Source of the DNA: Oceanobacillus manasiensis
GTDB taxonomy: Bacteria > Bacillota > Bacilli > Bacillales > Amphibacillaceae
Length of the DNA: 64,000 nucleotides
Direction of reading: 5' to 3'
NCBI RefSeq assembly: GCF_000724085.1
Contig: NZ_CCDL010000001.1
Location: 1,240,001-1,304,000, forward strand
Made by a program: the position numbers and the translations under genes. Under the pieces are notes generated by a model. That model was not told the DNA's origin, did no database searches, and was given only the letters and a program-made list of their open reading frames with translations. Positions within the stretch are counted from its first letter, which is position 1. The number at the start of each line of letters is the position of its first letter. This document shows, one piece after another, positions 1 through 64,000 of the stretch.

Positions 1-68
1 CGGACGAAGCCAGTTATATCACAGGGCAGAATATAATTGTAGATGGTGGAGTGAGTTTTATTAATTGA
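1..68 (+). CDS. C-terminal end of a short-chain dehydrogenase/reductase (partial)
   Basis: Only the last 21 codons are in the window. The frame (from base 3) reads DEASYITGQNIIVDGGVSFI and ends at TGA 66-68. The pattern S-Y-I-T-G-Q-x-(I/L)-x-V-D-G-G is the conserved C-terminal strand and turn of classical SDR oxidoreductases, the FabG-like NAD(P)-dependent enzymes. Cofactor site, catalytic Tyr/Lys and substrate cannot be judged because the rest lies upstream. Confidence is high for the family and nil for the specific reaction. Confidence 0.8.
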   Translation, partial: DEASYITGQNIIVDGGVSFIN

Positions 69-239
69 GCCGATTGATATTAAAGAAACAATATTATTTT
101 ATATCCCACCACAGGGCGCGATAGTAGAATAAGACGTTTGCCTCTTAAGCTATGCAAATATTCCTTAAGATTAAATCAATCGCCAAAACATAGAATGAAA
201 ATAAAAACTAAATTAGAAAACTGAATTAGGGGGGAATTT

Positions 240-1454
240 ATGAAAAGAAAGATTGGTATCTTAACGATAGTATTATCGCTATTGTTTTTTTCTTATATGT
301 TAATATTACCTGATTATAAATCCTTCACCTATGTAGGTAGGGGTGTTCTCTGGGGGGAATCGGATTTTTACGATCACCAAAAGTTTGCAAATAGGAAGAT
401 TGAAAAGGCGAATGACAGCCTTCCGTTCGAATATAACTTGAAAGAAAGTTATATCGAGGACTTGTTGATAGATATTAACTATTACTATAAGCAAAAAAGT
501 AATACGATTGGCGATGCTGAACAGTTCTTTATTGAGAATGATACAACATCATTTATTATCATTAAAAATAACAAAGTAATATATGAAAAATATTTTAACG
601 ACTATAGTAGAGAGTCTATAAATACGTCTTTTTCTGTAGCAAAATCGTTTGTATCGTTTCTCATTGGTAAAGCAATAGAGGATGGCTATATCGAGAGTAT
701 TGAAGAACCCATTACTAATTATATACCTGAATTGAGTAATAAAGGTTTTGAAGAGATTACTATTGAACACCTTTTAAAGATGTCCTCTGGAATTCATTAT
801 AATGAAGGACGATTATTGTGGGGCGATGATTCTAAAACATATTATTCCCCTAATCTAAGACGTTTAGCTGTAGAGGAAACCAAATTAGTCGATAAACCAG
901 GTGAAAAATTTTTATACAATAATTATAATCCTCTTTTGTTAGGAATAATTTTAGAGAGGTCAACTCAAAAAACTATTTCTGAATATTTGCAAGAAACATT
1001 ATGGAAACCAGTTGGAATGGAATTTTCAGCAACATGGAGTATTGATAGCAAAAAACATGAATTTGAAAAAATGGAAAGTGGTATAAATGCCAGGGCTATC
1101 GATTTTGCTAGGTTTGGAAACTTGTATTTAAATAAAGGTAACTGGAACGGCGAACAGATTATATCAAGCCAATGGGTAATTGATTCCACAAAAAGGAAAG
1201 AGAATTTAAATGATTCCTACTACAGTTATACCGAGTGGGACTTTTTCAACCGTGACCAGGGATATTACAAATATATGTGGCTAGGATACGATCGTGAAGA
1301 TGGAGACTATGATTATTTTGCACATGGCAAATATGGTCAAGTTATCTATGTTAGTCCTAAAAATAACGTTGTAATAGTTCGTACTGGAAAGACAACCGGA
1401 AAAGTAGATTTCTGGCCAGAAATATTGCTTGAATTATCAAGTAAACTAGAATAA
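240..1454 (+). CDS. Class C beta-lactamase-like serine hydrolase, membrane-anchored
   Basis: A 404-residue protein of the beta-lactamase/penicillin-binding-protein-like family (PF00144). Residues 1-24 form one hydrophobic N-terminal segment, either an uncleaved anchor or a signal peptide, so the catalytic domain should lie outside the membrane. The expected motifs are visible: SxxK as S132-V-A-K135, YxN as Y226-N-N228 and an HxG/KTG-type third motif at H362-G-K. Such proteins are usually esterases or D-amino-acid peptidases rather than true beta-lactamases, and the substrate cannot be read from sequence. The ATG at 240 follows a strong AGGGGGG site. It stands alone, with an intergenic repeat downstream. 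Confidence 0.85.
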   Translation: MKRKIGILTIVLSLLFFSYMLILPDYKSFTYVGRGVLWGESDFYDHQKFANRKIEKANDSLPFEYNLKESYIEDLLIDINYYYKQKSNTIGDAEQFFIENDTTSFIIIKNNKVIYEKYFNDYSRESINTSFSVAKSFVSFLIGKAIEDGYIESIEEPITNYIPELSNKGFEEITIEHLLKMSSGIHYNEGRLLWGDDSKTYYSPNLRRLAVEETKLVDKPGEKFLYNNYNPLLLGIILERSTQKTISEYLQETLWKPVGMEFSATWSIDSKKHEFEKMESGINARAIDFARFGNLYLNKGNWNGEQIISSQWVIDSTKRKENLNDSYYSYTEWDFFNRDQGYYKYMWLGYDREDGDYDYFAHGKYGQVIYVSPKNNVVIVRTGKTTGKVDFWPEILLELSSKLE

Positions 1455-1770
1455 CTCTTTGCTGTTCTAATTTTTGTGCAAGAATGTGCTTAAAGTAACA
1501 GAGCTTTTCTAAAAGAAGGAGAAGTACCTTTTTTGTTGAAGTTATTTAACTAAAGAGCAGGTTAGTTGAACAAGGTTTTACAAGGAAATCTGAAATATTA
1601 TAGTGTGTTTTGATTACAAATCAAAGCATGCTTTTTTTATCTTTATCTGCTTGTAACAATACAAATTAACTTTATAAATAATAGAATCAAAAATAACTTA
1701 GAAAAAATGAAGGAGTTGAAACTTTTTGTACGTCTAGATCACTCTAATTGATGAAGGGAGGGATTACACT
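1455..1770. other. Intergenic region with interspersed repeat and possible ECF promoter
   Basis: No convincing gene. It holds one copy of an interspersed repeat (1503-1551). Just before the sigma-factor gene there is TGAAAC at 1717-1722 and CGTC at 1731-1734. These match the -35 and -10 motifs of Bacillus ECF sigma promoters, but they are only 8 bases apart instead of about 16. A hairpin-like run with T-rich tail near 1600-1640 may end the hydrolase transcript. Confidence 0.5.
1503..1551. repeat. Interspersed intergenic repeat, copy 1
   Basis: About 49 bases nearly identical to 4453-4500. Both carry the core GAAGGAGAAGTACC followed by TTTTTTGTTGAAG and TTATTTAACT. A looser relative lies at 16963-17000. 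The AAGG...CCTTTTTT core can fold as a small terminator-like hairpin. It is non-coding and lies between genes in all cases. Confidence 0.7.
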
Positions 1771-2313
1771 GTGAAACATGATATATATACAGTAAAAAAG
1801 GCAATTAACGGAGATGCCCGAGCCTTTGAGGAATTGCTTATTTTGGAAGAAAAGATGCTGTATTATAAAGCTCTTTCTTATGTGGGGAACAAAGAAGATG
1901 CTTTGGATGTGATTCAAGAGACCTCGTGCAAATCGTTTCTGTCCATAAGCCAATTACGGACACCGGAGTATTTTTCAACTTGGCTGTTCAGGATCCTAAT
2001 ACGAGAGTGCTACAAATTATTGAAAAAGCGTGACCAAATCATTCCTTATGAGGAAAATGAGCTGTTAAGGAGATTAGACAGCAAGCAAGAAGAAGACATA
2101 GAATCTTTTCATTTGGGTGAGGCCTTATCAAAGCTTAATTCTTCTTATCAAACATCTATCATCTTATTTTATTATCATGACCTTCCAATTAACGAGATTT
2201 CTGAGATTATGGAAAAACCGGTTGGAACAATAAAAACCTATTTACGCAGAGGAAAGAAAAAATTGGAAAATGAGTTGGAAAGGAGTTATAAATTAAATGA
2301 AAAATTCACATAA
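1771..2313 (+). CDS. ECF-family RNA polymerase sigma factor
   Basis: A 180-residue sigma-70 family factor of the extracytoplasmic-function type. Region 2 spans about residues 8-75 (A-F-E-E-L-L ... Y-x-G-N-K-E-D-A-L-D-V-I-Q-E-T, the typical region 2.2). Region 4 spans about residues 115-170 with a helix-turn-helix (L-P-I-N-E-I-S-E-I-M ... V-G-T-I-K-T-Y-L-R-R-G). Start is GTG at 1771 with GAAGGGAGGG upstream. The last codons overlap the next gene by 17 bases, so the two are translationally coupled; that gene encodes the likely membrane anti-sigma factor. The regulon is unknown; autoregulation is suggested by the ECF-like hexamers upstream, with odd spacing. Confidence 0.9.
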   Translation: MKHDIYTVKKAINGDARAFEELLILEEKMLYYKALSYVGNKEDALDVIQETSCKSFLSISQLRTPEYFSTWLFRILIRECYKLLKKRDQIIPYEENELLRRLDSKQEEDIESFHLGEALSKLNSSYQTSIILFYYHDLPINEISEIMEKPVGTIKTYLRRGKKKLENELERSYKLNEKFT

Positions 2314-3391
2314 TCAGTTAAATGAATTTCCAAAAGAACAAGTTCGTTCAGCGATCCAACAGGGAATTACTCAAGCGGAAACGAAAATCAGCAGCAAATC
2401 AAAGAATGGGCAACGGCGTCCACTCATAAATGGGAATCACAAAGTATTGTATTCTGTGTGCAGTGTAGCAGCAGCTTTTATTATATTGGTATGGACTTCC
2501 CATTATTCCCCGGCTTTGGCAAGCAGTTTATCTAAAATACCTATTATTGGCTCGGTCTTTGGTGATTCAGATTTAATTGGACTAAAACAAGCACACGAAA
2601 AAGGATTAACAAGCCAGATAGGGGAAACGAAAACGATTAATGGTATTTCTATTACTTTGGATGAAGTGCTATATGATCAAAACAATATAACAATTGGATT
2701 AAAAATGGAATCAGAAAGAGAACTTGATGACGAATATTTTGGGGCTGGAATGGATTTTACCATTGATGGTAAGAGGCCTTATGGATCTTCTGGTTCATAT
2801 GGAGAAGAGGTACTATCTTCCAATTCCCGAACAGCTATTGAAACAATTACGGTAACAGATGAAATGCCGAATGAATTTGATTTAGGATTATTGCTGAAAG
2901 GCAGTAATGGAGAAAGCTGGCATTTCTCTACCCCTGTAAACCAAGTGAAAGATATAAAGAAAGTTCCAGTTCAACATACGGAAATCGTTGACGGAATTAA
3001 ATTAGATGTTACTGAATTTTCCTATGGTGCTTCTGGTGCTAGTGTTTCATTTAAAAGTTCGGAAAACGCAAAATTAGTGGATGACGGACTAGGCAGGGCA
3101 GCTAAAATAGAATTTAAGATGGTAGATCAGAATGGAAATGAAATAAAGAGCCACTCAGGAGGGGTAGAAGGAAAACGAGTAAAAGATAAAATGAGCTATA
3201 CAAGCAATAAGCAATTTGATCCGATTGACTCCGATGTAACCGAACTAACTATTACACCGTATTTGTCGCTCCCAACTGGCGGCGGCGGAGTAGGAATTGA
3301 CAAAAATGGTGAGGAAATTGAGTTAGAATTTAAAGGGGATTCTTTACAACCAGTTGAGTTTGAATCTTTTAAAGTGAAAATACCACAATGA
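2297..3391 (+). CDS. DUF4179 (plus DUF5643-like) membrane protein, probable anti-sigma factor
   Basis: A 364-residue protein with a cytoplasmic N-terminus of about 48 residues, one transmembrane helix at about 50-67, and a large extracytoplasmic beta-rich region. Residues about 60-150 (S-L-S-K-I-P-I-I-G-S-V-F and following) match DUF4179; the rest resembles the DUF5643 domain that usually accompanies it. DUF4179 proteins are regularly encoded directly after ECF sigma factors in Bacillales and are taken to be anti-sigma or sensor proteins. The overlap with the sigma gene supports a one-to-one stoichiometry. No zinc-binding HxxxCxxC anti-sigma motif is visible in the N-terminus, so inhibition would use another interface. 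A terminator follows at 3404. Confidence 0.8.
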   Translation: MKNSHNQLNEFPKEQVRSAIQQGITQAETKISSKSKNGQRRPLINGNHKVLYSVCSVAAAFIILVWTSHYSPALASSLSKIPIIGSVFGDSDLIGLKQAHEKGLTSQIGETKTINGISITLDEVLYDQNNITIGLKMESERELDDEYFGAGMDFTIDGKRPYGSSGSYGEEVLSSNSRTAIETITVTDEMPNEFDLGLLLKGSNGESWHFSTPVNQVKDIKKVPVQHTEIVDGIKLDVTEFSYGASGASVSFKSSENAKLVDDGLGRAAKIEFKMVDQNGNEIKSHSGGVEGKRVKDKMSYTSNKQFDPIDSDVTELTITPYLSLPTGGGGVGIDKNGEEIELEFKGDSLQPVEFESFKVKIPQ

Positions 3392-3403
3392 GTTCATTGT
3401 TTT

Positions 3404-3429
3404 AAAAGAGCTGATATTCAGCTCCTTTT
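3404..3429 (+). terminator. Rho-independent terminator after the sigma/anti-sigma pair
   Basis: GAGCTGA (3408-3414) pairs with TCAGCTC (3418-3424) around a three-base loop; A-run before, CTTTTA after. Confidence 0.75.
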
Positions 3430-3670
3430 ATCTATATTTTAGGTGGAAAGTTATTTAAGTGAATGAATTTACTTAAACTAACTAGTGCTTTACTTTGACA
3501 AGAGGGCCATCCCAATGTGACGGTTTTCTTGTTAGTACAAAAGGGGAAGGATAGTGAAATAACTAAAAGACGATATAAGGTGTTATTTAAACTATAATAT
3601 GTTAACATTTAAACATCTGAAAATTTCAACACTCAATTAGATGACAATCTTAGTGTAGGAGGTAGTTATT

Positions 3671-3727
3671 ATGAAAATGGAAAAATATATCGACGTTAAA
3701 AACATGAAGGGGAAAACGTCAAATTAA
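3671..3727 (+). CDS. Possible 18-residue small ORF or gene remnant
   Basis: ATG at 3671 is preceded by a strong TAGGAGGTAG site with good spacing and reads 18 codons to TAA. The peptide (MKMEKYIDVKN...) is charged and not recognised. It ends 37 bases before the isochorismatase start, so it could be a leader peptide or the 5' stub of a lost gene. The strong ribosome binding site is the only support. The surrounding 3430-3764 holds nothing else that I can name. Confidence 0.3.
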   Translation: MKMEKYIDVKNMKGKTSN

Positions 3728-3764
3728 ATAAAACGTTTCCCAAAATTTGAGAGGGGAAAATTAT

Positions 3765-4322
3765 TTGAAGCAAATATTGTTAGTCATTGATGCCCAGCAA
3801 GAGTTAATTGAAGGGAATCAAGAAGAAAGTGCTGTTTACAAAAAGGAACAGCTCATCACAAATATCAATGCAGTGATTGAAAAAGCAAATAATTCTAATG
3901 TACCTATTGTCTTTGTAAGGGACTTGGAGGTTGCAGAGGGAATAGGTAAAGGTTTTCAAGTTCATGAAAAAATTAATGTACCTTCAAATGCAAATTTCTT
4001 TGAAAAAACTGCAACGAATTCCTTCCATGGTACAGGACTTCTAAATCACTTAAAATCTCAAGAGATTGGACATATTGTTGTAATGGGATGTGCAACCCAA
4101 CATTGCATAGATAGTGCAGTCCGAACTGCAACTATCAATGGAATGGATGTGACCTTAGTTGGAGATGGACATTCAACAACAGATGGGGATGTTTTAAGTG
4201 CTGAACAAATTATAAATCATCATAACGAAACTCTTCATGGACATTACAATGTTGAAAACTTTTCCATTGTAAGAAATACAGAAGAAGATTTATTCTATCC
4301 AGAACATAATTCATATAGGTAA
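3765..4322 (+). CDS. Isochorismatase-family cysteine hydrolase
   Basis: 185 residues from the TTG at 3765, chosen over the in-frame TTG at 3747 because GAGAGGGG lies about 8 bases before it and would otherwise be inside the gene. The family triad is visible: D9 in V-I-D-A-Q, K81 in F-F-E-K-T, and C114 in C-A-T-Q-H-C-I-D-S, with the cis-peptide region V-M-G-C before it. Family members hydrolyse isochorismate, nicotinamide, N-carbamoyl amines or similar amides. The substrate is undetermined and no pathway neighbour helps. Cytoplasmic, single-gene unit. Confidence 0.85.
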   Translation: MKQILLVIDAQQELIEGNQEESAVYKKEQLITNINAVIEKANNSNVPIVFVRDLEVAEGIGKGFQVHEKINVPSNANFFEKTATNSFHGTGLLNHLKSQEIGHIVVMGCATQHCIDSAVRTATINGMDVTLVGDGHSTTDGDVLSAEQIINHHNETLHGHYNVENFSIVRNTEEDLFYPEHNSYR

Positions 4323-4452
4323 TATTTGAGTAGTAGAACAATATCCCAATTTCTTGGTTTGATTCAAGAAATTAGGTATTATCTTTGTGAGGTAGAAGGA
4401 ATATGATTTAGAATGATAAAGTATGTGAACTATTAGATGTAAATTAACTGGT

Positions 4453-4500
4453 GCTTTTCTAAGAAGGAGAAGTACCTTTTTTGTTGAAGTTATTTAACTG
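4453..4500. repeat. Interspersed intergenic repeat, copy 2
   Basis: Near-identical to 1503-1551 (GAAGGAGAAGTACC core, T-run, GTTGAAG, TTATTTAACT). Lies just upstream of the acetyltransferase gene. Confidence 0.7.
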
Positions 4501-4543
4501 GCAGTAGAGTTTAACAAGATTTTATTAGAATTGGAGTGTAATA

Positions 4544-5023
4544 ATGGAAATCTACGCAATTGAGGATCTGCCGAAAAATCAAATAATAGAATTTTTTAAT
4601 CTGCATTGGGGAAGTCCAGAAATGGTTATTTCAAGTGGAGTCTATGATTGCAGTGAATTAGAGGGTTTTACTATAATAAATAAAGAAAATAAAATTATTG
4701 GGTTAATTACTTACATAATTAAAGATAACGAATGCGAAATAATATCATTAGATAGTATTGAAGAAGGCAAAGGAATAGGTACAACCTTAGTCCAAGAAGT
4801 AGAAAATCTTGCTATTAAGAGAAAGTGTAAGCTCGTTAAACTTATAACAACTAACGATAATCTATTAGCATTAAAGTTTTATCAAAAACGAGGTTTCATA
4901 TTGTACCAAATTTTAAAAAATGCGGTTGAGAAAGCAAGGAAGATAAAACCAGAGATACCCTTAGTTGGTAATGATGGTATCCCCATCAGGGATGAAATTG
5001 AATTAATAAAGAAAATCAACTAA
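4544..5023 (+). CDS. GNAT-family N-acetyltransferase
   Basis: A 159-residue single-domain GNAT protein. The acetyl-CoA pyrophosphate-binding motif A is visible at about residues 77-90 (E-G-K-G-I-G-T-T-L-V-Q-E), followed by the usual motif B pattern N-D-N-L-L-A-L-K-F-Y-Q-K-R-G-F. It transfers acetyl from acetyl-CoA to an unknown amine. The start ATG follows GGAGTG. The C-terminal tail (I-P-L-V-G-N-D-G-I-P-I-R-D-E-I-E-L) is typical of a common Bacillus GNAT subgroup of unknown substrate. Confidence 0.85.
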   Translation: MEIYAIEDLPKNQIIEFFNLHWGSPEMVISSGVYDCSELEGFTIINKENKIIGLITYIIKDNECEIISLDSIEEGKGIGTTLVQEVENLAIKRKCKLVKLITTNDNLLALKFYQKRGFILYQILKNAVEKARKIKPEIPLVGNDGIPIRDEIELIKKIN

Positions 5024-5109
5024 CGGGTGATTTAGTAGAGACTTGGAGTGCATGGAATGTCTATGAAAAAATAAAAATTAATACTGGGGGAGATGAGTAC
5101 ATGAGGCTT

Positions 5110-5689
5110 TAATCAACTTCAAGGTATTGTGAGAGTGACGAAACCTTTTTTCGTGAGTCTATGAAAGGTAGAAAAATCGCTCATAGGAAAGCCAAGAAGC
5201 GTGGGGAAAAAGACAAGAAAAGAGGAATTTCCAACCTTAAAATAGCAGTTGTGGTGGCACAAGACCGCAATGGCAATATGATTGCTCGTAAAGCAGATAC
5301 AGGCCGTGTAAGGGCGGAAGATATTGACACTGTGATAGGTGAGTATATTCACCCGTCTGTTTTGTTATGCACAGATACAGCAACGAATTACAAGAAATTT
5401 GCCAAACTAAAAGGGCTACAACACGAAACAGTCTAATGAACGACAAAAACAGCGTGTAAAAAAAGGCATATATCATATTCAACACGTAAATAACTCTCAT
5501 AGTCGTTTGAAGAGTTGGATGGAGTGTTGCCAAGGAGTAGCAACAAAATATTTGGATAACTACCTTTACTGGTTTCGTTGGCTTGAATTAGGCAAACAAA
5601 TAGCATTTGATGAACGAGTCAAACAAATGCTTGTTTCTGCCTGTCGAAAGTCAAATCCCACCACAGTAGAAATGTTGCGATGTGCTTAA
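5110..5689 (+). pseudogene. IS1595-family transposase remnant (5'-truncated, frameshifted)
   Basis: The C-terminal two thirds of a DDE transposase of the IS1595 type. The first block (from about 5137) reads DETFFRESMKG, the conserved start of the catalytic domain, then continues to 5436 with L-C-T-D-T-A-T-N-Y. After a frameshift near 5433 it continues from about 5435 ([17 protein letters not shown]) to a TAA at 5687. A second small indel near 5130 breaks the upstream LQGIV block. Zinc-ribbon N-terminus and terminal inverted repeats are missing. Its stop codon directly abuts the stop codon of the convergent SAP-domain gene. The same junction recurs at 27300. Confidence 0.8.
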
Positions 5690-6259
5690 CTAATTATTAG
5701 ATGTATATTTGTTGCTCCCAGGAAGTTTCTTGATTTCATTCCACGCTTCAATTGCTTCATCACGACTTTTTCCTTGATTTTTCGGGTCAGCGAAAAAGTC
5801 ACGAATGAATTGATTGTATTCAAATTGGGGTGCAATGTTTTTCTTGTACGATGGATCTTTCTTTCGTTCTTCTTCCTTAAACCAAGCATTTACAGCATCA
5901 CGATATGTTTTTCCAACATTGTTCTTAAAATATTCTTGGATATAAGTGGAAAAGTGGAATTTTGGGATAACTGTCTTAAAAAACGCCCTTACATCTTGGC
6001 TACAACGATGATTTTCCGTAATAACTGTATCAAGACTTAAATCTACTTGTGATACTATCGTCTTATTCGCTCTTGAATTTCTGATAGTTTTTTTTATCTC
6101 ACCTGTCCGAAGAAATGTTTCGATTCTATCGGAAATCTCTATTTTTGAACCAGAAGCATTTAGCCCATTTTCTCTGCAAAATGATTGCAATTCTTCCTTT
6201 AACCAATAGAATTCTTTAAAACTTTCAATACTAATATCTTTTGTTAGATTTGGTCTCAT
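5690..6259 (-). CDS. SAP-domain protein with DUF6434-like C-terminus, copy 1
   Basis: A 189-residue, basic protein. Residues about 15-52 (L-K-E-E-L-Q-S-F-C-R-E-N-G-L-N-A-S-G-S-K ... R-I-E-T-F-L) form a SAP-type helix-extended loop-helix, a DNA-binding fold. Residues about 75-185 resemble DUF6434, with H-R-C-S-Q-x-V-R-A-F-F-K and F-E-Y-N-Q-F-I-R-D-F-F-A-D. Function unknown; a DNA-associated role is inferred. A LexA-like palindrome sits in its promoter, suggesting SOS control. A close copy in opposite orientation lies at 26731-27300, and both adjoin IS1595 transposase remnants tail-to-tail, so it looks like a passenger gene. Start ATG 6259 follows GGAGGTG. Confidence 0.75.
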   Translation of the reverse strand: MRPNLTKDISIESFKEFYWLKEELQSFCRENGLNASGSKIEISDRIETFLRTGEIKKTIRNSRANKTIVSQVDLSLDTVITENHRCSQDVRAFFKTVIPKFHFSTYIQEYFKNNVGKTYRDAVNAWFKEEERKKDPSYKKNIAPQFEYNQFIRDFFADPKNQGKSRDEAIEAWNEIKKLPGSNKYTSNN

Positions 6260-6290
6260 AATAAACTACACCTCCATATTACTTATTTCC

Positions 6291-6319
6291 ATTATAGAAC
6301 ATTTGTTCTTATTATTCAA
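6291..6319 (-). promoter_or_regulatory. Promoter of SAP gene copy 1 with LexA-like operator
   Basis: Read on the minus strand: -35 TTGAAT (6319-6314), 17-base spacer, -10 TATAAT (6296-6291). Inside the spacer, touching the -10 box, is GAACAAATGTTC (6308-6297). This fits the Gram-positive LexA/DinR consensus CGAACRNRYGTTYG in its core. Confidence 0.7.
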
Positions 6320-6747
6320 AATTTAACATAAACAAAAGCAACAAAACAGCCTTTGTAATAATCATTGAATTTAATTACCTCCTTTCAATTAGTTGGTACT
6401 AAGTAGGCTATACTTTATTGAAATGCGGGAACTGTAATGAACCGGATTGTTGGATTTCTTAGTATTGATAAAGCTTTAGAATTGATACGAAATAATGACT
6501 TTAAGAAAGAACTTTAATGTGCTTAGAAAAAGAAATCATCCATTTTTTACTACTTTTCAGCAATTATATTAACTAAAGAGGCAATACTTAAAGACGATGA
6601 TCCAAGAAGGTCACCTTTTTCTTGTGGTTAATTGCTAATATTATTTTTGGAATATTATGTTAGTATTAAGATAGTAGTTATTAAGCCATCAGGGAAAGAT
6701 TGACCAAAATTGATTGAGTATGGGCTTAGATGAAGGAGGTAATAAAA
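6320..6747. other. Intergenic region, no supported gene
   Basis: The first 30 bases still match the upstream DNA of the second SAP copy (shared AGGCTGTTTT...GTTGCTTTT on the minus strand). A 26-codon frame at 6437-6517 lacks a good ribosome binding site and is not called. A terminator-like AAGAAGGTCACC...TTTTTCTTG element lies at 6605-6630. Nothing else was recognised. Confidence 0.5.
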
Positions 6748-7092
6748 GTGAGATTAAAATTAACCTTTCATTTAGTAATAGGTATATCCTTATTACTGAG
6801 TGCATGTGGTTATTCCAATACGGTAGAGGATACTGTTTATATGGATCAAGAACACGTTATATTAAAGGGTGTTGTTACTGAGATAAATACTGATAAGGAA
6901 ATCACGGTGAAGGATGAAGCAAGTCAAGTAAATTTGCGTGTTACTGAAAATAGCAGCATGATTAATCACTTAGAGGATGTCATTCATTTCAAAGATTTAG
7001 AAAAGGAATTAGAAGTATCGGTTTCCTGGTTTACTAAAAAAGGCGAGGGGAAAAATGTACTGGAATTGGAGAAGTTAGAAATTCTTGATTAA
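6748..7092 (+). CDS. Small predicted lipoprotein
   Basis: 114 residues from the GTG at 6748, which is preceded by AAGGAGG at 6733-6739. The longer ATG at 6730 would bury that site. A lipoprotein signal is clear: basic start (MRLKL), hydrophobic core, lipobox L-S-A-C with the modified Cys at residue 20. The mature part (about 94 residues) is a beta-rich OB-like stretch of the form V-I-L-K-G-V-V-T-E-I-N-T-D-K-E-I-T-V-K, seen in many small Bacillus lipoproteins of unknown function. Expected on the outer face of the membrane. Terminator at about 7211. Confidence 0.7.
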   Translation: MRLKLTFHLVIGISLLLSACGYSNTVEDTVYMDQEHVILKGVVTEINTDKEITVKDEASQVNLRVTENSSMINHLEDVIHFKDLEKELEVSVSWFTKKGEGKNVLELEKLEILD

Positions 7093-7210
7093 TAATTTCG
7101 AAGCATAACCTTTTGAAAGGAATCATTAAAGTAAAGAGTACTTTAGCTGAAAAAGAGCTTCTATTACAACGGAACTCTTTGTTGGGCCAGTTCAACCATA
7201 CTGGTAATAA

Positions 7211-7246
7211 AAAGAAGATCACTTTTTGGGTGACCTTCTTTCTTAA
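7211..7246 (+). terminator. Rho-independent terminator
   Basis: AAAGAAGATCAC (7211-7222) pairs imperfectly with GTGACCTTCTTT (7230-7241) and is followed by CTTAA. A relative of this element, with compensating changes, recurs at 19048-19085. Confidence 0.6.
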
Positions 7247-7312
7247 TTGACTTAAACTGTGCAGTAAATCTACTTTTATATGACATAGTGAAAAAATGTA
7301 CTACGTTACGAA

Positions 7313-7717
7313 TTAAAGGGAGTTAGCGCAAGTTTTTTCACTATACATGGTTTCATTTTCAATAATTTCCGTAACTCCATCAGATGATAATTTATCTTTT
7401 TCACAAAATTGCTTAACTCGTTTTCCATTTTTAGTTATACCGTAATAGTACGTGACGTCTGGTTCAGCTTTGAAAATGACCATATAATGACCATGGTAAA
7501 ATTCATTATTTATAACGTGTTTTGGCTCTACATAATGCGAATCTTCAATATCGTCTTCCGTGTAGCCCATCCCCTGTAAATATTCTGGAACCTTTTTATC
7601 TGCTAGATGATTTGTATAAGGGTTTCCATTATTAAGTACATAAATAAGGCCAAAAGGAAATGCTATGATAAGAAGGATTAGTAGCCTCAAGGATATCCAT
7701 ATTATTTTTTTATTCAT
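7313..7717 (-). CDS. DUF3139-family single-pass membrane protein
   Basis: 134 residues with one N-terminal transmembrane helix (about 5-28) and an extracytoplasmic domain. The pattern L-x-x-M-G-Y-T-E-D-D-I-E-D-S-H-Y ... Y-M-V-I-F-K-A-E-P-D-V-T-Y-Y-Y-G-I matches DUF3139, small secreted or membrane proteins of Bacillales with no known function. ATG 7717 follows GAGGGAG. It heads a leftward series of small membrane-protein genes running from 12.4 kb to 7.3 kb. Confidence 0.7.
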   Translation of the reverse strand: MNKKIIWISLRLLILLIIAFPFGLIYVLNNGNPYTNHLADKKVPEYLQGMGYTEDDIEDSHYVEPKHVINNEFYHGHYMVIFKAEPDVTYYYGITKNGKRVKQFCEKDKLSSDGVTEIIENETMYSEKTCANSL

Positions 7718-7834
7718 ATTTCTCCCTCTTTCAATTAAATGAAGTTATGAAACATTATTGGGCGCAAAGCTTGTTCAGTGAAAACGTACAATTCCAGATA
7801 CGCGCTCAATCGTACTAGGGAAAACTATTATATT

Positions 7835-8656
7835 TTATTGTTGATTTGCAATAGGAATTAAATGATATTCCCAATGTGTTCGACATTCAAACAATTTATA
7901 AAAGCCCTCTGCTTCATCTTTTGACATGTATCCACATTGCTGAGGCGCATTATTAAAAACATTTTGCACTTCATTTTCTAATGCCCTATAGTGACTCACA
8001 TCTGGCGTAACTCGAATCCAACTTTGGTCCGCATTTTTATCGTACATTGATTTTAAATCATAAATCAGCACACCTTGTGAGCCTTCATCTTTCACTACTC
8101 TAATTTCACTGGTATTATTTTTGCCGTTTTCTCCAGCGACTTTCATAAATTCTTCAAGGATATCTTTATTTTTTAGTTCATTAGTTTTCCAAACAACATC
8201 CTTTTCATCTGGCTGATAGTCTGGTAAATCTTCTTCTATTTGTTCGTCTTGTGATTCGAAGTTTTCAGATGATTTCGGTTCAGCATCCCGTACATTTAAT
8301 TGATTTTGCGCAATAACGACAGCGGATCGAAGGCCGAATATAAACTCATAGGTTTCTCTCTGTTCCTCGTCACTTACTTCAATCTCCTCTATTGCTTCTA
8401 ATGCTTCATTAATTTTTTCTTGGTCTGTTGAATCTTTTATCCTACTGGAACCGTCTTCTTTCACTTTTTTTAAATCTTCAACTTGGAACAAATCTCCTAC
8501 CTTTTTGCTTGCGATGTCCTTCTTACTTGCATCTTCTATGTTACAACCGTGCATAAGTAACACTCCACATAGAATAATAAATAAGCCGATGATTCCTTTC
8601 CCTTTTGGCTGGACAGTAGATCCATTCAACTTCGGTGTTTCCTTTGTTCTGTACAA
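7835..8656 (-). CDS. Predicted lipoprotein, possibly DUF4362-like
   Basis: 273 residues. A hydrophobic segment at about 21-37 ends in L-L-M-H-G-C, a non-canonical lipobox with Cys38. The middle is acidic and low in complexity. Residues about 150-220 (W-K-T-N-E-L-K-N-K-D-I-L-E-E-F ... I-R-V-V-K-D-E-G-S-Q-G-V-L-I-Y-D-L) resemble the DUF4362 pattern. Start is TTG at 8656 with AAGGGGTGA upstream. No function can be given. Next to other small envelope proteins. Confidence 0.6.
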   Translation of the reverse strand: MYRTKETPKLNGSTVQPKGKGIIGLFIILCGVLLMHGCNIEDASKKDIASKKVGDLFQVEDLKKVKEDGSSRIKDSTDQEKINEALEAIEEIEVSDEEQRETYEFIFGLRSAVVIAQNQLNVRDAEPKSSENFESQDEQIEEDLPDYQPDEKDVVWKTNELKNKDILEEFMKVAGENGKNNTSEIRVVKDEGSQGVLIYDLKSMYDKNADQSWIRVTPDVSHYRALENEVQNVFNNAPQQCGYMSKDEAEGFYKLFECRTHWEYHLIPIANQQ

Positions 8657-8757
8657 TTTTTCACCCCTTAATTAGCATGCTGCTCCTTATGGAAGGAAAA
8701 GAAGAAGGCGCCAACCCTTCTTCCGAATTAGCGCCCGATTGCTTAATAATCGCTACT

Positions 8758-8967
8758 TTAGCCATGCTGATCTCTTTGAAAATATGCTACAGACCTTACT
8801 CCATTTTCAATCGCTGCCCCCAACAATATGAAAGCCAATATAAAATCAACCCAACGGAAGAACCCACTTTCTGCTATCCCCATCATAGTAAGCCATACGG
8901 TAGCTACTAAGAATATGAAAAAACGAAACACTGGGTGAAGAAATATTTTTGTAATAGTTTTAGACAT
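8758..8967 (-). CDS. Small membrane protein, unknown
   Basis: 69 residues with two hydrophobic segments (about 10-31 and 38-54). The pattern F-L-H-P-V-F-R-F-F and G-I-A-E-S-G-F-F-R-W-V-D-F-I recalls small uncharacterised Bacillus membrane proteins. ATG 8967 lies behind AAAGGTGTG. Not assigned to a characterised family. Confidence 0.6.
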   Translation of the reverse strand: MSKTITKIFLHPVFRFFIFLVATVWLTMMGIAESGFFRWVDFILAFILLGAAIENGVRSVAYFQRDQHG

Positions 8968-9069
8968 ATGTACACACCTTTCCTGGAAAGGTGTAAGTTC
9001 ACCAAAATAACCATTTGCGATTATGGGTGGAATCGCCTATGCTGTAAGTCCGACTGATCGATTTACAAC

Positions 9070-9369
9070 TTATGCCCCTAAATCAGATAACCATTTACGA
9101 AGTTTCGCTTTAGGATAATAGATTTTATTATTTATAGAGACGTGTGGTATGTTTGGGTATTCCTGAATCAAGCTCTTCGCATCTTCTTTAGAAATTCCCA
9201 TGAAGTAATGGACCTCATTTTCCTTGATCAATTCGTGTTCATCGTCATCGCTAAAAATTTCGCTGAGACTATCTGTAGCATCCGGATTATTAAAGTTTTT
9301 GAGCCCATTTCCTATAAAATATCCTGCTGCAGCAATTCCTAATCCAATCCATAAAAAATCAAATTCCAT
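9070..9369 (-). CDS. Membrane-anchored HTH-like small protein
   Basis: 99 residues from the ATG at 9369, which has GGAGGGG directly upstream; the longer frame to 9411 lacks a site. The N-terminus (M-E-F-D-F-L-W-I-G-L-G-I-A-A-A-G-Y-F-I-G) is one membrane helix. Residues about 55-97 (H-Y-F-M-G-I-S-K-E-D-A-K-S-L ... I-Y-Y-P-K-A-K-L-R-K-W-L) have the layout of an excisionase/MerR-like winged helix, and related Bacillus proteins are listed as DNA-binding. DNA binding by a membrane-tethered protein is inference. Confidence 0.65.
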   Translation of the reverse strand: MEFDFLWIGLGIAAAGYFIGNGLKNFNNPDATDSLSEIFSDDDEHELIKENEVHYFMGISKEDAKSLIQEYPNIPHVSINNKIYYPKAKLRKWLSDLGA

Positions 9370-9430
9370 ATTGATCCCCTCCAAAATGTTCAACAACTTT
9401 ATTTGAATCACGGGTCTTTTTGAAAGACCG

Positions 9431-9802
9431 TTACAGTATAAAAATAATGACTATAAGAACTAATGATGTCCAAACAAATGAATAACCAATTTTACTTTCA
9501 TTGGATATAGTATTCTGTTTTACTTTATGTATAACTGCTAAAACAGTTATATTTATAACAAATAACATGTAATACATTACTACATATATAAGCCATCGAT
9601 TGCTCTGTGTTACCTCACTTAGTGGACCAGTTAAAAACAAAATCATAACAATAACCAAAGACATAAAAACGATTACCGGCATAACGATGTACATTTTCTC
9701 CCATAATCGGTGCTTTAGGAACGTGTCACTTTTTTTCACTTGAAAGTACATGACAAGACTCAGTAGACCTATTATGATAACTAAAAATAAAGCTGTCATC
9801 AT
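9431..9802 (-). CDS. Multi-pass membrane protein, N-terminus probably extends upstream
   Basis: 123 residues from the first ATG, with four hydrophobic segments and no recognised family. The ATG pair at 9802/9799 has no ribosome binding site. The same frame stays open upstream through another hydrophobic helix (reading W-T-L-F-Q-V-I-I-I-A-L-L-A-V-I-G-F-I) to a TGA near 9945. An AGGGAGTGAAGG site lies exactly where a start would be expected, but the in-frame codons there are AGG TTT ATA TTT, with no ATG, GTG or TTG. Either a non-standard start (ATA at 9937) is used or one indel has separated a GTG start from the rest. Confidence 0.55.
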   Translation of the reverse strand: MMTALFLVIIIGLLSLVMYFQVKKSDTFLKHRLWEKMYIVMPVIVFMSLVIVMILFLTGPLSEVTQSNRWLIYVVMYYMLFVINITVLAVIHKVKQNTISNESKIGYSFVWTSLVLIVIIFIL

Positions 9803-10012
9803 CGGCTGTATATTTAGAACAGCTGTTGAAGAAGCTGGTATGCCTATATCTTTCTTAAATATATCTGCTATAAAACCTATAACGGCCAGTAGAGCAATTA
9901 TAATAACTTGAAATAAAGTCCAACGAGAAAAAAATATAAACCTTCACTCCCTGTGCTTATTATTTAAATCGGATGCAGATTCTTGTCCCAGATGCGCGCC
10001 TGAGTGTGGTAG

Positions 10013-10297
10013 TTATTCGCTAGCTCTTATATCACGGGTTACTTTATAAACAATACTACCAAATGTGAATTTAACAGGATACAAAGCAATAATAACAGCA
10101 ATAAGTTGGCTGAGTGACTTGTTCAACCCTGTTAGGTGTAGTCGATCGTTAATCACGTAACTAGCTAATTGAAGTAGACCAACTACAATAGCTACCGATA
10201 CAACAAATGAGAGCAAGACTATAACTATTTGCGATATTGATATTTTTCTGGTCTTGTTTATTTTTTTAATGTTATCATCACTAGTCTTTCTATACAT
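10013..10297 (-). CDS. Small two-helix membrane protein, unknown
   Basis: 94 residues: a polar, lysine-rich N-terminus (about 20 residues) and two transmembrane segments (about 22-46 and 62-82). ATG 10297 follows GAAGGTGAATGG. No known family. Same strand and style as its neighbours. Confidence 0.55.
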   Translation of the reverse strand: MYRKTSDDNIKKINKTRKISISQIVIVLLSFVVSVAIVVGLLQLASYVINDRLHLTGLNKSLSQLIAVIIALYPVKFTFGSIVYKVTRDIRASE

Positions 10298-10451
10298 TTA
10301 ACCATTCACCTTCACGTAAAAATAGAGTTCATTGTACCCTTTAATACGGGTTGGTCTATGTTTAGGTTTCACTGGTCAACAAATTGGTCCTATTTAAGAA
10401 CAGTGACTTAATAGTATAGTTCTATAACTATTTCGGATTATTTAGTCAATT

Positions 10452-10766
10452 TTAACCTTCTTTATTTTGTTCTGCACCTAACTCCTGAGTTCCTTCATTG
10501 GTCTCCACGTTTTGGTTTTGCCACCAGCTATAGTTATTACTTAAATCCATAACTATTAAAAATGCCCCTATGATCATAAAAACAATGCTTAGCGTATACG
10601 GAACCCACCCAGCAATGTCAGATAAAGTAGTAACCATCAAACCGGGTGGGTCACTCCAACCACCTAAATTAGGTATATATAAAGCGATCGCAAGATGCAT
10701 GATACCAAATAAGACGGTACCTGACATAAATAAAACGTATCCTAAATTTCTTAACTTTTTCCTCAT
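10452..10766 (-). CDS. Small two-helix membrane protein, unknown
   Basis: 104 residues: transmembrane segments at about 9-31 and 57-75, a loop with N-L-G-G-W-S-D-P-P-G, and a polar acidic tail. Looks like the uncharacterised Bacillaceae membrane proteins that occur in such clusters. ATG 10766 is preceded by AGGAGCATGAGAT. No function assigned. Confidence 0.55.
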   Translation of the reverse strand: MRKKLRNLGYVLFMSGTVLFGIMHLAIALYIPNLGGWSDPPGLMVTTLSDIAGWVPYTLSIVFMIIGAFLIVMDLSNNYSWWQNQNVETNEGTQELGAEQNKEG

Positions 10767-10805
10767 ATCTCATGCTCCTAACATGATTACATACATTTAT
10801 AGCAA

Positions 10806-10982
10806 TCAATTTTTTCTGTTACTATCCGCCAATAACTGTATGATTCTTTGGTTTTGTTTAGTGTTTAAATCACTGTTCTTTTTAATTTTATAAACCCATA
10901 TTAAAAAGAGGATGACAGCGATTGGTATTCCGATATTGTATAAATAAGAAAAAAATATTACTAAGAATGTCAAGTCCTTCAC
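10806..10982 (-). CDS. Small single-pass membrane protein (58 aa)
   Basis: A short frame: GTG 10982 (or TTG 10973, better placed 10 bases after AAAGG) reads through one strong transmembrane helix (F-L-V-I-F-F-S-Y-L-Y-N-I-G-I-P-I-A-V-I-L) followed by a basic cytoplasmic tail (V-Y-K-I-K-K-N-S) and ends at 10806. Codon use and gene spacing match the leftward membrane-protein series. Unknown function. Confidence 0.55.
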   Translation of the reverse strand: MKDLTFLVIFFSYLYNIGIPIAVILFLIWVYKIKKNSDLNTKQNQRIIQLLADSNRKN

Positions 10983-11029
10983 GCCTTTCTGGTTTTTAAA
11001 TTTCGTTTTTTATTAAACTAAACCGTTTT

Positions 11030-11215
11030 TCAGTCACTATCCAAATCATTATCGAGAAATGATTTGTTTTCCTCTTTAACATCATATTTCTTCTCGAGAA
11101 ATTGACCAACTAGAGACTTGTTAATTCCATCTTTTACTGCTGTGAAAATCACAAAATATAGAATAACTAAACCTATAATCCAAGGAACGATAGTCCCAAT
11201 AAATGAACCTCCCAT
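11030..11215 (-). CDS. Small membrane protein, unknown (61 aa)
   Basis: 61 residues from ATG 11215; GGAGGG lies just upstream of it and would be inside the longer frame that begins at 11242. One transmembrane segment (about 6-28), then a charged cytoplasmic tail ending in L-D-N-D-L-D-S-D. Not recognised. Confidence 0.55.
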   Translation of the reverse strand: MGGSFIGTIVPWIIGLVILYFVIFTAVKDGINKSLVGQFLEKKYDVKEENKSFLDNDLDSD

Positions 11216-11300
11216 TAATATCCCTCCAATCCCAATTAACAAAATGAACCGATTCTGAAGCTAACTCTATTTAAAGGAAGGCGCCCAATTTGTGAAGCGT

Positions 11301-11888
11301 TCACTTTAAACTTTTTTGATAACACCGACATTCGTGGACTCGTTTAAATTCTGATTTTATATGGTCAGAGTCATCCCCTGAATAATGAGCGAAGGCTTGT
11401 ATAACTTTAAACTTTGACTCATTTGTTTTTATTACTTTTTCAATTTCATTATTTCCCTCAAAAAATACATGCAGATAGGAGTTAACCTTTTCAAAGCCAC
11501 TTTTTACATACCATTGATTTACCCAGTCATCATCTCTAGTCCATGCTTCGAGGTAATCCAGTCCTTTGTCTTTCGCAATCTGCTCTGCTTTTTTTAACAT
11601 GTTGATTCCAATGCCCCTTCTTTGATAATCAGGGTGTGTTGCAACATGCCAGATCATACCACCAAGTCCTTCACCTTTTGTGCATACTGTTTTTTCTTTA
11701 TCATCATATTCAATGTCCAGTAGACCTACAATCTGATCATTCTCTACTGCCACTAATTCAATTGCTGGGTTTTCGTATTTTTCTTTTTCCTTGAGTACGT
11801 TATCATAATAGGCTGTATCCAGAAATGACAACACCCTACAACGCAACCATCCAACTTCATCATTTGAGTTATAACTTCTAATTTCCAT
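11301..11888 (-). CDS. GNAT-family N-acetyltransferase
   Basis: 195 residues. The acetyl-CoA loop is clear at about 84-98 (H-P-D-Y-Q-R-R-G-I-G-I-N-M-L), followed by the motif B region (D-D-W-V-N-Q-W-Y-V-K-S-G-F-E-K-V). The last 60 residues, rich in Lys and Cys (H-E-C-R-C-Y), lie outside the core fold. Transfers acetyl from acetyl-CoA to an unknown amine. ATG 11888 has AAAGGAG upstream. Confidence 0.85.
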   Translation of the reverse strand: MEIRSYNSNDEVGWLRCRVLSFLDTAYYDNVLKEKEKYENPAIELVAVENDQIVGLLDIEYDDKEKTVCTKGEGLGGMIWHVATHPDYQRRGIGINMLKKAEQIAKDKGLDYLEAWTRDDDWVNQWYVKSGFEKVNSYLHVFFEGNNEIEKVIKTNESKFKVIQAFAHYSGDDSDHIKSEFKRVHECRCYQKSLK

Positions 11889-11937
11889 TGAAAGCTCCTT
11901 TGTTGAAAGATAATTGTTCTATTAGTTAACAGTAGAC

Positions 11938-12357
11938 CTAAAACTGTCTTACTTCATTTTTCTTAAAAACCCCTACACCTAACAAAATAAGTCCTGTGAT
12001 AAATATCAAAGGGAATATATAGAACATCAGCATTGTTGCCCAAGGATTCCTCACGATTAAAGAGTAGGTTATACCAAGCGAATAGGCTAAGGGTAAAGAA
12101 ATTGGTACCATAATAAAAATTCCCCATATCCTGAATTTGCTTTTCTTTGATCTGCCCATACTGAAAATATAAGCAATTGGTAAACATATCAGTGTGATCA
12201 AATAACCCAAATACAACGGGGAAATCATAATATCCTGTTTTGCAAACGGACCTTCCAACCCTATAATAAATGACTCAAATCTCAACCACGGCACTAAAAA
12301 AAACAGCAGCAAAACAAAAAGGGTGCACAATAAAACTACTTTAAACTTTTTGTTCAT
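11938..12357 (-). CDS. Four-helix membrane protein, unknown
   Basis: 139 residues with four hydrophobic segments (about 7-24, 48-66, 75-97, 108-132). No motif recognised. ATG 12357 is behind ATAGGAGTG. First gene of the leftward small-membrane-protein series. Confidence 0.6.
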   Translation of the reverse strand: MNKKFKVVLLCTLFVLLLFFLVPWLRFESFIIGLEGPFAKQDIMISPLYLGYLITLICLPIAYIFSMGRSKKSKFRIWGIFIMVPISLPLAYSLGITYSLIVRNPWATMLMFYIFPLIFITGLILLGVGVFKKNEVRQF

Positions 12358-12729
12358 AAAAACACTCCTATCCCTTGGTAAAAGTTATCAAACAATGACG
12401 TGCATATCGCTTTCTTATACGTTCATGTTATCTACGAAGTTGGATAGTGATTCGGGGTGTTGCATGCCAGCAGACTAGGGTACACACAAGGTATCTACAT
12501 TTGATGTTTTTGTAGTAGTAGCACGTTTATTTTATGGTACCACTTTCCACCGAATTATTGACAGAAAAAATAAATAAAAGTAAATTATTCCAGTTACGTA
12601 TTAAGGAAAGAGGCGAGATCATTGTTAATACCTTATCAATCTAATAGACTTTTTAACTTAAAATGATGATAACTCGATCATTACGGTGTAAAATGGATGT
12701 GTCAATACTAATCCACTTGGAGGGATTTC
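12358..12729. other. Intergenic region, divergent promoters only
   Basis: No gene found. A TAAAAT-type -10 near 12690-12697 (G-T-G-T-A-A-A-A-T) may serve the YkvA-like gene; GGAGGG lies before its ATG. No repeat or RNA element recognised. Confidence 0.4.
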
Positions 12730-13248
12730 ATGTTTAAGAATCCATTTAAGAAGAAAAAACATCTAGACGAATTATCGTCTTCTAATATTGAGGAAACAAG
12801 CGAAATTGAAATAGAAGAAGAGCTAGTTGATGATTTAAAGCACGAAGCAGAAAAGTTGGATGCGGAAGAAATAAAACAACACGAAGAGCATTTTTCTGAG
12901 GAGAAGTTTTGGAAGAAGGTACAAAAGTTTTCTAAGAAAGCTGGAACTTCAGTAGTTTACGCTGTGCTGTTACTGTACTACACACTGCAGAAGCCAGATG
13001 TCCCGGTGAAAGTAAAAGCAATCATTGTGGGGGCTTTAGGTTATTTTATTTTACCCCTGGATGTGATACCTGACATTGCAATGGGAGTAGGATATGTCGA
13101 TGATTTAAGTGTTGTTATATTCGCCTTGCTTCAAGTAGCAATATATGTGGATGATGAAGTGAAAAGGAAAGCCAAGAATAAATTAAGAGATTTGTTTGGC
13201 GAGAATGTAGATACAACGGAGATTGATCATAAGTTGAGTAGAGCATAA
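12730..13248 (+). CDS. YkvA-family (DUF1232) membrane protein
   Basis: 172 residues. An acidic, coiled N-terminal half (about 1-75) is followed by the DUF1232 core with two hydrophobic segments: residues about 78-150 contain D-V-P-V-K-V-K-A-I-I-V-G-A-L-G-Y-F-I-L-P-L-D-V-I-P-D and G-Y-V-D-D-L-S-V-V, the family hallmark. The family is widespread and uncharacterised; no reaction is known. ATG 12730 follows GGAGGG. Terminator follows. Confidence 0.85.
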   Translation: MFKNPFKKKKHLDELSSSNIEETSEIEIEEELVDDLKHEAEKLDAEEIKQHEEHFSEEKFWKKVQKFSKKAGTSVVYAVLLLYYTLQKPDVPVKVKAIIVGALGYFILPLDVIPDIAMGVGYVDDLSVVIFALLQVAIYVDDEVKRKAKNKLRDLFGENVDTTEIDHKLSRA

Positions 13249-13254
13249 TAAGAT

Positions 13255-13292
13255 GAGTCTGTTTCTCAAAGTTTTGGGGAGCGGGCTTTTTT
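13255..13292 (+). terminator. Probable terminator after YkvA-like gene
   Basis: AGTCTGTTTCTC pairs with GGGGAGCGGGCT using several G-T pairs; followed by six T. Confidence 0.5.
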
Positions 13293-13348
13293 GTTGGGAT
13301 TAATGGTAAGAATATTAATACGGGAAGTGCAGGTAATTATTTAGATAA

Positions 13349-13400
13349 GCAACCATTTAGTTGCTTATTATTGACATGCAACTGTGAGGTTGCTTATACT
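13349..13400 (+). promoter_or_regulatory. ArsR-type promoter with twin GCAAC-N6-GTTGC operators
   Basis: -35 TTGACA (13371-13376), 18-base spacer, -10 TATACT (13395-13400). Two palindromes, GCAAC-N6-GTTGC at 13349-13364 and 13378-13393, each followed by TTAT. The second fills the spacer. The predicted start of transcription (about 13407) coincides with the ATG of the regulator, so the message may be leaderless. Confidence 0.7.
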
Positions 13401-13406
13401 AGGTAC

Positions 13407-13685
13407 ATGAATTGGGACAAAGACGCGGTATTCAAAGCACTTAGTGACGTCACACGGAGGCTTATTTTAGATGAGCTAGCCGAGCGTAATGAGTTAACGT
13501 TGTATGAACTTACAACACGACTAATTATGAAGCATGACCTTTCCATCTCACGACAAGCGATAGCAAAACATCTTGCAGTACTAGAGGATGCTGCGCTCGT
13601 TGAATCGAAAAGAAAGGGGAAATATCGAGTACTTATTTTCAACAACGCCCCACTTAAAGATCTGCTGAAAGGGTGGCTGGAGTAG
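13407..13685 (+). CDS. ArsR-family winged-helix repressor
   Basis: 92 residues from ATG 13407; the frame's earlier TTG at 13371 is the -35 box and is not a start. Winged helix-turn-helix: A-L-S-D-V-T-R-R-L-I-L-D-E-L (helix 1-2), S-I-S-R-Q-A-I-A-K-H-L-A-V-L-E-D-A-A-L-V (recognition helix region), then the wing K-R-K-G-K-Y-R-V. No metal-binding Cys/His cluster; this is the SRPBCC/VOC-linked ArsR subgroup. It is followed after 34 bases by a VOC gene, the usual partner. Autoregulation through the two palindromes is inferred. No ribosome binding site precedes the ATG, in line with a leaderless mRNA. Confidence 0.85.
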   Translation: MNWDKDAVFKALSDVTRRLILDELAERNELTLYELTTRLIMKHDLSISRQAIAKHLAVLEDAALVESKRKGKYRVLIFNNAPLKDLLKGWLE

Positions 13686-13719
13686 TTTAAGAATCAACCA
13701 TATAAGGGAGGAAACCACT

Positions 13720-14103
13720 TTGAAAATTATTGTTACCAGTATTTTTGTAGAAGACCAGGAGAAGGCATTAGCATTTTATTCCGACACCTTGGGATTTGTA
13801 AAAAAGCATGACGAGCCGGCAGGAGAACATAGATGGCTCACCCTTGTATCTCAAGATGACCAAGACGGAACAGAGCTTTTACTTGAGCCGAATGAACACC
13901 CTGCCGCAAAGGATTATCAACAGCGGTTATTTGCTGAAGGTATTCCTGTAACCATGTTTGGGGTTGCAGATATTCATGATGAGTATAAACAGCTAGTGGA
14001 AAAAGGCGTGCAGTTTACGATGGAACCGACAGAAATGGGCAATGTCACGATTGCTGTTTTTGATGATACTTGTGGGAATCTGATTCAAATTATAGAGCAG
14101 TAA
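13720..14103 (+). CDS. VOC-family (glyoxalase/bleomycin-resistance fold) protein
   Basis: 127 residues. Two beta-alpha-beta-beta-beta modules typical of the vicinal-oxygen-chelate superfamily: start K-I-I-V-T-S-I-F-V-E-D-Q-E-K-A-L-A-F-Y-S-D-T-L-G-F, then E-H-R-W-L-T-L-V, and the end D-D-T-C-G-N-L-I-Q-I-I-E. Could be a lyase, dioxygenase or binding protein; substrate unknown. TTG start behind AAGGGAGG. Co-transcribed with the upstream ArsR repressor, so presumably induced by the ligand or stress that the repressor senses. Confidence 0.85.
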   Translation: MKIIVTSIFVEDQEKALAFYSDTLGFVKKHDEPAGEHRWLTLVSQDDQDGTELLLEPNEHPAAKDYQQRLFAEGIPVTMFGVADIHDEYKQLVEKGVQFTMEPTEMGNVTIAVFDDTCGNLIQIIEQ

Positions 14104-14132
14104 AAGCTTACTTGGAAAATGGGGAGAGATTT

Positions 14133-14675
14133 ATGGATAGTCAAATGGAATTAGCATTCGAAAAATCAAAATCAGGTGATAAAGAGGAACGTTATGAAGC
14201 CTATCAAACCATTTTAGAGGCAACAGATCAAAAAGTTGATTGGGCATATGAGGTATGGGACCAACTTTTAGAGGACTTAACCCATAAAGATAATCATCAA
14301 CGCTCTCGTGCAGCACAATATCTAGCCAACCTAGCTAAAAGCGATCCAGAGACGAGAATGATGAATGATTTCCCAATGTTATGGGTGGTAACGAAGGATG
14401 AAAAGTTCGTGACAGCTAGACATAGCCTTCAATCCATCTGGAAGGTCGGAATTGCTGGTACACCGCAAAAAGAGATGGTAATGGAATATTTGGTGGACCG
14501 CTTTAAAGGAACAGGTGAAAAGAATTATACGTTAATTCGAAACGACATCCTGCAAAACATGCGGAATTTATATGATCATTATAATGAAGAGTCTATCAAG
14601 CAGACAGCTTTAGATTTGATTGAAACGGTGGACGACAAAAAGTACAAGAAAAAGTATATGGGAATATGGAAATAG
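14133..14675 (+). CDS. HEAT-repeat-like alpha-helical protein
   Basis: 180 residues from ATG 14133, which has GGGGAGA upstream; the frame's earlier ATG at 14070 lies inside the VOC gene. Entirely alpha-helical by composition, with repeated two-helix units (R-Y-E-A-Y-Q-T-I-L-E ... R-S-R-A-A-Q-Y-L-A-N-L-A ... A-R-H-S-L-Q-S-I-W-K-V), as in armadillo/HEAT folds. Distant relation to the DNA-alkylation-repair-like proteins at 18215 and 22755 is possible but not evident in motifs. Probably in the ArsR-VOC operon (29 bases after the VOC stop). Confidence 0.6.
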   Translation: MDSQMELAFEKSKSGDKEERYEAYQTILEATDQKVDWAYEVWDQLLEDLTHKDNHQRSRAAQYLANLAKSDPETRMMNDFPMLWVVTKDEKFVTARHSLQSIWKVGIAGTPQKEMVMEYLVDRFKGTGEKNYTLIRNDILQNMRNLYDHYNEESIKQTALDLIETVDDKKYKKKYMGIWK

Positions 14676-14695
14676 TGAAACCATAGCGAGAGGTT

Positions 14696-14725
14696 GCTGG
14701 AGACTGGGGTCTTCAGCTTTTTTTT
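14696..14725 (+). terminator. Rho-independent terminator
   Basis: GCTGGAGAC (14696-14704) pairs with GTCTTCAGC (14709-14717), one G-T pair, then seven T. Ends the ArsR-VOC-HEAT unit. Confidence 0.8.
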
Positions 14726-14876
14726 ACGGTTAAAGATAACATGGTATTTCCAGTTAGATAAATAAATTAATTATTTAAATAATTCGTATGAATAGAATGG
14801 AAGTTAATGTTAAAATTAAGCTAGCTTATTAAACTAAAGGGAGAATTTAATAAGTACCTAGCAAGGGGGGATTTAT

Positions 14877-15275
14877 ATGCCACAAGGATTAATGCATCAC
14901 ATAGAGATATATGTTTCAGATTTAGAACAAACGGTTGAATTTTGGGGATGGTTTCTAGAAGAGTTAGGTTATGCTTCCTTTCAAGAATGGGAAAGTGGGC
15001 ACAGTTGGAAACTGGGTGACACTTATATCGTTTTTGTTCAGGCAGAAGATAGGTTTCTAGACGTTCCATATCATAGATGCAGGGTAGGCCTTAATCATCT
15101 AGCATTTCACGCATTATCACGTCAACACGTAGACGAGATGACGAACAAATTGAAAGAAAGAAAAGTCAACATTCTTTACTTAGATAAACACCCATTTGCT
15201 GGGGGAAATGATTATTATGCTGTTTATTTTGAAGATCCAGATAGAATTAAAGTAGAACTTGTTGCTCCTGTATAG
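14877..15275 (+). CDS. VOC-family protein
   Basis: 132 residues of the vicinal-oxygen-chelate fold. H6-H7-I-E-I-Y-V-S-D-L-E-Q-T-V-E-F-W provides a candidate metal His; the second half has N-H-L-A-F-H-A and ends Y-A-V-Y-F-E-D-P-D-R-I-K-V-E-L-V-A, which supplies the usual Glu ligand. These are the metal positions of glyoxalase I-type members, so metal binding is likely. Substrate unknown. ATG 14877 lies behind AAGGGGGG. Single-gene unit. Confidence 0.85.
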   Translation: MPQGLMHHIEIYVSDLEQTVEFWGWFLEELGYASFQEWESGHSWKLGDTYIVFVQAEDRFLDVPYHRCRVGLNHLAFHALSRQHVDEMTNKLKERKVNILYLDKHPFAGGNDYYAVYFEDPDRIKVELVAPV

Positions 15276-15424
15276 AATTTTACTGACGGGTGGGATCTTC
15301 AACAAAGAGGCATCCTTTTTCTAATTGTACTTAAGGGGGGAAGAGTTGAAGAAGGTGATCTATTTAGTCAACTCTTCTCGCTTAAGAAATGAAGTGGAAA
15401 AAATGATTATAAAGAGAAGGATAC

Positions 15425-15462
15425 AAGAAAAAGGCTTGGATCATTAGAACGATTCAAGCTCT
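15425..15462 (-). terminator. Terminator of the TraX-like gene
   Basis: GCTTGGATC and GATTCAAGC (15434-15459) form the stem. On the minus strand the hairpin is followed by CCTTTTTCTTG. Confidence 0.7.
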
Positions 15463-15558
15463 TCCTTTCTGTCTATATTAACGTTTAATCTTCACTAATT
15501 TTTTCGGTGTTTTTACTAGTGCTTTAATGTGAATTGGACAGTAATTCCGTAAGTTTTT

Positions 15559-16377
15559 TTAAAACCTTAGCGAATAGCCAATAAAATAAAGTATAACAAT
15601 GTGCGCTGGGTAAAATATATAAAAAAAGTATTTCAAGCCCATTCCCTTGTTGCCGTTATATAGCAAGATAAGTGGCGTTGCTAATATCATCAACCACTGA
15701 TAGTCCGCAAACGGAAATAAAGCAGGGATTATAGGCATCATTGGATTCATTTTTTGGCTAATCAAAAAAACAATACCACAAAACAATGTGTATCCAATCG
15801 TTATATTTATTTTTTCTCTATCAATATAGTAAAATATGCCCCCTAGTAAAATGAATATTATGCTACCTTCCATAAACAAAGCATTTCCAAATACGGACCC
15901 AAGAAATTGCAATGTTGGAATAGGCTTTGTTAGAGTGAGGATTGGGTATACCTCGACTATTAAGGTAAATACAACGGCTGTAATAACTTGCCATATAAAT
16001 AACAATACAATCAATTTTATCTTTTTATATTCTAAAAGGAACAGCAGTAATACAATAAAAAATAAAGGAGCAAAGAAGTTAGTTAAAAGATAATAACCTT
16101 GGTCATCCTCAATTACTCCCCTCATAGAGAGGTAATAAACATGGTGATTAATAAACAGATTTAATAAAGCCATTCCAACAGCAAATATGTATAAGCAAGT
16201 AAGGTACTTTCTTTTATTTGATGTGTGTTTGTATCCGATAACAACGCAATAAATAAAAATGGGAGCAGCTATTCTCCCTCCCCACCCAAACCATTCTGGT
16301 GTATTGGGAATAAACAATCCAACATGGTCGATAAACATTGCAATCAAGGCGATTACTTTTAATTTGGTTGTAGTCAT
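15559..16377 (-). CDS. TraX-family membrane protein
   Basis: 272 residues with about eight transmembrane helices. The N-terminus T-T-K-L-K-V-I-A-L-I-A-M-F-I-D-H-V-G and the next block R-I-A-A-P-I-F-I-Y-C are the TraX signature (PF05857), named after the F-plasmid pilin N-acetylase. Chromosomal members in Firmicutes have no conjugation context, as here, and probably acylate some surface molecule; that is inference. ATG 16377 has AGGAGTTGTG upstream. Confidence 0.85.
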   Translation of the reverse strand: MTTTKLKVIALIAMFIDHVGLFIPNTPEWFGWGGRIAAPIFIYCVVIGYKHTSNKRKYLTCLYIFAVGMALLNLFINHHVYYLSMRGVIEDDQGYYLLTNFFAPLFFIVLLLFLLEYKKIKLIVLLFIWQVITAVVFTLIVEVYPILTLTKPIPTLQFLGSVFGNALFMEGSIIFILLGGIFYYIDREKINITIGYTLFCGIVFLISQKMNPMMPIIPALFPFADYQWLMILATPLILLYNGNKGMGLKYFFYIFYPAHIVILYFIGYSLRF

Positions 16378-17034
16378 TCACACAACTCCTATCCATGTGA
16401 TGTAAAAAGAAAAACGCTAAAGCAAGTCAATACTTTAGCGTTTTGACAATTCAGTTTTACAAATAATTTACAGAAGTTAAAAATTATATAGTGAATCCTG
16501 GTATGCACAGATATGCTTCCTCTAATGGGATTAGATGCAAACCAAGAATACTTCATATCGTTTTCTGCACCAAGTAACTTTGATGTTTAGTTCGAATACT
16601 AACTTTCATTTTGTTTTACTAGGTTTGTAAATGCCGAAGGGTTGGATAATAGAGCTCACAACTTTCTCAGTTTTCTTCCTCCCTATTTGTATCTATCTGT
16701 ATAATTCAACTAAATGTTATCACATTCATGTTTTAAGAGTGTTAATTAATTGTAAATTGAATCTTTACACAGCTAGGTGAATAAGAAGACTAGTAGAACG
16801 TTAAGTCTCATTTGTCGATTGGATTTAACAACAGTCCCAAGACACGATTTAAAAGGGGAATCAATACGCTTTGATAACATGAAAGGTCTAAAATCAACTA
16901 GCGTTTTAAGCAAAAACACGCTTTCACTATCGGGTGCGAATGTGCAACAAGGCTGATCAATACAGGAGTAGTACCCTTTCTTGTTGAAGTAAAGTGGCAG
17001 TTGAGTGGAAGAAGAGGATAAGGAGAGGTATAGT
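16378..17034. other. Long intergenic region, no gene
   Basis: About 650 bases without a supported gene. It contains a perfect hairpin at 16411-16444 and, near 16963-17000, a diverged copy of the interspersed repeat (GGAGTAGTACCC, T-run, GTTGAAG) ahead of the HIT gene. The rest is AT-rich with no recognisable coding or RNA signal. Confidence 0.5.
16411..16444. terminator. Perfect 12-bp inverted repeat, terminator-like
   Basis: AAAACGCTAAAG (16411-16422) and CTTTAGCGTTTT (16433-16444), 10-base loop. It lies upstream of the TraX gene and there is no rightward gene before it. It may block read-through into this region or be a protein-binding site. Confidence 0.5.
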
Positions 17035-17451
17035 ATGGATACTTGTATCTTTTGTGAGATAATCTCTAAAAAAGAAGATGCCTTTATTATTTACGAAGAT
17101 GCTTATGTTTGTTGTTTTTTGGACAAATATCCTATCAACAAGGGACATATTTTAGTAGTTCCTAAGGATCATTATCAAGAGTTTAGAGAAGTTGATAAAG
17201 AAAGTTTGACACAAGTAATACTTGCATCTCAAAGAATAGCTACTGCTCTTGAAGAGTTATTAAACACAGACGGCATTACAATAATGCAAAACAATGGAAT
17301 TTTTAAAGATGTAGAACATTATCATATGCACATTATTCCACGCTTTTTAAATGATGGGTTTTCTTGGGTGGAACCAGAGAATGAAGTTTTCAATGAAGAA
17401 TTTATATCACTAAGTGCTAATTTACGGGAAACTTTGAATAAGAGTTATTAA
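17035..17451 (+). CDS. HIT-family nucleotide hydrolase
   Basis: 138 residues from ATG 17035, preceded by AAGGAGAGG; the frame's earlier ATG at 17005 would include that site. The histidine triad H95-Y-H97-M-H99-I-I-P-R is intact and the N-terminal C4-I-F-C7 pair is the usual zinc ligand start. HIT proteins hydrolyse AMP-lysine or AMP-like phosphoramidates and dinucleoside polyphosphates. Cytoplasmic. The substrate cannot be told from sequence. Confidence 0.9.
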   Translation: MDTCIFCEIISKKEDAFIIYEDAYVCCFLDKYPINKGHILVVPKDHYQEFREVDKESLTQVILASQRIATALEELLNTDGITIMQNNGIFKDVEHYHMHIIPRFLNDGFSWVEPENEVFNEEFISLSANLRETLNKSY

Positions 17452-17552
17452 AGTAACGGGGCAGGATTGTTGGAGAATAAATTCCTTTATTATTTGGCGA
17501 AGATTAGTTTTTCAAAATAAAACACTGAAGAGTTTTTGGAGGCTATGTATAG

Positions 17553-18101
17553 ATGTCATTTAAAGAAAATTATCAGTCTGGTATTGAAATATTCCCATAC
17601 GATAAAAAATGGGAAAAAACATTCTTATTAATAAAGGGTATTCTGAAAAATAATTTAGGAGATTGAATAATATGTGTAGAACATATAGGAAGTACATCGG
17701 TGAAAGGATTAGGAGCGAAACCAATTCTAGATATTGATGTTGTAATAGAAAGCTATGGCGTTCTTCCTTCTGTTATAAAAAGACTCCGAAATCTAGGATA
17801 TTATTATCAAGAAAATTAGAGTTTTGAGGAGAGAGAAGCCTCCGGAAGAAAAGATAATTTAGTTCCTTGGGATGGAAAAAATACACATTGGATGGAACAT
17901 CACCTATATGTGTGTAATAAAGATAGTAAAGAATTAGCTAGACATTTGTTGTTTCGAAATTATCTTCGTAACAATCCAGAGGCAGTTACGGAATATGAAC
18001 AGCTAAAAAATGAATTGGCAAAGACTGCAAAAGACCGAGCTACGTATACCGAGGGAAAAACTAAATTTATAGCTATGATATTAGAGAAAGCAATGAAGTA
18101 A
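17553..18101 (+). pseudogene. GrpB-family nucleotidyltransferase-fold gene with two in-frame stops
   Basis: The frame from ATG 17553 (behind TTGGAGG) reads a complete GrpB-like protein of about 182 codons. It starts I-E-I-F-P-Y-D-K-K-W, then V-E-H-I-G-S-T-S-V-K-G-L-G-A-K-P-I-L-D-I-D, then H-W-M-E-H-H-L-Y-V-C. It is interrupted by TGA at 17664 and TAG at 17817, both in the same frame. No frameshift is present and the rest is well conserved, so inactivation is recent or one of the stops is a sequencing error. GrpB (UPF0157) proteins carry a nucleotidyltransferase-like fold of unknown role. Confidence 0.8.
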
Positions 18102-18214
18102 TGTCCGTAGATTTGACTGCTCTACTGCTTTTCAGTACAAAGTATGTGAAACTTTGTGCTTGCACTAACGGGGGCGTTTTTTGAAACAGTGCTTTACTAA
18201 AGGAGTTGAAAAAA

Positions 18215-18877
18215 ATGGATGTAAAAAAAGATGCAGAAATAAAACGCTCTTCAAAAGAAGAAAACATTCTATCTCAAATCAATAGTGAAACGAAGCTAGG
18301 CGATTTACGAAAAATAGCGAAGGACATTAAAAAAGATCATGAACTTGCTATGGAACTTTGGTCATCCGAAACGTATTTGCCCAGATTGTTAGCAATCTTA
18401 ATTATGGACAAAAAACTTCTTTCAGAAGATGTGCTAAATCAGCTTGATAAGGATATGCAGACGCACACTTTTGATGAGGCGAATAACTTAATGGATTGGT
18501 TAATGGCTAATCAGCTCACTAAAGACAAAAAGAAAATTGCATTGATGGAGACGTGGGAAGATAGCCCTTCTGCTCTGCAAAGACGAGCTTTCTGGTATTA
18601 TCAAGGTCGATTGAGATGGACTGGAAAAACTCCAACTGATAACACTGAAGACTTGCTATCTGCATTAGAAGCCAATATTACGCAGGAAGAACCGGAAGTT
18701 CAATGGGCTATGAATTTCACCGCAGGCTGGATAGGCGTTTATGATGAACAGAATCGGGCACGTTGTATAAAACTTGGTGAGAGAACGGGTCTTTACAAAG
18801 ATGAAAAAGTATCAAAAGGATGTACTCCCAGCTATTTGCCGGAGTTCATTAGGATTGAAGTTAACAAACGGTTGTAA
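18215..18877 (+). CDS. DNA alkylation repair-like HEAT protein, copy 1
   Basis: 220 residues from ATG 18215; AAAGGAG lies about 10 bases upstream, whereas the in-frame TTG at 18206 directly touches it. All-helical. It resembles the DNA-alkylation-repair protein family (PF08713, AlkD-like glycosylases), with L-G-D-L-R-K-I-A-K-D-I-K-K-D-H-E-L-A-M-E and Q-W-A-M-N-F-T-A-G-W-I-G-V-Y. Whether it has glycosylase activity is unknown, because the key AlkD Trp/Asp residues cannot be placed by eye. A nearly identical paralogue lies at 22755 and a 3' scrap of a third copy at 24923; the leader GAAACAGTGCTTTA is shared by the two intact copies. Confidence 0.75.
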   Translation: MDVKKDAEIKRSSKEENILSQINSETKLGDLRKIAKDIKKDHELAMELWSSETYLPRLLAILIMDKKLLSEDVLNQLDKDMQTHTFDEANNLMDWLMANQLTKDKKKIALMETWEDSPSALQRRAFWYYQGRLRWTGKTPTDNTEDLLSALEANITQEEPEVQWAMNFTAGWIGVYDEQNRARCIKLGERTGLYKDEKVSKGCTPSYLPEFIRIEVNKRL

Positions 18878-19262
18878 TAGGCTTGGACAGAAAAATAAAG
18901 AAAACAGCGCGTTATAGCAACTAGTTAGTGGAATATGCAAGGAGATCTAAAGGATGAACCCCTATCTCTTTTTGATTTGTAGGGAGCTTCTCTTTAAGAA
19001 GAACAACTTTACATATGTGCAGGACAATATAAGTATTATAATTTAAATTCTAGAAGACGATCACTTTTTGAGTGGGCGTCTTTCTTAGTAGACTAGATAC
19101 TGTGCAGCAACGATTGCCTAAAGGTGGAAAATATGAACAATAATTCGTTATCATCTGGTAAGAGATAAACTTAAATCTGCTGGATAAGAATTTATTTTAA
19201 TCAATCTGATTTTAAAATGGATTCTTATTATTTATTGTAAAATGTTGGTTTGGGAGGTGCTT
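18878..19262. other. Intergenic region, leader of MFS unit
   Basis: A 30-codon frame at 18954-19046 (M-N-P-Y-L-F-L-I-C-R...) has AAGGAG upstream but is unrecognised and not called. A terminator-like element at 19048-19085 (GAAGACG ... CGTCTTTC) resembles the one at 7211. TAAAAT near 19240-19245 is a candidate -10 for the attenuated MFS transcript that follows. Confidence 0.4.
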
Positions 19263-19292
19263 ATGATTAATCTTTATTTTAAAGCTACATAA
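19263..19292 (+). CDS. Putative 9-residue leader peptide (MINLYFKAT)
   Basis: ATG 19263 is preceded by a strong GGGAGGTG and ends with TAA after nine codons. It lies 98 bases before an MFS pump gene whose own ribosome binding site can be masked in a hairpin (19347-19384). This is the layout of antibiotic-inducible translational attenuators such as those of erm and mef genes. Small peptides of this kind act by stalling the ribosome; that role is inferred here from layout only. Confidence 0.5.
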   Translation: MINLYFKAT

Positions 19293-19346
19293 ACATGGTA
19301 AGTACATCATATTCTTGCAAGAAAATCTATCAATATAAGTAAGGAT

Positions 19347-19384
19347 ATCACCTCAAATAAAAAGTACACTCAATAAGAGGTGAT
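19347..19384 (+). promoter_or_regulatory. Hairpin that sequesters the MFS ribosome binding site
   Basis: ATCACCTC (19347-19354) is the exact complement of GAGGTGAT (19377-19384), which contains the Shine-Dalgarno sequence of the MFS gene starting at 19390. The same CACCTC arm can also pair with GAGGTG of the leader peptide at 19255-19260, giving a mutually exclusive fold. Confidence 0.6.
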
Positions 19385-19389
19385 TTAAT

Positions 19390-20627
19390 GTGTATTTAAA
19401 AGTTATAAAAAATAACAGAAATATATTATTTTACTTATTAGGAGCTGGGACTTCTAGTTTGGGGAGTGTTATATCTGGGTTAGCCTTTCTATTTTTAGCT
19501 TATGAGATGACGGAATCAAGTATACATACAACTGGTGTTGCAATGTCACAAGTAGTCCCTTATCTTTTATTTGGATTAGTAGGGGGAGTAATTGCTGATT
19601 GGGTAGATAAAAAAAGGATATTAATAATACTCGACCTTATAAGAGTACCCCTAACATTATCACTAGTGCTATTTCACCAATTAGAGTGGCTGAACTATTG
19701 GCATTTAATAGTTGTGAGCTTTCTTATTCAGTGCCTAGGCTGTTTTTTTAATCCTGCCCATAGGGCTATATTACCTATTATTACAAAGGAAGAGGAAAGG
19801 TCTTCTGTTAACAGTTTGCTTGACACAGTTACAAGAGGCATTACTGTATTAGGACCTATTGTTAGCATAGGTTTAATGAATACAGTTAATGTTATACACT
19901 TTTTCACTTTCGATGCACTAACATACCTTATAAGTGCGATTCTTATTTATAAAATTCAATTTACGGAAAAAAGTATAACAAGTGAAAGTTCAAACCAAAG
20001 AAAAGTAAGTGATATATTTATCTCAATAAAGGACTTTTCCATTTGGGTAAAAAAACAAAAGACAATTCGCACCCTATTTATAGTTACAGGAATTATTGTG
20101 TTTTTCAATACATGGGTATGGCAAGTTGGTTTATTATTGCAACTAATAGAAACAACCTCAAATGGAGAGGAACTATATAGCTTACTTTTAGGATGGTATG
20201 GTGCTGCCGTTATTGTAGTTAACCTGCTTATACCATTAATTTGGAAGAATCTAAGTGTTTGTTAGGTTCATTGATTTGGGGTATAGGTATTCTCCTTTTA
20301 GGATTTGCGTATACCATTCCATTTTATTTTATAGGGATAGTCGTTGCAGCAATAGGCTTACCTTTATCTGGCTTATCACGAGTATATTTGTTACAGAAAT
20401 ATCTTCCCACAGAAAAACTAGGTAGGGGCTTTAGTTTTAATGCATTTCTTCTATATTTATCAAATGCTATTTCTCTTGGTGTATTCGGATTCATTTCTTC
20501 ATTCTTGTCCCCAAGAACCTTGTTTGTAATATGTGGAATTATGATGGTTATTTGTTCAGTAGTTTACCTATTAAACATCTCTCGAAAAGCACCAGGAGTA
20601 ATACCATATAATCGCTTAAATAATTGA
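19390..20627 (+). pseudogene. MFS drug-efflux-type transporter, frameshifted
   Basis: Two frames together give a 12-helix major facilitator of about 411 residues. The first part (GTG 19390 to TAG 20265) includes G-A-G-T-S-S-L-G-S-V-I-S-G, G-G-V-I-A-D-W-V-D-K-K-R and N-P-A-H-R-A-I-L-P, typical of the DHA3/Mef-like macrolide efflux group. The second part continues from about 20255 in another frame (L-L-G-S-L-I-W-G-I-G-I-L-L-L-G-F) to 20627. A single indel near 20250-20265 explains the break. The 3' end overlaps the convergent AraC gene by 64 bases. Regulation by leader-peptide attenuation is likely. Confidence 0.8.
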
Positions 20628-21391
20628 TTATAAACAGTAACAGATGAAAAGCCACAGTCCATTGCAATTTTTAATACGGTTTTATTTGTTTTTTTAAGCA
20701 TTTCCTGACTTCTGACAACTCGGTAAGTTTGTAACCAAGAGTATGGGGAAATCCCTAAGATGTCTTTAAAGTAATGGGCAAATTGAAATTTACTTAATCT
20801 CGCTACTTTTGCCATTTCATCCAAGGTCCAAGAATGCTGATAATCCTCTTTTAAAGCTAGTATTGTTTTGTAAATTTGTGGATCTATTGTTTTATAGGTA
20901 TTTAATTTTATATCCTGTGTATGGGTTCCAACAGCACTTTTCAGTAACATTAAAGCCAATTGAGTGAAACTGTGTTCTAAAAATATCCCCAAGGATTTTT
21001 CATCATCTTTTTCAAGTTGTGCGAAATCTAATACGAACTTGACCCAATTTGATATCTGAATATTTTTCTGGATATTTGTAGCAAACTGAATATCAGTATG
21101 AACGGGATATAGAGATTTAGAAATATTATTAAGAAAAGAAGGGTTTAATTCAATTAAGAACTTCCTATCATCTATTGCTAATTGTTTATGTTCATCTTGG
21201 GGATTAAATAAAATAAATTGTTGGTTATTAAGAGTAATCTGACTTCTGTTCGTTTGGTAATCTATAGTTCCCTTTAAAGAGTAAATAAATTTATAACAAT
21301 CATCTGTACGCCAGTTGCTTTCTTGACTGAAATCTTTTTTTAATAAGAGAACTCCGTTATTATTTTCTAGTAGTAATTTTGTTGCGTTCAC
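20564..21391 (-). CDS. AraC-family transcriptional regulator
   Basis: 275 residues. The N-terminal half is a cupin-like sensor domain (Y-S-L-K-G-T-I-D-Y ... F-I-L-F-N-P-Q-D-E-H). The C-terminal 100 residues carry two helix-turn-helix motifs: W-T-L-D-E-M-A-K-V-A-R-L-S-K-F-Q-F-A-H-Y-F-K and V-L-K-I-A-M-D-C-G-F-S-S-V-T-V-Y-N-Q-L-F-K, ending in the AraC signature Y-G-I-T-P-G-A-F-R. The ligand is unknown. It converges on the broken MFS gene, so it is not clearly its regulator. Start ATG 21391 behind AAGGTGATTATG. Confidence 0.9.
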   Translation of the reverse strand: MNATKLLLENNNGVLLLKKDFSQESNWRTDDCYKFIYSLKGTIDYQTNRSQITLNNQQFILFNPQDEHKQLAIDDRKFLIELNPSFLNNISKSLYPVHTDIQFATNIQKNIQISNWVKFVLDFAQLEKDDEKSLGIFLEHSFTQLALMLLKSAVGTHTQDIKLNTYKTIDPQIYKTILALKEDYQHSWTLDEMAKVARLSKFQFAHYFKDILGISPYSWLQTYRVVRSQEMLKKTNKTVLKIAMDCGFSSVTVYNQLFKRLYGITPGAFREMFNR

Positions 21392-21459
21392 ATAATCACC
21401 TTCTTAGTTCTTAGTTCTTAGTTATTATAAAAATTGTATCATAATGAGAGGGGAAATAA

Positions 21460-21627
21460 ATGAAGCACTTCCATTATGCTAATTGCAACAGAAGAAGTCA
21501 GTTTCTTATGAACAGAATTAAACAATCAGAAAAATGTTTGGTTGTAAAAGATAATAATGGAACAATTGTGAAATATGGACTTTCTATTTTAGGTCCTGTA
21601 GTTTGTGAAAATAAGTACTCAAACTAA
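21460..21627 (+). CDS. Small protein, unknown (55 aa)
   Basis: ATG 21460 has AGAGGGG seven bases upstream and reads 55 codons to TAA. The peptide starts M-K-H-F-H-Y-A-N-C-N-R-R-S-Q-F and contains three Cys. The layout (V-V-K-D-N-N-G-T-I-V-K-Y-G-L-S-I) looks like a small folded beta protein. Not recognised. Downstream to 21844 lie two AACGGG-type interspersed motifs. Confidence 0.5.
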   Translation: MKHFHYANCNRRSQFLMNRIKQSEKCLVVKDNNGTIVKYGLSILGPVVCENKYSN

Positions 21628-21844
21628 ACTAGCTAATAGAAGCTCGATTCTTATTGTGCTAACGGGTGCAATATTGAAAAAAGGTGATTCAAGTATAATT
21701 ACCTTTTACTATGGCTAAGATTAAAATTTTATTTCTATAATATTATGTTAGTGTTTGTTTAGAGGTTATTAAGCTAACGGGGCAGATAGTGTAATAAACG
21801 AAGAAAACATGATTTTCATAATGGGAACAAAGGGGAGTAGTATA

Positions 21845-22531
21845 GTGATATTTTTTGACATAGATGCAACATTACTTGACCATGACCTAGCAGAGAAAAT
21901 GGGAGCAATTGATTTTTATAGAATTTATAAAAAGGATTTAGAATATAGTGAAAGCGAATTTGTTGATCTATGGTATATTTTATCTAAAAAATACTTTGAA
22001 CAGTTTTTAGAGAAAGAATTGTCCTTTCAAGAACAAAGAAGAATGCGGATTAAAGATTTGTTTGGTCATCATTTAAACGACGAAAAAGCGGATACTAAAT
22101 TCAATAATTATTTGAACTTATACAAAAGTAATTGGTCAACATTTAAAGATGTAATTCCTTGCTTACAGCAATTGAAACAACAGGGAATTCGCCTAGGGAT
22201 TATAAGTAATGGTGATTATAATCAACAATTAGAAAAGTTAGAGTTAATAAAAATACATAGTTATTTTGAATGTATTATCACTTCAAGTGAAATAGGAGAG
22301 GCTAAACCAAATCCTAATATCTTTCAAGAAGCGTGTGATCAAGCTAATGTTCAAGTTCATGAGAGTTATTATGTAGGTGATAGACTTGAAACTGACGCAA
22401 TAGGAAGTAAAAACGCGGGGATGATGGGAATATGGTTAAACCGAAAAAATAACATCACACATTGTGATGTAAAAGTAATACATAGTCTTAATGAGTTAAC
22501 ATCTTTGTTTGATAATACTTTATTAAAGTAA
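21845..22531 (+). CDS. HAD-superfamily hydrolase
   Basis: 228 residues from GTG 21845, chosen because AAAGGGGAG lies upstream of it; the frame's ATG at 21809 has no site. Motif I is F-F-D5-I-D7-A-T-L, supplying the nucleophile and acid/base Asp pair. Motif II is I-I-S-N-G, motif III K-P-N-P-N-I-F, motif IV Y-V-G-D-R-L-E-T-D. The helical cap between residues 15 and 95 marks the C1-type subfamily (YjjG/haloacid dehalogenase-like), most often small-molecule phosphatases. Substrate unknown. Confidence 0.88.
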   Translation: MIFFDIDATLLDHDLAEKMGAIDFYRIYKKDLEYSESEFVDLWYILSKKYFEQFLEKELSFQEQRRMRIKDLFGHHLNDEKADTKFNNYLNLYKSNWSTFKDVIPCLQQLKQQGIRLGIISNGDYNQQLEKLELIKIHSYFECIITSSEIGEAKPNPNIFQEACDQANVQVHESYYVGDRLETDAIGSKNAGMMGIWLNRKNNITHCDVKVIHSLNELTSLFDNTLLK

Positions 22532-22754
22532 CGGGAGCGTTTCTTTAAAAAGGAATACTCTTTTCGTATCCAATTAAAAGGAAGTAAATATATATTTTTA
22601 TATTAAAGATGGTTGCTCATCTATTATAGGTGGAGAAAGCTTTAATACCCACATATGCTACAATATTAAAAAAGGTAAACTTTGGAGGCACACCACTGCT
22701 TATATATACCGTCAAGCACAATGAAACAGTGCTTTAAAAAAGGAGTTGTATAAA

Positions 22755-23423
22755 ATGGATGTAAAAAAAGATACAGAAGTAAAACGCTCTTCAAAAGCAG
22801 AATACATTCTATCTCAGATCAATAGTAAAACGAAGCTAGGCGACTTACGAAAAATCGCAAAGGACATTAAAAAAGATCACGAGCTAGCTATGGAACTTTG
22901 GTCAACCGAAGCGTATTTGCCCAGACTACTAGCAATCTTAATTATGGACAAAAAACTTCTTTCAGAAGATGTGCTAAATCAGCTTGATAAGGATATGCAG
23001 AAGCACACTTTTGAAGAGGCGAATAACTTAATTGATTGGTTAATGGCTAATCAGCTCACCAAAGACAAGAAGAGAATTGCATTGATGGAGACGTGGGAAG
23101 ATAGCCCTTCTGCTCTTCAAAGACGAGCTTTCTGGTATTATCAAGGTCGATTGAGATGGACTGGAAAAACCCCAATTGATAACAATGAAGACTTGCTATC
23201 TGCATTGGAAGCTAATATTACGCAGGAAGAACCAGAAGTTCAATGGGCTATGAATTTCACCGCAGGCTGGATAGGCGTATATGATGAAAATAATCGTGCC
23301 CGTTGTATTAAACTTGGTGAGAAAACGGGCCTTTACAAAGATGAAAAAGTATCAAAAGGATGTACCCCCAGCTATTTGCCGGAGTTCATTAGGATTGAAG
23401 TTAACAAAAGGCGGAATAATTAG
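22755..23423 (+). CDS. DNA alkylation repair-like HEAT protein, copy 2
   Basis: 222 residues from ATG 22755 (AAAGGAG upstream; in-frame TTG 22746 rejected as at copy 1). It differs from copy 1 at only a few percent of positions (for example T6 for A, K-R-I for K-K-I, N-E-D for T-E-D), has the same leader, and ends R-R-N-N instead of R-L. The pair forms a direct repeat of about 670 bp some 4.5 kb apart, bracketing the MFS pseudogene, AraC regulator, small ORF and HAD gene. Same function as copy 1 if any. Confidence 0.75.
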   Translation: MDVKKDTEVKRSSKAEYILSQINSKTKLGDLRKIAKDIKKDHELAMELWSTEAYLPRLLAILIMDKKLLSEDVLNQLDKDMQKHTFEEANNLIDWLMANQLTKDKKRIALMETWEDSPSALQRRAFWYYQGRLRWTGKTPIDNNEDLLSALEANITQEEPEVQWAMNFTAGWIGVYDENNRARCIKLGEKTGLYKDEKVSKGCTPSYLPEFIRIEVNKRRNN

Positions 23424-23556
23424 TTAACTATGAAAAACTCAACTCGTCTAATAGTGGTAATTGCTATAGACGTTGGTGTTAAATCACAGGATCAGTTGAT
23501 TCAGGCTTCTAATTTTGAATATTTTATTATATCTAATTAAATAAAGGAGAGATATA

Positions 23557-23934
23557 ATGATGAGAAAATCATTTATAGAACAAGTTCACTACATTAGAAT
23601 CCCTGTTAGAGATTTAGAGCAGTCTGCACACTGGTATCAAGATGTATTAGGGCTTCAGTTGTTATCCATAACGGAGGATCCATTTGCGATTTTTAAAGTT
23701 AATGAAGGGCCTTTTCTGATTACTTTAGTTCCTACTGAAGATGAAACATTTGCACATTTTACAATTGATAATGAATCAGCATTTAGCATTGGCTTTACAA
23801 GTCCAGATTTAAGTGGTTTCCATCAACATCTTATTGATAATGGTGTTAAGGTGGAGGAAATACAAGAAGATAACGGACATGCTTATTTCCATTTTTTTGA
23901 TCCAAATGGTAATAAACTTCAAGTACACTGGTAA
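23557..23934 (+). CDS. VOC-family protein
   Basis: 125 residues. H8-Y-I-R-I-P-V-R-D-L-E-Q-S-A-H-W-Y-Q-D-V-L-G-L is the first VOC module with a candidate metal His; the end Y-F-H-F-F-D-P-N-G-N-K-L-Q-V-H-W is the classic second module, but with H in place of the usual terminal Glu region. Substrate unknown. ATG 23557 behind AAAGGAGAG. A degenerate duplicate with its 3' flank lies at 26351-26596. Confidence 0.85.
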   Translation: MMRKSFIEQVHYIRIPVRDLEQSAHWYQDVLGLQLLSITEDPFAIFKVNEGPFLITLVPTEDETFAHFTIDNESAFSIGFTSPDLSGFHQHLIDNGVKVEEIQEDNGHAYFHFFDPNGNKLQVHW

Positions 23935-23986
23935 GATGAGATTATGTGGTTTAAGTAGTTTGATAGAGATAATAACAAAGTTTTTA

Positions 23987-24021
23987 GGGCGTTAACCAAT
24001 AAAGGGTTTACGCCCTTTTTT
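23987..24021 (+). terminator. Rho-independent terminator after VOC gene
   Basis: GGGCGTTAACC (23987-23997) pairs with GGGTTTACGCCC (24004-24015), then six T. A decayed copy follows the VOC pseudogene at 26578-26600. Confidence 0.8.
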
Positions 24022-24063
24022 GTTGAATTAGTAGGGTATGGATTTATTACAATGCACCAACTT

Positions 24064-24486
24064 TTATTCTTCCGGATAAAGATTCTGATATGTCTCTACT
24101 GTAAGTTTAATTAAATCCTTTAATACATTGGTATCGATATCAGCTAATTTATTAACATAAATACAAGCCTTACTCTTCTTGTATTTTCCAAAGCATTCTA
24201 GTAAATTCTCTCTTTCCTCACTTTCATAAGACAAATAAAGACTAATTTTCGCCTTTCTCGGTGAAAAACCCACTAATGGTGCATCTCCTTCACGTCCTGA
24301 AGCATACTTATAGTGATAGCTGCCAAAGCCTATAATACTAGGACCCCACATTTTTGCATCGTAACCAGTTACCTCTTCAAAGATCTCTAGTAACTGGTAG
24401 GCATCTGCCTTCTTCTTCTCATTTTCCACACTTTCAATAAACTTAATTACACTATTTTCGGTTTCTTTCATCTTCGGTTCATACAT
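24064..24486 (-). CDS. DUF1801-family protein
   Basis: 140 residues of the DUF1801 (YdhG/YdeI-like) fold. Features seen: the early helix S-V-I-K-F-I-E-S-V-E-N-E-K-K-K-A-D-A, then the core M-W-G-P-S-I-I-G-F-G-S-Y-H-Y-K-Y and V-G-F-S-P-R-K-A-K-I-S-L-Y-L. The family resembles frataxin in fold and is uncharacterised in bacteria. ATG 24486 has AGGAGAG upstream. Terminal E-E tail. No operon partner. Confidence 0.8.
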   Translation of the reverse strand: MYEPKMKETENSVIKFIESVENEKKKADAYQLLEIFEEVTGYDAKMWGPSIIGFGSYHYKYASGREGDAPLVGFSPRKAKISLYLSYESEERENLLECFGKYKKSKACIYVNKLADIDTNVLKDLIKLTVETYQNLYPEE

Positions 24487-24601
24487 ATTTACTCTCTCCT
24501 ATTTTCTAAGTATTTTAGTACAAGGTCAATAATACTTGCCCAGTTAAAAATGTTAACTCTTTAAGAATAGATTTTTTACAAGAATTAGCATACTGTCCTA
24601 C

Positions 24602-24781
24602 TTATTGAAAAGTGAAGCAAGCAGAATAAATTAATGGAAACTTTTTCTGTTTGCGAAATTCTTTAAGCACCCTTTGCTTGAGTGAGACCGTCTTCAAATC
24701 TAAGATCTCATGTAAATTTGCTTGTATATAAAAAAGAATAGGGATAATAACTTCCAACTGCTTATTTTTGATAGCATTCAT
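24602..24781 (-). CDS. Small basic protein, unknown (59 aa)
   Basis: ATG 24781 follows GAAAGG at good spacing and reads 59 codons to TAA at 24602. The N-terminal half is hydrophobic/helical (L-E-V-I-I-P-I-L-F-Y-I-Q-A-N-L-H-E-I-L), the C-terminal half basic (F-R-K-Q-K-K-F). It is not recognised and could be a stub of a longer gene. It is the only coding candidate in the 24487-25086 stretch, which otherwise holds the alkylation-repair gene scrap at 24923. Confidence 0.4.
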   Translation of the reverse strand: MNAIKNKQLEVIIPILFYIQANLHEILDLKTVSLKQRVLKEFRKQKKFPLIYSACFTFQ

Positions 24782-24922
24782 TAAATTTACCTTTCATTAT
24801 TAGTTTACCAAACATTATAATACATTTCTTGACTATTCTTGCTTTTTAGTGAAACACTAGATATTTTTAAAATACAAGTAGGTATAGACTGCTAGGGGGA
24901 AAGGTGAATTTTTAGCTGAGCG

Positions 24923-24970
24923 ATGCCGGAGTTCATTATAATTGAAGTTAACAAACGAAAATAATAATTA
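24923..24970 (+). pseudogene. 3' fragment of a third alkylation-repair-like gene
   Basis: The last 13 codons (P-E-F-I-I-I-E-V-N-K-R-K, TAA) and following bases match the ends of the genes at 18877 and 23423 (P-E-F-I-R-I-E-V-N-K-R). No upstream portion survives. The sequence after it also resembles the flank of copy 2, so it is a true remnant of a duplicated block. Confidence 0.75.
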
Positions 24971-25086
24971 GTTACATCTGAAAAAGATATAGAAAGGAGG
25001 CGTGGGATACGTAATAGATTTCCGAACCTACAGTTACTTGAAGGTAGAAGTAATGGTAGCAAAAATGATATGCGACTAGTCGATTA

Positions 25087-26163
25087 TTACAATGGGGAAT
25101 TATTCCTTTTAAGTTCAACTTTTCCAATAGTAAAGTAAAATGGCGAAGGGAAAGGCGGAAGTTCTCTTTTTATTAATTTTGACAAAGAAATAGTCAACCA
25201 GTTACGTTTTTGGTGTAGCCCGGTAAAGAATAGATATAAAGTATCTTGATTATGTTCGGATTCACCATAGTAACCGTTAGGATATCCAATTCCATTCCTA
25301 TACCATTCCAGACCTTCATCACAATCCAAGATTAACTCAGGTACACGAGACCAGTTTTCCCGGTCTCCATTCGGTTTGGAACCTTCCAATAACCACAAAC
25401 CTTGTTTAGGAAATGGTTGCCTACCATATAAATTTGTACTTCTACAAACAGCCATTTCATACCCGCCCCTATTAGATTTATGGACAGTTGCATCGTAGAA
25501 ATTCTCATCTTCAGTAAATAATGTTTTAGGTTGAGACCAGTTGTGTAAACCATCATCGCTTTCTACATATTTAACACTATATTGAGGGGTCCCCTTCTTT
25601 CCAGTTTCTTGCCTTGTCGTTACATACCACATTCTCCATTTCCCCTCGATATAGCTTACTTTTGGTTCAAGAACATTGATGCTCTCTGTCGTTCCCACTA
25701 GAACTGGTGTTGGATGACGTTGCCAAACACCTCCTCTTTTTTCTATCAGTCCAATTGAATAAGGGGATGTATTATCAACCACTTTTCTTGAGCCTCTTCC
25801 TGTATAATACACACGTTCCACTATATCCCCATTTGCATCTATTCCAGAAGCATAAAATGGTGTATGAAAACCAAAGTAATCCCAACTCCCTTTCTTTGAA
25901 TTTTCCACTATTGGATTTGCCATACTTGGATTCCCTGATTTAGTCGTAATTCGCCATTCATTAGAGCTGAGCGTTTTCCCTTCAGGAAGGCTAGCTGTAA
26001 AAACATTATTCTTAAAATTAGTCTGAAACCCGCCAATAAACATCCACCATTGGTTTTGAATTTTTACAACATGTGGATCGCCTAAACCTAATACGTTATG
26101 TATACCACCATAGCCATCTAGTTGATCAAAGAGCTTGATTGGCTCATTTACTGTAAAGTTCAT
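25087..26163 (-). CDS. Five-bladed beta-propeller, GH43/GH62-like hydrolase fold
   Basis: 358 residues with no signal peptide. The repeated pattern of blade strands (G-D-P-H-V-V-K-I-Q-N-Q-W-W-M-F-I-G-G; E-P-K-V-S-Y-I-E-G-K-W-R-M-W-Y-V; Y-D-A-T-V-H-K-S-N) is that of GH43/GH62/GH32/GH68-type beta-propeller glycosidases and related DUF proteins. A candidate first-blade Asp (G-D-P-H) and a Glu (L-E-P-K) are in plausible places, but the full GH43 triad cannot be assigned by eye. Activity may therefore be glycosidase or an uncharacterised relative. Starts at ATG 26163 behind GAGGGG. It stands alone, inserted between two pieces of a decayed duplication. Confidence 0.6.
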   Translation of the reverse strand: MNFTVNEPIKLFDQLDGYGGIHNVLGLGDPHVVKIQNQWWMFIGGFQTNFKNNVFTASLPEGKTLSSNEWRITTKSGNPSMANPIVENSKKGSWDYFGFHTPFYASGIDANGDIVERVYYTGRGSRKVVDNTSPYSIGLIEKRGGVWQRHPTPVLVGTTESINVLEPKVSYIEGKWRMWYVTTRQETGKKGTPQYSVKYVESDDGLHNWSQPKTLFTEDENFYDATVHKSNRGGYEMAVCRSTNLYGRQPFPKQGLWLLEGSKPNGDRENWSRVPELILDCDEGLEWYRNGIGYPNGYYGESEHNQDTLYLFFTGLHQKRNWLTISLSKLIKRELPPFPSPFYFTIGKVELKRNNSPL

Positions 26164-26350
26164 ATGGAACCCCTCTTTTTTAAAACGATTATTTGTATCA
26201 TTTCCATAATGTACTTAATTAAACAGGTGCAATAATTTAAGCGGTTTCTTTCAATACGTAAATCTTTAATGAGCAGTATAAGTTTGAGTAGTGCTAAAAT
26301 GAAAGTTTCATTTTAGGGAGAAACTTATATATAAGAGCCTCTCCAATATA

Positions 26351-26527
26351 AATCCATAACGGAGGATCCATTTGCGATGAAAGACTATTTTTTACTCATT
26401 TTAGTTTCGACTGTGAAATATTTGCACATTTTACGATTGACAATGAATCAGCATTTAGGAAGATAACGGACATGCATATTTTCATTTTTTTGATCCAAAT
26501 GGTAATAAACTTCAAGCACACTGGTAA
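26351..26527 (+). pseudogene. Degenerate copy of the VOC gene at 23557
   Basis: The bases from TAACGGAGGATCCATTTGCGAT onward track 23660-23934 with two large internal deletions, ending at the same G-N-K-L-Q-x-H-W TAA. The homology continues about 70 bases past the stop through the (decayed) terminator. Confidence 0.85.
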
Positions 26528-26672
26528 GATGAGGTTATGTGATTTAAGTAGATTGATAGGCATTATAACAAAGTTTAGGGCGATAACCAATAAAGGGTAC
26601 AAAGCTACTACGCATTCAATTGTTTCATTAGGCTGTTTTCGTAAAATTTGTTGCTTTTTCTTATAACTATTT

Positions 26673-26701
26673 TTGATTAATAGGAACAATTGTTCTATAA
26701 T
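26673..26701 (+). promoter_or_regulatory. Promoter of SAP gene copy 2 with LexA-like operator
   Basis: -35 TTGATT (26673-26678), 17-base spacer, -10 TATAAT (26696-26701). The spacer contains GAACAATTGTTC (26684-26695), a perfect palindrome in the same position as in copy 1 and close to the LexA/DinR consensus. Confidence 0.7.
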
Positions 26702-26730
26702 GGAAATAAGTGTATATGGAGGTGGGAAAT

Positions 26731-27300
26731 ATGAGACCAAGCCTAACAAGAGATATTAGTGTAAGTAGTTTTAAAGAATTCTATTGGTTGAAAGAAGAAT
26801 TACAATCGTTTTGCAAAGAAAATGGAATAAGTGCTTCTGGTTCAAAAATAGAGATTTCTGATAGAATTGAAACCTTTCTTCTAACGGGAGAGGTAAAAAA
26901 GCCAATTAGAAAATCAAAGGTAAATAATAAGTCGGAGCCACAGGTCGATTTAAGTCTTAATACGGTTATTTCGGATAACCATCGTTGTAGTCAAAATGTA
27001 AGAGCCTTTTTCAAGTCAGTTATCCCTAATTTTCATTTTTCTACCTATATTCAAAACTATTTTAAAAACAACAATGGGAAAACGTATCGAGATGTTGTAG
27101 ATGCTTGGTATAAAGAAGAAGAACGAAAGAAAGACCCATCATACAAGAAAAAAATCGCTCCTCAATTTGAATACAATCAATTTATTCGTGATTTTTTTGC
27201 CGACTCTAACAATCAAGGGAAAAGTCGTGAGGAAGCAATTGAAGCCTGGAACCACATCAAAAAACTCCCAGGAAGCAATAAATATAAGTCTAATAATTAG
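26731..27300 (+). CDS. SAP-domain protein with DUF6434-like C-terminus, copy 2
   Basis: 189 residues from ATG 26731 (GGAGGTG upstream; longer in-frame start 26710 rejected). Same length and domain order as the protein at 5690-6259: SAP-like helix-loop-helix at about 15-52, DUF6434-like region at about 75-185. Differences are scattered conservative changes, so both copies have been kept as proteins. The gene ends TAG directly against a TTA that is the stop of the IS1595 remnant on the other strand, the same junction as in copy 1. The LexA-like box in its promoter suggests DNA-damage control. Confidence 0.75.
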   Translation: MRPSLTRDISVSSFKEFYWLKEELQSFCKENGISASGSKIEISDRIETFLLTGEVKKPIRKSKVNNKSEPQVDLSLNTVISDNHRCSQNVRAFFKSVIPNFHFSTYIQNYFKNNNGKTYRDVVDAWYKEEERKKDPSYKKKIAPQFEYNQFIRDFFADSNNQGKSREEAIEAWNHIKKLPGSNKYKSNN

Positions 27301-27475
27301 TTAGGTACATCTCAACATTTCAACTTTGATTTTCGACAGGCAGAAGCAAGTATTTGTTTGACTCTTTCATCAATTGCTACTTGCTTGCCTATTTCAAGCC
27401 AACGGAACCAGTTGAGGTAATTATCTAAGTATATGGTTGCCACCCTTTGAAAACGTTCCATCCAACCCTTCATAT
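27301..27475 (-). pseudogene. IS1595-family transposase C-terminal remnant
   Basis: Minus-strand reading gives K-G-W-M-E-R-F-Q-R-V-A-T-I-Y-L-D-N-Y-L-N-W-F and ends F-D/I-D-E-R-V-K-Q-I-L-A-S-A-C-R-K-S, matching the C-terminus of the remnant at 5110-5689. Everything upstream of the K-x-W-M block is gone. Convergent with and abutting the SAP gene. Confidence 0.8.
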
Positions 27476-27661
27476 ACATCTTTCTACATACTTGAACGCC
27501 TCTTAAAACCCCATTATATCAACCTTTTAAAAATGTGTTTAAGAAAGCAACAATCTATATGAATACAGCCTTTCATTAAATGAAAGGATAAACTGACTCT
27601 AACCTTAAGTGATTGGCATTTTCCCTTTTTATTTAGTTTGACACATCCCCAGATACATAAA

Positions 27662-27696
27662 CAAAAAAAGGTGGACAGCCAATTGACTGTTCACCT
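27662..27696 (-). terminator. Terminator of luxS
   Basis: On the minus strand AGGTGAACAGTC and GGCTGTCCACCT pair around AATT and are followed by seven T. Confidence 0.8.
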
Positions 27697-27703
27697 CTCA
27701 TTC

Positions 27704-28174
27704 TTATTCTTCATTAAATACGATATGCCATTCTGATCGTTTAGCAAGAAATTCTTCTGCTAATGCTTTAGCGCCTTCTAGGCTATGGCTTGCTGCCCAC
27801 CCGCATTGCACTTCATTACATGCTGGCACTTCTGTTGCTTCTAAAATATCTTTTAGCGTTGCTTCAACGGCATCTAATACTTCATCGTAGTTATCATGAT
27901 TAATAACTGATAAGTAAAAACCTGTTTGACATCCCATTGGGCCTAAATCAATGACATTACTATGATGGTTGCGGATATTCTCAGCCATTAAATGTTCTAG
28001 TGAATGGAGTGCAGGCATTTCCATATACTCCTGGTTTGGTTGTTTTAGACGAAGGTCGTATTTGTGAACAACGTCTCCGTTTGCTCCAGTTGTTGTGCCT
28101 GCTAGACGAATATAAGGTGCTTTCACTTTTGTGTGATCAAGATTAAAACTTTCTACGTTCATTTTTTTAACCAT
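27704..28174 (-). CDS. luxS: S-ribosylhomocysteine lyase
   Basis: 156 residues from ATG 28174, which has AGGAGTGG upstream; the longer frame to 28219 has no site. Cleaves S-ribosylhomocysteine to homocysteine and the autoinducer-2 precursor DPD in the activated methyl cycle. Metal site H57-S-L-E60-H61 and C124 (E-V-Q-C-G-W), catalytic Cys82 in G-C-Q-T-G are all present. Full length for the family. It lies 85 bases downstream of an NhaC-family transporter gene with a SAM riboswitch, so both belong to sulfur amino acid metabolism. luxS has its own terminator; the short gap suggests possible co-transcription. Confidence 0.97.
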
Positions 28175-28259
28175 GTTTTCCACTCCTAATATTATGATTT
28201 TTTCAGAATTTATATACATTTTACCAGATTTGGGGTTTCGTTACGCTATTTTTCCATTT

Positions 28260-29564
28260 TTATGAGCTGGCTTTCTTTTCTTTGAATTTAGGGAAGCCAA
28301 TTAGAATGGCAACAATTCCACTTAGGATGATTGCAATCGGGTAGAAAGAATATGGCAAGATGCTTATTGGTGATATAGCTGCTAAACCTGATACTGCAAG
28401 CATTTGACCACCGTATGGGACGAGTCCCTGCCATCCACCAGCAAATATATCAAGTATACTTGCTGATTTTCTAGGATCAATATTGTATTCATCTGAAATA
28501 TTTTTTGCTAATGGGCCTGTGACGATAATGGAAATGGTGTTGTTGGCAGTTGATATGTTAGTTGCACTTACTAAACCTGCAATACCAAGTTCCGCAGCTT
28601 TTTTCGTTTTGATTCTACTCGTTACAAAGTTTAATAACCACTGAATCCCACCATTATGTTGGATGATTCCAATCATACCACCGATTAATAGGGCAACGAT
28701 TGCGATATCCTCCATGTTCAGGATTCCCTGAGAAACAGCTTGAACGAAACTACTCAACGTATACGAACCGTCTACTAAACCAATGATACCGGCAAAAACG
28801 ATTCCGCTAATTAATACAACTAACACATTAACACCAGCTAATGCGGCAATAAGTACCCCTATATAAGGTAAAACCTTAACAAAATCATACGAGTAAACGC
28901 CTATGGTATCAATTTGAGCTCCAGCGGTAATAGTCCATAAAAGAATCGCTGTAACGATAGCTCCAGGTAGCACAATGAAAAAGTTCGTTTTAAATTTATC
29001 ACTCATTTTTGTTTTCTGTGTCCGGACTGCTGCAATGGTTGTATCGGAAATCATCGATAAGTTATCACCAAACATTGCACCACCCATAACGGTGCCCATG
29101 GCAAGCGCTATCGGTATGCCTGTTTGTTCCGCGATCCCAATTCCAATTGGTGCTAGTGCAGCCACTGTACCCATCGATGTTCCCATTGCAACAGAGATGA
29201 AACAACCAACCACAAATAGTCCAACCATTAATAGATTAGGAGGAATAACCGATAAGCCCAAGTTGACGGTAGCGTCGACAGCACCCATGTCCCTAGCTGT
29301 TTGAGCGAATGCACCAGCCATTACAAAAATAACAGCCATTAAAATAATATTTGGGTGTCCTGCCCCTTTCGCAAATATCTCAATTTTATTAGACAATTTT
29401 TCTTTTCTATTCATGGCGAGGGCAAAAGCTGATGCGATAATAATCGCAACATTTAGTGGCATATTGGAGAAGTCTCCAGAAATAATACCAGTACCAATAA
29501 ATAGCGATATAAAAATAAATAATGGAAGTAATGCAAAAAGGTTACCTTTTTTCACAGTAGCCAT
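28260..29564 (-). CDS. NhaC-family transporter under SAM riboswitch, probable methionine transporter
   Basis: 434 residues from ATG 29564 (AAAGGAGGG upstream), about 11 transmembrane helices. NhaC Na+/H+ antiporter superfamily features: M-G-T-S-M-G-T-V-A-A-L-A-P-I and G-G-A-M-F-G-D-N-L-S-M-I-S-D-T-T-I-A-A, then A-N-N-T-I-S-I-I-V-T-G. The transcript leader carries an intact SAM-I riboswitch (29789-29893) and terminator. S-box-controlled NhaC homologues have been proposed as methionine transporters (MetT) in comparative studies of methionine regulons. I therefore read it as a methionine or related sulfur amino acid symporter rather than a housekeeping antiporter. That is inference from regulation and from luxS next door. 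Confidence 0.8.
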   Translation of the reverse strand: MATVKKGNLFALLPLFIFISLFIGTGIISGDFSNMPLNVAIIIASAFALAMNRKEKLSNKIEIFAKGAGHPNIILMAVIFVMAGAFAQTARDMGAVDATVNLGLSVIPPNLLMVGLFVVGCFISVAMGTSMGTVAALAPIGIGIAEQTGIPIALAMGTVMGGAMFGDNLSMISDTTIAAVRTQKTKMSDKFKTNFFIVLPGAIVTAILLWTITAGAQIDTIGVYSYDFVKVLPYIGVLIAALAGVNVLVVLISGIVFAGIIGLVDGSYTLSSFVQAVSQGILNMEDIAIVALLIGGMIGIIQHNGGIQWLLNFVTSRIKTKKAAELGIAGLVSATNISTANNTISIIVTGPLAKNISDEYNIDPRKSASILDIFAGGWQGLVPYGGQMLAVSGLAAISPISILPYSFYPIAIILSGIVAILIGFPKFKEKKASS

Positions 29565-29735
29565 CAAATATACCCTCCTTTGATTTGTTTTTGCTTAGTG
29601 GATACTCATGAAACAGGTACCCTTGCGGTGAAAGTCTTTATAGATTCGGTAATTAGAGGTAGGTCGATTAAAACCGGCTTTGCCTGATAACACCGACATC
29701 CCCCTTTTGCAAAGCTTGTACTTTATTAATCAAAT

Positions 29736-29766
29736 AAAAAAACCTCTTCTTTAACAAGAAGAGACC
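29736..29766 (-). terminator. Riboswitch-controlled terminator
   Basis: CTCTTCTT and AAGAAGAG (29744-29751 and 29756-29763) form the stem; on the minus strand a T-run follows. The first-transcribed arm is also complementary to the 3' strand of the aptamer's P1 helix, as required for a SAM-off switch. Confidence 0.85.
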
Positions 29767-29788
29767 TTAAAACGTCACCGTTAAAATA

Positions 29789-29893
29789 CTCTTCTTATCT
29801 TCAAGCGTTACGCTTCTGGAATTGGCACATTACTCTTAAAGAGCTGTTGCCGAGGTATCGTAGGGCCAGTCCCTCCACCTCTCTGGATAAGAA
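29789..29893 (-). promoter_or_regulatory. SAM-I (S-box) riboswitch
   Basis: Minus-strand sequence has the S-box order: P1 strand TTCTTATC, AGAG-GTGGAGGGACTGGCCC, then ATACCTCGGCAAC, GTGCCAATTCC-AGAAGC, and the closing P1 strand GATAAGAAGAG. The closing strand can pair either in P1 (SAM bound, terminator forms) or with the terminator's first arm. High SAM should switch off the NhaC-type transporter gene. The remaining leader (29568-29735) and 29894-30162 hold no gene. Confidence 0.95.
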
Positions 29894-30162
29894 AATTCGC
29901 GATATGTAATTTGTAGAATTAAAGATACACGAAAATGATTTAGCCGTCAAGAAGGAATTCTAAAATGAATCCACATATTTTATAGTTGAAAGAAAAATAT
30001 ATAACCACTGATCTAACGGTCACCTCAAAATTTAAAAGTGGTTTCAGTTGGACTCTATATGATTATTTAAGAGCCCATTATGGTTACTGGCATAAGCTTG
30101 TCCCGGAAGAATCCTTATTGGTTAGATGAATAGAAAACAGTTTAAATTTAAGAGGTATATGA

Positions 30163-30267
30163 ATGGGTACTACTGTAGCAATGATTTGTGGGATTTCCGG
30201 AGGCTTAAATATAATAACAATTTTTCTACTATATAACATGAAAAAAATGCTAAAAGAACAAGAGTAG
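30163..30267 (+). CDS. Possible 34-residue membrane peptide
   Basis: ATG 30163 behind AGAGG (spacing about 8). The peptide has one hydrophobic helix (A-M-I-C-G-I-S-G-G-L-N-I-I-T-I-F-L-L-Y) and a charged tail (K-K-M-L-K-E-Q-E). Size and layout fit small membrane peptides, but no family was recognised. Confidence 0.35.
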   Translation: MGTTVAMICGISGGLNIITIFLLYNMKKMLKEQE

Positions 30268-30411
30268 TTAAGAAGTACTTTTGTTACTGGAATTTTATAG
30301 AAAAACAGATAATTTATTGCTCTTTTGTTGTACAATTTAGAAGTTGATGCAAAATCAAGTAAATATTATTCTTATGCAATTAAAGATAGTATTAGAAAAG
30401 GGTGGATTTTT

Positions 30412-30666
30412 ATGATAGTTGGGGTTGATCCGTTTATTTTACAATTAGTAATAATACCTTTTATTGTTATAGGGTTAGGCCTTTTGGGCGCTTTTATTAC
30501 TAAAAAAATTACATTAGGAGTCATCATTACTTTAGTAGCAAATATTTTGTTGGAATTAATATTATTTGAGGGGGGATTATCCAGTTGGAGTATTATCTTC
30601 CCTGTTATTACGTTAATTATTTTACTGTTTTTTGCACAATGGTTTAAATCTCAAGGAAAAGGATAG
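30412..30666 (+). CDS. DUF2651-family small membrane protein
   Basis: 84 residues from ATG 30412, which has AAAGGGTGG upstream; the longer frame from 30325 has no site. The start D-P-F-I-L-Q-L-V-I-I-P-F-I-V-I-G-L-G-L-L-G-A-F and the block S-W-S-I-I-F-P-V-I-T-L match DUF2651, three-helix Bacillus membrane proteins (YbeC-like naming varies) of unknown function. Single-gene unit. Confidence 0.75.
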   Translation: MIVGVDPFILQLVIIPFIVIGLGLLGAFITKKITLGVIITLVANILLELILFEGGLSSWSIIFPVITLIILLFFAQWFKSQGKG

Positions 30667-30827
30667 TTAAATCGAAGATAGGACTTATATATGTCATAGT
30701 CAACATATCACCTAAAAAAGGCGTAGTAATTCAAGAAATTTGCTTACTTACTTTTAATTAAACTTCATCGTTCTGCATTTTTCTTGTTACAGAAAAATTA
30801 CTAAAGAAGAAATGCTAATGCCAATTG

Positions 30828-30857
30828 AGCCCCTCTGCAGTTTGTAGGGGGCTTTTT
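30828..30857 (+). terminator. Rho-independent terminator
   Basis: AGCCCCT and AGGGGGCT (one bulged G) with TTTTTT after; about 160 bases past the DUF2651 gene. Confidence 0.7.
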
Positions 30858-30911
30858 TCATAGAAGGAGGTTAGTAGATTCAAAAAACGTTTAGTTTTTA
30901 GAGCGAAACAA

Positions 30912-31091
30912 TTATTTTTCACCCGATTTGTTTTTTTTAGATGTTGGCAAGCTTATTAGCCAATTAAAAAATGTAGCGACCATTGAGAAAATTAATATTT
31001 CTAATATATCTAGGTTGTAAAAAGGAAGTGTGAGATTCAGAATCAAAGTAACACCAAATACTACTATGAAAAATATAATGTGTCTTAGCAT
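30912..31091 (-). CDS. Small two-helix membrane protein (59 aa)
   Basis: ATG 31091 has GAGGTGAATAA upstream and 59 codons follow to TAA. Two hydrophobic segments (I-I-F-F-I-V-V-F-G-V-T-L-I-L and I-L-E-I-L-I-F-S-M-V-A-T-F-F), basic tail (S-K-K-N-K-S). A well-supported small gene with an ideal ribosome binding site; family unknown. Confidence 0.65.
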   Translation of the reverse strand: MLRHIIFFIVVFGVTLILNLTLPFYNLDILEILIFSMVATFFNWLISLPTSKKNKSGEK

Positions 31092-31186
31092 TTATTCACC
31101 TCATTCAATCTAAAAAATGATATAACTCTTGTGCCGCAAAATGGCCCGATTACAGCATTTAAAACAACAATTGTTTTGCTATTTGT

Positions 31187-31330
31187 TTACTTTATCTCTC
31201 CTGGTCTGTTCAATATGTGCATATAAGATTTTTCTTCAAATAGTACATAGATCTCCTTCATCATAATACGTTTTCCTTCAAAAATAAAACCATCAAGTAA
31301 GTACGAAGTATGTGGATTGGCATAGCCCAT
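31187..31330 (-). CDS. Possible small ORF or gene fragment (47 aa)
   Basis: Minus-strand frame M-G-Y-A-N-P-H-T-S-Y-L-L-D-G-F-I-F-E-G-K-R reads to TAA at 31187. Composition looks coding (amphipathic, no bias), but the only site, AAGGGA, is about 20 bases upstream, so this may be the 3' part of a lost gene. Not recognised. Confidence 0.3.
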   Translation of the reverse strand: MGYANPHTSYLLDGFIFEGKRIMMKEIYVLFEEKSYMHILNRPGEIK

Positions 31331-31469
31331 TTTATGTTAAGTGATGATATCCCTTGCGAATGTCCTTTATGTGCTACGCATTCCTGGGTGAGGGGTGACG
31401 GGTGTATGTATTACTAGCTTTATAGAACTATTGATTAATCAATAGGTAAAAGCGGCTCGACCATCCAAA

Positions 31470-31501
31470 AAGAGCAACGCCAACATATCAGCGTTGCTCT
31501 T
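31470..31501. terminator. Terminator of the AraC/GyrI-like gene
   Basis: AAGAGCAACGC and GCGTTGCTCTT form a perfect 11-bp stem, 10-base loop. On the minus strand it is followed by TTTTGGATGG. Confidence 0.75.
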
Positions 31502-31517
31502 CATTGGTTGAAATGTT

Positions 31518-32387
31518 TCATGATTCTTTTTTCTTTACTGGAATCCAAACTTCACTATACGCGTAATCCTTTTTCTGTTCGTCCATTTTAGTAAACGAAA
31601 AGGTTGGGGCAGGGATGACTTCATAATCGGAAGAGGGAAGCCATTCTGAATAGGTCTTTGCCATGGTTTCTTGTAGTGTTGATGGAAACGGCCCTTCGTT
31701 AGGAAATATCGCCCATGTACAGGCATCAACTGCTACTTTATCTAATTGATTACTGACTTTATTTTCCGTTGTTAATACACCGATTAAGTGTGTTAAATCG
31801 CCTTCTTCTTTTAAAAACTGAGCATCAGCATCATAGGATGCATTCACAATTTCATACGGTTCTATATTTTTTAGTGCATGCATTTCTTCCTTTTGCTTTT
31901 CCGTTATGCTCTTAGCCAGCTCGACAATCGCGTCATTAACACCTTCAAATTGCATCTGCACCCGTTTACTTACACCAACTAAGTTGAATGCGGGCTTTTC
32001 TTCTATTCTAAATTCCATCGTTGTTCCTCCTTTAACTGTTATGACAAACGTGAACTTCGGAAACGTTTTGCTTACTCCTTTTTTCACTACCTCTGAAGGT
32101 AAAAAACCATTCCACTTTTTAAATGCTCTGGTAAAGCCATCTACTGACTGATATCCATATTTAAAAGCAACATCTGTTACTTTTTCACCTTGTAATAATT
32201 CTTTATTTGCCTCTGATAATCTTCTGTTTTTTATATACTCATTTAGTGTCATTCCTGCAAGGTAAAAGAATATTTTTCTAAAATGATAGTCTGAAACCCC
32301 AGCATAATCAGAAATCGTTTCAAGCGACAAATCATCTGTTAACCGTTCTTCAATATATTCAATGACTTGGTTTAATTCTTTTAACAC
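31518..32387 (-). CDS. AraC-family regulator with GyrI-like effector domain
   Basis: 289 residues. N-terminal AraC DNA-binding domain: L-S-L-E-T-I-S-D-Y-A-G-V-S-D-Y-H-F-R-K-I-F (first HTH) and V-T-D-V-A-F-K-Y-G-Y-Q-S-V-D-G-F-T-R-A-F-K-K-W (second). The C-terminal half (about 125-289) is a GyrI/SOUL-like ligand-binding domain starting M-E-F-R-I-E-E-K-P-A-F-N-L-V-G-V-S-K-R. Such Rob/BmrR-like two-domain proteins sense small hydrophobic or cationic molecules and activate efflux or detoxification genes. The target is unknown; the divergent ABC exporter operon starts 280 bases away and is a candidate. Confidence 0.9.
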   Translation of the reverse strand: MLKELNQVIEYIEERLTDDLSLETISDYAGVSDYHFRKIFFYLAGMTLNEYIKNRRLSEANKELLQGEKVTDVAFKYGYQSVDGFTRAFKKWNGFLPSEVVKKGVSKTFPKFTFVITVKGGTTMEFRIEEKPAFNLVGVSKRVQMQFEGVNDAIVELAKSITEKQKEEMHALKNIEPYEIVNASYDADAQFLKEEGDLTHLIGVLTTENKVSNQLDKVAVDACTWAIFPNEGPFPSTLQETMAKTYSEWLPSSDYEVIPAPTFSFTKMDEQKKDYAYSEVWIPVKKKES

Positions 32388-32667
32388 GTTATCCCTCCTT
32401 TCTGTCTATATGATAGCAAAGTAGTATTTCAATTACTCGACATGTTTTACGTAATAAATATCGATTCGTTAATATTGGCAGAAGGGTAAGGAAAAATGGT
32501 AAGCAGTAGGTAATAGGACAAGTTGGAACAATAGGAAGGTTTTATGGTTTTGAAGCATGTAACAAAGAGTATAATAAACACTCTAGTTATTCATTACATT
32601 TGTAACTACCCCGGTAATACATAAAAAAATTATGATGATAATATGAAGTGTTGAAGGAGGATATTTT

Positions 32668-33615
32668 ATGGCAATTGTTCATATGAAAGATATAGTAAAA
32701 AGGTATAGTTCTCATATAGTCTTGGACAATATAGATCTGGATATTGCCTATGGTGAAATCCTTGGTTTATTAGGTCCAAATGGAGCAGGTAAAACCACTT
32801 TAATTCATGCGCTAGCAGGAATTCATGGATTTGACTCTGGAGCTATCGAAGTATTTGGCAAGGAACAGAAAGCTAATTTGTTAGAAATCAAACGACAAAT
32901 TGGACTTGTCACACAGGAAATCACCTTATTTACAGACCTGACTGCAAAAGAAAACCTCGCGTTTTTTGGTGGGGTATATGGTCTTAAAGGAGAGAAGTTA
33001 AAAAAGAGAATTGACGAAACGTTGGAATTTGTAGGGTTATCAGAGCACGCCCGAAAACTCCCTGCTAAATTTTCTGGAGGGATGAAACGTCGCCTAAATA
33101 TTGCTTGTGCTCTCGTCCACCGACCAAAATTCCTTATTATGGATGAGCCAACCGTTGGGATTGATCCGCAATCTCGAAACCATATCTTAGAGACGATTCG
33201 GCAACTGAATCAGCAAGGTACAACTATTCTTTACACTACACATTATATAGAAGAAATTCAAAATCTCGCATCACGCGTCGTCATCATGGATCAAGGGCAT
33301 ATCATCGCGAATGGCACGATTGACGAGCTAGTGAAAAAGATTCAGTATGAAGAAAAAATAAAACTGGAAGTAGCGGCGCCAACGGATGATCTTCTAGAAA
33401 GACTTCGTAAGTTGGATGGAGTAAAACAAGTACTCAAAAATGAAAAAGAAATTCATATCATTTCTCAAGTAGAATCAGGCAACCTTGATCGCGTCCTTTC
33501 GATTGCTAGGGAGTTTGGTGGAATCCATTCCATCTCAGCAGAAAAGCCAACCTTAGAAGATGTTTTCTTAACGCTAACGGGAAAACGACTTCGTGATGGA
33601 GGCGAAGAAGAATGA
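32668..33615 (+). CDS. ABC transporter ATP-binding protein (drug/lipid exporter type)
   Basis: 315 residues. Walker A G36-P-N-G-A-G-K-T, Q-loop V-T-Q-E, signature F-S136-G-G-M-K, Walker B F-L-I-M-D-E160, H-loop T-T-H-Y. The C-terminal 90 residues form the extra domain found in CcmA/DrrA-like ABC-2 exporters. Energises export with the two permeases that follow; stop and next start overlap (ATGA), so they are one operon. Start ATG 32668 behind GAAGGAGG. The substrate is probably an antibiotic, lipid or peptide; regulation by the downstream two-component pair is likely. Confidence 0.9.
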   Translation: MAIVHMKDIVKRYSSHIVLDNIDLDIAYGEILGLLGPNGAGKTTLIHALAGIHGFDSGAIEVFGKEQKANLLEIKRQIGLVTQEITLFTDLTAKENLAFFGGVYGLKGEKLKKRIDETLEFVGLSEHARKLPAKFSGGMKRRLNIACALVHRPKFLIMDEPTVGIDPQSRNHILETIRQLNQQGTTILYTTHYIEEIQNLASRVVIMDQGHIIANGTIDELVKKIQYEEKIKLEVAAPTDDLLERLRKLDGVKQVLKNEKEIHIISQVESGNLDRVLSIAREFGGIHSISAEKPTLEDVFLTLTGKRLRDGGEEE

Positions 33616-34349
33616 TGCTGATGAAAGCTAGTTATTTCATCTTTCGTCGGATGCTCCGTGATTATATTGGCATGGCCATACTGTTACTATTGCCGATCGC
33701 CCTCATCTCTGTCCTAGCACTGATAGCAGATGGTGCGGTGAGTGAACCGCTTGGCATACCCATGATGGATGAGGTTGCCGTGACAATGGTATTCGCTTTT
33801 ATAATGTTTGGTGGATTTTATACCATGGAATATGTGAGAGGTGACCTTATGTCTTCCATGAAATGGAGAATTTACTCGCTCCCATATGGAATTCATAACC
33901 ATGCTTATGCTATTTTAATTTCGTGTTCTCTATTTAATGTGCTACAGAGTTTACTAGTAGTCTTTTATACCATTTTTGTTTACAACGTTAATTGGGGAAA
34001 TTTAGGGATTGTCTTTTTCATCATTCTGCTTGTAACAGCTGTTATTCAACTCGTGTTTATTAATTTTGTATTAGGGGTGAAAAAATATAAAACGGCTGAA
34101 CGACTAGGTACTGGATTTGGGCTCGCTTGCCTTATGCTTGGCGAGGTATGGTTTCCACTGCCGGATGGTCCATTTTTTTCCTTTCTATCGACATATAGCA
34201 ACCCCTTTTCTCTTGGACAAAATATGATATTTGCAACTATAACAGGTGAAAATATAGAGAAAGCTATCATTAGTTTGGTCATATTTATTGCCCTAGCTCT
34301 TGTTTTGGCAATAACAGCTGTGTATTTTGGAAGGCGGAAACTTATATGA
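33612..34349 (+). CDS. ABC-2-type permease, subunit 1
   Basis: 245 residues, six transmembrane helices, ABC-2 layout without a recognisable substrate domain. Its first codons overlap the ATPase stop by four bases, and its own stop overlaps the next permease start by four, indicating translational coupling of all three subunits. The start may be the first or second of a tandem ATG ATG CTG ATG; spacing to GGAGGCGAAG favours the first two. Confidence 0.85.
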   Translation: MMLMKASYFIFRRMLRDYIGMAILLLLPIALISVLALIADGAVSEPLGIPMMDEVAVTMVFAFIMFGGFYTMEYVRGDLMSSMKWRIYSLPYGIHNHAYAILISCSLFNVLQSLLVVFYTIFVYNVNWGNLGIVFFIILLVTAVIQLVFINFVLGVKKYKTAERLGTGFGLACLMLGEVWFPLPDGPFFSFLSTYSNPFSLGQNMIFATITGENIEKAIISLVIFIALALVLAITAVYFGRRKLI

Positions 34350-35032
34350 CCATATTTACCTTTGTTTTTAAACGTTTCTTTCGAAAAAAATCTAATATCG
34401 TCTTTTTATTTGTTTTACCCATTGGATCGGTATTTATCCCGACAGCAGCATGGCCACCAATTCCGTTAGGTTTTCATTACTATAGTCTACTATTGTTGCT
34501 CTTGGCAGCACGGCTTGGAGGAATTACATTAGAGGACCGGACTAATAAGACATTATTGCGTCTCAGTGCCTCACCTATTAGCCATTTCCAGTACTTGTTT
34601 CAAAATTTATTAGCCTACACGGTCATTTTGACTGTTGTTAACCTGGTGTTCGTTTTTCTAGGAGTTATCGTACATGGAGAGAATTTACCATCGCCGATCC
34701 TACTTTTTATTATCTATACTGTTTTTTCCATGACGGCATTAGGGTTTTCATTGGCTTGGTATTCATTATTCCGTCATATGGAAACAGCCTTCAGTATTCT
34801 AGGAGGAGTCATCGTCCTTATGGGGATGCTTGGTGGTGTCATGTGGCCAGTCGAAGCAATGCCCGAATACCTTCAGCAGGCCGTAATGCTGTTGCCAACC
34901 TATTGGGCAGCAGAAAGCACACTTATCGTGGCTTATGGAACGCAAGCAAAGGATCTCGGCACCCCACTAGTGGTCATGATACTATTTTGCATAGCATTTT
35001 TATTATTGGGAAGTAGAAGAAGATTAACATAG
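34346..35032 (+). CDS. ABC-2-type permease, subunit 2
   Basis: 228 residues, six transmembrane helices; G-G-V-M-W-P-V-E-A-M-P-E-Y-L-Q-Q-A-V-M-L-L-P-T-Y-W is the typical last-loop motif of ABC-2 permeases. Pairs with the preceding permease as a heterodimer. An 82-base gap separates it from the histidine kinase, with GATAGGGATAAC as possible promoter or spacer; the operon may continue through the two-component genes. Confidence 0.88.
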   Translation: MTIFTFVFKRFFRKKSNIVFLFVLPIGSVFIPTAAWPPIPLGFHYYSLLLLLLAARLGGITLEDRTNKTLLRLSASPISHFQYLFQNLLAYTVILTVVNLVFVFLGVIVHGENLPSPILLFIIYTVFSMTALGFSLAWYSLFRHMETAFSILGGVIVLMGMLGGVMWPVEAMPEYLQQAVMLLPTYWAAESTLIVAYGTQAKDLGTPLVVMILFCIAFLLLGSRRRLT

Positions 35033-35114
35033 TTCTTTAAGTGTGTAATCAAGCACAAATTATCTTCACCAATTTGTTATGATAGGGATAACATAAATAA
35101 GGGCGTGAATATGT

Positions 35115-36209
35115 ATGGATTACAAATGGGGAAATTGGACTTCTGAGTCGGCGACCTTCCTTTTACGCCTACTAGGGTTACTCTTACTTTGTTCGCTATG
35201 GCTACAGAGCAGTGGAGAAGAAGCTGGAATAATCCTTCTATTGTTTCTATTAATAATGACATTGGCTCGGTGGCGATTTCAACTACCAGGAAGCAGTGTT
35301 CTCCTTGATCAAGTAGCTTGCTTGTTTGCAATTATATATTGGCCATTAGCTGCATTTGCTCTGATATTACCCGTTTTTGAAAGTATGTATCAGCGTAAAC
35401 CCTTGTTTAGCTTACCCACAATCATTTTTGTTATCGTTTATCCTGAAACATCATTCCTGCTAGTTGGTATTTTTGTTTATGTTGCTTGTACGGGAGCAGT
35501 TGTTGGAGGTTGGAAACAGGAGACAAAGAAGCATCAACGGGAAGCGGATAAACAGCGGCGAGATCGTTACGAACTCGAAAACTTAAAGGAAGAACTTTTG
35601 TTTGCTAATGTTCAAGCGACACGAATGGCTGAGTTGTCGGAAAGAAACCGAATTGCACAGCAACTTCATGATGAGGTAGGTCATGAACTTACAGCTTCCG
35701 TTCTTGCCTTGCAAGCCTATGAACAGCTAAGAAAAGAGGACGAATCTGTAGCGGAAGAAATGTTTACTGAAGCCCAGCAACGTCTTCATAATAGTGCTGA
35801 TTATCTGAGAGAAACGGTACATAACCTCAAGCCAATAACAGACCTTGGAATAGATGAATTGCAAAATATTAGTGATCTATACACCCAATGTCCGGTTAAC
35901 TTCCAAGTATTTGGCGATACTTCCAAAGTTCCCGCACACTTATGGAGTATTCTGTACCCTTGCTTAAAGGAAGCTTTAACAAATACGATTCGCCACGCAA
36001 AACCGACAGGGATTGAAATTACGTTGGATGTGGGCCCTCATATTCTAAGATTATCCGTCTATAACGATGGGGTCCTTAAGGAAAATAGCGACAAAGGATT
36101 GGGAATAGGACTACGTAACCTTCGACATCGAACCAAGGCTGTGGGTGGAAGTATATCCACTGACACAACCGACGGCTTTTTATTAATCTGTGTCCTACCT
36201 TTAGAATAA
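35115..36209 (+). CDS. NarL-type (HisKA_3) sensor histidine kinase
   Basis: 364 residues. The N-terminal half has four to five transmembrane helices (about 13-130) and no large extracellular domain, so it probably senses within the membrane, a type often tied to ABC exporters. A coiled linker (135-175) leads to the HisKA_3 box R-N-R-I-A-Q-Q-L-H185-D-E-V-G-H, then the ATPase with N-T-I-R-H-A (N box) and G-L-G-I-G-L (G box). Partner of the response regulator 22 bases downstream. ATG 35115 behind AAGGGCGTGA. Confidence 0.9.
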   Translation: MDYKWGNWTSESATFLLRLLGLLLLCSLWLQSSGEEAGIILLLFLLIMTLARWRFQLPGSSVLLDQVACLFAIIYWPLAAFALILPVFESMYQRKPLFSLPTIIFVIVYPETSFLLVGIFVYVACTGAVVGGWKQETKKHQREADKQRRDRYELENLKEELLFANVQATRMAELSERNRIAQQLHDEVGHELTASVLALQAYEQLRKEDESVAEEMFTEAQQRLHNSADYLRETVHNLKPITDLGIDELQNISDLYTQCPVNFQVFGDTSKVPAHLWSILYPCLKEALTNTIRHAKPTGIEITLDVGPHILRLSVYNDGVLKENSDKGLGIGLRNLRHRTKAVGGSISTDTTDGFLLICVLPLE

Positions 36210-36231
36210 GGAGAGCGAGGAGGTCTGTACG

Positions 36232-36840
36232 TTGAATATTGTAGTAGTAGATGATGATCCTTTAGTTTGTAAAAGTTTAAAAGTCCTCCTTTCCCGAGAA
36301 AAAGACATGGAGGTCATTGGTACTGCTAATAATGGTGCCGAAGCAATTACAGCCTGCTGTGAAAAAGTTCCACATGTTGTCTTAATGGATATACAGATGC
36401 CTGTCATGGATGGAATCCAAGCAACGAGGCAAATTAAAGAAAATTGGCCTAACATTCGTGTCATGATGTTAACCACTTTTAAGGATGAAAAAAATATACG
36501 CTTAGCTATCCTAGCTGGAGCCGAGGGTTATTTAATTAAATCAACAGAGGTATCCGATATGGCCCAACAGCTGCGTACCCTTATGTCCGGTTCCACTGTA
36601 TTAGGTGCAGATGTACTTAAACAACTGATTCAGCCTACTGAAGGGGAGAACCTTGAGCAATTAACCCCCCGGGAAAAAGACATCGCAGAACTAGTTGCAC
36701 AAGGACTCTCCAATCGTGAAATAGGAGAACATCTCTATATCGGAGAAGGCACCGTACGCAACACGTTATCGGTTATTTTAGAAAAGCTTCAGCTACGGGA
36801 TCGAACGCAGTTAGCCATCTATTATTTGAAAAAACTATGA
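36232..36840 (+). CDS. NarL/LuxR-family response regulator
   Basis: 202 residues. Receiver domain: acidic pocket V-D7-D8-D9, phospho-acceptor D53 in V-L-M-D-I-Q-M-P, conserved T and K103. C-terminal LuxR-type HTH: L-T-P-R-E-K-D-I-A-E-L-V-A-Q-G-L-S-N-R-E-I-G-E-H-L. TTG start behind GAGGAGG. Forms a two-component system with the preceding kinase and presumably controls the upstream ABC exporter. Confidence 0.93.
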   Translation: MNIVVVDDDPLVCKSLKVLLSREKDMEVIGTANNGAEAITACCEKVPHVVLMDIQMPVMDGIQATRQIKENWPNIRVMMLTTFKDEKNIRLAILAGAEGYLIKSTEVSDMAQQLRTLMSGSTVLGADVLKQLIQPTEGENLEQLTPREKDIAELVAQGLSNREIGEHLYIGEGTVRNTLSVILEKLQLRDRTQLAIYYLKKL

Positions 36841-37159
36841 ATGGTTGATTGGATAAATATATTTACGGTTATGAGCCTCTTGCCCCCTAAAATAATTGTT
36901 TTTTATTTTATGGTGACAAGTTACTTGAGAAAAATTTAAGAATGCTTTAAGAGGAAATCCAACCCAAATTTTATTGAAATAATTTGGGGAATTTAGTACA
37001 TCTAAACGGTAGAGGACGGTTTGACTTAAACAACAAACAAGTATATCTACTAGATAGTTAACATGATGAAAGTTAGAATAATGGACAGGAAATCATCTTG
37101 TAAGTAACAATAGTAAAAGAAACTGTAATACCTTAACATTTGAAAGGAGGAGGGAACAT
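36841..37159. other. Intergenic region, no gene
   Basis: AT-rich, no gene, repeat or RNA element recognised. GAAAGGAGGAGGG before the SRPBCC start is the only clear signal. Confidence 0.4.
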
Positions 37160-37630
37160 ATGATTAACGATGGCAATCTCTATGAAAAAGAAGGAAGATT
37201 TGTTTTGGTTTTTGAACGTAATTATCCAGTGATTCCTGAAAAAGTGTTTCCATTTATAACAAATCCCAAATATTTCACGCAGTGGTATCCATTTGCTACC
37301 GGCGATATGGAGCTTAAGGTTGGTGGAAAGATAAAGTTCGATGATGGGGAAGGATCAAACTATGAGGCGGTTATTACCGAATACAATCCTCCATCTACCT
37401 TTTGTTTTAAGGAAATGGACGACCTGTTAGAGATAAGTATACAGGCGGCAGATCAAGGCTCAACTATGTCGTTTAGACATACGTTTGATGATAGATCAAT
37501 GGCTAAATATACAGCTGCAGGTTGGCATAGATGTCTGGATGCCCTAGGTCAATTAATTAATGGACAGACAGTAGAATGGGAAGAAAATGGACCGGAGTTA
37601 CGTGAATATTATGAAGGGAAGTTTGAGTGA
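37160..37630 (+). CDS. SRPBCC (AHSA1-like) family protein
   Basis: 156 residues of the START/SRPBCC fold: the early strand R-F-V-L-V-F-E-R-N-Y-P-V-I-P-E-K-V-F-P-F-I-T-N-P, then W-Y-P-F-A-T-G-D-M-E-L-K-V-G-G-K-I and the C-terminal amphipathic helix with A-A-G-W-H-R-C-L-D-A-L-G-Q-L. Binds a hydrophobic ligand; no enzymatic residue evident. ATG 37160 behind AAAGGAGGAGG. Terminator follows. Confidence 0.85.
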   Translation: MINDGNLYEKEGRFVLVFERNYPVIPEKVFPFITNPKYFTQWYPFATGDMELKVGGKIKFDDGEGSNYEAVITEYNPPSTFCFKEMDDLLEISIQAADQGSTMSFRHTFDDRSMAKYTAAGWHRCLDALGQLINGQTVEWEENGPELREYYEGKFE

Positions 37631-37641
37631 ATGATAGGGCT

Positions 37642-37669
37642 AGCGATCAACTTTGGTTGGTCGCTTTTT
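37642..37669 (+). terminator. Rho-independent terminator
   Basis: AGCGATCAAC (37642-37651) pairs with GTTGGTCGCT (37656-37665) around TTTG; five T follow. Confidence 0.85.
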
Positions 37670-38004
37670 GTTTGCCCAGTGGGCGAACACTAACAGGTGG
37701 AACTCACGAGTACGGCTAAGTAGCGGTATGTACTTATCCTCCAATCTATATGGAAGGAACACTTCCATTTTAAGAGGTTAGCTGATGATTAGATGTTTCT
37801 TCAGCTTTTTTGGATTGTAAAAAGCATACCAAACCCAACTAAAGGCGCCTTCTTATTTTAGAAGAGTGCCTGTTTTCGTAAATGCCCTTTATGAATAAAT
37901 ACAAATCACCCTCTTAACTAACAATTTAGTTTACACTCACCTAAACAATTGACTCAAAATTTAGGCCTTAACTTCCGCTTCAATAGGCCAATATTCAAGA
38001 ACAT
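37670..38004. other. Intergenic region, no gene
   Basis: Contains GGCGCC followed by TTCTTATTTTAGAAGAGTGCC, part of a recurring non-coding element of this genome, and no coding signal. The GntR gene converges from the right. Confidence 0.4.
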
Positions 38005-38688
38005 TTATTCTTTATTTAATTTTAGTATGTTTTTTCTTACTGAATCTATTAAAGCTTGGAAAGCGGATATGGATTTATCTTTATCTTTTTCTCGTAAACC
38101 TTCTAATAGTTTTAAATGGTAAGGATAACTTTCATCATAAAGCTGCTCTTTTCCAAATGGGCTTTCCCATAACACATACAATTCTTCGTGTATTGTTGTA
38201 ATGATTTCATATAAGATATGATTATTACTTGCTTTATAAATAACTCTGTGAAAATTGGAATCTGCTTCACTTGCTTTTACGAATTCTTTAGATTTTCTAT
38301 ATTTTACATATTTATCTAGATAAAATTGCATTTCTTCTAGTTGTTCTTCGGTTGCATGTTTAGCAGCAAGTTTTACAGCTTTTTCTTCTAACGCTGTTCT
38401 GACTTCAAGTATTTCCATCAAATGCTTAGCTCCATCTGTTACATGAAAGGAAGTATAGATACTAAAGGCTTTATCCTTTTTTACATAAATACCTTTCCCA
38501 TTCTTTACTTCAACTACTCCTTCTGTTTCGAGCTTTTTTACGCCTTCCCTTAGTGTGGACCTACCAACTCGTAAAATTTCCATCCACTCAGAAACGGTTG
38601 GTAATTTATCCCCAGACTCTAAATTATGCTCTTTTATATACGACTTTATTTCTTTAGCCACACTATCTGATAAATAAACTCTCTGCAT
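38005..38688 (-). CDS. GntR-family (FadR/FCD subfamily) repressor
   Basis: 227 residues. N-terminal winged HTH (L-P-T-V-S-E-W-M-E-I-L-R-V-G-R-S-T-L-R-E-G-V-K-K-L-E) and C-terminal all-helical FCD ligand domain (E-I-L-E-V-R-T-A-L-E-E-K-A-V ... D-S-N-F-H-R-V-I). FCD members bind small carboxylates, often through a metal-bound His/Asp set; D-x-x-F-H is present. Divergent from a PLP-dependent lyase and transporter; a CTATCA-N7-TGATAG palindrome in the shared region is the likely operator. Weak ribosome binding site (AGAAAG). Confidence 0.9.
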   Translation of the reverse strand: MQRVYLSDSVAKEIKSYIKEHNLESGDKLPTVSEWMEILRVGRSTLREGVKKLETEGVVEVKNGKGIYVKKDKAFSIYTSFHVTDGAKHLMEILEVRTALEEKAVKLAAKHATEEQLEEMQFYLDKYVKYRKSKEFVKASEADSNFHRVIYKASNNHILYEIITTIHEELYVLWESPFGKEQLYDESYPYHLKLLEGLREKDKDKSISAFQALIDSVRKNILKLNKE

Positions 38689-38792
38689 TTTAAATCACTA
38701 CTTTCTTCAGTAAAATTCACACATATTAATCATATCATACAAGAATTTTCAAAAAACACTTTATTTTACGAAAAATATTTGATACTGTATAA

Positions 38793-38818
38793 CTATCATG
38801 CTGTCTGATAGGTATAAT
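38793..38818 (+). promoter_or_regulatory. Probable GntR operator overlapping the lyase promoter
   Basis: Palindrome CTATCA-N7-TGATAG at 38793-38811, directly followed by -10 TATAAT (38813-38818). It would cover the -35 region, so binding should repress. Confidence 0.65.
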
Positions 38819-38841
38819 AAAAATGAAAGGGGTTACAAACT

Positions 38842-40011
38842 ATGAACAAACAAGACTTAGAAATATGTGCACACGGCTATGAAGATAATACGAAATACGA
38901 AGGTGCAGTTATTCCACCTATTTATCAAACAAGTCTATATACATTTAGAGACTATAAAAAGTTTTCAATCGCACTTGATAACCAAAGGGAAAATTTAGTG
39001 TATAGCAGAGGATTAAATCCAACAGTGCGTTTATTAGAGGAAAAACTTGCCGGTTTGGAGCAAGGTCAAATGTGTAAAGCGTTCGGATCAGGTATGGGTG
39101 CTATCAGTTCAACATTGATGGCGCTCCTTAAAAGCGGTGATCACGTATTACTTGTTAATCAGATCTATGGGCCAACTGTCGAACTTTTGGAACATCTTCA
39201 TTCATTTGGAATAACTTTTGACCAAACTTCAAATCATTTACATGCTATAGAAGCAACTGTGAATGATCGGACAAAGTTGATCTATATTGAGAGTCCAGCA
39301 AGTATGGATATGAGTATTGCTGATTTGAAAGCAATAAGTAAATTTGCTAATAGTCGAGGAATTATTACCGTAATAGATAATTCATGGGCAACTCCATTAT
39401 TTCAAAAACCCCTAACTTTTGGTATAGATTTAGTTATTCACTCTCTATCTAAGTATATCGGCGGTCACAGTGATGTAGTTGCAGGAGCAGTGATTGGAAA
39501 CAAGGAGCTTGTGGAACCAATTTTCCAATACGGTCATCAGTTATTTGGATCAACGCTTGCTCCACAAGATGCCTTTTTGTTAATAAGAGGATTACGCACT
39601 TTACCCGTTCGAATGAAGCAGCATCAAGAAAATGTTTTAGCTGTAATTGATTACTTAAAAACAAAAGAAGAAGTTGTGAAAATTAATCATCCAAGTGTAC
39701 TAACAGGTGAATCGAAGGAAATTTCAGACAGTCAGCTACAGGGTTATGCCGGGCTACTAAGCTTCGAGATAAAGTATGGTAATTATAAGCAAATTGAAAC
39801 ATTTTTGAATGCGTTATCAATTATTCAAATAGGCGTCAGTTGGGGAGGCTATGAGAGCTTAATTATTTCATTTGTTAAATCTCATGAAACGGATACTCAG
39901 AAACATGGATTTATTCGTCTTGCTGTTGGTTTGGAAGGACCAGAATTGATAATCGAGGATTTAGAAAAAGCTTTTTGTGCATTGAGTGAGACTATCGTTT
40001 ATAAAAAATAA
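38842..40011 (+). CDS. Cys/Met-metabolism PLP-dependent lyase
   Basis: 389 residues, fold type I. PLP Lys204 in H-S-L-S-K-Y-I-G-G-H-S-D, phosphate-binding S-G-M-G-A (83-87), Tyr in Y-S-R-G-L-N-P (54-60), D-N-S-W-A (179-183). This is the cystathionine gamma-lyase/methionine gamma-lyase/cystathionine gamma-synthase family; gamma-lyase versus synthase cannot be settled by eye. Likely in an operon with the NhaC-family transporter 17 bases on and controlled by the divergent GntR protein, so the substrate is probably an imported sulfur amino acid. ATG 38842 behind AAAGGGG. Confidence 0.88.
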   Translation: MNKQDLEICAHGYEDNTKYEGAVIPPIYQTSLYTFRDYKKFSIALDNQRENLVYSRGLNPTVRLLEEKLAGLEQGQMCKAFGSGMGAISSTLMALLKSGDHVLLVNQIYGPTVELLEHLHSFGITFDQTSNHLHAIEATVNDRTKLIYIESPASMDMSIADLKAISKFANSRGIITVIDNSWATPLFQKPLTFGIDLVIHSLSKYIGGHSDVVAGAVIGNKELVEPIFQYGHQLFGSTLAPQDAFLLIRGLRTLPVRMKQHQENVLAVIDYLKTKEEVVKINHPSVLTGESKEISDSQLQGYAGLLSFEIKYGNYKQIETFLNALSIIQIGVSWGGYESLIISFVKSHETDTQKHGFIRLAVGLEGPELIIEDLEKAFCALSETIVYKK

Positions 40012-40028
40012 TAAATGAGGAGAGTGAA

Positions 40029-41516
40029 ATGCTTATGAAGACAAAGAGACAAGCATCCTTTTATACTTCTGCTTTATTGATAGCTGTCATTCTATTCGTT
40101 ATGATCTACGGCGTGATGATTGCCGGATTTCCTGTTGAATCTGTTTTAATCACAGCAGGGGTATTAGCTACCATCTTCGCAATGCTTCATGGTGCTAATT
40201 GGAGTAGTATCATGAACGTCATGTCAGAGAAGATCAAAACAGCGTTAATAGCTATTTTAGTTTTATATAGTATAGGTTTGATAATAGGTACATGGATGAT
40301 GTCAGGAACCATCCCTTACTTTATTTATTTGGGATTGGAGATAATTAACCCTCAGTACCTGTATATAATGGCCTTCTTGGCACTAGCAATAGTATCTGTA
40401 TGTATTGGAAGTTCTTTTTCTTCTGCAGGTACAATAGGTGTAGCAATCATGGGGATTGCAGCAGCGATGGATGTAAACCTGGCAATTACAGCTGGGGCAG
40501 TTATTTCTGGTGCATACTTTGGGGATAAGCTATCTCCTTTATCAGATACGGTAATAATGAGTTCTTTAGTAGCGGAAGTGAATGTATATGATCACATTAA
40601 GCATTTAATGTACACTTCCATCCCCTCTATGATTATAGCAGCAACTGTCTTTTTGATTGTTGGACTTAAAATTGATGTTTCAGGATTTCAGTCTGATAGT
40701 ATTATGAATGTGTCAAACACGCTACAAGATTTATTTAACATGAATTTATTGCTGATTATACCTGCTCTCATTGTGATCATTGGATCATTAATGAAAAAAC
40801 CAGTACTAATTGTGCTGTTCCTATCTTCATTATCTGCTATGGTTTTATCCTCATTGATGCAACAAGAGCCTTTAACACAAGTAATAGAGGCAGCTGTAGA
40901 AGGTTTCAATTTAGAAATGTTAACAGCTGTAATTCCTGATCTACAACTAGGTATGATTAGCGAAAATATACAAACCTTACTCAACAGGGGTGGTATTTAC
41001 AGCATGCACCAACCTGTATTAACAGTATTTTGTGCATTTTTCTTTGCAGCAGCTTTGGAAGTATCCAGAGCACTAAAGATCGTTTTGTCTAAAACTCTTT
41101 CATATATAAAGTCAGCAACAAATACAATCTTAGTTTCACTTGTTTCAGGACTTGCTATTATACTATCAACAGGAAATAGCTATGTTACATTTTTCTTAAT
41201 GAAAGATGCATTTGCAGAGCAATATAAAAAGAGAGCTTTGCATCGGCTAAACTTATCCAGAAGTATGGAAGATGGAGGTATGATTCCTGAAGCATTAGTT
41301 CCCTGGACAGTCGCAGGAATTTATATGTCAACAACGCTTGGTATTAGTGTTATTGAATATGCACCTTGGGCGATATTTAATATGTTCGGTATTGTCTTCT
41401 CTGCCATCTTGGCCATTCTTGGACCATATACAAATTGGTTTGGTATTAAACGAATAGATCCAAACAAAGAAGAACTTTTTACAGGGCAAGAAACAAGGGA
41501 AGAAAAAATAAATTAG
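40029..41516 (+). CDS. NhaC-family transporter
   Basis: 495 residues, about 11-12 transmembrane helices, NhaC superfamily: G-S-S-F-S-S-A-G-T-I-G-V-A-I-M-G and G-A-Y-F-G-D-K-L-S-P-L-S-D-T-V-I-M-S-S, the conserved ion-site block. Its partner, a Cys/Met-type PLP lyase, points to an amino acid or organosulfur substrate rather than Na+/H+ exchange alone. ATG 40029 lies behind GAGGAGAGTG. About 250 bases downstream starts the fucose set, which has its own promoter. Confidence 0.85.
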   Translation: MLMKTKRQASFYTSALLIAVILFVMIYGVMIAGFPVESVLITAGVLATIFAMLHGANWSSIMNVMSEKIKTALIAILVLYSIGLIIGTWMMSGTIPYFIYLGLEIINPQYLYIMAFLALAIVSVCIGSSFSSAGTIGVAIMGIAAAMDVNLAITAGAVISGAYFGDKLSPLSDTVIMSSLVAEVNVYDHIKHLMYTSIPSMIIAATVFLIVGLKIDVSGFQSDSIMNVSNTLQDLFNMNLLLIIPALIVIIGSLMKKPVLIVLFLSSLSAMVLSSLMQQEPLTQVIEAAVEGFNLEMLTAVIPDLQLGMISENIQTLLNRGGIYSMHQPVLTVFCAFFFAAALEVSRALKIVLSKTLSYIKSATNTILVSLVSGLAIILSTGNSYVTFFLMKDAFAEQYKKRALHRLNLSRSMEDGGMIPEALVPWTVAGIYMSTTLGISVIEYAPWAIFNMFGIVFSAILAILGPYTNWFGIKRIDPNKEELFTGQETREEKIN

Positions 41517-41685
41517 AAAAAAGTAGCAACGAAAAAAACATAATTGTATTTTGGCAGGGAGGCGTTCTATTGTTGCGATAAGCGAGTATTTCTATGAGTT
41601 TTTAAATTTAAAAGGTATGTGCCAAATTTTCAAAATAAACTTATCTTTTAACAGGAAACCCCTTTCATCATTTGTTTTTGTTTGT

Positions 41686-41748
41686 TATACTGTTAAGCAA
41701 AATAGTGAAACAAAAATAAAACAATATAAAACAAAGTAAACAAAAGTT
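41686..41748 (+). promoter_or_regulatory. fuc promoter with phased AAACAA repeats
   Basis: -10 TATACT at 41686-41691 (the -35 is weak). Just downstream, 41705-41748 holds four tandem A-rich units with the core AAACAA or AAAACAA, about 10 bases apart, on one DNA face. This looks like a multi-site operator or a bent-DNA element for an unidentified fuc regulator. Confidence 0.5.
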
Positions 41749-41772
41749 GACCTAGATAAGGAGAAATTAAGT

Positions 41773-42417
41773 ATGACACAAATTTTACAAGAATTATCGA
41801 TATATTCCGTGAAACTAGTAGATAGTGGTCTAGTTGTAGGTGCAGGTGGAAATTTAAGTGCACGTAAAGGAAAGTATATGTATATCTCTCCAAGTGGATT
41901 TGATTTAAAAGAAGTTACTGAAAATGAGTGGGTTAAAGTTGAAATTGATTCCGGGAAAGTTTTGAGTGATTTGAAACCTTCTTCTGAGTTGGAAATGCAT
42001 TTAGAATGTTATAGAAAAGATCAAAGCATTCAAGCAGTGCTACATGCACATCCGACATATTCGGTTGCAGTATCATCAACTGGTAAAGAAATTCCTCCAA
42101 TGTTCCCTGATTACCCAGCAATGGTAAAAAGTGTTTCATATATTGATTACGTGATTCCAACAACAAACCTTATTGCTGAAAAAGTAGGTGAAGTTGTTGC
42201 TGACAGTCAGGCTATCGTGATGCGAAATCATGGAGTTCTAACAGTAGGGACTACAGTAAAAGAAGCATATTTTTATATGCAATTGACTGAAGAAGCAGCA
42301 AAAGTATACGCAATTTCTTTAGCAGTAGGAAATCCCAGAACCCTAACAGAACAAGAGTGTGATGATTTACGCAATCTATCGGCTGAAACATATCGTTCAA
42401 GTCTGTTGAAAAAGTAG
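41773..42417 (+). CDS. fucA: Class II aldolase, L-fuculose-1-phosphate aldolase type
   Basis: 214 residues. Zinc-aldolase family: G-N-L-S-A-R, catalytic Glu in S-S-E-L-E-M-H, zinc His pair L-H-A-H-P-T and the third zinc His in R-N-H-G-V-L. Cleaves L-fuculose-1-phosphate to dihydroxyacetone phosphate and L-lactaldehyde. Family relatives act on L-ribulose-5-P or L-rhamnulose-1-P, but the neighbouring kinase and L-fucose isomerase support fucose. First gene of the fuc set; ATG 41773 behind AAGGAG. Confidence 0.88.
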   Translation: MTQILQELSIYSVKLVDSGLVVGAGGNLSARKGKYMYISPSGFDLKEVTENEWVKVEIDSGKVLSDLKPSSELEMHLECYRKDQSIQAVLHAHPTYSVAVSSTGKEIPPMFPDYPAMVKSVSYIDYVIPTTNLIAEKVGEVVADSQAIVMRNHGVLTVGTTVKEAYFYMQLTEEAAKVYAISLAVGNPRTLTEQECDDLRNLSAETYRSSLLKK

Positions 42418-42463
42418 TACTAGGTTTAGAATCTATAATCCCCACAAACAGAGGTGAAATGTT

Positions 42464-43933
42464 TTGGTTAAAAAAGTTTTATCTTTTGATTTTGGAGCAT
42501 CGAGTGGACGAGCAATATTAGGGACATATGAAGGGAATATTATCCAATTAAAAGAGATTCACAGATTCGAGAATAAACCAGTCATCCTTAATAATACACT
42601 TTGCTGGGATATCGATAAACTTTTTGATGAAGTGAAGAAGGTGCTTAAGGAAATTGGCAAGAAAACAACTATTCACAGTATTGGTATTGATACCTGGGGG
42701 GTTGACTTCGGTTTACTTAATAAAGAGGGCAAACTGATCCATAACCCTGTACATTATCGGGACCCTAGAACGGAAGGGATCTTGGAAGAAGTAGAGAAGT
42801 CTTTTTCACAAAAAAAATTATATGAAATGACTGGAAACCAGATAATTTTTTTTAACACAATCTTTCAGCTGGCATATTTGAAAAAATATAAAGAAGAAGA
42901 ATTAGAAGAAGCGGAGTCACTGCTATTGATGCCTGATTTGTTTAATTATTTTCTGACGGGTGTGATGCGTGGGGAAGAGACAATTGCTTCGACGACACAG
43001 CTTTTTGATCCATATAAGAAAAGATGGAATGAAGAAATCATCCGTAAACTTGGTTTTCCAATTGATATTTTTCAAGAACTAGTAAAACCGGGTGAAAAAA
43101 TTGGAACCGTTTCAGAAGAACTGTCTAATGAATTAGGAATTCCACAAATACCGGTAATCGCTACAACTTCACATGATACAGCGAGTGCTGCTGTTAGTGT
43201 GCCTGCCTCAAATGATGAATTTCTGTTTATTTCATGTGGGACATGGTCGTTGGTAGGTACTGAATTGGATGAACCAGTCATTTCTCCAAAAACAGCGGGC
43301 TATAATATCACAAATGAAAGCGGATTCAACGACAAATCACTATTTATGAAAAACGTTACTGGTCTATGGGTGCTTCAAGAAACCAAAAGGCAAATGGAGA
43401 AAGAAGGAAGAAATTATTCGTATGATGAAATTACCAAAATAGCAGAAGAAGCAAAGGCTTTCAACTTTTTCATTGATACGGATCATCCAGATTTCCAGTT
43501 GCCTGGAGATATGCCTTTGAAGATAAAGGAATATGCGAAAAAGACAAACCAGCCTATCCCAAAATCAGATGGAGAAATTTTCCGAACTATTTATGAAAGT
43601 CTTGCATTAAAGTACCGTTCTGTATTTGAAGAAATCATGGAATGTACAGGTAAACATTTTAAACAGGTGCACATTGTTGGAGGTGGATCTCAGGCAGGAA
43701 TTTTATGTCAAATGGTGGCGAACGCAGGTAATATTGAAGTGTTGGCAGGACCTGTTGAGGCGACTGTCATTGGCAATACTGTTGTTCAGCTAATTTCACA
43801 AAACGTAATCCAAAGTGTCCCGGAAGCCAGGGGGATTATTAAACAATCCTTTGGTGTGAAAGTCTATCATCCAGAACAGCATGAAAAATGGAATACACAT
43901 TATGATGATATTAAGGCCATACTGGAGAATTAA
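42464..43933 (+). CDS. fucK: RhaB-type sugar kinase, probable L-fuculokinase
   Basis: 489 residues of the FGGY/ASKHA kinase family: F-D-F-G-A-S-S-G-R-A-I (phosphate 1), I-D-T-W-G-V-D-F-G (catalytic Asp region), S-H-D-T-A-S-A, S-C-G-T-W-S-L and V-G-G-G-S-Q (adenosine). Sequence style is that of rhamnulokinases; such kinases serve fuculose in many Firmicutes fuc operons, and the aldolase and isomerase partners make L-fuculose the likely substrate. TTG start at 42464 has AGAGGTG upstream; an ATG four bases earlier is out of frame. 46 bases after fucA. Confidence 0.88.
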   Translation: MVKKVLSFDFGASSGRAILGTYEGNIIQLKEIHRFENKPVILNNTLCWDIDKLFDEVKKVLKEIGKKTTIHSIGIDTWGVDFGLLNKEGKLIHNPVHYRDPRTEGILEEVEKSFSQKKLYEMTGNQIIFFNTIFQLAYLKKYKEEELEEAESLLLMPDLFNYFLTGVMRGEETIASTTQLFDPYKKRWNEEIIRKLGFPIDIFQELVKPGEKIGTVSEELSNELGIPQIPVIATTSHDTASAAVSVPASNDEFLFISCGTWSLVGTELDEPVISPKTAGYNITNESGFNDKSLFMKNVTGLWVLQETKRQMEKEGRNYSYDEITKIAEEAKAFNFFIDTDHPDFQLPGDMPLKIKEYAKKTNQPIPKSDGEIFRTIYESLALKYRSVFEEIMECTGKHFKQVHIVGGGSQAGILCQMVANAGNIEVLAGPVEATVIGNTVVQLISQNVIQSVPEARGIIKQSFGVKVYHPEQHEKWNTHYDDIKAILEN

Positions 43934-44026
43934 AAAGGAAGTATGTATGAGAAGCTGAGAAAAAGATAGAGCTCGGTTGGTTTAGCTAGATTAGTAGAAA
44001 CATTACTTAAACAGGAGAGGATAAAT

Positions 44027-45793
44027 ATGACTAGATTGCCGAAAGTTGGTATACGCCCAACAATAGATGGAAGAAGACAGGGAGTAAGAGAATCATTGGA
44101 AGAACAAACAATGAATATGGCAGAAAATGTTGCTAAGTTAGTTCGAGAAACATTAAAGTATCCGGATGGAAACCCTGTTGAATGTGTAATTGCAGATTCA
44201 ACAATTGGCGGAGTCAAGGAGGCGACAGATTGTAAAGAAAAGTTTCATCGGGAAAATGTGGGATTGACCATTACAGTAACACCATGCTGGTGCTATGGAA
44301 CAGAAACGATGGATTTGGACAATAAAATGCCACATGCTGTCTGGGGATTTAATGGAACAGAGCGCCCTGGTGCCGTTTATCTTGCGGCGGTTCTAGCAGC
44401 GTACGCACAAAAGGGGGTTCCAGCATTCGGTATTTATGGTGAGCATGTACAGGAAGCAGATGATGAAGAAATACCCGAAGATGTAATTGAAAAGTTATTA
44501 CAATTTACAAGAGCTGGATTAACTGTCGCAATGATGAAAGGTAAATCATATCTATCTATGGGGAATGTATCCATGGGAATCGCTGGATCAATTGTTAAAG
44601 ATGATTTTTTCCAAGAATACTTGGGAATGCGGAATGAGTACATTGACATGACTGAATTTGTTCGTCGAATAAACGAAGAAATCTATGATAAAGCTGAATA
44701 CGAAAAAGCATTAAAATGGACGAAAGAAAATGCTATTGTAGGCTTTGATAACAATCCAGATGAATTGAAATTCACGACAGAAGAGTATGAAAAGAGTTGG
44801 GAAACAGTTGTTAAGATGACATTGATTGGTCGGGATTTGATGGTGGGAAATAAAAAACTGGCAGAGGCTGGGTATGATGAAGAATCACTAGGTCATGATG
44901 CTATTTTGTCAGGATTTCAGGGTCAGCGACAATGGACTGATTATTCCCCTAATGGGGATTACATGGAAACGATTTTGAATAGCTCGTTTGACTGGAATGG
45001 AAAGCGTGCACCATATGTTATGGCAACAGAAAATGATAATAATAACGGTGTATCGATGTTGTTTAACTATCTACTTACAAATACACCGCAAATATTTGCC
45101 GATGTTCGGACCTACTGGAGCCCGGAGGCAGTTAAACGAGTTACCGGATATGATCTGACCGGTAGAGCGGCGAATGGCCTCATTCATTTGAAAAACTCAG
45201 GTGCTTCTGCATTGGATGGAACAGGCCAGCAAACAAAAGATGGTGAACCTGTAATCAAACCGTTTTGGGAGGTCACGGATGAAGAAGTAGATGCAATGAT
45301 GAAAAATACTACATTCCATCCAGCCAATAAGCAATATTTTCGTGGGGGAGGATTCTCAACTCGCTATCATACAAAAGGAGAAATGCCACTGACAATGACA
45401 CGGTTGAACATGGTAAAAGGGCTTGGACCTGTTTTGCAAATTGCTGAAGGGTATTCTGTTGAATTGCCGGATGAAGTTTATGAGACAATTGACAATAGAA
45501 CGGATCCAACATGGCCTACTACATGGTTTGCACCAATACTTACAGGTGAGGGGGCATTCAAGACGGCTTACGATGTAATGGACTATTGGGGATCTAATCA
45601 TGGAGCTATTTCTTATGGACATATAGGTGCAGATCTTTTAACATTAGCATCTATGCTAAGAATTCCCGTTAATATGCACAATATTGATGAATCACGTGCT
45701 TTCCGTCCACATGTTTGGTCGATGTTTGGAACGCAAAATGTTGAGGCAGCCGATTTCCGTGCATGTGATAATTTTGGAGCGTTGTATAAATAA
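44027..45793 (+). CDS. fucI: L-fucose isomerase
   Basis: 588 residues, full length for FucI (E. coli about 591). Converts L-fucose to L-fuculose, Mn-dependent. Conserved parts seen: start [42 protein letters not shown] (metal Glu and Asp region) and N-H-G-A-I-S-Y-G-H (metal His). Cytoplasmic hexamer in relatives. 93 bases after the kinase; a strong terminator follows. No fucose permease or fucosidase is present in the window. Confidence 0.95.
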
Positions 45794-45807
45794 GTATAAC
45801 TAAATAG

Positions 45808-45840
45808 TGGCTGTCGTCGTTTGCAGACGGCAGTCTTTTT
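45808..45840 (+). terminator. Rho-independent terminator after fucI
   Basis: GGCTGTCGTC (45809-45818) pairs with GACGGCAGTC (45826-45835), followed by TTTTTATTTT. Confidence 0.88.
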
Positions 45841-45942
45841 ATTTTCAAGAGAGGATTTTTAATGAATGAGACATTCATTGAAATCTACTTCGGAAATTTA
45901 ATTATCAAAATATTGCACTAATAATAGTGAGTGAATTTGGTC

Positions 45943-45971
45943 TGTAAACGCTTCCAGTATAAATGTATAAT
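45943..45971 (+). promoter_or_regulatory. cre (CcpA) site overlapping the promoter of the PRD regulator
   Basis: TGTAAACGCTTCCA (45943-45956) fits the B. subtilis cre consensus at every fixed position. The -10 TATAAT is at 45966-45971. The cre box overlaps the -35 region, so carbon catabolite repression is expected. Confidence 0.8.
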
Positions 45972-46014
45972 CTGATTAAGTTAAAAAAACGAATTAAAGA
46001 GTGGTGAAAGAAAA

Positions 46015-47868
46015 TTGTTAACAACAAGAGAGATTCAAATTGTCACAAAATTACTTGAAGCAGAAAAAACTTTGAGGACAAAGGATTTATCAAATTATCT
46101 TGATGTTAGCACAAGGACAATAAAAAATGATTTAAAGAATGTTCGTGTATGGTTTCAGCAATATGACATCGAGTTGTGCGCACAACCGAATAAAGGTTAC
46201 TGGATTGATACGGAAGAAAATGAACGGTTAATGCTCTATCAAACATTATTGGGTGAGGATAGTAAACCCTTTCATGCTGATCAGAACACACGAATCGAAA
46301 AAATACTATATATATTTTTTTCGCAAAGGGACTATATAACTGCAGCGCAACTTTCAAATTATTTACAAGTTAGCAGAAATACGATCCTGAGTGATTTGAA
46401 CTTTTTGGAACAATACATCCAGCCTTGGGAAATTAAATTAAAGAGAAAAACACGTGTCGGTTATAAATTAGTGGGACCAGAGCTTAATATTCGTTTATTG
46501 TTCGAGAATATCATCCAAAGGAATTTAAATAATTTTGATGTGTATAACATTATTACGCAAATTCAATCGGACAAAAGAGTGGAATGGAATCACGGGTTTA
46601 CCTCAGAAATTAATGTGAAATTTGCCGAGGTAATAATCCACTTCCGTAAGATATGGAAAGACGATAGAAGAAACGACATAACACATTCAGAGATTTTATC
46701 TACACTTATACGTCTTACTATTTTTTTAGTAAGGATGGAATACGGCTTTACTATTGGTAACTATAGGTTACTAAAACTCGACCAAAACAAATCTCATGAT
46801 CTAGCTGGATTTTTGACCAAAATAGTAGGAGCTATATGTGAAGAAAATGCTTTACCATTACTTGAGGATGAGTTTTCTTACATTCACCGTAACTTTTTGT
46901 TGGAAGATGAAAATATAGATCTACTTATTTTAACGGGAGAATTAATTCATTACGTAAGTGAAAAAGAACAAGCTCCCTATTCTAATGATACTAGATTATT
47001 TAATAATTTATTGTTACATCTTTCATTACGATTTGAAAAACACTCCACATATGTTACAGAAATAAACCCCTTTATTAACGAGATTAAACAAAAAAACGCA
47101 TCATTATTTTTTTCTGTGAAAGAGGGTTTTAAAAATATTTTTTCAGATGTAGTAAATCACATGAACTTTCCTGAAGCGGTAGAGGACTCATTCATTTCTT
47201 TCATTACATTACACTTTCTTAATTCATATGAAAATGTACTAAATAGAAAGCCAGAAATTAGGGCTCTTTATGTATGCTCAACTGGAAGAGGAGTTGCTCG
47301 ATTTATCAAAAATCGAGTTGAGAGCCAAATCAACGATATCAAGATTACGACTTACTGTTCTGTAATGGAAATAGCTAACGTCACTAAAAATGAAAATTTT
47401 GATTTAATCATTAGTATGTTTCCGATTAAAACTACTTTTCCCGTAATTGTGGTAGACCCTGTGCCGACTGAAGATAATATCGAAGCTATAAGGGAAAAAG
47501 TTCATAGCCTATACCAGCAGGATAGAGTCGATGCAAAGGTTATAGAAAAGGATGTTTATAACCCGAATGAAAAAGATTTTGAGTCAACTAGTCAAGAAAT
47601 TATTATTAAGGGGTTTGAGATATCTTATGAAATCTATGAAAAATTGACTGATAAAGTTATCGAAGAACGTGAGAAAGGGCTTTTTGTCCATCTATTTCTT
47701 ATGATTCATCGTTATTATTTTCATAAACAATATGATCAGTTTATATATCAGAGAAACGGAGATCAAAATGAGGACTTGTTGCGGGAAATAAATGAAATCT
47801 TAAAAAGCCATAGTATTTATATTAATGAATCTGAACAAAGTGCATTGCTGCAATATTTCAAAAAATAA
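46015..47868 (+). CDS. BglG/MtlR-type activator with HTH, PRDs and EIIB-like domain
   Basis: 617 residues. Two N-terminal HTH regions: about 1-60 (T-R-E-I-Q-I-V-T-K-L-L ... L-S-N-Y-L-D-V-S-T-R-T-I-K-N-D-L) and about 90-150 (A-A-Q-L-S-N-Y-L-Q-V-S-R-N-T-I-L-S-D-L-N). PRD-type helical domains lie at about 190-400. An EIIB(Gat)-like domain, about 415-500, contains Y-V-C-S-T-G-R-G-V with a candidate phospho-Cys. The last 100 residues are helical. PTS components normally phosphorylate such regulators. It precedes and presumably activates the dga/DUF cluster. The start (TTG 46015) follows GTGGTGAAAG, a weak site. Confidence 0.88.
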   Translation: MLTTREIQIVTKLLEAEKTLRTKDLSNYLDVSTRTIKNDLKNVRVWFQQYDIELCAQPNKGYWIDTEENERLMLYQTLLGEDSKPFHADQNTRIEKILYIFFSQRDYITAAQLSNYLQVSRNTILSDLNFLEQYIQPWEIKLKRKTRVGYKLVGPELNIRLLFENIIQRNLNNFDVYNIITQIQSDKRVEWNHGFTSEINVKFAEVIIHFRKIWKDDRRNDITHSEILSTLIRLTIFLVRMEYGFTIGNYRLLKLDQNKSHDLAGFLTKIVGAICEENALPLLEDEFSYIHRNFLLEDENIDLLILTGELIHYVSEKEQAPYSNDTRLFNNLLLHLSLRFEKHSTYVTEINPFINEIKQKNASLFFSVKEGFKNIFSDVVNHMNFPEAVEDSFISFITLHFLNSYENVLNRKPEIRALYVCSTGRGVARFIKNRVESQINDIKITTYCSVMEIANVTKNENFDLIISMFPIKTTFPVIVVDPVPTEDNIEAIREKVHSLYQQDRVDAKVIEKDVYNPNEKDFESTSQEIIIKGFEISYEIYEKLTDKVIEEREKGLFVHLFLMIHRYYFHKQYDQFIYQRNGDQNEDLLREINEILKSHSIYINESEQSALLQYFKK

Positions 47869-47962
47869 TGTAAATCATACATTATGTCTTTGAATTATAC
47901 GTTACAACCAAGAAGGGTGGTTTAAGAAAATTAACAGCTTATACGAAGAAAAGGAAAAATTA

Positions 47963-48274
47963 ATGATAAATAGTGGCGATAAAGAATTGTGCAAACATGC
48001 ATTTGACCTAGCTCAAAACCAATGTAAAGAGAAAAGGATATACATGACAGATAGTCAACTATTGGCAGTGCTTTCTCATATTTCTGCTATGGTTCATCGT
48101 TCTTTAACAGGTGAAAAGTTAATTGGGTTTGATCACAAAATATTTGCTAGTGTTTCAGATGAATCATTATCTATAGCAAGAAAAGTGAAAGATTTACTAG
48201 ACGGATTGGAAGAGGATGAGATCTATCTATTGTCAATTCATTTTGAAGCGGCAAAAGAAAATTTGTATAGATAA
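47963..48274 (+). CDS. Stand-alone PRD-domain protein (EF_0829-like)
   Basis: 103 residues, a single PRD: L-L-A-V-L-S-H-I-S-A-M-V-H-R-S-L-T-G-E has the conserved His pair, and the end reads Y-L-L-S-I-H-F-E-A-A-K. No DNA-binding domain. I recall a TIGR model for exactly such a protein (EF_0829/AHA_3910), always found in this gene cluster. It could dimerise with the PRDs of the preceding activator or receive a phosphoryl group. ATG 47963 behind AAGGAAAAA. Confidence 0.8.
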   Translation: MINSGDKELCKHAFDLAQNQCKEKRIYMTDSQLLAVLSHISAMVHRSLTGEKLIGFDHKIFASVSDESLSIARKVKDLLDGLEEDEIYLLSIHFEAAKENLYR

Positions 48275-48304
48275 AGGATAGATAGTTCCATTTTCTTAGT
48301 TGGT

Positions 48305-48332
48305 TTCTTTAAATCATTTTAAGTTTAAAGAA
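48305..48332 (+). promoter_or_regulatory. Perfect 9-bp inverted repeat before dgaE
   Basis: TTCTTTAAA (48305-48313) and TTTAAAGAA (48324-48332), 10-base loop, no T-run. Lies in the 88-base gap between the PRD gene and dgaE. Possible activator site or mRNA stem; not a classic terminator. Confidence 0.45.
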
Positions 48333-48362
48333 GAGTTCACCATAAAAATTGGAGTGAAAAAA

Positions 48363-49481
48363 GTGGGAAAAAATGTATTTGAGGAATATGGGTTAAAAAA
48401 AATAATTAATGCAAGTGGGAAAATGACGGCTTTGGGAGCTTCTTCTGTCACTGAAGAAGTTGCCAGTGCATTGAAGGTTGCAGCAAAAGAATATGTGGAC
48501 ATTGAGGAGCTAATTGAATATGCAGGTAAAGTCATTGCTTATCATACCGGTTCTGAGGACGGTTGTCCGACTATTGGCGCCGCATCTGGAATTGCGATTG
48601 CAGTTGCAGCAGTAATTGCAGGAAGAAACAGGAGCTTAATTGAAAAAATGCCTAACTCAGATGGGTTAAAAAATGAGATTGTTATCCAAAAGGGCCAAAC
48701 CATTAATTTTGGTGGTACTATTGATCAAATGATTCGTATGGGTGGAGGTAAGGTCATCGAAGTTGGTAGTGTCAACAAAGTAGAAAGGGAACATATTGAA
48801 CAAGCAATTACCGATAAGACAGCAGCACTAATTTTTGTGAAATCTCATCATGCAGTGCAAAAAGGAATGCAAACGGTAGAAAATATGGTTAGAGTCGCCC
48901 AGAAACATCAGATCCCATTAATAGTTGATGGCGCAGCAGAAAGTGATTTTCGTAAATATATTACGATGGGAGCTGATATCGTAGTTTATAGCGGAGGTAA
49001 GGCGTTGGAAGGTCCAACATCCGGCTTTATTTGTGGGAAAAAGAATTTAATGGAAGCTTGTCGTGAGCAGTATAAAGGAATTGGCAGAGCAATGAAAGTT
49101 GGAAAGGAATCAATTTTGGGACTCATTGTTGCCTTAAATCAATATCAGTTAAAAGTCCCTCGTGCTGAAGAACAACTTTCTCGTATGGAGTCTATGTGCC
49201 AGAAATTGAATGAGATAGAGGGACTATCATGCGTCACCAAACAGGATGAAGCGGGCCGTTCCATTTATCGTGCACAAATAAAAGTAAAAGAAAAAGCAGG
49301 AATAACTGCAGAGCAGTTATTGTATCGTCTGAAAAATGGTGATCCAGCAATTTATTTGCGTGACCATTATGTGAATATTGGTGTATTATCTGTTGACCCA
49401 CGTCCATTGCTAATCGGTCAAGAAGACATTATTGCTGAACGAATCATTACTGTAATAAAAGGAGATGACAGCATTGCCTAA
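48363..49481 (+). CDS. dgaE: DgaE-family PLP-dependent ammonia lyase, copy 1
   Basis: 372 residues from GTG 48363 (GGAGTG upstream; the frame's earlier starts lie over the inverted repeat). SelA-like fold type I PLP enzyme: I-N-A-S-G-K-M-T near the N-terminus, D-G-A-A-E (189-193), PLP Lys213 in V-V-Y-S-G-G-K-A-L-E-G-P-T-S-G. Salmonella DgaE eliminates ammonia from D-glucosaminate-6-phosphate to give 2-keto-3-deoxygluconate-6-phosphate; the substrate here may be a related amino-sugar acid phosphate. The next gene, a KDGP aldolase, overlaps its 3' end by 8 bases. A paralogue closes the operon at 53526. Confidence 0.85.
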   Translation: MGKNVFEEYGLKKIINASGKMTALGASSVTEEVASALKVAAKEYVDIEELIEYAGKVIAYHTGSEDGCPTIGAASGIAIAVAAVIAGRNRSLIEKMPNSDGLKNEIVIQKGQTINFGGTIDQMIRMGGGKVIEVGSVNKVEREHIEQAITDKTAALIFVKSHHAVQKGMQTVENMVRVAQKHQIPLIVDGAAESDFRKYITMGADIVVYSGGKALEGPTSGFICGKKNLMEACREQYKGIGRAMKVGKESILGLIVALNQYQLKVPRAEEQLSRMESMCQKLNEIEGLSCVTKQDEAGRSIYRAQIKVKEKAGITAEQLLYRLKNGDPAIYLRDHYVNIGVLSVDPRPLLIGQEDIIAERIITVIKGDDSIA

Positions 49482-50229
49482 TAAACGAACATTTAAAAAT
49501 TCGCCACAGTTTTATAAAGAAAAAATTTGTCTAAATGTACTAGCTGGTTCAAAGGAAAATGCAGCTGATATTTGTGAAGCAACAGATGGTAACGTCCTGA
49601 TAGGACTTTTATCAAGAGACTATCAATCTAATGAGGAAGCTGTCTCAGCTATGAGGGAATATGCAAAAGTAACTGGGAATCGTATATCGATTGGATTAGG
49701 TGCAGGAGACCCATCCCAAGCAAAGAATGTAGAAAATATTGCAGGATTAGTACAACCGCAACATGTTAACCAGGTTTTTACAAATGTTGGTGCTACGAGA
49801 TCTTTACTAGGTCAGGAAAGTACAATAATCAATTCTCTAGTCTCACCTAGTGGTAAGAAGGGGTTCGTCAAAGTAAATACTGGAGCAATTTCTAGTGAAT
49901 TAACACCAGCCATCGTACCTGTAGAAACAGCAATTGGAATGATTAAAGATGCGGGTGGAAACTCGTTGAAATATTTTCCGATGAATGGTTTAGAAAAGAT
50001 GGAGGAATATAGCGTGGTGGCAGCAAAATGTGCAGAACAAGATTTTATACTTGAGCCAACTGGTGGGATTGGTTTGGATAACCTTGGAGAAATATTACAA
50101 GTAGCCTTAAGAGAGGGCGTACCAAAAGTTATACCACATATTTATAGTTCAATAATTGATAAAGAAACAAAACTCACAAAGATCGAGGATGTGAAAAAGG
50201 CTATGAACATTATAGAACAAATCTTATAA
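49474..50229 (+). CDS. dgaF: KDGP aldolase (DgaF family)
   Basis: 251 residues from TTG 49474, with AAAGGAG nine bases upstream; the in-frame ATG 49465 touches that site. A class I aldolase of the KDPG/DgaF family, TIM barrel: V-L-I-G-L-L, G-A-G-D-P-S, V-K-V-N-T-G-A-I-S, Schiff-base Lys candidates in K-Y-F-P-M-N-G and E-P-T-G-G-I-G. Cleaves 2-keto-3-deoxygluconate-6-phosphate to pyruvate and glyceraldehyde-3-phosphate. Overlap with dgaE implies tight coupling. Confidence 0.88.
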   Translation: MPNKRTFKNSPQFYKEKICLNVLAGSKENAADICEATDGNVLIGLLSRDYQSNEEAVSAMREYAKVTGNRISIGLGAGDPSQAKNVENIAGLVQPQHVNQVFTNVGATRSLLGQESTIINSLVSPSGKKGFVKVNTGAISSELTPAIVPVETAIGMIKDAGGNSLKYFPMNGLEKMEEYSVVAAKCAEQDFILEPTGGIGLDNLGEILQVALREGVPKVIPHIYSSIIDKETKLTKIEDVKKAMNIIEQIL

Positions 50230-50247
50230 AGAAACGAGGTGATTGGA

Positions 50248-51366
50248 ATGGAAGATCTTTTGTTGGTTAATGGGATTATCATAGACCCAGATAACTCTAA
50301 ACGAAAAAATGGAGTAATAGGTATTCAAAAGGGGAAATTCGTCGATCCATCTCAAATTGAAACTGATTCAGCTGAAATAGTGGACTTGAAAGGAGCATTT
50401 GTGGCTCCCGGATTCATTGACATTCATGTACATGTGTTTGAGAATAGTACCTTTTTAGGTGTGAAGGCAGATGATGTGGGGATTTCTCAAGGAGTAACTA
50501 CTATAGTAGATGCTGGGAGTTCAGGTGTGGACTACTACAATACTTTTAAAGAAGATGTTATTTATAAAAGTGAGACAGAGGTACTGGCTTTTTTAAATAT
50601 TTCTCGTAAAGGGCTAGTGGAAGGTACGCATGAATTACATAATCCCGAAGATTTAATGTCCATTTATGAGGCAAAACAAGCTTTTTCTAGGAATCCTTCA
50701 TTAGTAGGGATTAAAGTAAGATTGAGTCGATCGGTAGTTGGAAATCAAGGTGTTCTACCATTGTTACATGCAAGAAAAGTAGCTGATCAAATTAATGTGC
50801 CTTTAATGGTACATATTGGTAACCCACCTCCTTATTTGCCGGAAGTCTTTCCAATTCTAAAAAAAGGAGATATTGTCACACATGCTTTTCATGGGAAACC
50901 TCATGGAATTTTAGAAGAAAACGAGCTTATTCCAGAAGCAAAAGATGCATTAGATCGCGGTGTGCTTTTCGATATTGGCCACGGGTCAGCTAGTTTCAGT
51001 TACAGTATACTGGAGCAATTTAAAAAACGTTACCCATACACATTTACTACCAGTACAGATATACACAGTCAGAATATAAATGATTCGGTAGGAAGTCTTA
51101 TGGTAACAATGACAAAACTCTTGCAACTAGGATACACACTGCAAGATATAGTTAAGAGTGTCACTATACTGCCAAAGAGGGCACTTCAGTTAAAGGACCA
51201 AGGTTCATTTGCTATTGGAACAACTGCTGACGTTTCTATTTTCCGAATAATACAACAAGAGTCTGATTTGAAAGACGCAGAAGGAAAAACGAAAAAGACT
51301 TCAAAATTAATGAAGCCTGAAATAACAATTCGTAATGGAATAATAGTTTGGAAGAGTAATCAATAA
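50248..51366 (+). CDS. Metal-dependent amidohydrolase/deacetylase (EF_0837-like)
   Basis: 372 residues from ATG 50248 (CGAGGTG upstream). Amidohydrolase superfamily: metal H60-V-H62, carboxylated-Lys candidate in V-G-I-K-V-R-L, metal His in M-V-H-I-G and T-H-A-F-H-G, catalytic Asp in T-S-T-D-I-H-S-Q. Related to dihydroorotase-like enzymes; named in databases as amidohydrolase/deacetylase family metallohydrolase, as I recall. In this operon it would free an amino-sugar acid from an N-acyl or N-carbamoyl group before DgaE acts. Cytoplasmic. Confidence 0.85.
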   Translation: MEDLLLVNGIIIDPDNSKRKNGVIGIQKGKFVDPSQIETDSAEIVDLKGAFVAPGFIDIHVHVFENSTFLGVKADDVGISQGVTTIVDAGSSGVDYYNTFKEDVIYKSETEVLAFLNISRKGLVEGTHELHNPEDLMSIYEAKQAFSRNPSLVGIKVRLSRSVVGNQGVLPLLHARKVADQINVPLMVHIGNPPPYLPEVFPILKKGDIVTHAFHGKPHGILEENELIPEAKDALDRGVLFDIGHGSASFSYSILEQFKKRYPYTFTTSTDIHSQNINDSVGSLMVTMTKLLQLGYTLQDIVKSVTILPKRALQLKDQGSFAIGTTADVSIFRIIQQESDLKDAEGKTKKTSKLMKPEITIRNGIIVWKSNQ

Positions 51367-51402
51367 ATTAATATATTTTATAAAAAGATGAGGGGTATGA
51401 AA

Positions 51403-51765
51403 ATGATTACAGTTGTAATTGCAGATCGATTAGGTAAAGGGCAAAATGTTGCGAGAGGTGCAGAGGAAGCCGGCGCAAATGTGATTCTTGTGCCTGGGAT
51501 CGGTGCAGATATGAAACTAGGTGACGTCATGAATGAGCATGATGCAGATTTCGGGATTTCGTTTTGTGGTAGTGGTGGTGCTGGAGCGATTTCAGCTCAA
51601 ACAAAATATCAGTACCCTGCAAAATATGGCATGAGGTCAATTCAAGAAGGAATTACTGCAATTGAAAATGATAAAAAGGCCCTTGGTTTTGGATTTATGG
51701 ATTCGGCTGATTTAGGAAAAGCATTGGTTGAAGCTTATAATAAGAAGGTTAACAAAGGTGAATAA
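51403..51765 (+). CDS. SFCGS-family glycine-rich protein (DUF2620, EF_0830-like)
   Basis: 120 residues from ATG 51403, spaced seven bases from GAGGGG; the longer start 51388 overlaps that site. Small alpha/beta protein, V-V-I-A-D-R-L-G-K-G-Q ... V-P-G-I-G-A-D, with the family motif I-S-F-C55-G-S-G-G-A-G. C55 is the only Cys and H46 the only His. A Cys followed by a glycine loop recalls the phospho-Cys loop of PTS EIIB proteins, but it is in the middle of the chain and no homology is claimed. Function unknown; first of four transport-cluster genes. Confidence 0.85.
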   Translation: MITVVIADRLGKGQNVARGAEEAGANVILVPGIGADMKLGDVMNEHDADFGISFCGSGGAGAISAQTKYQYPAKYGMRSIQEGITAIENDKKALGFGFMDSADLGKALVEAYNKKVNKGE

Positions 51766-52033
51766 AAAGATAGAAGATTATATCTATGTAAGTGGAAAAG
51801 GTTCTTCAAAAAAGCAAGCTGTTAGTCAAGCGCTTGCTAAAATTCAATCAGAAGTTATGCGAAAATATCATGATTACATGATTATTAGGGTAGAGCCGAT
51901 GGATGTGGAGATATCTAATATTGAAGAGCAGAAGTATACAGAAAAATTTCTCTTCTTTTTCTTCAAAAGAGAAAAGACAAGTGTGAATGTCGAGTTGAAG
52001 GTAACAGTTTCCCTATTTTTGATGGGATTATAA
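51758..52033 (+). CDS. DUF4312 protein (EF_0831-like)
   Basis: 91 residues from GTG 51758, overlapping the previous stop by eight bases, with AGAAGG upstream; the frame's longer ATG is inside the previous gene. Small alpha/beta protein: Y-I-Y-V-S-G-K-G-S-S-K-K-Q-A-V-S-Q-A-L-A-K-I-Q, then M-I-I-R-V-E-P-M-D-V, and a hydrophobic tail. Single His (H38), no Cys. Unknown function, known only from this gene cluster. Confidence 0.82.
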   Translation: MNKKIEDYIYVSGKGSSKKQAVSQALAKIQSEVMRKYHDYMIIRVEPMDVEISNIEEQKYTEKFLFFFFKREKTSVNVELKVTVSLFLMGL

Positions 52034-52058
52034 CTAAAAAAGGGCGGGGTAAGAATAA

Positions 52059-52841
52059 ATGACTATTTGGATTTTAATAAAGTCACTCATCATTGGTGGG
52101 CTAGTTGGGTTTTCTGTTAGTGCTGGTGCAGCTAGAATGTATCACATTCCCAAAACACAAGGTATGGGAGCATTTCGTACCCTTGGAGAGTTAAATGCTT
52201 GTCAAGGTGATCCAGCAAGTCACTTTTCGTTTGGTCTTGGTGTTTTCTTTAATGCCTGGGCGAATACTGTTGCAGGAGGTGCCTTGACTGGTGATGTTGG
52301 ACATCGTGTTATACCAAACTGGTCAGCCGCAATTGTGCTTTTAAAAGGTAAGGATCCAGAAAAGACTTTGCATAATCCAAAAAAGATGGCGATTACTGGC
52401 GCCATTGTTGGGGCATTAGTGGTTGCATTTCTTAATGTAACGGCATCCTCTATACCAACATCGTTGCAAGAAGTTGCTAGTGAAGTATTGGTCCCCGCAG
52501 CAGACTGGTTTTTAAACCCTGTTATGCCAGCAATTTTCTGGTTAGCGGCAATAGATGGGGGTAGAAGAACAGGGATATACGGAACATTATTTGGGGGATT
52601 AGCACATCTTGTAATGGGAAATGCAGTGCCGGGTCTTGTATTAGGAATTTTGATTGGTAAAGGCGTGGATGATACTGGGTGGTCCAGGATGTCCAAAATA
52701 ATAATTACAGCAATTGTATTACTCTTTATTTTCAGTGGATTCTTCCGCGGGTTTGATATCGAATTGTTGCAATCATTAAATATCACAGTTCCTAATTGGT
52801 TAGAAGATCTACATCAAATATTCGGATATGAGGTGGAATAG
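52059..52841 (+). CDS. DUF4310 membrane protein (EF_0832-like)
   Basis: 260 residues, about six to seven transmembrane helices, rich in Gly. Start I-L-I-K-S-L-I-I-G-G-L-V-G-F-S-V-S-A-G-A-A-R-M-Y-H, then G-E-L-N-A-C-Q-G-D-P-A-S-H-F-S-F-G-L-G and D-G-G-R-R-T-G-I-Y-G-T. One half of a probable two-subunit membrane complex with the next protein; co-occurs with it and the two small soluble proteins. Function unknown. One base separates its stop from the next start. Confidence 0.85.
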   Translation: MTIWILIKSLIIGGLVGFSVSAGAARMYHIPKTQGMGAFRTLGELNACQGDPASHFSFGLGVFFNAWANTVAGGALTGDVGHRVIPNWSAAIVLLKGKDPEKTLHNPKKMAITGAIVGALVVAFLNVTASSIPTSLQEVASEVLVPAADWFLNPVMPAIFWLAAIDGGRRTGIYGTLFGGLAHLVMGNAVPGLVLGILIGKGVDDTGWSRMSKIIITAIVLLFIFSGFFRGFDIELLQSLNITVPNWLEDLHQIFGYEVE

Positions 52842-52842
52842 T

Positions 52843-53505
52843 ATGGGAAATCAAAGTAGTAATGGAGAATTAGCAAATAAAGATTTTTGGTATGCCGATT
52901 GGTCATTCCCGATATTTACAACCCTTCTTGCTTCTGGAATCTTTGCTGGAACCCATATGTATTATGTGCACGGGACAGGTGTTTTTAATGAAATTTCCAT
53001 TCTCGCTATGTTGAGAGTAGGCATGGAAGGTGGAGGATATGGAGCTGCTGCTGCATTTGGAGCAAGTTTTCTCTTTGCTAGGATATTAGAAGGTTCACTT
53101 GTAGGGATATTAGATATTGGCGGTTCTATGATGACCGGAATTGGAATTGGTCTCCCAGCTCTTATTTTAGCTGCTGGGTTTACACTCCCTTTAACAAGTT
53201 TTCCAGTGGCTTTGATCACAGGTGCTTTACTAGGGTTAGCGATAGGGTTAATTATTATAACCATACGCAAATATACTATAGGTCAAGGTGGCTCTTCATT
53301 TGGAGCAGATATTCTGATGGGGGCAGGAAATCAAGCAGGTCGTTTTTTCGGACCGCTTATTATAGTCAGTGCCTGTGCAGCTTCAATACCAATAGGCATC
53401 GGTTCCATATTGGGAGCACTAATATTTTATGGTATGAACAAACCAATTATTGGTGGTGCAATTCTTGGAGCAATGCTTTTAGGTTATTTCTTCCCCATTA
53501 CCTAA
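52843..53505 (+). CDS. DUF4311 membrane protein (EF_0833-like)
   Basis: 220 residues from ATG 52843, behind GAGGTGG; the longer frame starts inside the previous gene. Six to seven transmembrane helices, Gly- and Ala-rich: G-M-E-G-G-G-Y-G-A-A-A-A-F-G-A-S-F and G-A-D-I-L-M-G-A-G-N-Q-A-G-R-F-F-G-P. Pairs with DUF4310. With the two small soluble proteins this makes a four-part set of two soluble and two membrane proteins. Confidence 0.85.
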   Translation: MGNQSSNGELANKDFWYADWSFPIFTTLLASGIFAGTHMYYVHGTGVFNEISILAMLRVGMEGGGYGAAAAFGASFLFARILEGSLVGILDIGGSMMTGIGIGLPALILAAGFTLPLTSFPVALITGALLGLAIGLIIITIRKYTIGQGGSSFGADILMGAGNQAGRFFGPLIIVSACAASIPIGIGSILGALIFYGMNKPIIGGAILGAMLLGYFFPIT

Positions 53506-53525
53506 CATGAAATGAGATGTGAAAA

Positions 53526-54644
53526 ATGGATATTTATAAAAGGTTAAAGTTAAAAGAAGTAATTAATGCTTCTGGAAAGATGACTAAACTGGGTGTTTCA
53601 GGTGTTAGTGATGAGGTGGCAGAAACAGCTAGGTATGCATTACAAAACTATTTTCATATAGATGAAATGATGATAGCTGTTGGGGGCGTAATTGCAGATG
53701 TAACCGGCGCAGAAGATGGCTGTCCAACAGTGGGAGCGGCTGCGGGAATTTCAATCGCAACCGCGGCTATTATTACAGAAGGAAAAGAAGATCTAGTCTC
53801 ATATATGCCGCATTCAAAAGGATTAAAGAATGAAATCTTAATCCCAAGGGGGCACATTATTAATTTTGGTGCTGATATCCGACAAATGATAGCTGTTGGG
53901 GGCGGAGTACCAGTTGTGGTCGGCACAGAAGAGGCCCTTACGATTCGTGATATAGAATTGGCGATTACACCACAGACTGCGGCACTTATGTATGTTAAAT
54001 CTCATACTACAGAGAACTATAGTATGATTTCAATGAAACAATTACTTAACATAGCGCATAAAAATGATTTACCTTTGATAGTCGATGCTGCAGCAGAATA
54101 TGATTTTCAAAAATATATCTCTATGGGTGTTGATATTGTAATTTATAGTGGATCAAAAGCTCTGGCTGGCCCAACTTCTGGTATGATTTGCGGACGATCA
54201 TTTTACATGGAAGCATGCCGTGCACAATATAACGGAATTGCACGTACGATGAAAATTGGTAAAGAAGGAATGGCAGGTTTGGCAGCAGCATTACTTGAAT
54301 ACCCAGACAAAGTTATGCCCCGAAAAGAGCAAATAAAAGTTTTAGATGTTATGAAGGAAATAGTTGATGAAACGCCAGGTATAAGGTATTCCATTATTCA
54401 AGATGAAGCAGGCCGAAACATATACCGTGGCCGTATAGAAGTAATTGAAAATGAAATAAATATATCGGCTAACGAATTATATCGAGCTCTAAAAGAAAAT
54501 GATCCATCAATTGTATTGCGGAATCACAAGCAACAACAGGAAATACTAGATATCGATCCACGTAATTTGAAAATGGGGCAAGAAAAAATGATAGCGAATA
54601 AAATAAAGAGTATAGTTGAAGAATCTACTAAACAACAGAAATAA
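53526..54644 (+). CDS. DgaE/SelA-like PLP enzyme, copy 2
   Basis: 372 residues, the same length as copy 1 and similar throughout: I-N-A-S-G-K-M-T, E-D-G-C-P-T-V-G-A-A-A-G, D-A-A-A-E, PLP Lys211 in V-I-Y-S-G-S-K-A-L-A-G-P-T-S-G. By eye about half the residues are shared, so this is an old paralogue rather than a recent duplicate. It may act on a different epimer, or the two may form a heterodimer. Last gene of the operon, followed by a perfect terminator. ATG 53526 behind GAGATGTG. Confidence 0.85.
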   Translation: MDIYKRLKLKEVINASGKMTKLGVSGVSDEVAETARYALQNYFHIDEMMIAVGGVIADVTGAEDGCPTVGAAAGISIATAAIITEGKEDLVSYMPHSKGLKNEILIPRGHIINFGADIRQMIAVGGGVPVVVGTEEALTIRDIELAITPQTAALMYVKSHTTENYSMISMKQLLNIAHKNDLPLIVDAAAEYDFQKYISMGVDIVIYSGSKALAGPTSGMICGRSFYMEACRAQYNGIARTMKIGKEGMAGLAAALLEYPDKVMPRKEQIKVLDVMKEIVDETPGIRYSIIQDEAGRNIYRGRIEVIENEINISANELYRALKENDPSIVLRNHKQQQEILDIDPRNLKMGQEKMIANKIKSIVEESTKQQK

Positions 54645-54680
54645 TTGTAGCCATCTTTAATGCCTGAATGGGACGCATGT

Positions 54681-54718
54681 AAAACCCCTTGTAAACATTC
54701 CGTTTACAAGGGGTTTTT
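54681..54718 (+). terminator. Rho-independent terminator of the dga/DUF operon
   Basis: AAAACCCCTTGTAAAC (54681-54696) and GTTTACAAGGGGTTTT (54702-54717): a perfect 16-bp stem, 5-base loop, T-run. Confidence 0.92.
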
Positions 54719-54724
54719 GGATAG

Positions 54725-54895
54725 ATAAAAGAGAGTTCTAGCAACGATATAGCTATTGCACATGAAACTCCTGTACATGTGATGGCCTGGATGGCTACAG
54801 AATCTCTGCCATCATTAATCATACTCCTAGCAATAGGAATATTTTACTTGACTTACCGATATGTCAAAAGACTTTATTTAAAACCTTACCTTTGA
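54725..54895 (+). pseudogene. Membrane-protein C-terminal fragment or small ORF
   Basis: An open frame ends H-V-M-A-W-M-A-T-E-S-L-P-S-L-I-I-L-L-A-I and then Y-R-Y-V-K-R-L-Y-L-K-P-Y-L, TGA at 54893. It looks like a real transmembrane helix with a basic tail. ATG 54782 would give 37 residues but has no ribosome binding site. Either a remnant or a small gene with an unusual start. The rest of 54896-55009 is empty. Confidence 0.3.
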
Positions 54896-55009
54896 CACGA
54901 GATGGTTATGAATCTATTCATAATATATAGTATGAAATAAGCATTACAAGATAGGAACGACTTGACTGATTTAGGTTCTCATCAATAAAGTTCAATGTCT
55001 CAACCTCCA

Positions 55010-55972
55010 CTATTCACAAACAATTACCTGCCGTGAGAAAAGCTCCTTTAACCCTTTATGTGCTGCGCATCTATCTACTATTGTAAAACCGGCCATCAAA
55101 ATCACTTCATCCATGTCTTCGATTGTAAGAATCACAACTCTATCAGCTATTCTTCTAGCATGCTTGATAATAGCGAACTGCTCTTCCGGTGTAGCTAGGG
55201 AAGCAATGTTGTAAGGCATATCAATGATTGCCACATCATAATGGCCATCTACCTCGGCAATATCTTTTACTTCAACTAATCCTTCATAGTTAAAGTAAGT
55301 GATATTTTCCCTGGATCCTTTTACTACTAAGGGATTGCGGTCAGAGCCAACGATTTGGATTCCCATGGAGAGGGCTTCGACAAGTACCGTACCTATTCCG
55401 CAGCAAGGATCAATCACGCTGACACCTGATGGGTCTGGAACTGCGATATTTACAACAGCTCTGGCCAAACGTGTGCTTATTGCTGTCGAGTATTCTTGAG
55501 GTTTTTTCATATGATGAAGCCATACGGACTCGCTTTCCTCGTATGTGCCAAAGTACCACTGTCCTTTAAACGGTACAATACCGAAGAGGACATCAGGATT
55601 TCTCATCTTAGCTTTTCCGATGATATTCCAGCCAATTTCTTTTTCAATAATCCGCTGTTCTGCAAAGTCTATTTTCTGTTCATTGGAAAGGTCATTTATT
55701 TTTATGTAGAGTACCTTAAAGGTTTGGTCACCAAGCTCGATTTGAGGAACCTGTTCAGCGATTGTCTGAATTGATTTTCCTGAGAAAAGAACCGAGAGCC
55801 TCCCCTTTATAAACGGGCTCCTACTTGGATCGATGTTTCTAGTGCTTTTTATCAGGTTATCGGATTCTTGTGCAAAGAATGCCCTTTGCTCTAATGCACA
55901 GAGAGACCTTTCTTCGAGACCATGCGCGTAGGTGTATAGGTATTCGGATGTTTGCGAGTTAAGTTTTGTCAT
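55010..55972 (-). CDS. TRM11-like SAM-dependent RNA methyltransferase
   Basis: 320 residues from ATG 55972 (AAGAAGGG upstream); the longer frame begins with a TTG inside a TATAAT promoter. The N-terminal domain (about 1-150: L-Y-T-Y-A-H-G-L-E-E-R-S-L-C) is of the Trm11/THUMP-like kind. The catalytic Rossmann domain has motif I D-P-C-C-G-I-G-T-V-L-V-E-A and the methyl-acceptor motif I-D-M-P-Y-N, a D-M-P-Y variant of (N/D)PPY. Predicted to methylate the exocyclic amine of guanosine in tRNA or rRNA. The target site is unknown. Confidence 0.82.
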   Translation of the reverse strand: MTKLNSQTSEYLYTYAHGLEERSLCALEQRAFFAQESDNLIKSTRNIDPSRSPFIKGRLSVLFSGKSIQTIAEQVPQIELGDQTFKVLYIKINDLSNEQKIDFAEQRIIEKEIGWNIIGKAKMRNPDVLFGIVPFKGQWYFGTYEESESVWLHHMKKPQEYSTAISTRLARAVVNIAVPDPSGVSVIDPCCGIGTVLVEALSMGIQIVGSDRNPLVVKGSRENITYFNYEGLVEVKDIAEVDGHYDVAIIDMPYNIASLATPEEQFAIIKHARRIADRVVILTIEDMDEVILMAGFTIVDRCAAHKGLKELFSRQVIVCE

Positions 55973-56324
55973 ATTTTGTGTATTAGCCCTTCTTCGATCA
56001 TGAATTAATCCATTACTATTCAATCTATTATATCTTATATAATCCTTTTATAACGAAAAAGAGTAATATATTATGTAAAGATGTCGCACCGAAGCCGTAT
56101 TCAAAAGGGCGGCATTATCGATTTGTCACATATTCACATTTGTGTTTTGTATAATATAGGGATTTGCAAACCCTAAGAGATGTGTTTGCAACACACTCAC
56201 TTTCTTGTGATAAAATGAATTTGATGTTTGTAGGATGAAAATACTAACTTTTTTCTCATTTAGGAGTGAACGGGAGAAAAACGGAGTAATTATAGAATTC
56301 TAATTTATAGAGGGAGGTGTTATC
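55973..56324. other. Divergent promoter region
   Basis: Minus strand: TATAAT just before the methyltransferase frame. Plus strand: TTGCAA and GATAAA, 17 bases apart (about 56187-56215), ahead of the RpiR gene. No repeat, riboswitch or small gene seen. Confidence 0.5.
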
Positions 56325-57146
56325 TTGAGTAATATAGATACATTTAATGCGAGAGTATATCAGTTTAGTGATAAATTAACATCTAGTGATGAAATAATTG
56401 CTCGTTATATTGTCAATCACCCTCAAGAAGTGAGTAGAATGAAAATTACAGAGTTAGCTCATAAGTTATATATTTCTAAATCAAGTCTAGCACGATTTTG
56501 CACAAAGCTTGGTTATGACGGCTTTATAGAGTTGAAAAATAGCCTTAGATCCGAGCTCGTTGAAGATGAAGAAGAAACAATAAAAATATCTAATTTATTG
56601 GATGATTTAACTCATGATTATCGTGTGCTGTTGAATCGTTACACAAAGTACAGTGCAATGGATGAATTTGAAAAACTAGCTAATATTATCATGCAAAAGG
56701 ATCACATCTATCTTTTTGGTTTAGGGCATTCGGCACTGTCCTCTCAACTATTTGCAACTCAACTAAAACGATTAGGTATTCGAGCTGAGGCTACTGATTC
56801 AGTAGAAGAGATGAAAATGCTGTTAGGAAATTTAAACCAAGATGATTTATTAATCCTAAATACTCACAGTTCTAAAAATTTCAATATCATTAATATACTT
56901 AGCATTGCTAAAGAATTTAAAATTGATACATTTTTGATCACTTCCTTTGGCAATCCTAATATAATTAAATTAGTCAACAATTATATTGTTCTTCCCAACA
57001 CACTTCACCTAAAATTAAGTAGTCTGATTAACCCATCTTTTATAACAAATGTAATGATCGATATTGTAATAGGTTGTCTCATTGATGCAAATAAAGACTA
57101 TATGAACAAGTATCAACGGTCGATAAGATATATCAATGAGGATTAA
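56325..57146 (+). CDS. MurR/RpiR-family transcriptional regulator
   Basis: 273 residues. N-terminal HTH_6 domain (K-I-T-E-L-A-H-K-L-Y-I-S-K-S-S-L-A-R-F-C-T-K-L-G-Y) and C-terminal SIS sugar-phosphate isomerase-like domain (about 110-250: Y-L-F-G-L-G-H-S-A-L-S-S-Q-L ... L-I-L-N-T-H-S-S-K-N). The SIS domain should bind a phosphosugar, here most likely one from alpha-mannoside breakdown. TTG start behind GGGAGGTG. A terminator separates it from the PTS genes it probably controls. Confidence 0.9.
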   Translation: MSNIDTFNARVYQFSDKLTSSDEIIARYIVNHPQEVSRMKITELAHKLYISKSSLARFCTKLGYDGFIELKNSLRSELVEDEEETIKISNLLDDLTHDYRVLLNRYTKYSAMDEFEKLANIIMQKDHIYLFGLGHSALSSQLFATQLKRLGIRAEATDSVEEMKMLLGNLNQDDLLILNTHSSKNFNIINILSIAKEFKIDTFLITSFGNPNIIKLVNNYIVLPNTLHLKLSSLINPSFITNVMIDIVIGCLIDANKDYMNKYQRSIRYINED

Positions 57147-57184
57147 AAATCGTGTCAAATGTTTCAAAAAGATCTCGGTCCATT

Positions 57185-57216
57185 GTACTACGCCAAACGG
57201 TGTGGTACTTTTTTTG
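57185..57216 (+). terminator. Terminator between rpiR-type gene and PTS genes
   Basis: GTACTACGCC (57185-57194) pairs with GGTGTGGTAC (57199-57208) with two G-T pairs, followed by seven T. Leaves either partial read-through or a separate PTS promoter, which I cannot see clearly in the 34-base gap. Confidence 0.75.
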
Positions 57217-57249
57217 TAAGCACTAATTAAAAAAGAGGGGGGAACAATC

Positions 57250-57732
57250 TTGAGTGAACTATATGAAATGGGAGTGGAAACATTTGTGAACCTTAACTTT
57301 GAAAATAGTAGTACAGAAAAAGTTAACCTAATAAAAGAAATAGCTCAAGATCTATCTAAGAAAATGAAAGTGCAAGATTTAGCAGACTCCATAATAACTG
57401 CAGTCAACGAAAGAGAGCGACTAAGTACAACAGGGTTTGGTAATGGCATAGCTATACCGCATGGGAAAGTAAATGGACTTAAAGAACCTTACCTAGCATT
57501 TTATAATTTTGCTAACCCAATAGATTGGGAAGCACTAGATGATGAAAAGGTTGTAAACGCTTTCGTTATCTTGGTGCCTGACAACGATTCATCTGATATA
57601 CATTTACGTTTAATCTCTACATTGGCATATAATCTGATGGATGAAACGTACCAAACTAAAATTTCAACAATCAGAAATGAAGATGAAATGAAGCAATTAA
57701 TAAAAGAAATGTTTAAAAAAGAAGGAGAGTAA
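57250..57732 (+). CDS. PTS fructose/mannitol-type EIIA component
   Basis: 160 residues, EIIA (PTS-2) fold with the phospho-His H71 in G-I-A-I-P-H-G-K. Accepts phosphate from HPr and passes it to EIIB. TTG start at 57250 behind AGAGGGGGG. First of three split PTS genes, which in the E. coli 2-O-alpha-mannosylglycerate system (MngA) are fused in one protein. Confidence 0.92.
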   Translation: MSELYEMGVETFVNLNFENSSTEKVNLIKEIAQDLSKKMKVQDLADSIITAVNERERLSTTGFGNGIAIPHGKVNGLKEPYLAFYNFANPIDWEALDDEKVVNAFVILVPDNDSSDIHLRLISTLAYNLMDETYQTKISTIRNEDEMKQLIKEMFKKEGE

Positions 57733-57736
57733 AGAG

Positions 57737-58057
57737 ATGAATATAATTGCTATTACGGCTTGTCCAACTGGTGTTGCTCATACATTTATGGCGAAAAAAG
57801 CATTAGAGAACGCTGCTCTTAAGCTTGGACATAATATTAAAGTAGAGACACAAGGCGCAACAGGTATTGAAAACGAAATAACGGAAGAAGAAGTAAAAAA
57901 GGCAGACATTTTAATCTTAGCAGTTGAGGTAGGAATAGCTAAGAAAGAGAGATTTGAAACAATAAAGAAAGTCAATATTCCTATTGCAACAGCAATAAAA
58001 AGTGCCGAAGCACTAATTCGTAAAACAGAAGAAAAATTAAAGGATACACAAAAATAG
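57737..58057 (+). CDS. PTS fructose-type EIIB component
   Basis: 106 residues; phospho-Cys9 in I-T-A-C-P-T-G-V-A-H-T-F-M-A, the fructose-EIIB signature. Four bases after the EIIA stop, with AAGGAGAG inside the EIIA end. Transfers phosphate to the sugar bound in EIIC. Confidence 0.93.
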   Translation: MNIIAITACPTGVAHTFMAKKALENAALKLGHNIKVETQGATGIENEITEEEVKKADILILAVEVGIAKKERFETIKKVNIPIATAIKSAEALIRKTEEKLKDTQK

Positions 58058-58079
58058 TTTTTAATGAGGAGAGGTTTTT

Positions 58080-59156
58080 ATGTTGAAGAAATTACAACAA
58101 GCATTAATGACTGGTGTTTCTTATATGCTCCCATTTATCGTTATAGCTGGTATGACAATTGCTGTTACAGGTATGTGGACGCAATATATAAACCCAGATA
58201 CAGTTGCAATTAATACTTTAAATGGTTTCGCTTGGACTATTATGGATCTTATTCCAGCTATATTCGCAGCATATGTTGCTTATGCAATCGGTGATAAGGC
58301 TGCGATTGCGCCCGGATTTGTAGGGGGTTATATCGCATCTCAACCTTTAATAGAAGGAACTGCTGCTAGTGGTTTTTTGGGTGCTATGGTTGCTGGTGTT
58401 ATAGCAGGATATTTAGTTGCTTATTCTAAAAAAATTAAGGTGCCTGAATTCCTTGAATCTATTAAGAAAACATTGTTTATTCCCGTGATCACCGGGTGGA
58501 TAGTATATGTGCTAATGACTTATCCAGTTGCAATGACTATTGGTGAACTAAATGAATTTATTATTAATAATCTGATTACATTATCTGAAGCACCTCAGTA
58601 TGCATTTCTCCTAGGTGCAATATTGAGTGCAATGTGTGCATTTGATATGGGAGGCCCGCTTAATAAAATAGCTATTACATTTGTATTCGCTGTATGGAAT
58701 GATCCCAGCGGCATTGGCTTTGTAGTGAATGCCGCAGTATTCCCAGGAATTATGGTTCCGGCATTATCCGTTGGCATAGCAGCACTAATTGCTAAATCAA
58801 AATTTAGTGATGAAGAGATTAAAATGGCTCCACCTTCTATTTTATCGGGGATTGTTGGTATTACAGAGGCTACTTTACCATATGCTTTTCAAGACCCGAT
58901 TAGAGTTATTGGTTCTAATATGATTGGCGCTGCAGTTGGGGGAGCTATCATGATGGGATATGGAGTTTCTACTTCTGGCGTTTCTGGTATTTTTGGGCTT
59001 CCTATGGCTAGCAACATATTTATGTTTATATTATCTATCGTTGTAGGTGTAGGTATCTCTGTACTATTGCAGATTACTTTAAAAAAGCGTAAACAACCAA
59101 CAAGTTCTAGTGAAGAAAAGAATGATGATGATCTAGATTTCGAAATTACAATTTAA
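58080..59156 (+). CDS. PTS fructose-type EIIC permease
   Basis: 358 residues, about nine to ten transmembrane helices: S-Y-M-L-P-F-I-V, G-G-Y-I-A-S-Q-P-L, D-M-G-G-P-L-N-K and G-I-T-E-A-T-L-P-Y-A-F, the conserved EIIC fructose-family blocks including the Glu of the substrate loop. Translocates and phosphorylates a glycoside; with the GH38 enzyme that follows, an alpha-mannoside such as mannosylglycerate or a mannobiose is likely. ATG/TTG start at 58080 behind GAGGAGAGG. Confidence 0.9.
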   Translation: MLKKLQQALMTGVSYMLPFIVIAGMTIAVTGMWTQYINPDTVAINTLNGFAWTIMDLIPAIFAAYVAYAIGDKAAIAPGFVGGYIASQPLIEGTAASGFLGAMVAGVIAGYLVAYSKKIKVPEFLESIKKTLFIPVITGWIVYVLMTYPVAMTIGELNEFIINNLITLSEAPQYAFLLGAILSAMCAFDMGGPLNKIAITFVFAVWNDPSGIGFVVNAAVFPGIMVPALSVGIAALIAKSKFSDEEIKMAPPSILSGIVGITEATLPYAFQDPIRVIGSNMIGAAVGGAIMMGYGVSTSGVSGIFGLPMASNIFMFILSIVVGVGISVLLQITLKKRKQPTSSSEEKNDDDLDFEITI

Positions 59157-59160
59157 ATAT

Positions 59161-59210
59161 AAAAAAGAGGTGGAGAGACTGGTTTTAAAAAGCTAGCTCC
59201 TCCTTCTTTT
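59161..59210 (+). terminator. Possible weak terminator after EIIC
   Basis: AGAGGTGGAG (59165-59174) can pair imperfectly with CTCCTCCTTC (59197-59206), followed by TTTTTA. May lower expression of the mannosidase relative to the PTS. Confidence 0.4.
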
Positions 59211-59289
59211 TATGAATGATAGAGAAATCGGATAATAGTTAACACCTGAACAAACAAGATTTAACAAATTAAGTATGGAGTGATTACTA

Positions 59290-61962
59290 ATGAATACCAC
59301 AACTTTTTATGTTGTTAACCACACCCATTGGGATAGAGAATGGCAGAAAACTTTTCATGAATATCGCACGAGACTAATTAAATTTATGGATAATTTAATC
59401 GAAACTCTAGAAGAAGATGACCAATTCCATACATTTATGCTTGATGGGCAAACTTCACTCATCGAAGATTATTTGTCAATTAAACCAAAGATGCATCAAC
59501 GCCTTAAAGAACTTATTCAGAATAAAAGAATTACCATTGGCCCTTGGTATGTACAACCAGATGAATTTCTTCCAAGTGGAGAATCATTACTTCGAAACCT
59601 TCTTATTGGGGAACAGATTTCCAGAGAATTTGGACCGAAAATGAATGTTGGTTATCTCCCTGATTCATTTGGTCAATCACGATTTATTCCCCAAATACTA
59701 AATCAATTCAATATAGATACCGTTGTTGCCATGAGAGGTTTTAATAAAGAAGAAATTAATGCGAATGAATTTATTTGGGAAGGAACAGCAGAGAACCAAG
59801 TTCTTTGTAGCGTACTCTGGTCAGGTTATAATAATGGTTCCCAATTGGTACAGGACTTCGATCATACCGATAAATTTATTCAATTAAATCTAAACGATTT
59901 ACAAGATACTTCTTATAATCAGAATATCCTTTTATTAGCTGGGTCAGATCAAACAACAGTTAAAAAATACATGCCAAAATTACTTAATAAATTAAATAAG
60001 CAGTATTCCGAAAAAAATTATGATTTTAAGCTAGTAGGATTAGAAGATTATATAAATAAAGTAAAAGAAAATAAGCATGGACTAAAGAAGTTAAAAGGCG
60101 ACTTTAGAAAAGCTCAGAAACAACGAGTTCACAATTCTATTGCTGGGACAAGAACAGATATTAAACAGGCAAATTATCATGTTCAATCACGTATGGAAAA
60201 GTTACTGGAGCCTATGAGTGTGATTGGGTATACATTTGATCAACGTTATGAACAAGAACTTATCACACATTGCTGGAAACGAATTATAGAAAATCATGCA
60301 CATGACTCAATTTGTTCTGTATGTGTTGATAGTACGCACTCTGATATGCTTCATCGAATCAGTGAAGCAAACGATAATATTTCAGCTTTACACAAGGCTA
60401 ATGTAAACAACTTAGTAGAAAAAATTAGATTTCAAAATACAACTCAACGAAGGCCAATAATTGTTTTTAACCTTAGTTCGCATAGTAGTGAAGAATTTGT
60501 AGAAGTTGAAGTTGATGTGTATGATAAATTCTCATTAGAAGACAATTATGGGAATGAAATTGCTTATGAAATACTCAGCGAGACCACTGTTAATCTTAAA
60601 GATTATCGTCTATGGTTAAAAGAAAATCCAGATGATTATGTAACAAGAACAAAGATATTGTTTAAAGCGAAGGTAGGTGGAATTGGATACCGTACGTACT
60701 ATCTCCAAGAAGGAAAAAGGAGACGTAATTTCGAGCAACATTCATCAATTCATGTGACGGATGATTCTATTGGAAATAATATAATCCAAATTCAAGCAAA
60801 TCCAGATGGGACAATTAATTATATAAACCATAATTTAAACAAGCAGATGACCAATCTCTTAAGCATTATAGATGAGGGGAATGCAGGGGATAGTTATGAT
60901 TTTTCTCCCCCACTAAAAGATGAAAGTATTTCTAGTACAGATGCTAAAACGGAAATAAAAACAACTAAGATTAATGCGTATACTGCTGAAATGCAGATAA
61001 CACAAATTCTTATGATTAATAAATATACAAACCATGAAAAAAGAAGTGAAGAAAAAATACCATTACAAGTGCGTATTACTTTAACAATTGTGGAAGATAG
61101 TGAGTATATAGATGTAAATATGTTTGTTGATAATACTGCTTATAACCACAGACTATCTTTACAAATCCCTAATTTTTCAGAGAATATGCATTATCGGGAA
61201 GGTAGTTTTGGCGATGTGCTAACTGAGAACTATGTTGATGAGCCAAATTCTTTAGAAAAGGGATGGAAAGAACTATATTACCCTATCTACTCAACACAAC
61301 GATATGTGTATGACAAAAATTCAAAACTTGCTGTATTTAATAAAGGCATTCCAAGCTATGAAATAAAGAATGGAAAAGATTTAAAGGTACACCTATTAAC
61401 AACGATGGATTATATGGGGAAAACAGACTTATTATATAGGCCTGGAAGAAGGTCTGGAGCGAAAATTCATACACCTGACTCTCTTATGATGGGAGAGAAC
61501 AACTTTAACTTCCGTATGTTATTGTTTAATCAATGTGATGATATCTATAAGACAAGTGATGACTTCCAAAATGGACTAATTGGTCACTATATTCACAAGC
61601 CGAGTAATACCGGCCATGTAACGGATGAACTATCTACTTTTTCTGCTAATAGTAGTTCAGTAAGTACAAGCGCGCTTATGAAATGTCAATTTTCGGATGG
61701 CATTATTTGGAGAATAAAAAACATGACTGATCAACCAATAAAATCTATTGAACTCCAATATAACCAAAATCTATACAATGTACATTCAGAAGTAAACCTT
61801 TTAGAAGAACATATGGACACTGATCGAATTTATGAAGAGAAAAAATCTGATTATGTAGGAGAAGAATATGAAGGAGCTGGTGAGATGATCAGAACTGGAA
61901 GGATACAAGTATCGAATATTAAGCCTAATGAAATAGTTAGTTTAAAGTTTCTTAAGGAATAG
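59290..61962 (+). CDS. GH38 alpha-mannosidase (mannosylglycerate hydrolase-like)
   Basis: 890 residues. N-terminal GH38 catalytic domain: metal motif N-H11-T-H13-W-D15-R-E-W, catalytic nucleophile D125 in G-Y-L-P-D-S-F-G-Q, and W-S-G-Y-N-N-G; then the middle three-helix domain (N-H-A-H-D-S-I-C near residue 337 holds a metal His) and C-terminal beta-sandwich domains. Retaining, metal-dependent alpha-mannosidase. With a PTS that delivers phosphorylated disaccharide, the substrate is likely a 6-phosphorylated mannoside, as for MngB. No signal peptide, so intracellular, as expected. Confidence 0.9.
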   Translation: MNTTTFYVVNHTHWDREWQKTFHEYRTRLIKFMDNLIETLEEDDQFHTFMLDGQTSLIEDYLSIKPKMHQRLKELIQNKRITIGPWYVQPDEFLPSGESLLRNLLIGEQISREFGPKMNVGYLPDSFGQSRFIPQILNQFNIDTVVAMRGFNKEEINANEFIWEGTAENQVLCSVLWSGYNNGSQLVQDFDHTDKFIQLNLNDLQDTSYNQNILLLAGSDQTTVKKYMPKLLNKLNKQYSEKNYDFKLVGLEDYINKVKENKHGLKKLKGDFRKAQKQRVHNSIAGTRTDIKQANYHVQSRMEKLLEPMSVIGYTFDQRYEQELITHCWKRIIENHAHDSICSVCVDSTHSDMLHRISEANDNISALHKANVNNLVEKIRFQNTTQRRPIIVFNLSSHSSEEFVEVEVDVYDKFSLEDNYGNEIAYEILSETTVNLKDYRLWLKENPDDYVTRTKILFKAKVGGIGYRTYYLQEGKRRRNFEQHSSIHVTDDSIGNNIIQIQANPDGTINYINHNLNKQMTNLLSIIDEGNAGDSYDFSPPLKDESISSTDAKTEIKTTKINAYTAEMQITQILMINKYTNHEKRSEEKIPLQVRITLTIVEDSEYIDVNMFVDNTAYNHRLSLQIPNFSENMHYREGSFGDVLTENYVDEPNSLEKGWKELYYPIYSTQRYVYDKNSKLAVFNKGIPSYEIKNGKDLKVHLLTTMDYMGKTDLLYRPGRRSGAKIHTPDSLMMGENNFNFRMLLFNQCDDIYKTSDDFQNGLIGHYIHKPSNTGHVTDELSTFSANSSSVSTSALMKCQFSDGIIWRIKNMTDQPIKSIELQYNQNLYNVHSEVNLLEEHMDTDRIYEEKKSDYVGEEYEGAGEMIRTGRIQVSNIKPNEIVSLKFLKE

Positions 61963-62493
61963 GATTGGTTCATCTAGGAAAAAAGAGAGTTATTTGTTTC
62001 TAGCAAGCTACCAATCTCATAATACTTTATAACCTGCTAATACTTGAATTCGCTCATTACCAATAGGTAGTGAGCTTTTTTTGTATAGTTTGATCCAACG
62101 CATGCTGTTAGTTGCTAGTTGGTGAAAGTCCAACGCTGGCATAAAAGTTGGGTGAAGAACTTGGTAAGCAGCACTCCCTACAACAAATAATTTAATTAAC
62201 CTCATAACAGCTTCGGCGCCTGCTAGAATCTCTGTAAAAGCCTCTGAATCTATATCAAGCAATAAGAAAATACCAATAATCTCCAAATTAATTAATAGCG
62301 AATTCAATAAGACACTAACAATATTCATTTGAATAATTATTTATATTATAGGGGGCTGTTATGTAATAATGAAGTATTTCCTTATAAATGTGTTTCTTCA
62401 TGATAGTACTTTGTAACGATCTCATAAAATGGCAGAATTTTTTAAATTATTTAAAATCTATTTTAGATCGAATACATAGAAAGGTAGATTTTA
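61963..62493. other. Intergenic region, no supported gene
   Basis: A hairpin lies near 62052-62086 (GCTCATTACC...GGTAGTGAGC, T-run), a good terminator for the mannosidase operon. Around 62117-62140, TTGGTGAAAGTCCAAC recalls the 5' hairpin of group II introns. The minus-strand frame 62328-62017 has no ribosome binding site and crosses that element, so it is not called. Confidence 0.5.
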
Positions 62494-63111
62494 ATGAATC
62501 ATAAGCGTAGATTTCTAATTGGAATTTTATCAGTAGGATTGCTCATTTTAGCAGCATGTGAAAGCTCTTCTGCCGAGTCTAGCTCTACAACAGACAATGA
62601 GTCTGATTCCAATTCAGATGAGTCGACTCAAGCCAACGCGGAGGGAAGTACCACGGAAGAAGTGGGGAAAGAAACAACAGTAGATGAGCAGGCAGCAAAT
62701 GATAATGTGAATATCACAGAGGAAGAAGACTCGACTATCCCGACTTTAGTAAGCCGGAAGGAGGAATACCGCCAGAAATTAAGTAATGTAAAAAAAGAAA
62801 CGTATGAGCAGCGGGAAGAATCTGCAGATGGCATAACAGTCGAGTTAAAAGGTGTGGAAGGAAATCTATATGACCTTTGGGACGGATTAATAAATGAAAT
62901 TTACGGAGTTCTAGAAGATCAACTTTCTTCAGAAGAAATGGAGCAGCTGAGAGTGGAACAACGGGAATGGATCAAGTACCGCGAAAACACGGCAGAGTAG
63001 GCATCCCTGGGATATGAGGGAGGCACAGCAGAACACCTAGTATATAGATCAGTCCTTAACGACCTTACGATAGAACGATGCACTGAATTAGTTGAGGAGT
63101 ATATGAAGTAA
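62494..63111 (+). pseudogene. DUF1311 (LprI-like) lipoprotein gene with in-frame amber stop
   Basis: Read through to 63111 it gives 205 codons: signal peptide with lipobox L-A-A-C (Cys22), a Ser/Thr/Glu-rich linker to about residue 85, then a DUF1311 domain (L-Y-D-L-W-D-G-L-I-N-E-I-Y-G ... V-E-Q-R-E-W-I-K-Y-R ... G-G-T-A-E-H-L-V-Y-R ... E-R-C-T-E-L-V). A TAG at 62998 cuts it after 168 residues, removing the conserved Cys-bearing C-terminal helix. The downstream frame is intact and still domain-like, so the change is recent, or an amber read-through or a read error. Confidence 0.8.
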
Positions 63112-63116
63112 TGGTT

Positions 63117-63148
63117 AGAGCACTCTCATTTGAGAGTGCTCTTTTTTG
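63117..63148 (+). terminator. Rho-independent terminator
   Basis: AGAGCACTCTCA and TGAGAGTGCTCT: perfect 12-bp stem, two-base loop, then five T. Only five bases after the restored stop of the lipoprotein gene. Confidence 0.9.
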
Positions 63149-63156
63149 AAGCCGAT

Positions 63157-63244
63157 GCTCAGCACGACTTTTAGTTGCTGTCACGCGAGTTTCAGCAGCT
63201 ATCACGCGAACTTCAGTTGTTCCCGCGCGACTTCTACTGCTCAC
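63157..63244. repeat. Degenerate tandem repeat of about 21 bp
   Basis: Four units and a partial fifth start at 63157, 63177, 63198, 63219 and 63239. Each has the layout GCT-xx-CACGCGA-xTTCAG-xx. The core CACGCGA/CGCGCGA is conserved; length is 20-21 bases. GC content is higher than the surroundings. It lies between two convergent genes. Confidence 0.75.
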
Positions 63245-63253
63245 ATTCTCCTA

Positions 63254-64000
63254 TCAATTAGACGTTCTCAAATTCCTTTTACGAAGTAGTGTATTCAATT
63301 TCTCAGAGCATAGAAGCATCCCTACACTATATAAAACAATAAAAAACGGGAAGATTGCAATGGTTGAATGAGATGCAATTAAACCAAGTAAAGGTGGGAG
63401 AAAGGTGTTACCTGTATATGCTAGGGCCATTTGGTAGCCCATAATAGTCTGGGAATGTTTCTTCCCAAAGCGTGTAGGTGTTTCATGTAACATAGATGGG
63501 AAAATTGGTGCTAGACCTATTCCAATCATGATAAACCCTACGAGTGAGAATGTAGTTGGAAATGGCAGTACGAGAAGTACAGCACCAACTAATGCGGTGA
63601 GTTGGCCAACTCGAATCAGCATACGACTACTCAATTTAAATGTGACAAAGCCAGTTAGAAATCTACCAACTGTTAATCCACCCCAATAAAGGGAAACCCA
63701 TTGAGCAGCAGTTGCCGCTGACAAACCCTTGACATCTACGAGAAAACTACTTCCCCAAAGCCCCACTGTGGTTTCCACCCCACAATAAAACAGAAAGGAC
63801 AACAATGCTAGCTTCACACCTTTTATTTGCAGGGGCTTTACATGTTTTGCGTCTTCTTGAGCTTCAGCCTGGTCTGCTTCTGTTTCCTCATTTTGCGTCA
63901 CACTCCTGTTTTGCGCTACTTTTTTCCACAATGGGAAGGAAAGTAATAGGATAGTTGCTAATGCGAACTGGATTCCTGCAATGGTTAGATAACCATTTCT
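63254..64000 (-). CDS. MFS transporter, C-terminal part (runs off the window)
   Basis: The frame is open to the window edge; about 249 codons are visible. Six transmembrane helices of the C-terminal half: L-A-L-L-S-F-L-F-Y-C-G-V-E-T-T-V-G-L-W-G, S-L-Y-W-G-G-L-T-V-G-R-F-L-T-G and G-F-I-M-I-G-I-G-L-A-P-I-F-P-S, typical of the FucP-like/sugar-permease MFS group. It is preceded by a polar central loop. Full length and N-terminal motif A lie beyond the window, so the substrate is unknown. Sugar uptake is possible, and a fucose-type permease would fit the missing fuc transporter. Confidence 0.8.
   Translation of the reverse strand, partial: RNGYLTIAGIQFALATILLLSFPLWKKVAQNRSVTQNEETEADQAEAQEDAKHVKPLQIKGVKLALLSFLFYCGVETTVGLWGSSFLVDVKGLSAATAAQWVSLYWGGLTVGRFLTGFVTFKLSSRMLIRVGQLTALVGAVLLVLPFPTTFSLVGFIMIGIGLAPIFPSMLHETPTRFGKKHSQTIMGYQMALAYTGNTFLPPLLGLIASHSTIAIFPFFIVLYSVGMLLCSEKLNTLLRKRNLRTSN

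Follow-up and report, generated by a model that had tools for sequence, protein, structure and literature searches.

How would the substrate of DgaE and DgaF enter the cell and gain its phosphate when the genes of these enzymes are not accompanied by DgaABCD? The question is raised by an operon of ten ORFs (positions 46015–54644) in the window, the whole 64,000-nucleotide stretch of Oceanobacillus manasiensis DNA that was analysed. In the introduction of PMC9529869, DgaABCD is given as the PTS of the Salmonella dga operon. The window operon shares with dgaABCDEF the DgaE and DgaF homologues, the conserved phosphate site of DgaE and a probable PTS involvement, but it lacks EIIA, EIIB, EIIC, and EIID of the DgaABCD type; a stand-alone PRD protein, SFCGS, DUF4312, DUF4311, DUF4310, and an amidohydrolase are present instead, and the DUF block occupies the place that DgaABCD holds in Salmonella. 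Miller and co-workers reportedly assigned the D-glucosaminate PTS of Salmonella to the mannose class in 2013. From sequence, and with a probability of roughly one half, we propose that the operon serves uptake and breakdown of a 2-amino-2-deoxy-aldonate via a PTS-powered phosphorylating permease made up of PRD, SFCGS, DUF4312, DUF4311, and DUF4310.

Organization of the operon

The ten ORFs are all on the + strand in tight tandem, with spacings of −17 to +94 bp. Pfam and NCBIfam matches recovered every gene named by the first-pass annotation in this arrangement, and its count of nine genes was corrected to ten. A putative cre-like site, TGTAAACGCTTCCA (element sequence as TGTAAACGCTTCCAGT), was found by pattern match upstream of the operon at 45943–45958 (+ strand). 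A promoter had been placed at the same end; we claim none because the scan gave no more hits than shuffled sequence would (37 against an expected 40.7). The terminator predicted at the right end was confirmed. This hairpin (54681–54717, + strand), which follows the last gene, has a 16-pair stem and a 5-base loop and folds with −23.2 kcal/mol (z = −5.5); 0 of 200 shuffles folded equally well.

The first gene (46015–47868) encodes a Mga/PRD-type transcriptional regulator with Pfam HTH_11, Mga, and PRD matches. It had been described as a PRD/EIIB activator. The PRD part was upheld, whereas for EIIB there is a VCSTG motif (residue 420) but no Pfam call, and the Cys of this motif is not among the residues conserved in >85% of 102 regulators. 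His335, His400, and His559 were kept in 102, 101, and 101 of these 102 regulators, respectively. The stand-alone PRD protein (47963–48274) belongs to the EF_0829/AHA_3910 family, scoring 92.5 bits with TIGR03582 (cut-off 69.35), and is a candidate His phosphocarrier, with His39 kept in 102/103 copies (one gap) and His93 in 103/103. To our knowledge, the PRD domain has so far been known as a regulatory target.

The catabolic genes follow: a DgaE-family PLP ammonia lyase (copy 1, 48300–49481; TIGR01437, 481 bits), the KDGP aldolase DgaF (49465–50229; PF07071, E = 3.1e-93; NF047796, 348 against a cut-off of 300), and an amidohydrolase/deacetylase-family metallohydrolase (50239–51366) whose PDB relatives are 8wzy, 2ogj, 2ics, and 8je0. 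SFCGS (51388–51765; PF14272), DUF4312 (about 51758–52033; PF14189, TIGR03578), DUF4311 (52059–52841; PF14188, TIGR03580), and DUF4310 (52828–53505; PF14187, TIGR03579) form the next block, and a crude hydropathy scan indicated that the last two are polytopic membrane proteins. The DUF4312 start was set at the GTG at 51758 by alignment with the Virgibacillus halotolerans locus (L009), the mechanical ORF start being 51728. The last gene (53526–54644; TIGR01437, 407 bits) encodes a second DgaE-family protein.

Membership and conservation of the cluster

NCBIfam holds TIGR03577–TIGR03583 as hypothetical equivalogs for the EF_0829-EF_0839/AHA_3910-3917 cluster, whose Salmonella counterpart is STM4440-4448. 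The window proteins exceeded the curated cut-offs of TIGR03582, TIGR03577, TIGR03578, TIGR03580, TIGR03579, TIGR03581, and TIGR01437 (both copies). The amidohydrolase was below the TIGR03583 cut-off (320 vs 432), yet above that of NF006689 (378 vs 371). By these profile matches the operon is a member of this cluster, which the database models name without a function, as the first-pass annotation had noted. The gene set is the same as in EF_0829-EF_0839/AHA_3910-3917 and STM4440-4448; unlike in EF_0829-EF_0839/AHA_3910-3917, the window order is rearranged, with the enzymes before the DUF block, and an extra DgaE paralogue is present.

The comparative survey covered 101 loci, and both SFCGS and DUF4310 were present in 99 of them. 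SFCGS, DUF4312, DUF4311, and DUF4310 adjoined in that order in 97/99, the two exceptions having DUF4311 split into two ORFs; this conservation of order is far beyond chance. The PRD gene was directly upstream of SFCGS, also in 97/99 loci. The DUF genes do not occur widely without the enzymes: amidohydrolase and DgaE were missing from the visible stretch in only 2 of the 100 DUF4310-bearing loci, one of which stops at a contig edge (L021), while the genome of the other carries both enzymes on another contig (L090).

Fold and relatives of SFCGS

The predicted SFCGS model (pLDDT 93) had, with high confidence, the fold of RpiB/LacAB sugar-phosphate isomerases over the whole domain. RpiB/LacAB-type isomerases took ranks 1–45 of the best 50 Foldseek matches (best E = 4.0e-5, TMq 0.57–0.72), and among them we group 4u8f, which we take to be a uronate ketol-isomerase. 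VIA-align gave Z values of 8.0–12.7 over 109–118 residues for the first 23 rows, the next unrelated row having 8.0. The earlier description of SFCGS as a generic transport-like protein gave way to this prediction. Cys60 (Cys56 of the model) was kept in 103/104 proteins, with one ORF aligning Arg there. SFCGS also has the CG[ST]G cysteine motif of these isomerases, and by eye it has 'DR' where RpiB has 'DH'.

These features suggest another reading, namely that SFCGS is a catabolic RpiB-like isomerase or epimerase for a sugar acid, outside the permease, and that DUF4311 and DUF4310 transport with DUF4312. The sugar-phosphate isomerases and 4u8f among the structure matches fit it, as do weak Pfam LacAB_rpiB (PF02502) matches in 18/26 SFCGS members (best E = 0.0037), although all stayed below the gathering score of 24.7 (17.7 bits for L091). 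Unlike RpiB and LacAB, however, SFCGS is coupled to membrane-protein genes, being located between these and the PRD gene in the 97/99 loci. In L091 it is part of a single PRD-SFCGS fusion (PRD 28–114, SFCGS 132–244). This is one case only, in a locus with a split DUF4311.

SFCGS had been equated with DUF2620 (PF10941). The identity was rejected, as the window protein matches PF14272 only, but the two families are related. The hhalign comparison gave E = 3.6e-6 and a score of 36.7, compared with a maximum of 20.6 in 100 column shuffles, and Pfam cross-matches were seen in 4/5 and 3/26 proteins (best E = 0.0042 and 0.005, respectively). On these profile comparisons, SFCGS is homologous to E. coli YhfU (DUF2620). 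The E. coli yhfSTU-php-yhfWXYZ operon resembles the window operon in having a stand-alone PRD protein (YhfY), YhfU, and a membrane protein (YhfT), but one 434-aa YhfT stands for two membrane proteins, DUF4312 is absent, and the enzymes differ. That PRD and DUF2620 occur there beside another membrane protein and other enzymes suggests a portable module, which makes a common module more probable than a common catalytic step. We consider the isomerase reading of SFCGS unlikely.

In the phosphorylating permease, SFCGS would be the EIIB-like subunit. Like known PTS EIIBs it is small and soluble with a conserved Cys at a helix start, which is an analogy only, and its isomerase fold presumably differs from the known EIIB fold. 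No EIIB appeared among the best 50 Foldseek or best 50 VIA rows, which is a weak test, and Pfam listed no PTS EII family for 26 SFCGS proteins.

HPr and EI genes next to the operon

In 5/101 loci the operon was extended on the same strand by an HPr gene, with or without EI. This HPr gene directly followed dgaF in four Bacilli genomes of one family (L156, L161, L166, and L167) and, in L092, came behind both dgaF and a HAD gene. EI was linked in two loci (L092 and L167) and is an extra copy in both, because other EI genes exist elsewhere in their genomes (G159 and G1033, respectively). The plasmids of Bartonella HY406 and HY761 each have an HPr-EI fusion after the operon. The G159 contig with the HPr/EI pair also carries an ordinary EIIC and yet another EI, ~7–9 kb away, so the pair might serve another PTS.

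EI was present in 16/16 cluster genomes tested. In a 299-genome phylum sample, EI was found in 118 genomes and in 6/6 genomes with the cluster above cut-off (hypergeometric 0.0035, kinship ignored). Since ordinary PTS_EIIC was also present in 16/16 cluster genomes, the association may merely reflect that PTS-rich genomes hold the cluster.

HPr alone fits a purely regulatory role as well, and a PTS that acts in regulation only competes seriously with the phosphorylating permease as an explanation. In that case DUF4310 and DUF4311 would be an ordinary permease that does not phosphorylate, HPr and EI would be needed to phosphorylate the PRD regulator (perhaps also the stand-alone PRD protein) in induction, and the phosphate would come from an unlinked kinase or arrive with the substrate. 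The regulator has the PRD and conserved His residues for this, on a plasmid that has moved to an alphaproteobacterium the regulator would require HPr~P, and the loci with HPr but no EI (L156, L161, L166) fit regulation and transport equally. A PfkB kinase, together with MupG and an ordinary EIIC, is present in L164, L168, and E. faecalis L117. Such linked kinases were rare, however: PfkB was found in 2/101 loci, and the other 99 had no PfkB homologue in a search restricted to PfkB and FGGY kinases, while the DgaE phosphate site was kept throughout. In L091, moreover, PRD is fused to SFCGS rather than to the regulator. We regard regulation alone as rather doubtful. The window also encodes a fuculokinase (FGGY kinase), and an FGGY kinase resembling it was seen in 0/101 loci.

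Catabolic enzymes and proposed phosphate route

The phosphate-site residues of DGL (DgaE), Arg301/332/346, were named from manual docking (PMC9529869). All three were present in 104/104 DgaE copies, His163 in 102/104, and His162 in 103/104 (Ala in Bartonella). Copy 1 of the window keeps His163 and the three arginines; copy 2 has Thr161 in place of the proton donor His163, and such a second paralogue was common only to the window and V. halotolerans among the surveyed loci. With 435 and 368 bits, both window copies missed the cut-off of the DGL equivalog (600).

In the phosphorylating permease, the phosphate relay would run from PEP via EI and HPr to His39 or His93 of the stand-alone PRD protein. 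Cys60 of SFCGS, with its RpiB fold, would accept the phosphate next in an EIIB-like step and hand it to the substrate while this crosses DUF4311/DUF4310. The amidohydrolase would strip an acyl group from the imported substrate, DgaE would remove ammonia to give 2-keto-3-deoxy-6-phosphogluconate, and DgaF would cleave this to pyruvate and glyceraldehyde-3-phosphate. An N-acylated substrate had been suggested before; we likewise consider an N-acylated one most likely, for example N-acetyl-D-glucosaminate or a stereoisomer.

The conserved His and Cys residues, the PRD-SFCGS adjacency and fusion, the HPr/EI neighbours, and the DgaE arginines without a linked PfkB kinase support the phosphorylating permease. 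New here are the last three, the predicted SFCGS fold with its near-invariant Cys, and the homology with YhfU. The co-occurrence of EI with the cluster and the portable module of the yhf operons also speak for this permease. We counted against it the missing EII family matches, the isomerase fold of SFCGS, and the absence of HPr or EI from most loci; four of the five HPr loci also come from one bacterial family. The first-pass annotation had the four DUF proteins replace the PTS as an uptake system. An operon for uptake plus catabolism with the DUF block in the place of DgaABCD remains the favoured picture, but independence from the PTS does not, given the appended HPr/EI genes and the phosphate-requiring enzymes without linked PfkB in 99/101 loci.

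DUF4310, DUF4311, and related systems

DUF4310 and DUF4311 matched no other Pfam family, and thus no known non-transport family, at E up to 0.1; at the same limit, Pfam gave no PTS EII family for the window DUF4310, DUF4311, DUF4312, or SFCGS. DUF4311 had no PDB sequence match at E <0.4, and its predicted model was poor (pLDDT 61; best PDB match E = 1.9). Many invariant polar residues were seen in both proteins, which would also suit an enzyme or a sensor in the membrane that works with the PRD proteins, the substrate entering by another route. Fructose-type EIIA, EIIB, and EIIC genes at 57250–59156, ~2.6 kb downstream of the operon, could offer such a route, and L163, L164, L168, and E. faecalis L117 have an EIIC, too. 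However, this PTS of the window comes with an RpiR-type regulator of its own, and a − strand gene separates the PTS from the operon. An EIIC resembling that of L164 was found in 3/101 loci, and relatives of the window fructose-type EIIC or EIIB in 0/101, with mannose, glucitol, and other classes outside this search. This reading is very improbable.

More tentatively than for the operon itself, PRD, SFCGS, DUF4312, DUF4311, and DUF4310 together with E. coli YhfY, YhfU, and YhfT may form an unrecognised phosphotransferase permease superfamily, with PRD as EIIA and the RpiB fold as EIIB. Comparison of DUF4310/DUF4311 with YhfT (PF10797) lent no profile support to a relationship, with hhalign E values of 0.12–0.93 from shallow profiles (Neff 1.6–2.5 where printed). 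If the proposal is true, the PTS has a class missed by homology searches, PRD domains can act as phosphocarriers in transport, and a first mechanism is at hand for the yhf operon of E. coli K-12, so far unexplained. The cluster, whose families are named as hypothetical only, is common. A DUF4310 relative was encoded in at least 521 of at least 596 pattern-matched genome-contig stretches, and the cluster is present in Salmonella, Klebsiella, Enterococcus, Serratia, Yersinia, Aeromonas, and others.

Gene content and identity of the operon

The operon at 46015-54644 on the forward strand consists of ten ORFs in tight tandem, with a cre-like site upstream and a strong hairpin downstream. The window (C1:1240001-1304000) lies within a 3.8 Mb genome. 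Pfam and NCBIfam bore out the gene names of the first-pass annotation in all cases but one, as the SFCGS protein, which had been called DUF2620, belongs to PF14272. The gene set is the same as that of the EF_0829-0839/AHA_3910-3917 cluster described in NCBIfam and that of Salmonella STM4440-4448. The operon belongs to an already known cluster that carries no assigned function, and NCBIfam classes each of its models, TIGR03577 to TIGR03583, as a hypothetical equivalog. Among the best 80 of at least 521 relatives, the closest cluster was that of Virgibacillus halotolerans, with a DUF4310 identity of 85%.

PMC literature searches found DUF4310 and DUF4311 named in no paper and only unrelated papers under the EF_083x names; further searches on the cluster gave nothing on function among the matches listed. 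STM4440-4448 matched PMC11000858 and PMC7432712; tables of the former tag STM4441-2 with crp and also list STM4446, and one table line of PMC7513527 contains DUF2620.

Fuculokinase-like and L-fucose-isomerase-like genes (42464-45793, named by inspection) end just upstream of the operon and have their own terminator-like hairpin at 45809. A separate cluster at 56325-61962 encodes an RpiR-family regulator, EIIA_2, fructose-type EIIB and EIIC, and a GH38 alpha-mannosidase.

Conservation of the gene set

Gene content was surveyed in the best 80 of at least 521 confirmed relatives, among which enterobacteria predominate. DUF4311 and DUF4310 were present in 80/80 loci, the stand-alone PRD, SFCGS, DUF4312, amidohydrolase, and DgaE families in 79/80 each, the regulator in 78/80, and DgaF in 71/80. 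A set of 101 loci was obtained by joining to these 80 a further 21, drawn from the window's phylum and gammaproteobacterial genomes; L001-L008 lie outside it, contig ends cut some loci, and one member (L168) is a separate enzyme locus of its genome (G244), without DUF genes. Here SFCGS, DUF4312, DUF4311, and DUF4310 (the DUF block) were contiguous in 97/99, and the stand-alone PRD gene lay immediately 5' of SFCGS in 97/99. The exceptions to this adjacency were the V. halotolerans locus, where PRD heads the operon as in the window, and L091, where a single ORF carries PRD (28-114) and SFCGS (132-244). As DUF4311 is split in L091, the fusion could reflect assembly error or decay.

In the L090 genome the DUF block stood alone at one site, and DgaE, DgaF, and the amidohydrolase were on another contig. 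DUF4310 exceeded the Pfam cut-off in 6/299 genomes of the window's phylum and 29/398 of the class. In the phylum to which G299 (a Xenorhabdus) belongs, DUF4311 was present in 12/398 genomes, and the DgaF aldolase family was absent from 7/7 Xenorhabdus genomes. A DUF4310 match in G070 was rejected as a membrane protein that looked unrelated by inspection. Weak second DUF4311 matches in G585 and G526 were also discarded; the former was traced to a J-domain-like ORF.

Locus L165 (G1050, 2719-14201) carries amidohydrolase-PRD-SFCGS-DUF4312-DUF4311-DUF4310 twice in tandem, with DgaE and DgaF after the second copy only. A HAD-type hydrolase gene lies 3' of dgaF in L089, L091, L092, L093, and L161 (L093 by Pfam Hydrolase_3, the rest by likeness). 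Records H18-H25 of the phage collection, labelled phage or bacterial contigs kept there, contain this bacterial operon, which is probably host DNA.

Catabolic enzymes and the phosphate site of DgaE

DgaE and DgaF together point to 2-amino-2-deoxy-hexonate-6-phosphate or a near relative as the substrate of the pathway, and the amidohydrolase suggests an N-acyl group on it. Cog3964 amidohydrolases have reportedly been studied with acetyl-(R)-mandelate; the PMC literature search did not find this work.

PMC9529869 describes a characterised DgaE (DGL, 7LC0/7LCE) that was hand-docked with the phosphate near Arg301, 332, and 346, and gives His163 as the proton donor. The three phosphate-site arginines were conserved in 104/104 DgaE proteins longer than 300 aa; residue counts, compared with locus counts, additionally include Bartonella, Salmonella, E. 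faecalis, and the window. His163 was conserved in 102/104, the exceptions being the second copies of the window (Thr) and V. halotolerans (Ser). The conserved lysine is residue 213 of the printed chain, whereas PMC9529869 numbers the active-site lysine Lys217. The second DgaE paralogue, found only in these two surveyed loci (window 53526-54644; L009 10702-11808), lacks His163 and keeps the phosphate-site arginines, so it perhaps acts on a different epimer.

A PfkB kinase homologue was found in 2/101 loci (L164 and L168) and in the E. faecalis locus L117, and an FGGY homologue in 0/101. Phosphate-dependent enzymes with neither a linked kinase nor a known PTS point to a phosphorylating permease. 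We read the PRD protein and the DUF block as a putative PTS-fed permease that would phosphorylate its substrate during uptake, before degradation by the amidohydrolase, DgaE, and DgaF.

L117, L164, and L168 are variants in which an ordinary EIIC and the PfkB kinase are added. A MupG-family (6-phospho-N-acetylmuramidase-like) gene was identified in L164 by Pfam, in L117 by annotation, and in L168 by likeness, hinting at peptidoglycan-derived sugars as substrates in these variants.

Fold and relatives of the SFCGS protein

A phosphoryl relay from PRD to SFCGS would use conserved residues in both proteins. One histidine of the stand-alone PRD protein was conserved in 102/103 sequences (one gap) and the other in 103/103. 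For the operon's PRD-containing regulator, a different protein, residue counts cover copies longer than 450 aa. In SFCGS, Cys60 was conserved in 103/104, and Arg14 and Arg83 in 104/104.

The SFCGS model, built from 26 sequences, reached a pLDDT of 93. Foldseek ranks 1-45 were all RpiB/LacAB-type structures, and VIA-align gave Z up to 12.7 over 118/121 residues, against 8.0 for the best unrelated row. Judged by its predicted structure, SFCGS is an RpiB-fold protein. The RpiB CGTG motif aligned with the SFCGS cysteine motif. Sequence evidence for the kinship is weak but consistent: the hhalign score of SFCGS with RpiB was 21.1 (maximum 20.1 in 100 shuffles), and that of DUF2620 with RpiB was 26.9 (maximum 22.0 in shuffles). 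LacAB_rpiB gave sub-threshold Pfam matches to 18/26 SFCGS members, a noisy count since the unrelated DUF1685 matches 19/26. Between SFCGS and DUF2620 the profile comparison indicates a clear relationship (E 3.6e-6; score 36.7 against a maximum of 20.6 in shuffles), with Cys60 of SFCGS aligned to Cys52 of the DUF2620 protein YhfU.

The predicted structure of DUF4311 was of low confidence, with a best PDB match at E 1.9, and DUF4312 gave only chance-like matches against the PDB. Comparison of DUF4310 with DUF4311 supported no relationship, and hhalign of either against YhfT gave no homology support, also with deeper or split profiles. A resemblance of DUF4310/4311 to YhfT was noted by eye and is not put forward as homology.

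Parallel with the yhf operon

The yhf operon of E. coli K-12 contains YhfT, YhfU (DUF2620), and YhfY, a PRD protein under the Pfam cut-off, together with enzymes other than those of the window operon. YhfY has the first PRD histidine; the second is absent by eye. The gene order regulator-PRD-DUF2620-YhfT was found in the window's own genome, in G079 and G095, and in Cetobacterium. The recurrence of a PRD protein, an RpiB-fold protein, and a membrane protein with two different enzyme sets favours a role in transport over a catabolic step common to both. We consider it very probable that the DUF block operon performs transport.

The yhf-type operon of the window's genome (L113, G000:C2:860000-874000, 1926-9469) encodes a YhfZ-like regulator, PRD, DUF2620, YhfT, a phosphotriesterase homologue, an aminotransferase, a YhfX-like protein, and a phosphopentomutase-like protein; YhfT was named by family search and most others by likeness. 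A search of viral contigs for YhfT gave one fragment.

Association with HPr and enzyme I

The entire operon occurs on two Bartonella plasmids that closely resemble each other, and is followed there by a same-strand HPr-EI fusion in which Pfam detected HPr and the three EI domains and nothing else. Among the 101 loci, HPr lay 19-30 bp 3' of dgaF on the same strand in L156, L161, L166, and L167, and in L092 dgaF was followed by a HAD-type gene and then by HPr and EI. A search of all 101 loci found EI at L092 and L167 only, and both genomes have other EI genes besides. No EII gene was found beside the operon-linked HPr/EI genes in the stretches seen, as judged from annotation (Bartonella), from Pfam searches of part of the gene surroundings of L092 and L167, and from fructose- and cellobiose-type queries. 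Within the window's phylum, EI occurred in 118/299 genomes and in 6/6 of those with the cluster over cut-off (0.0035 without phylogenetic correction). Two observations count against the PTS link: PTS_EIIC genes were present in 16/16 cluster genomes tested, and the HPr/EI pair of L092 (genome G159) shares its contig with an ordinary EIIC and another EI, some 7-9 kb away.

An ordinary permease, with HPr and EI serving only to phosphorylate PRD for induction, would also account for linked HPr genes. Since HPr on its own also suits such regulation, its presence in L156, L161, and L166 leaves the odds of the two readings unchanged. For the phosphorylating permease we estimate a probability of about 0.5. 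The full relay from PRD to SFCGS, extended to yhf, is a tentative proposal that we hold to be rather doubtful.

In seven gammaproteobacterial loci (L030, L034, L043, L045, L051, L053, L152) an HPr-like gene lies just past the regulator on the opposite strand, with an EIIA_2 gene nearby. These surroundings are probably the rpoN-ptsN-npr neighbourhood, and we therefore counted them as location and not as evidence. The Bartonella operons with their HPr-EI fusions (L147 in HY406, L169 in HY761) reside on plasmids of 55-56 kb, adjoining type VI secretion genes.
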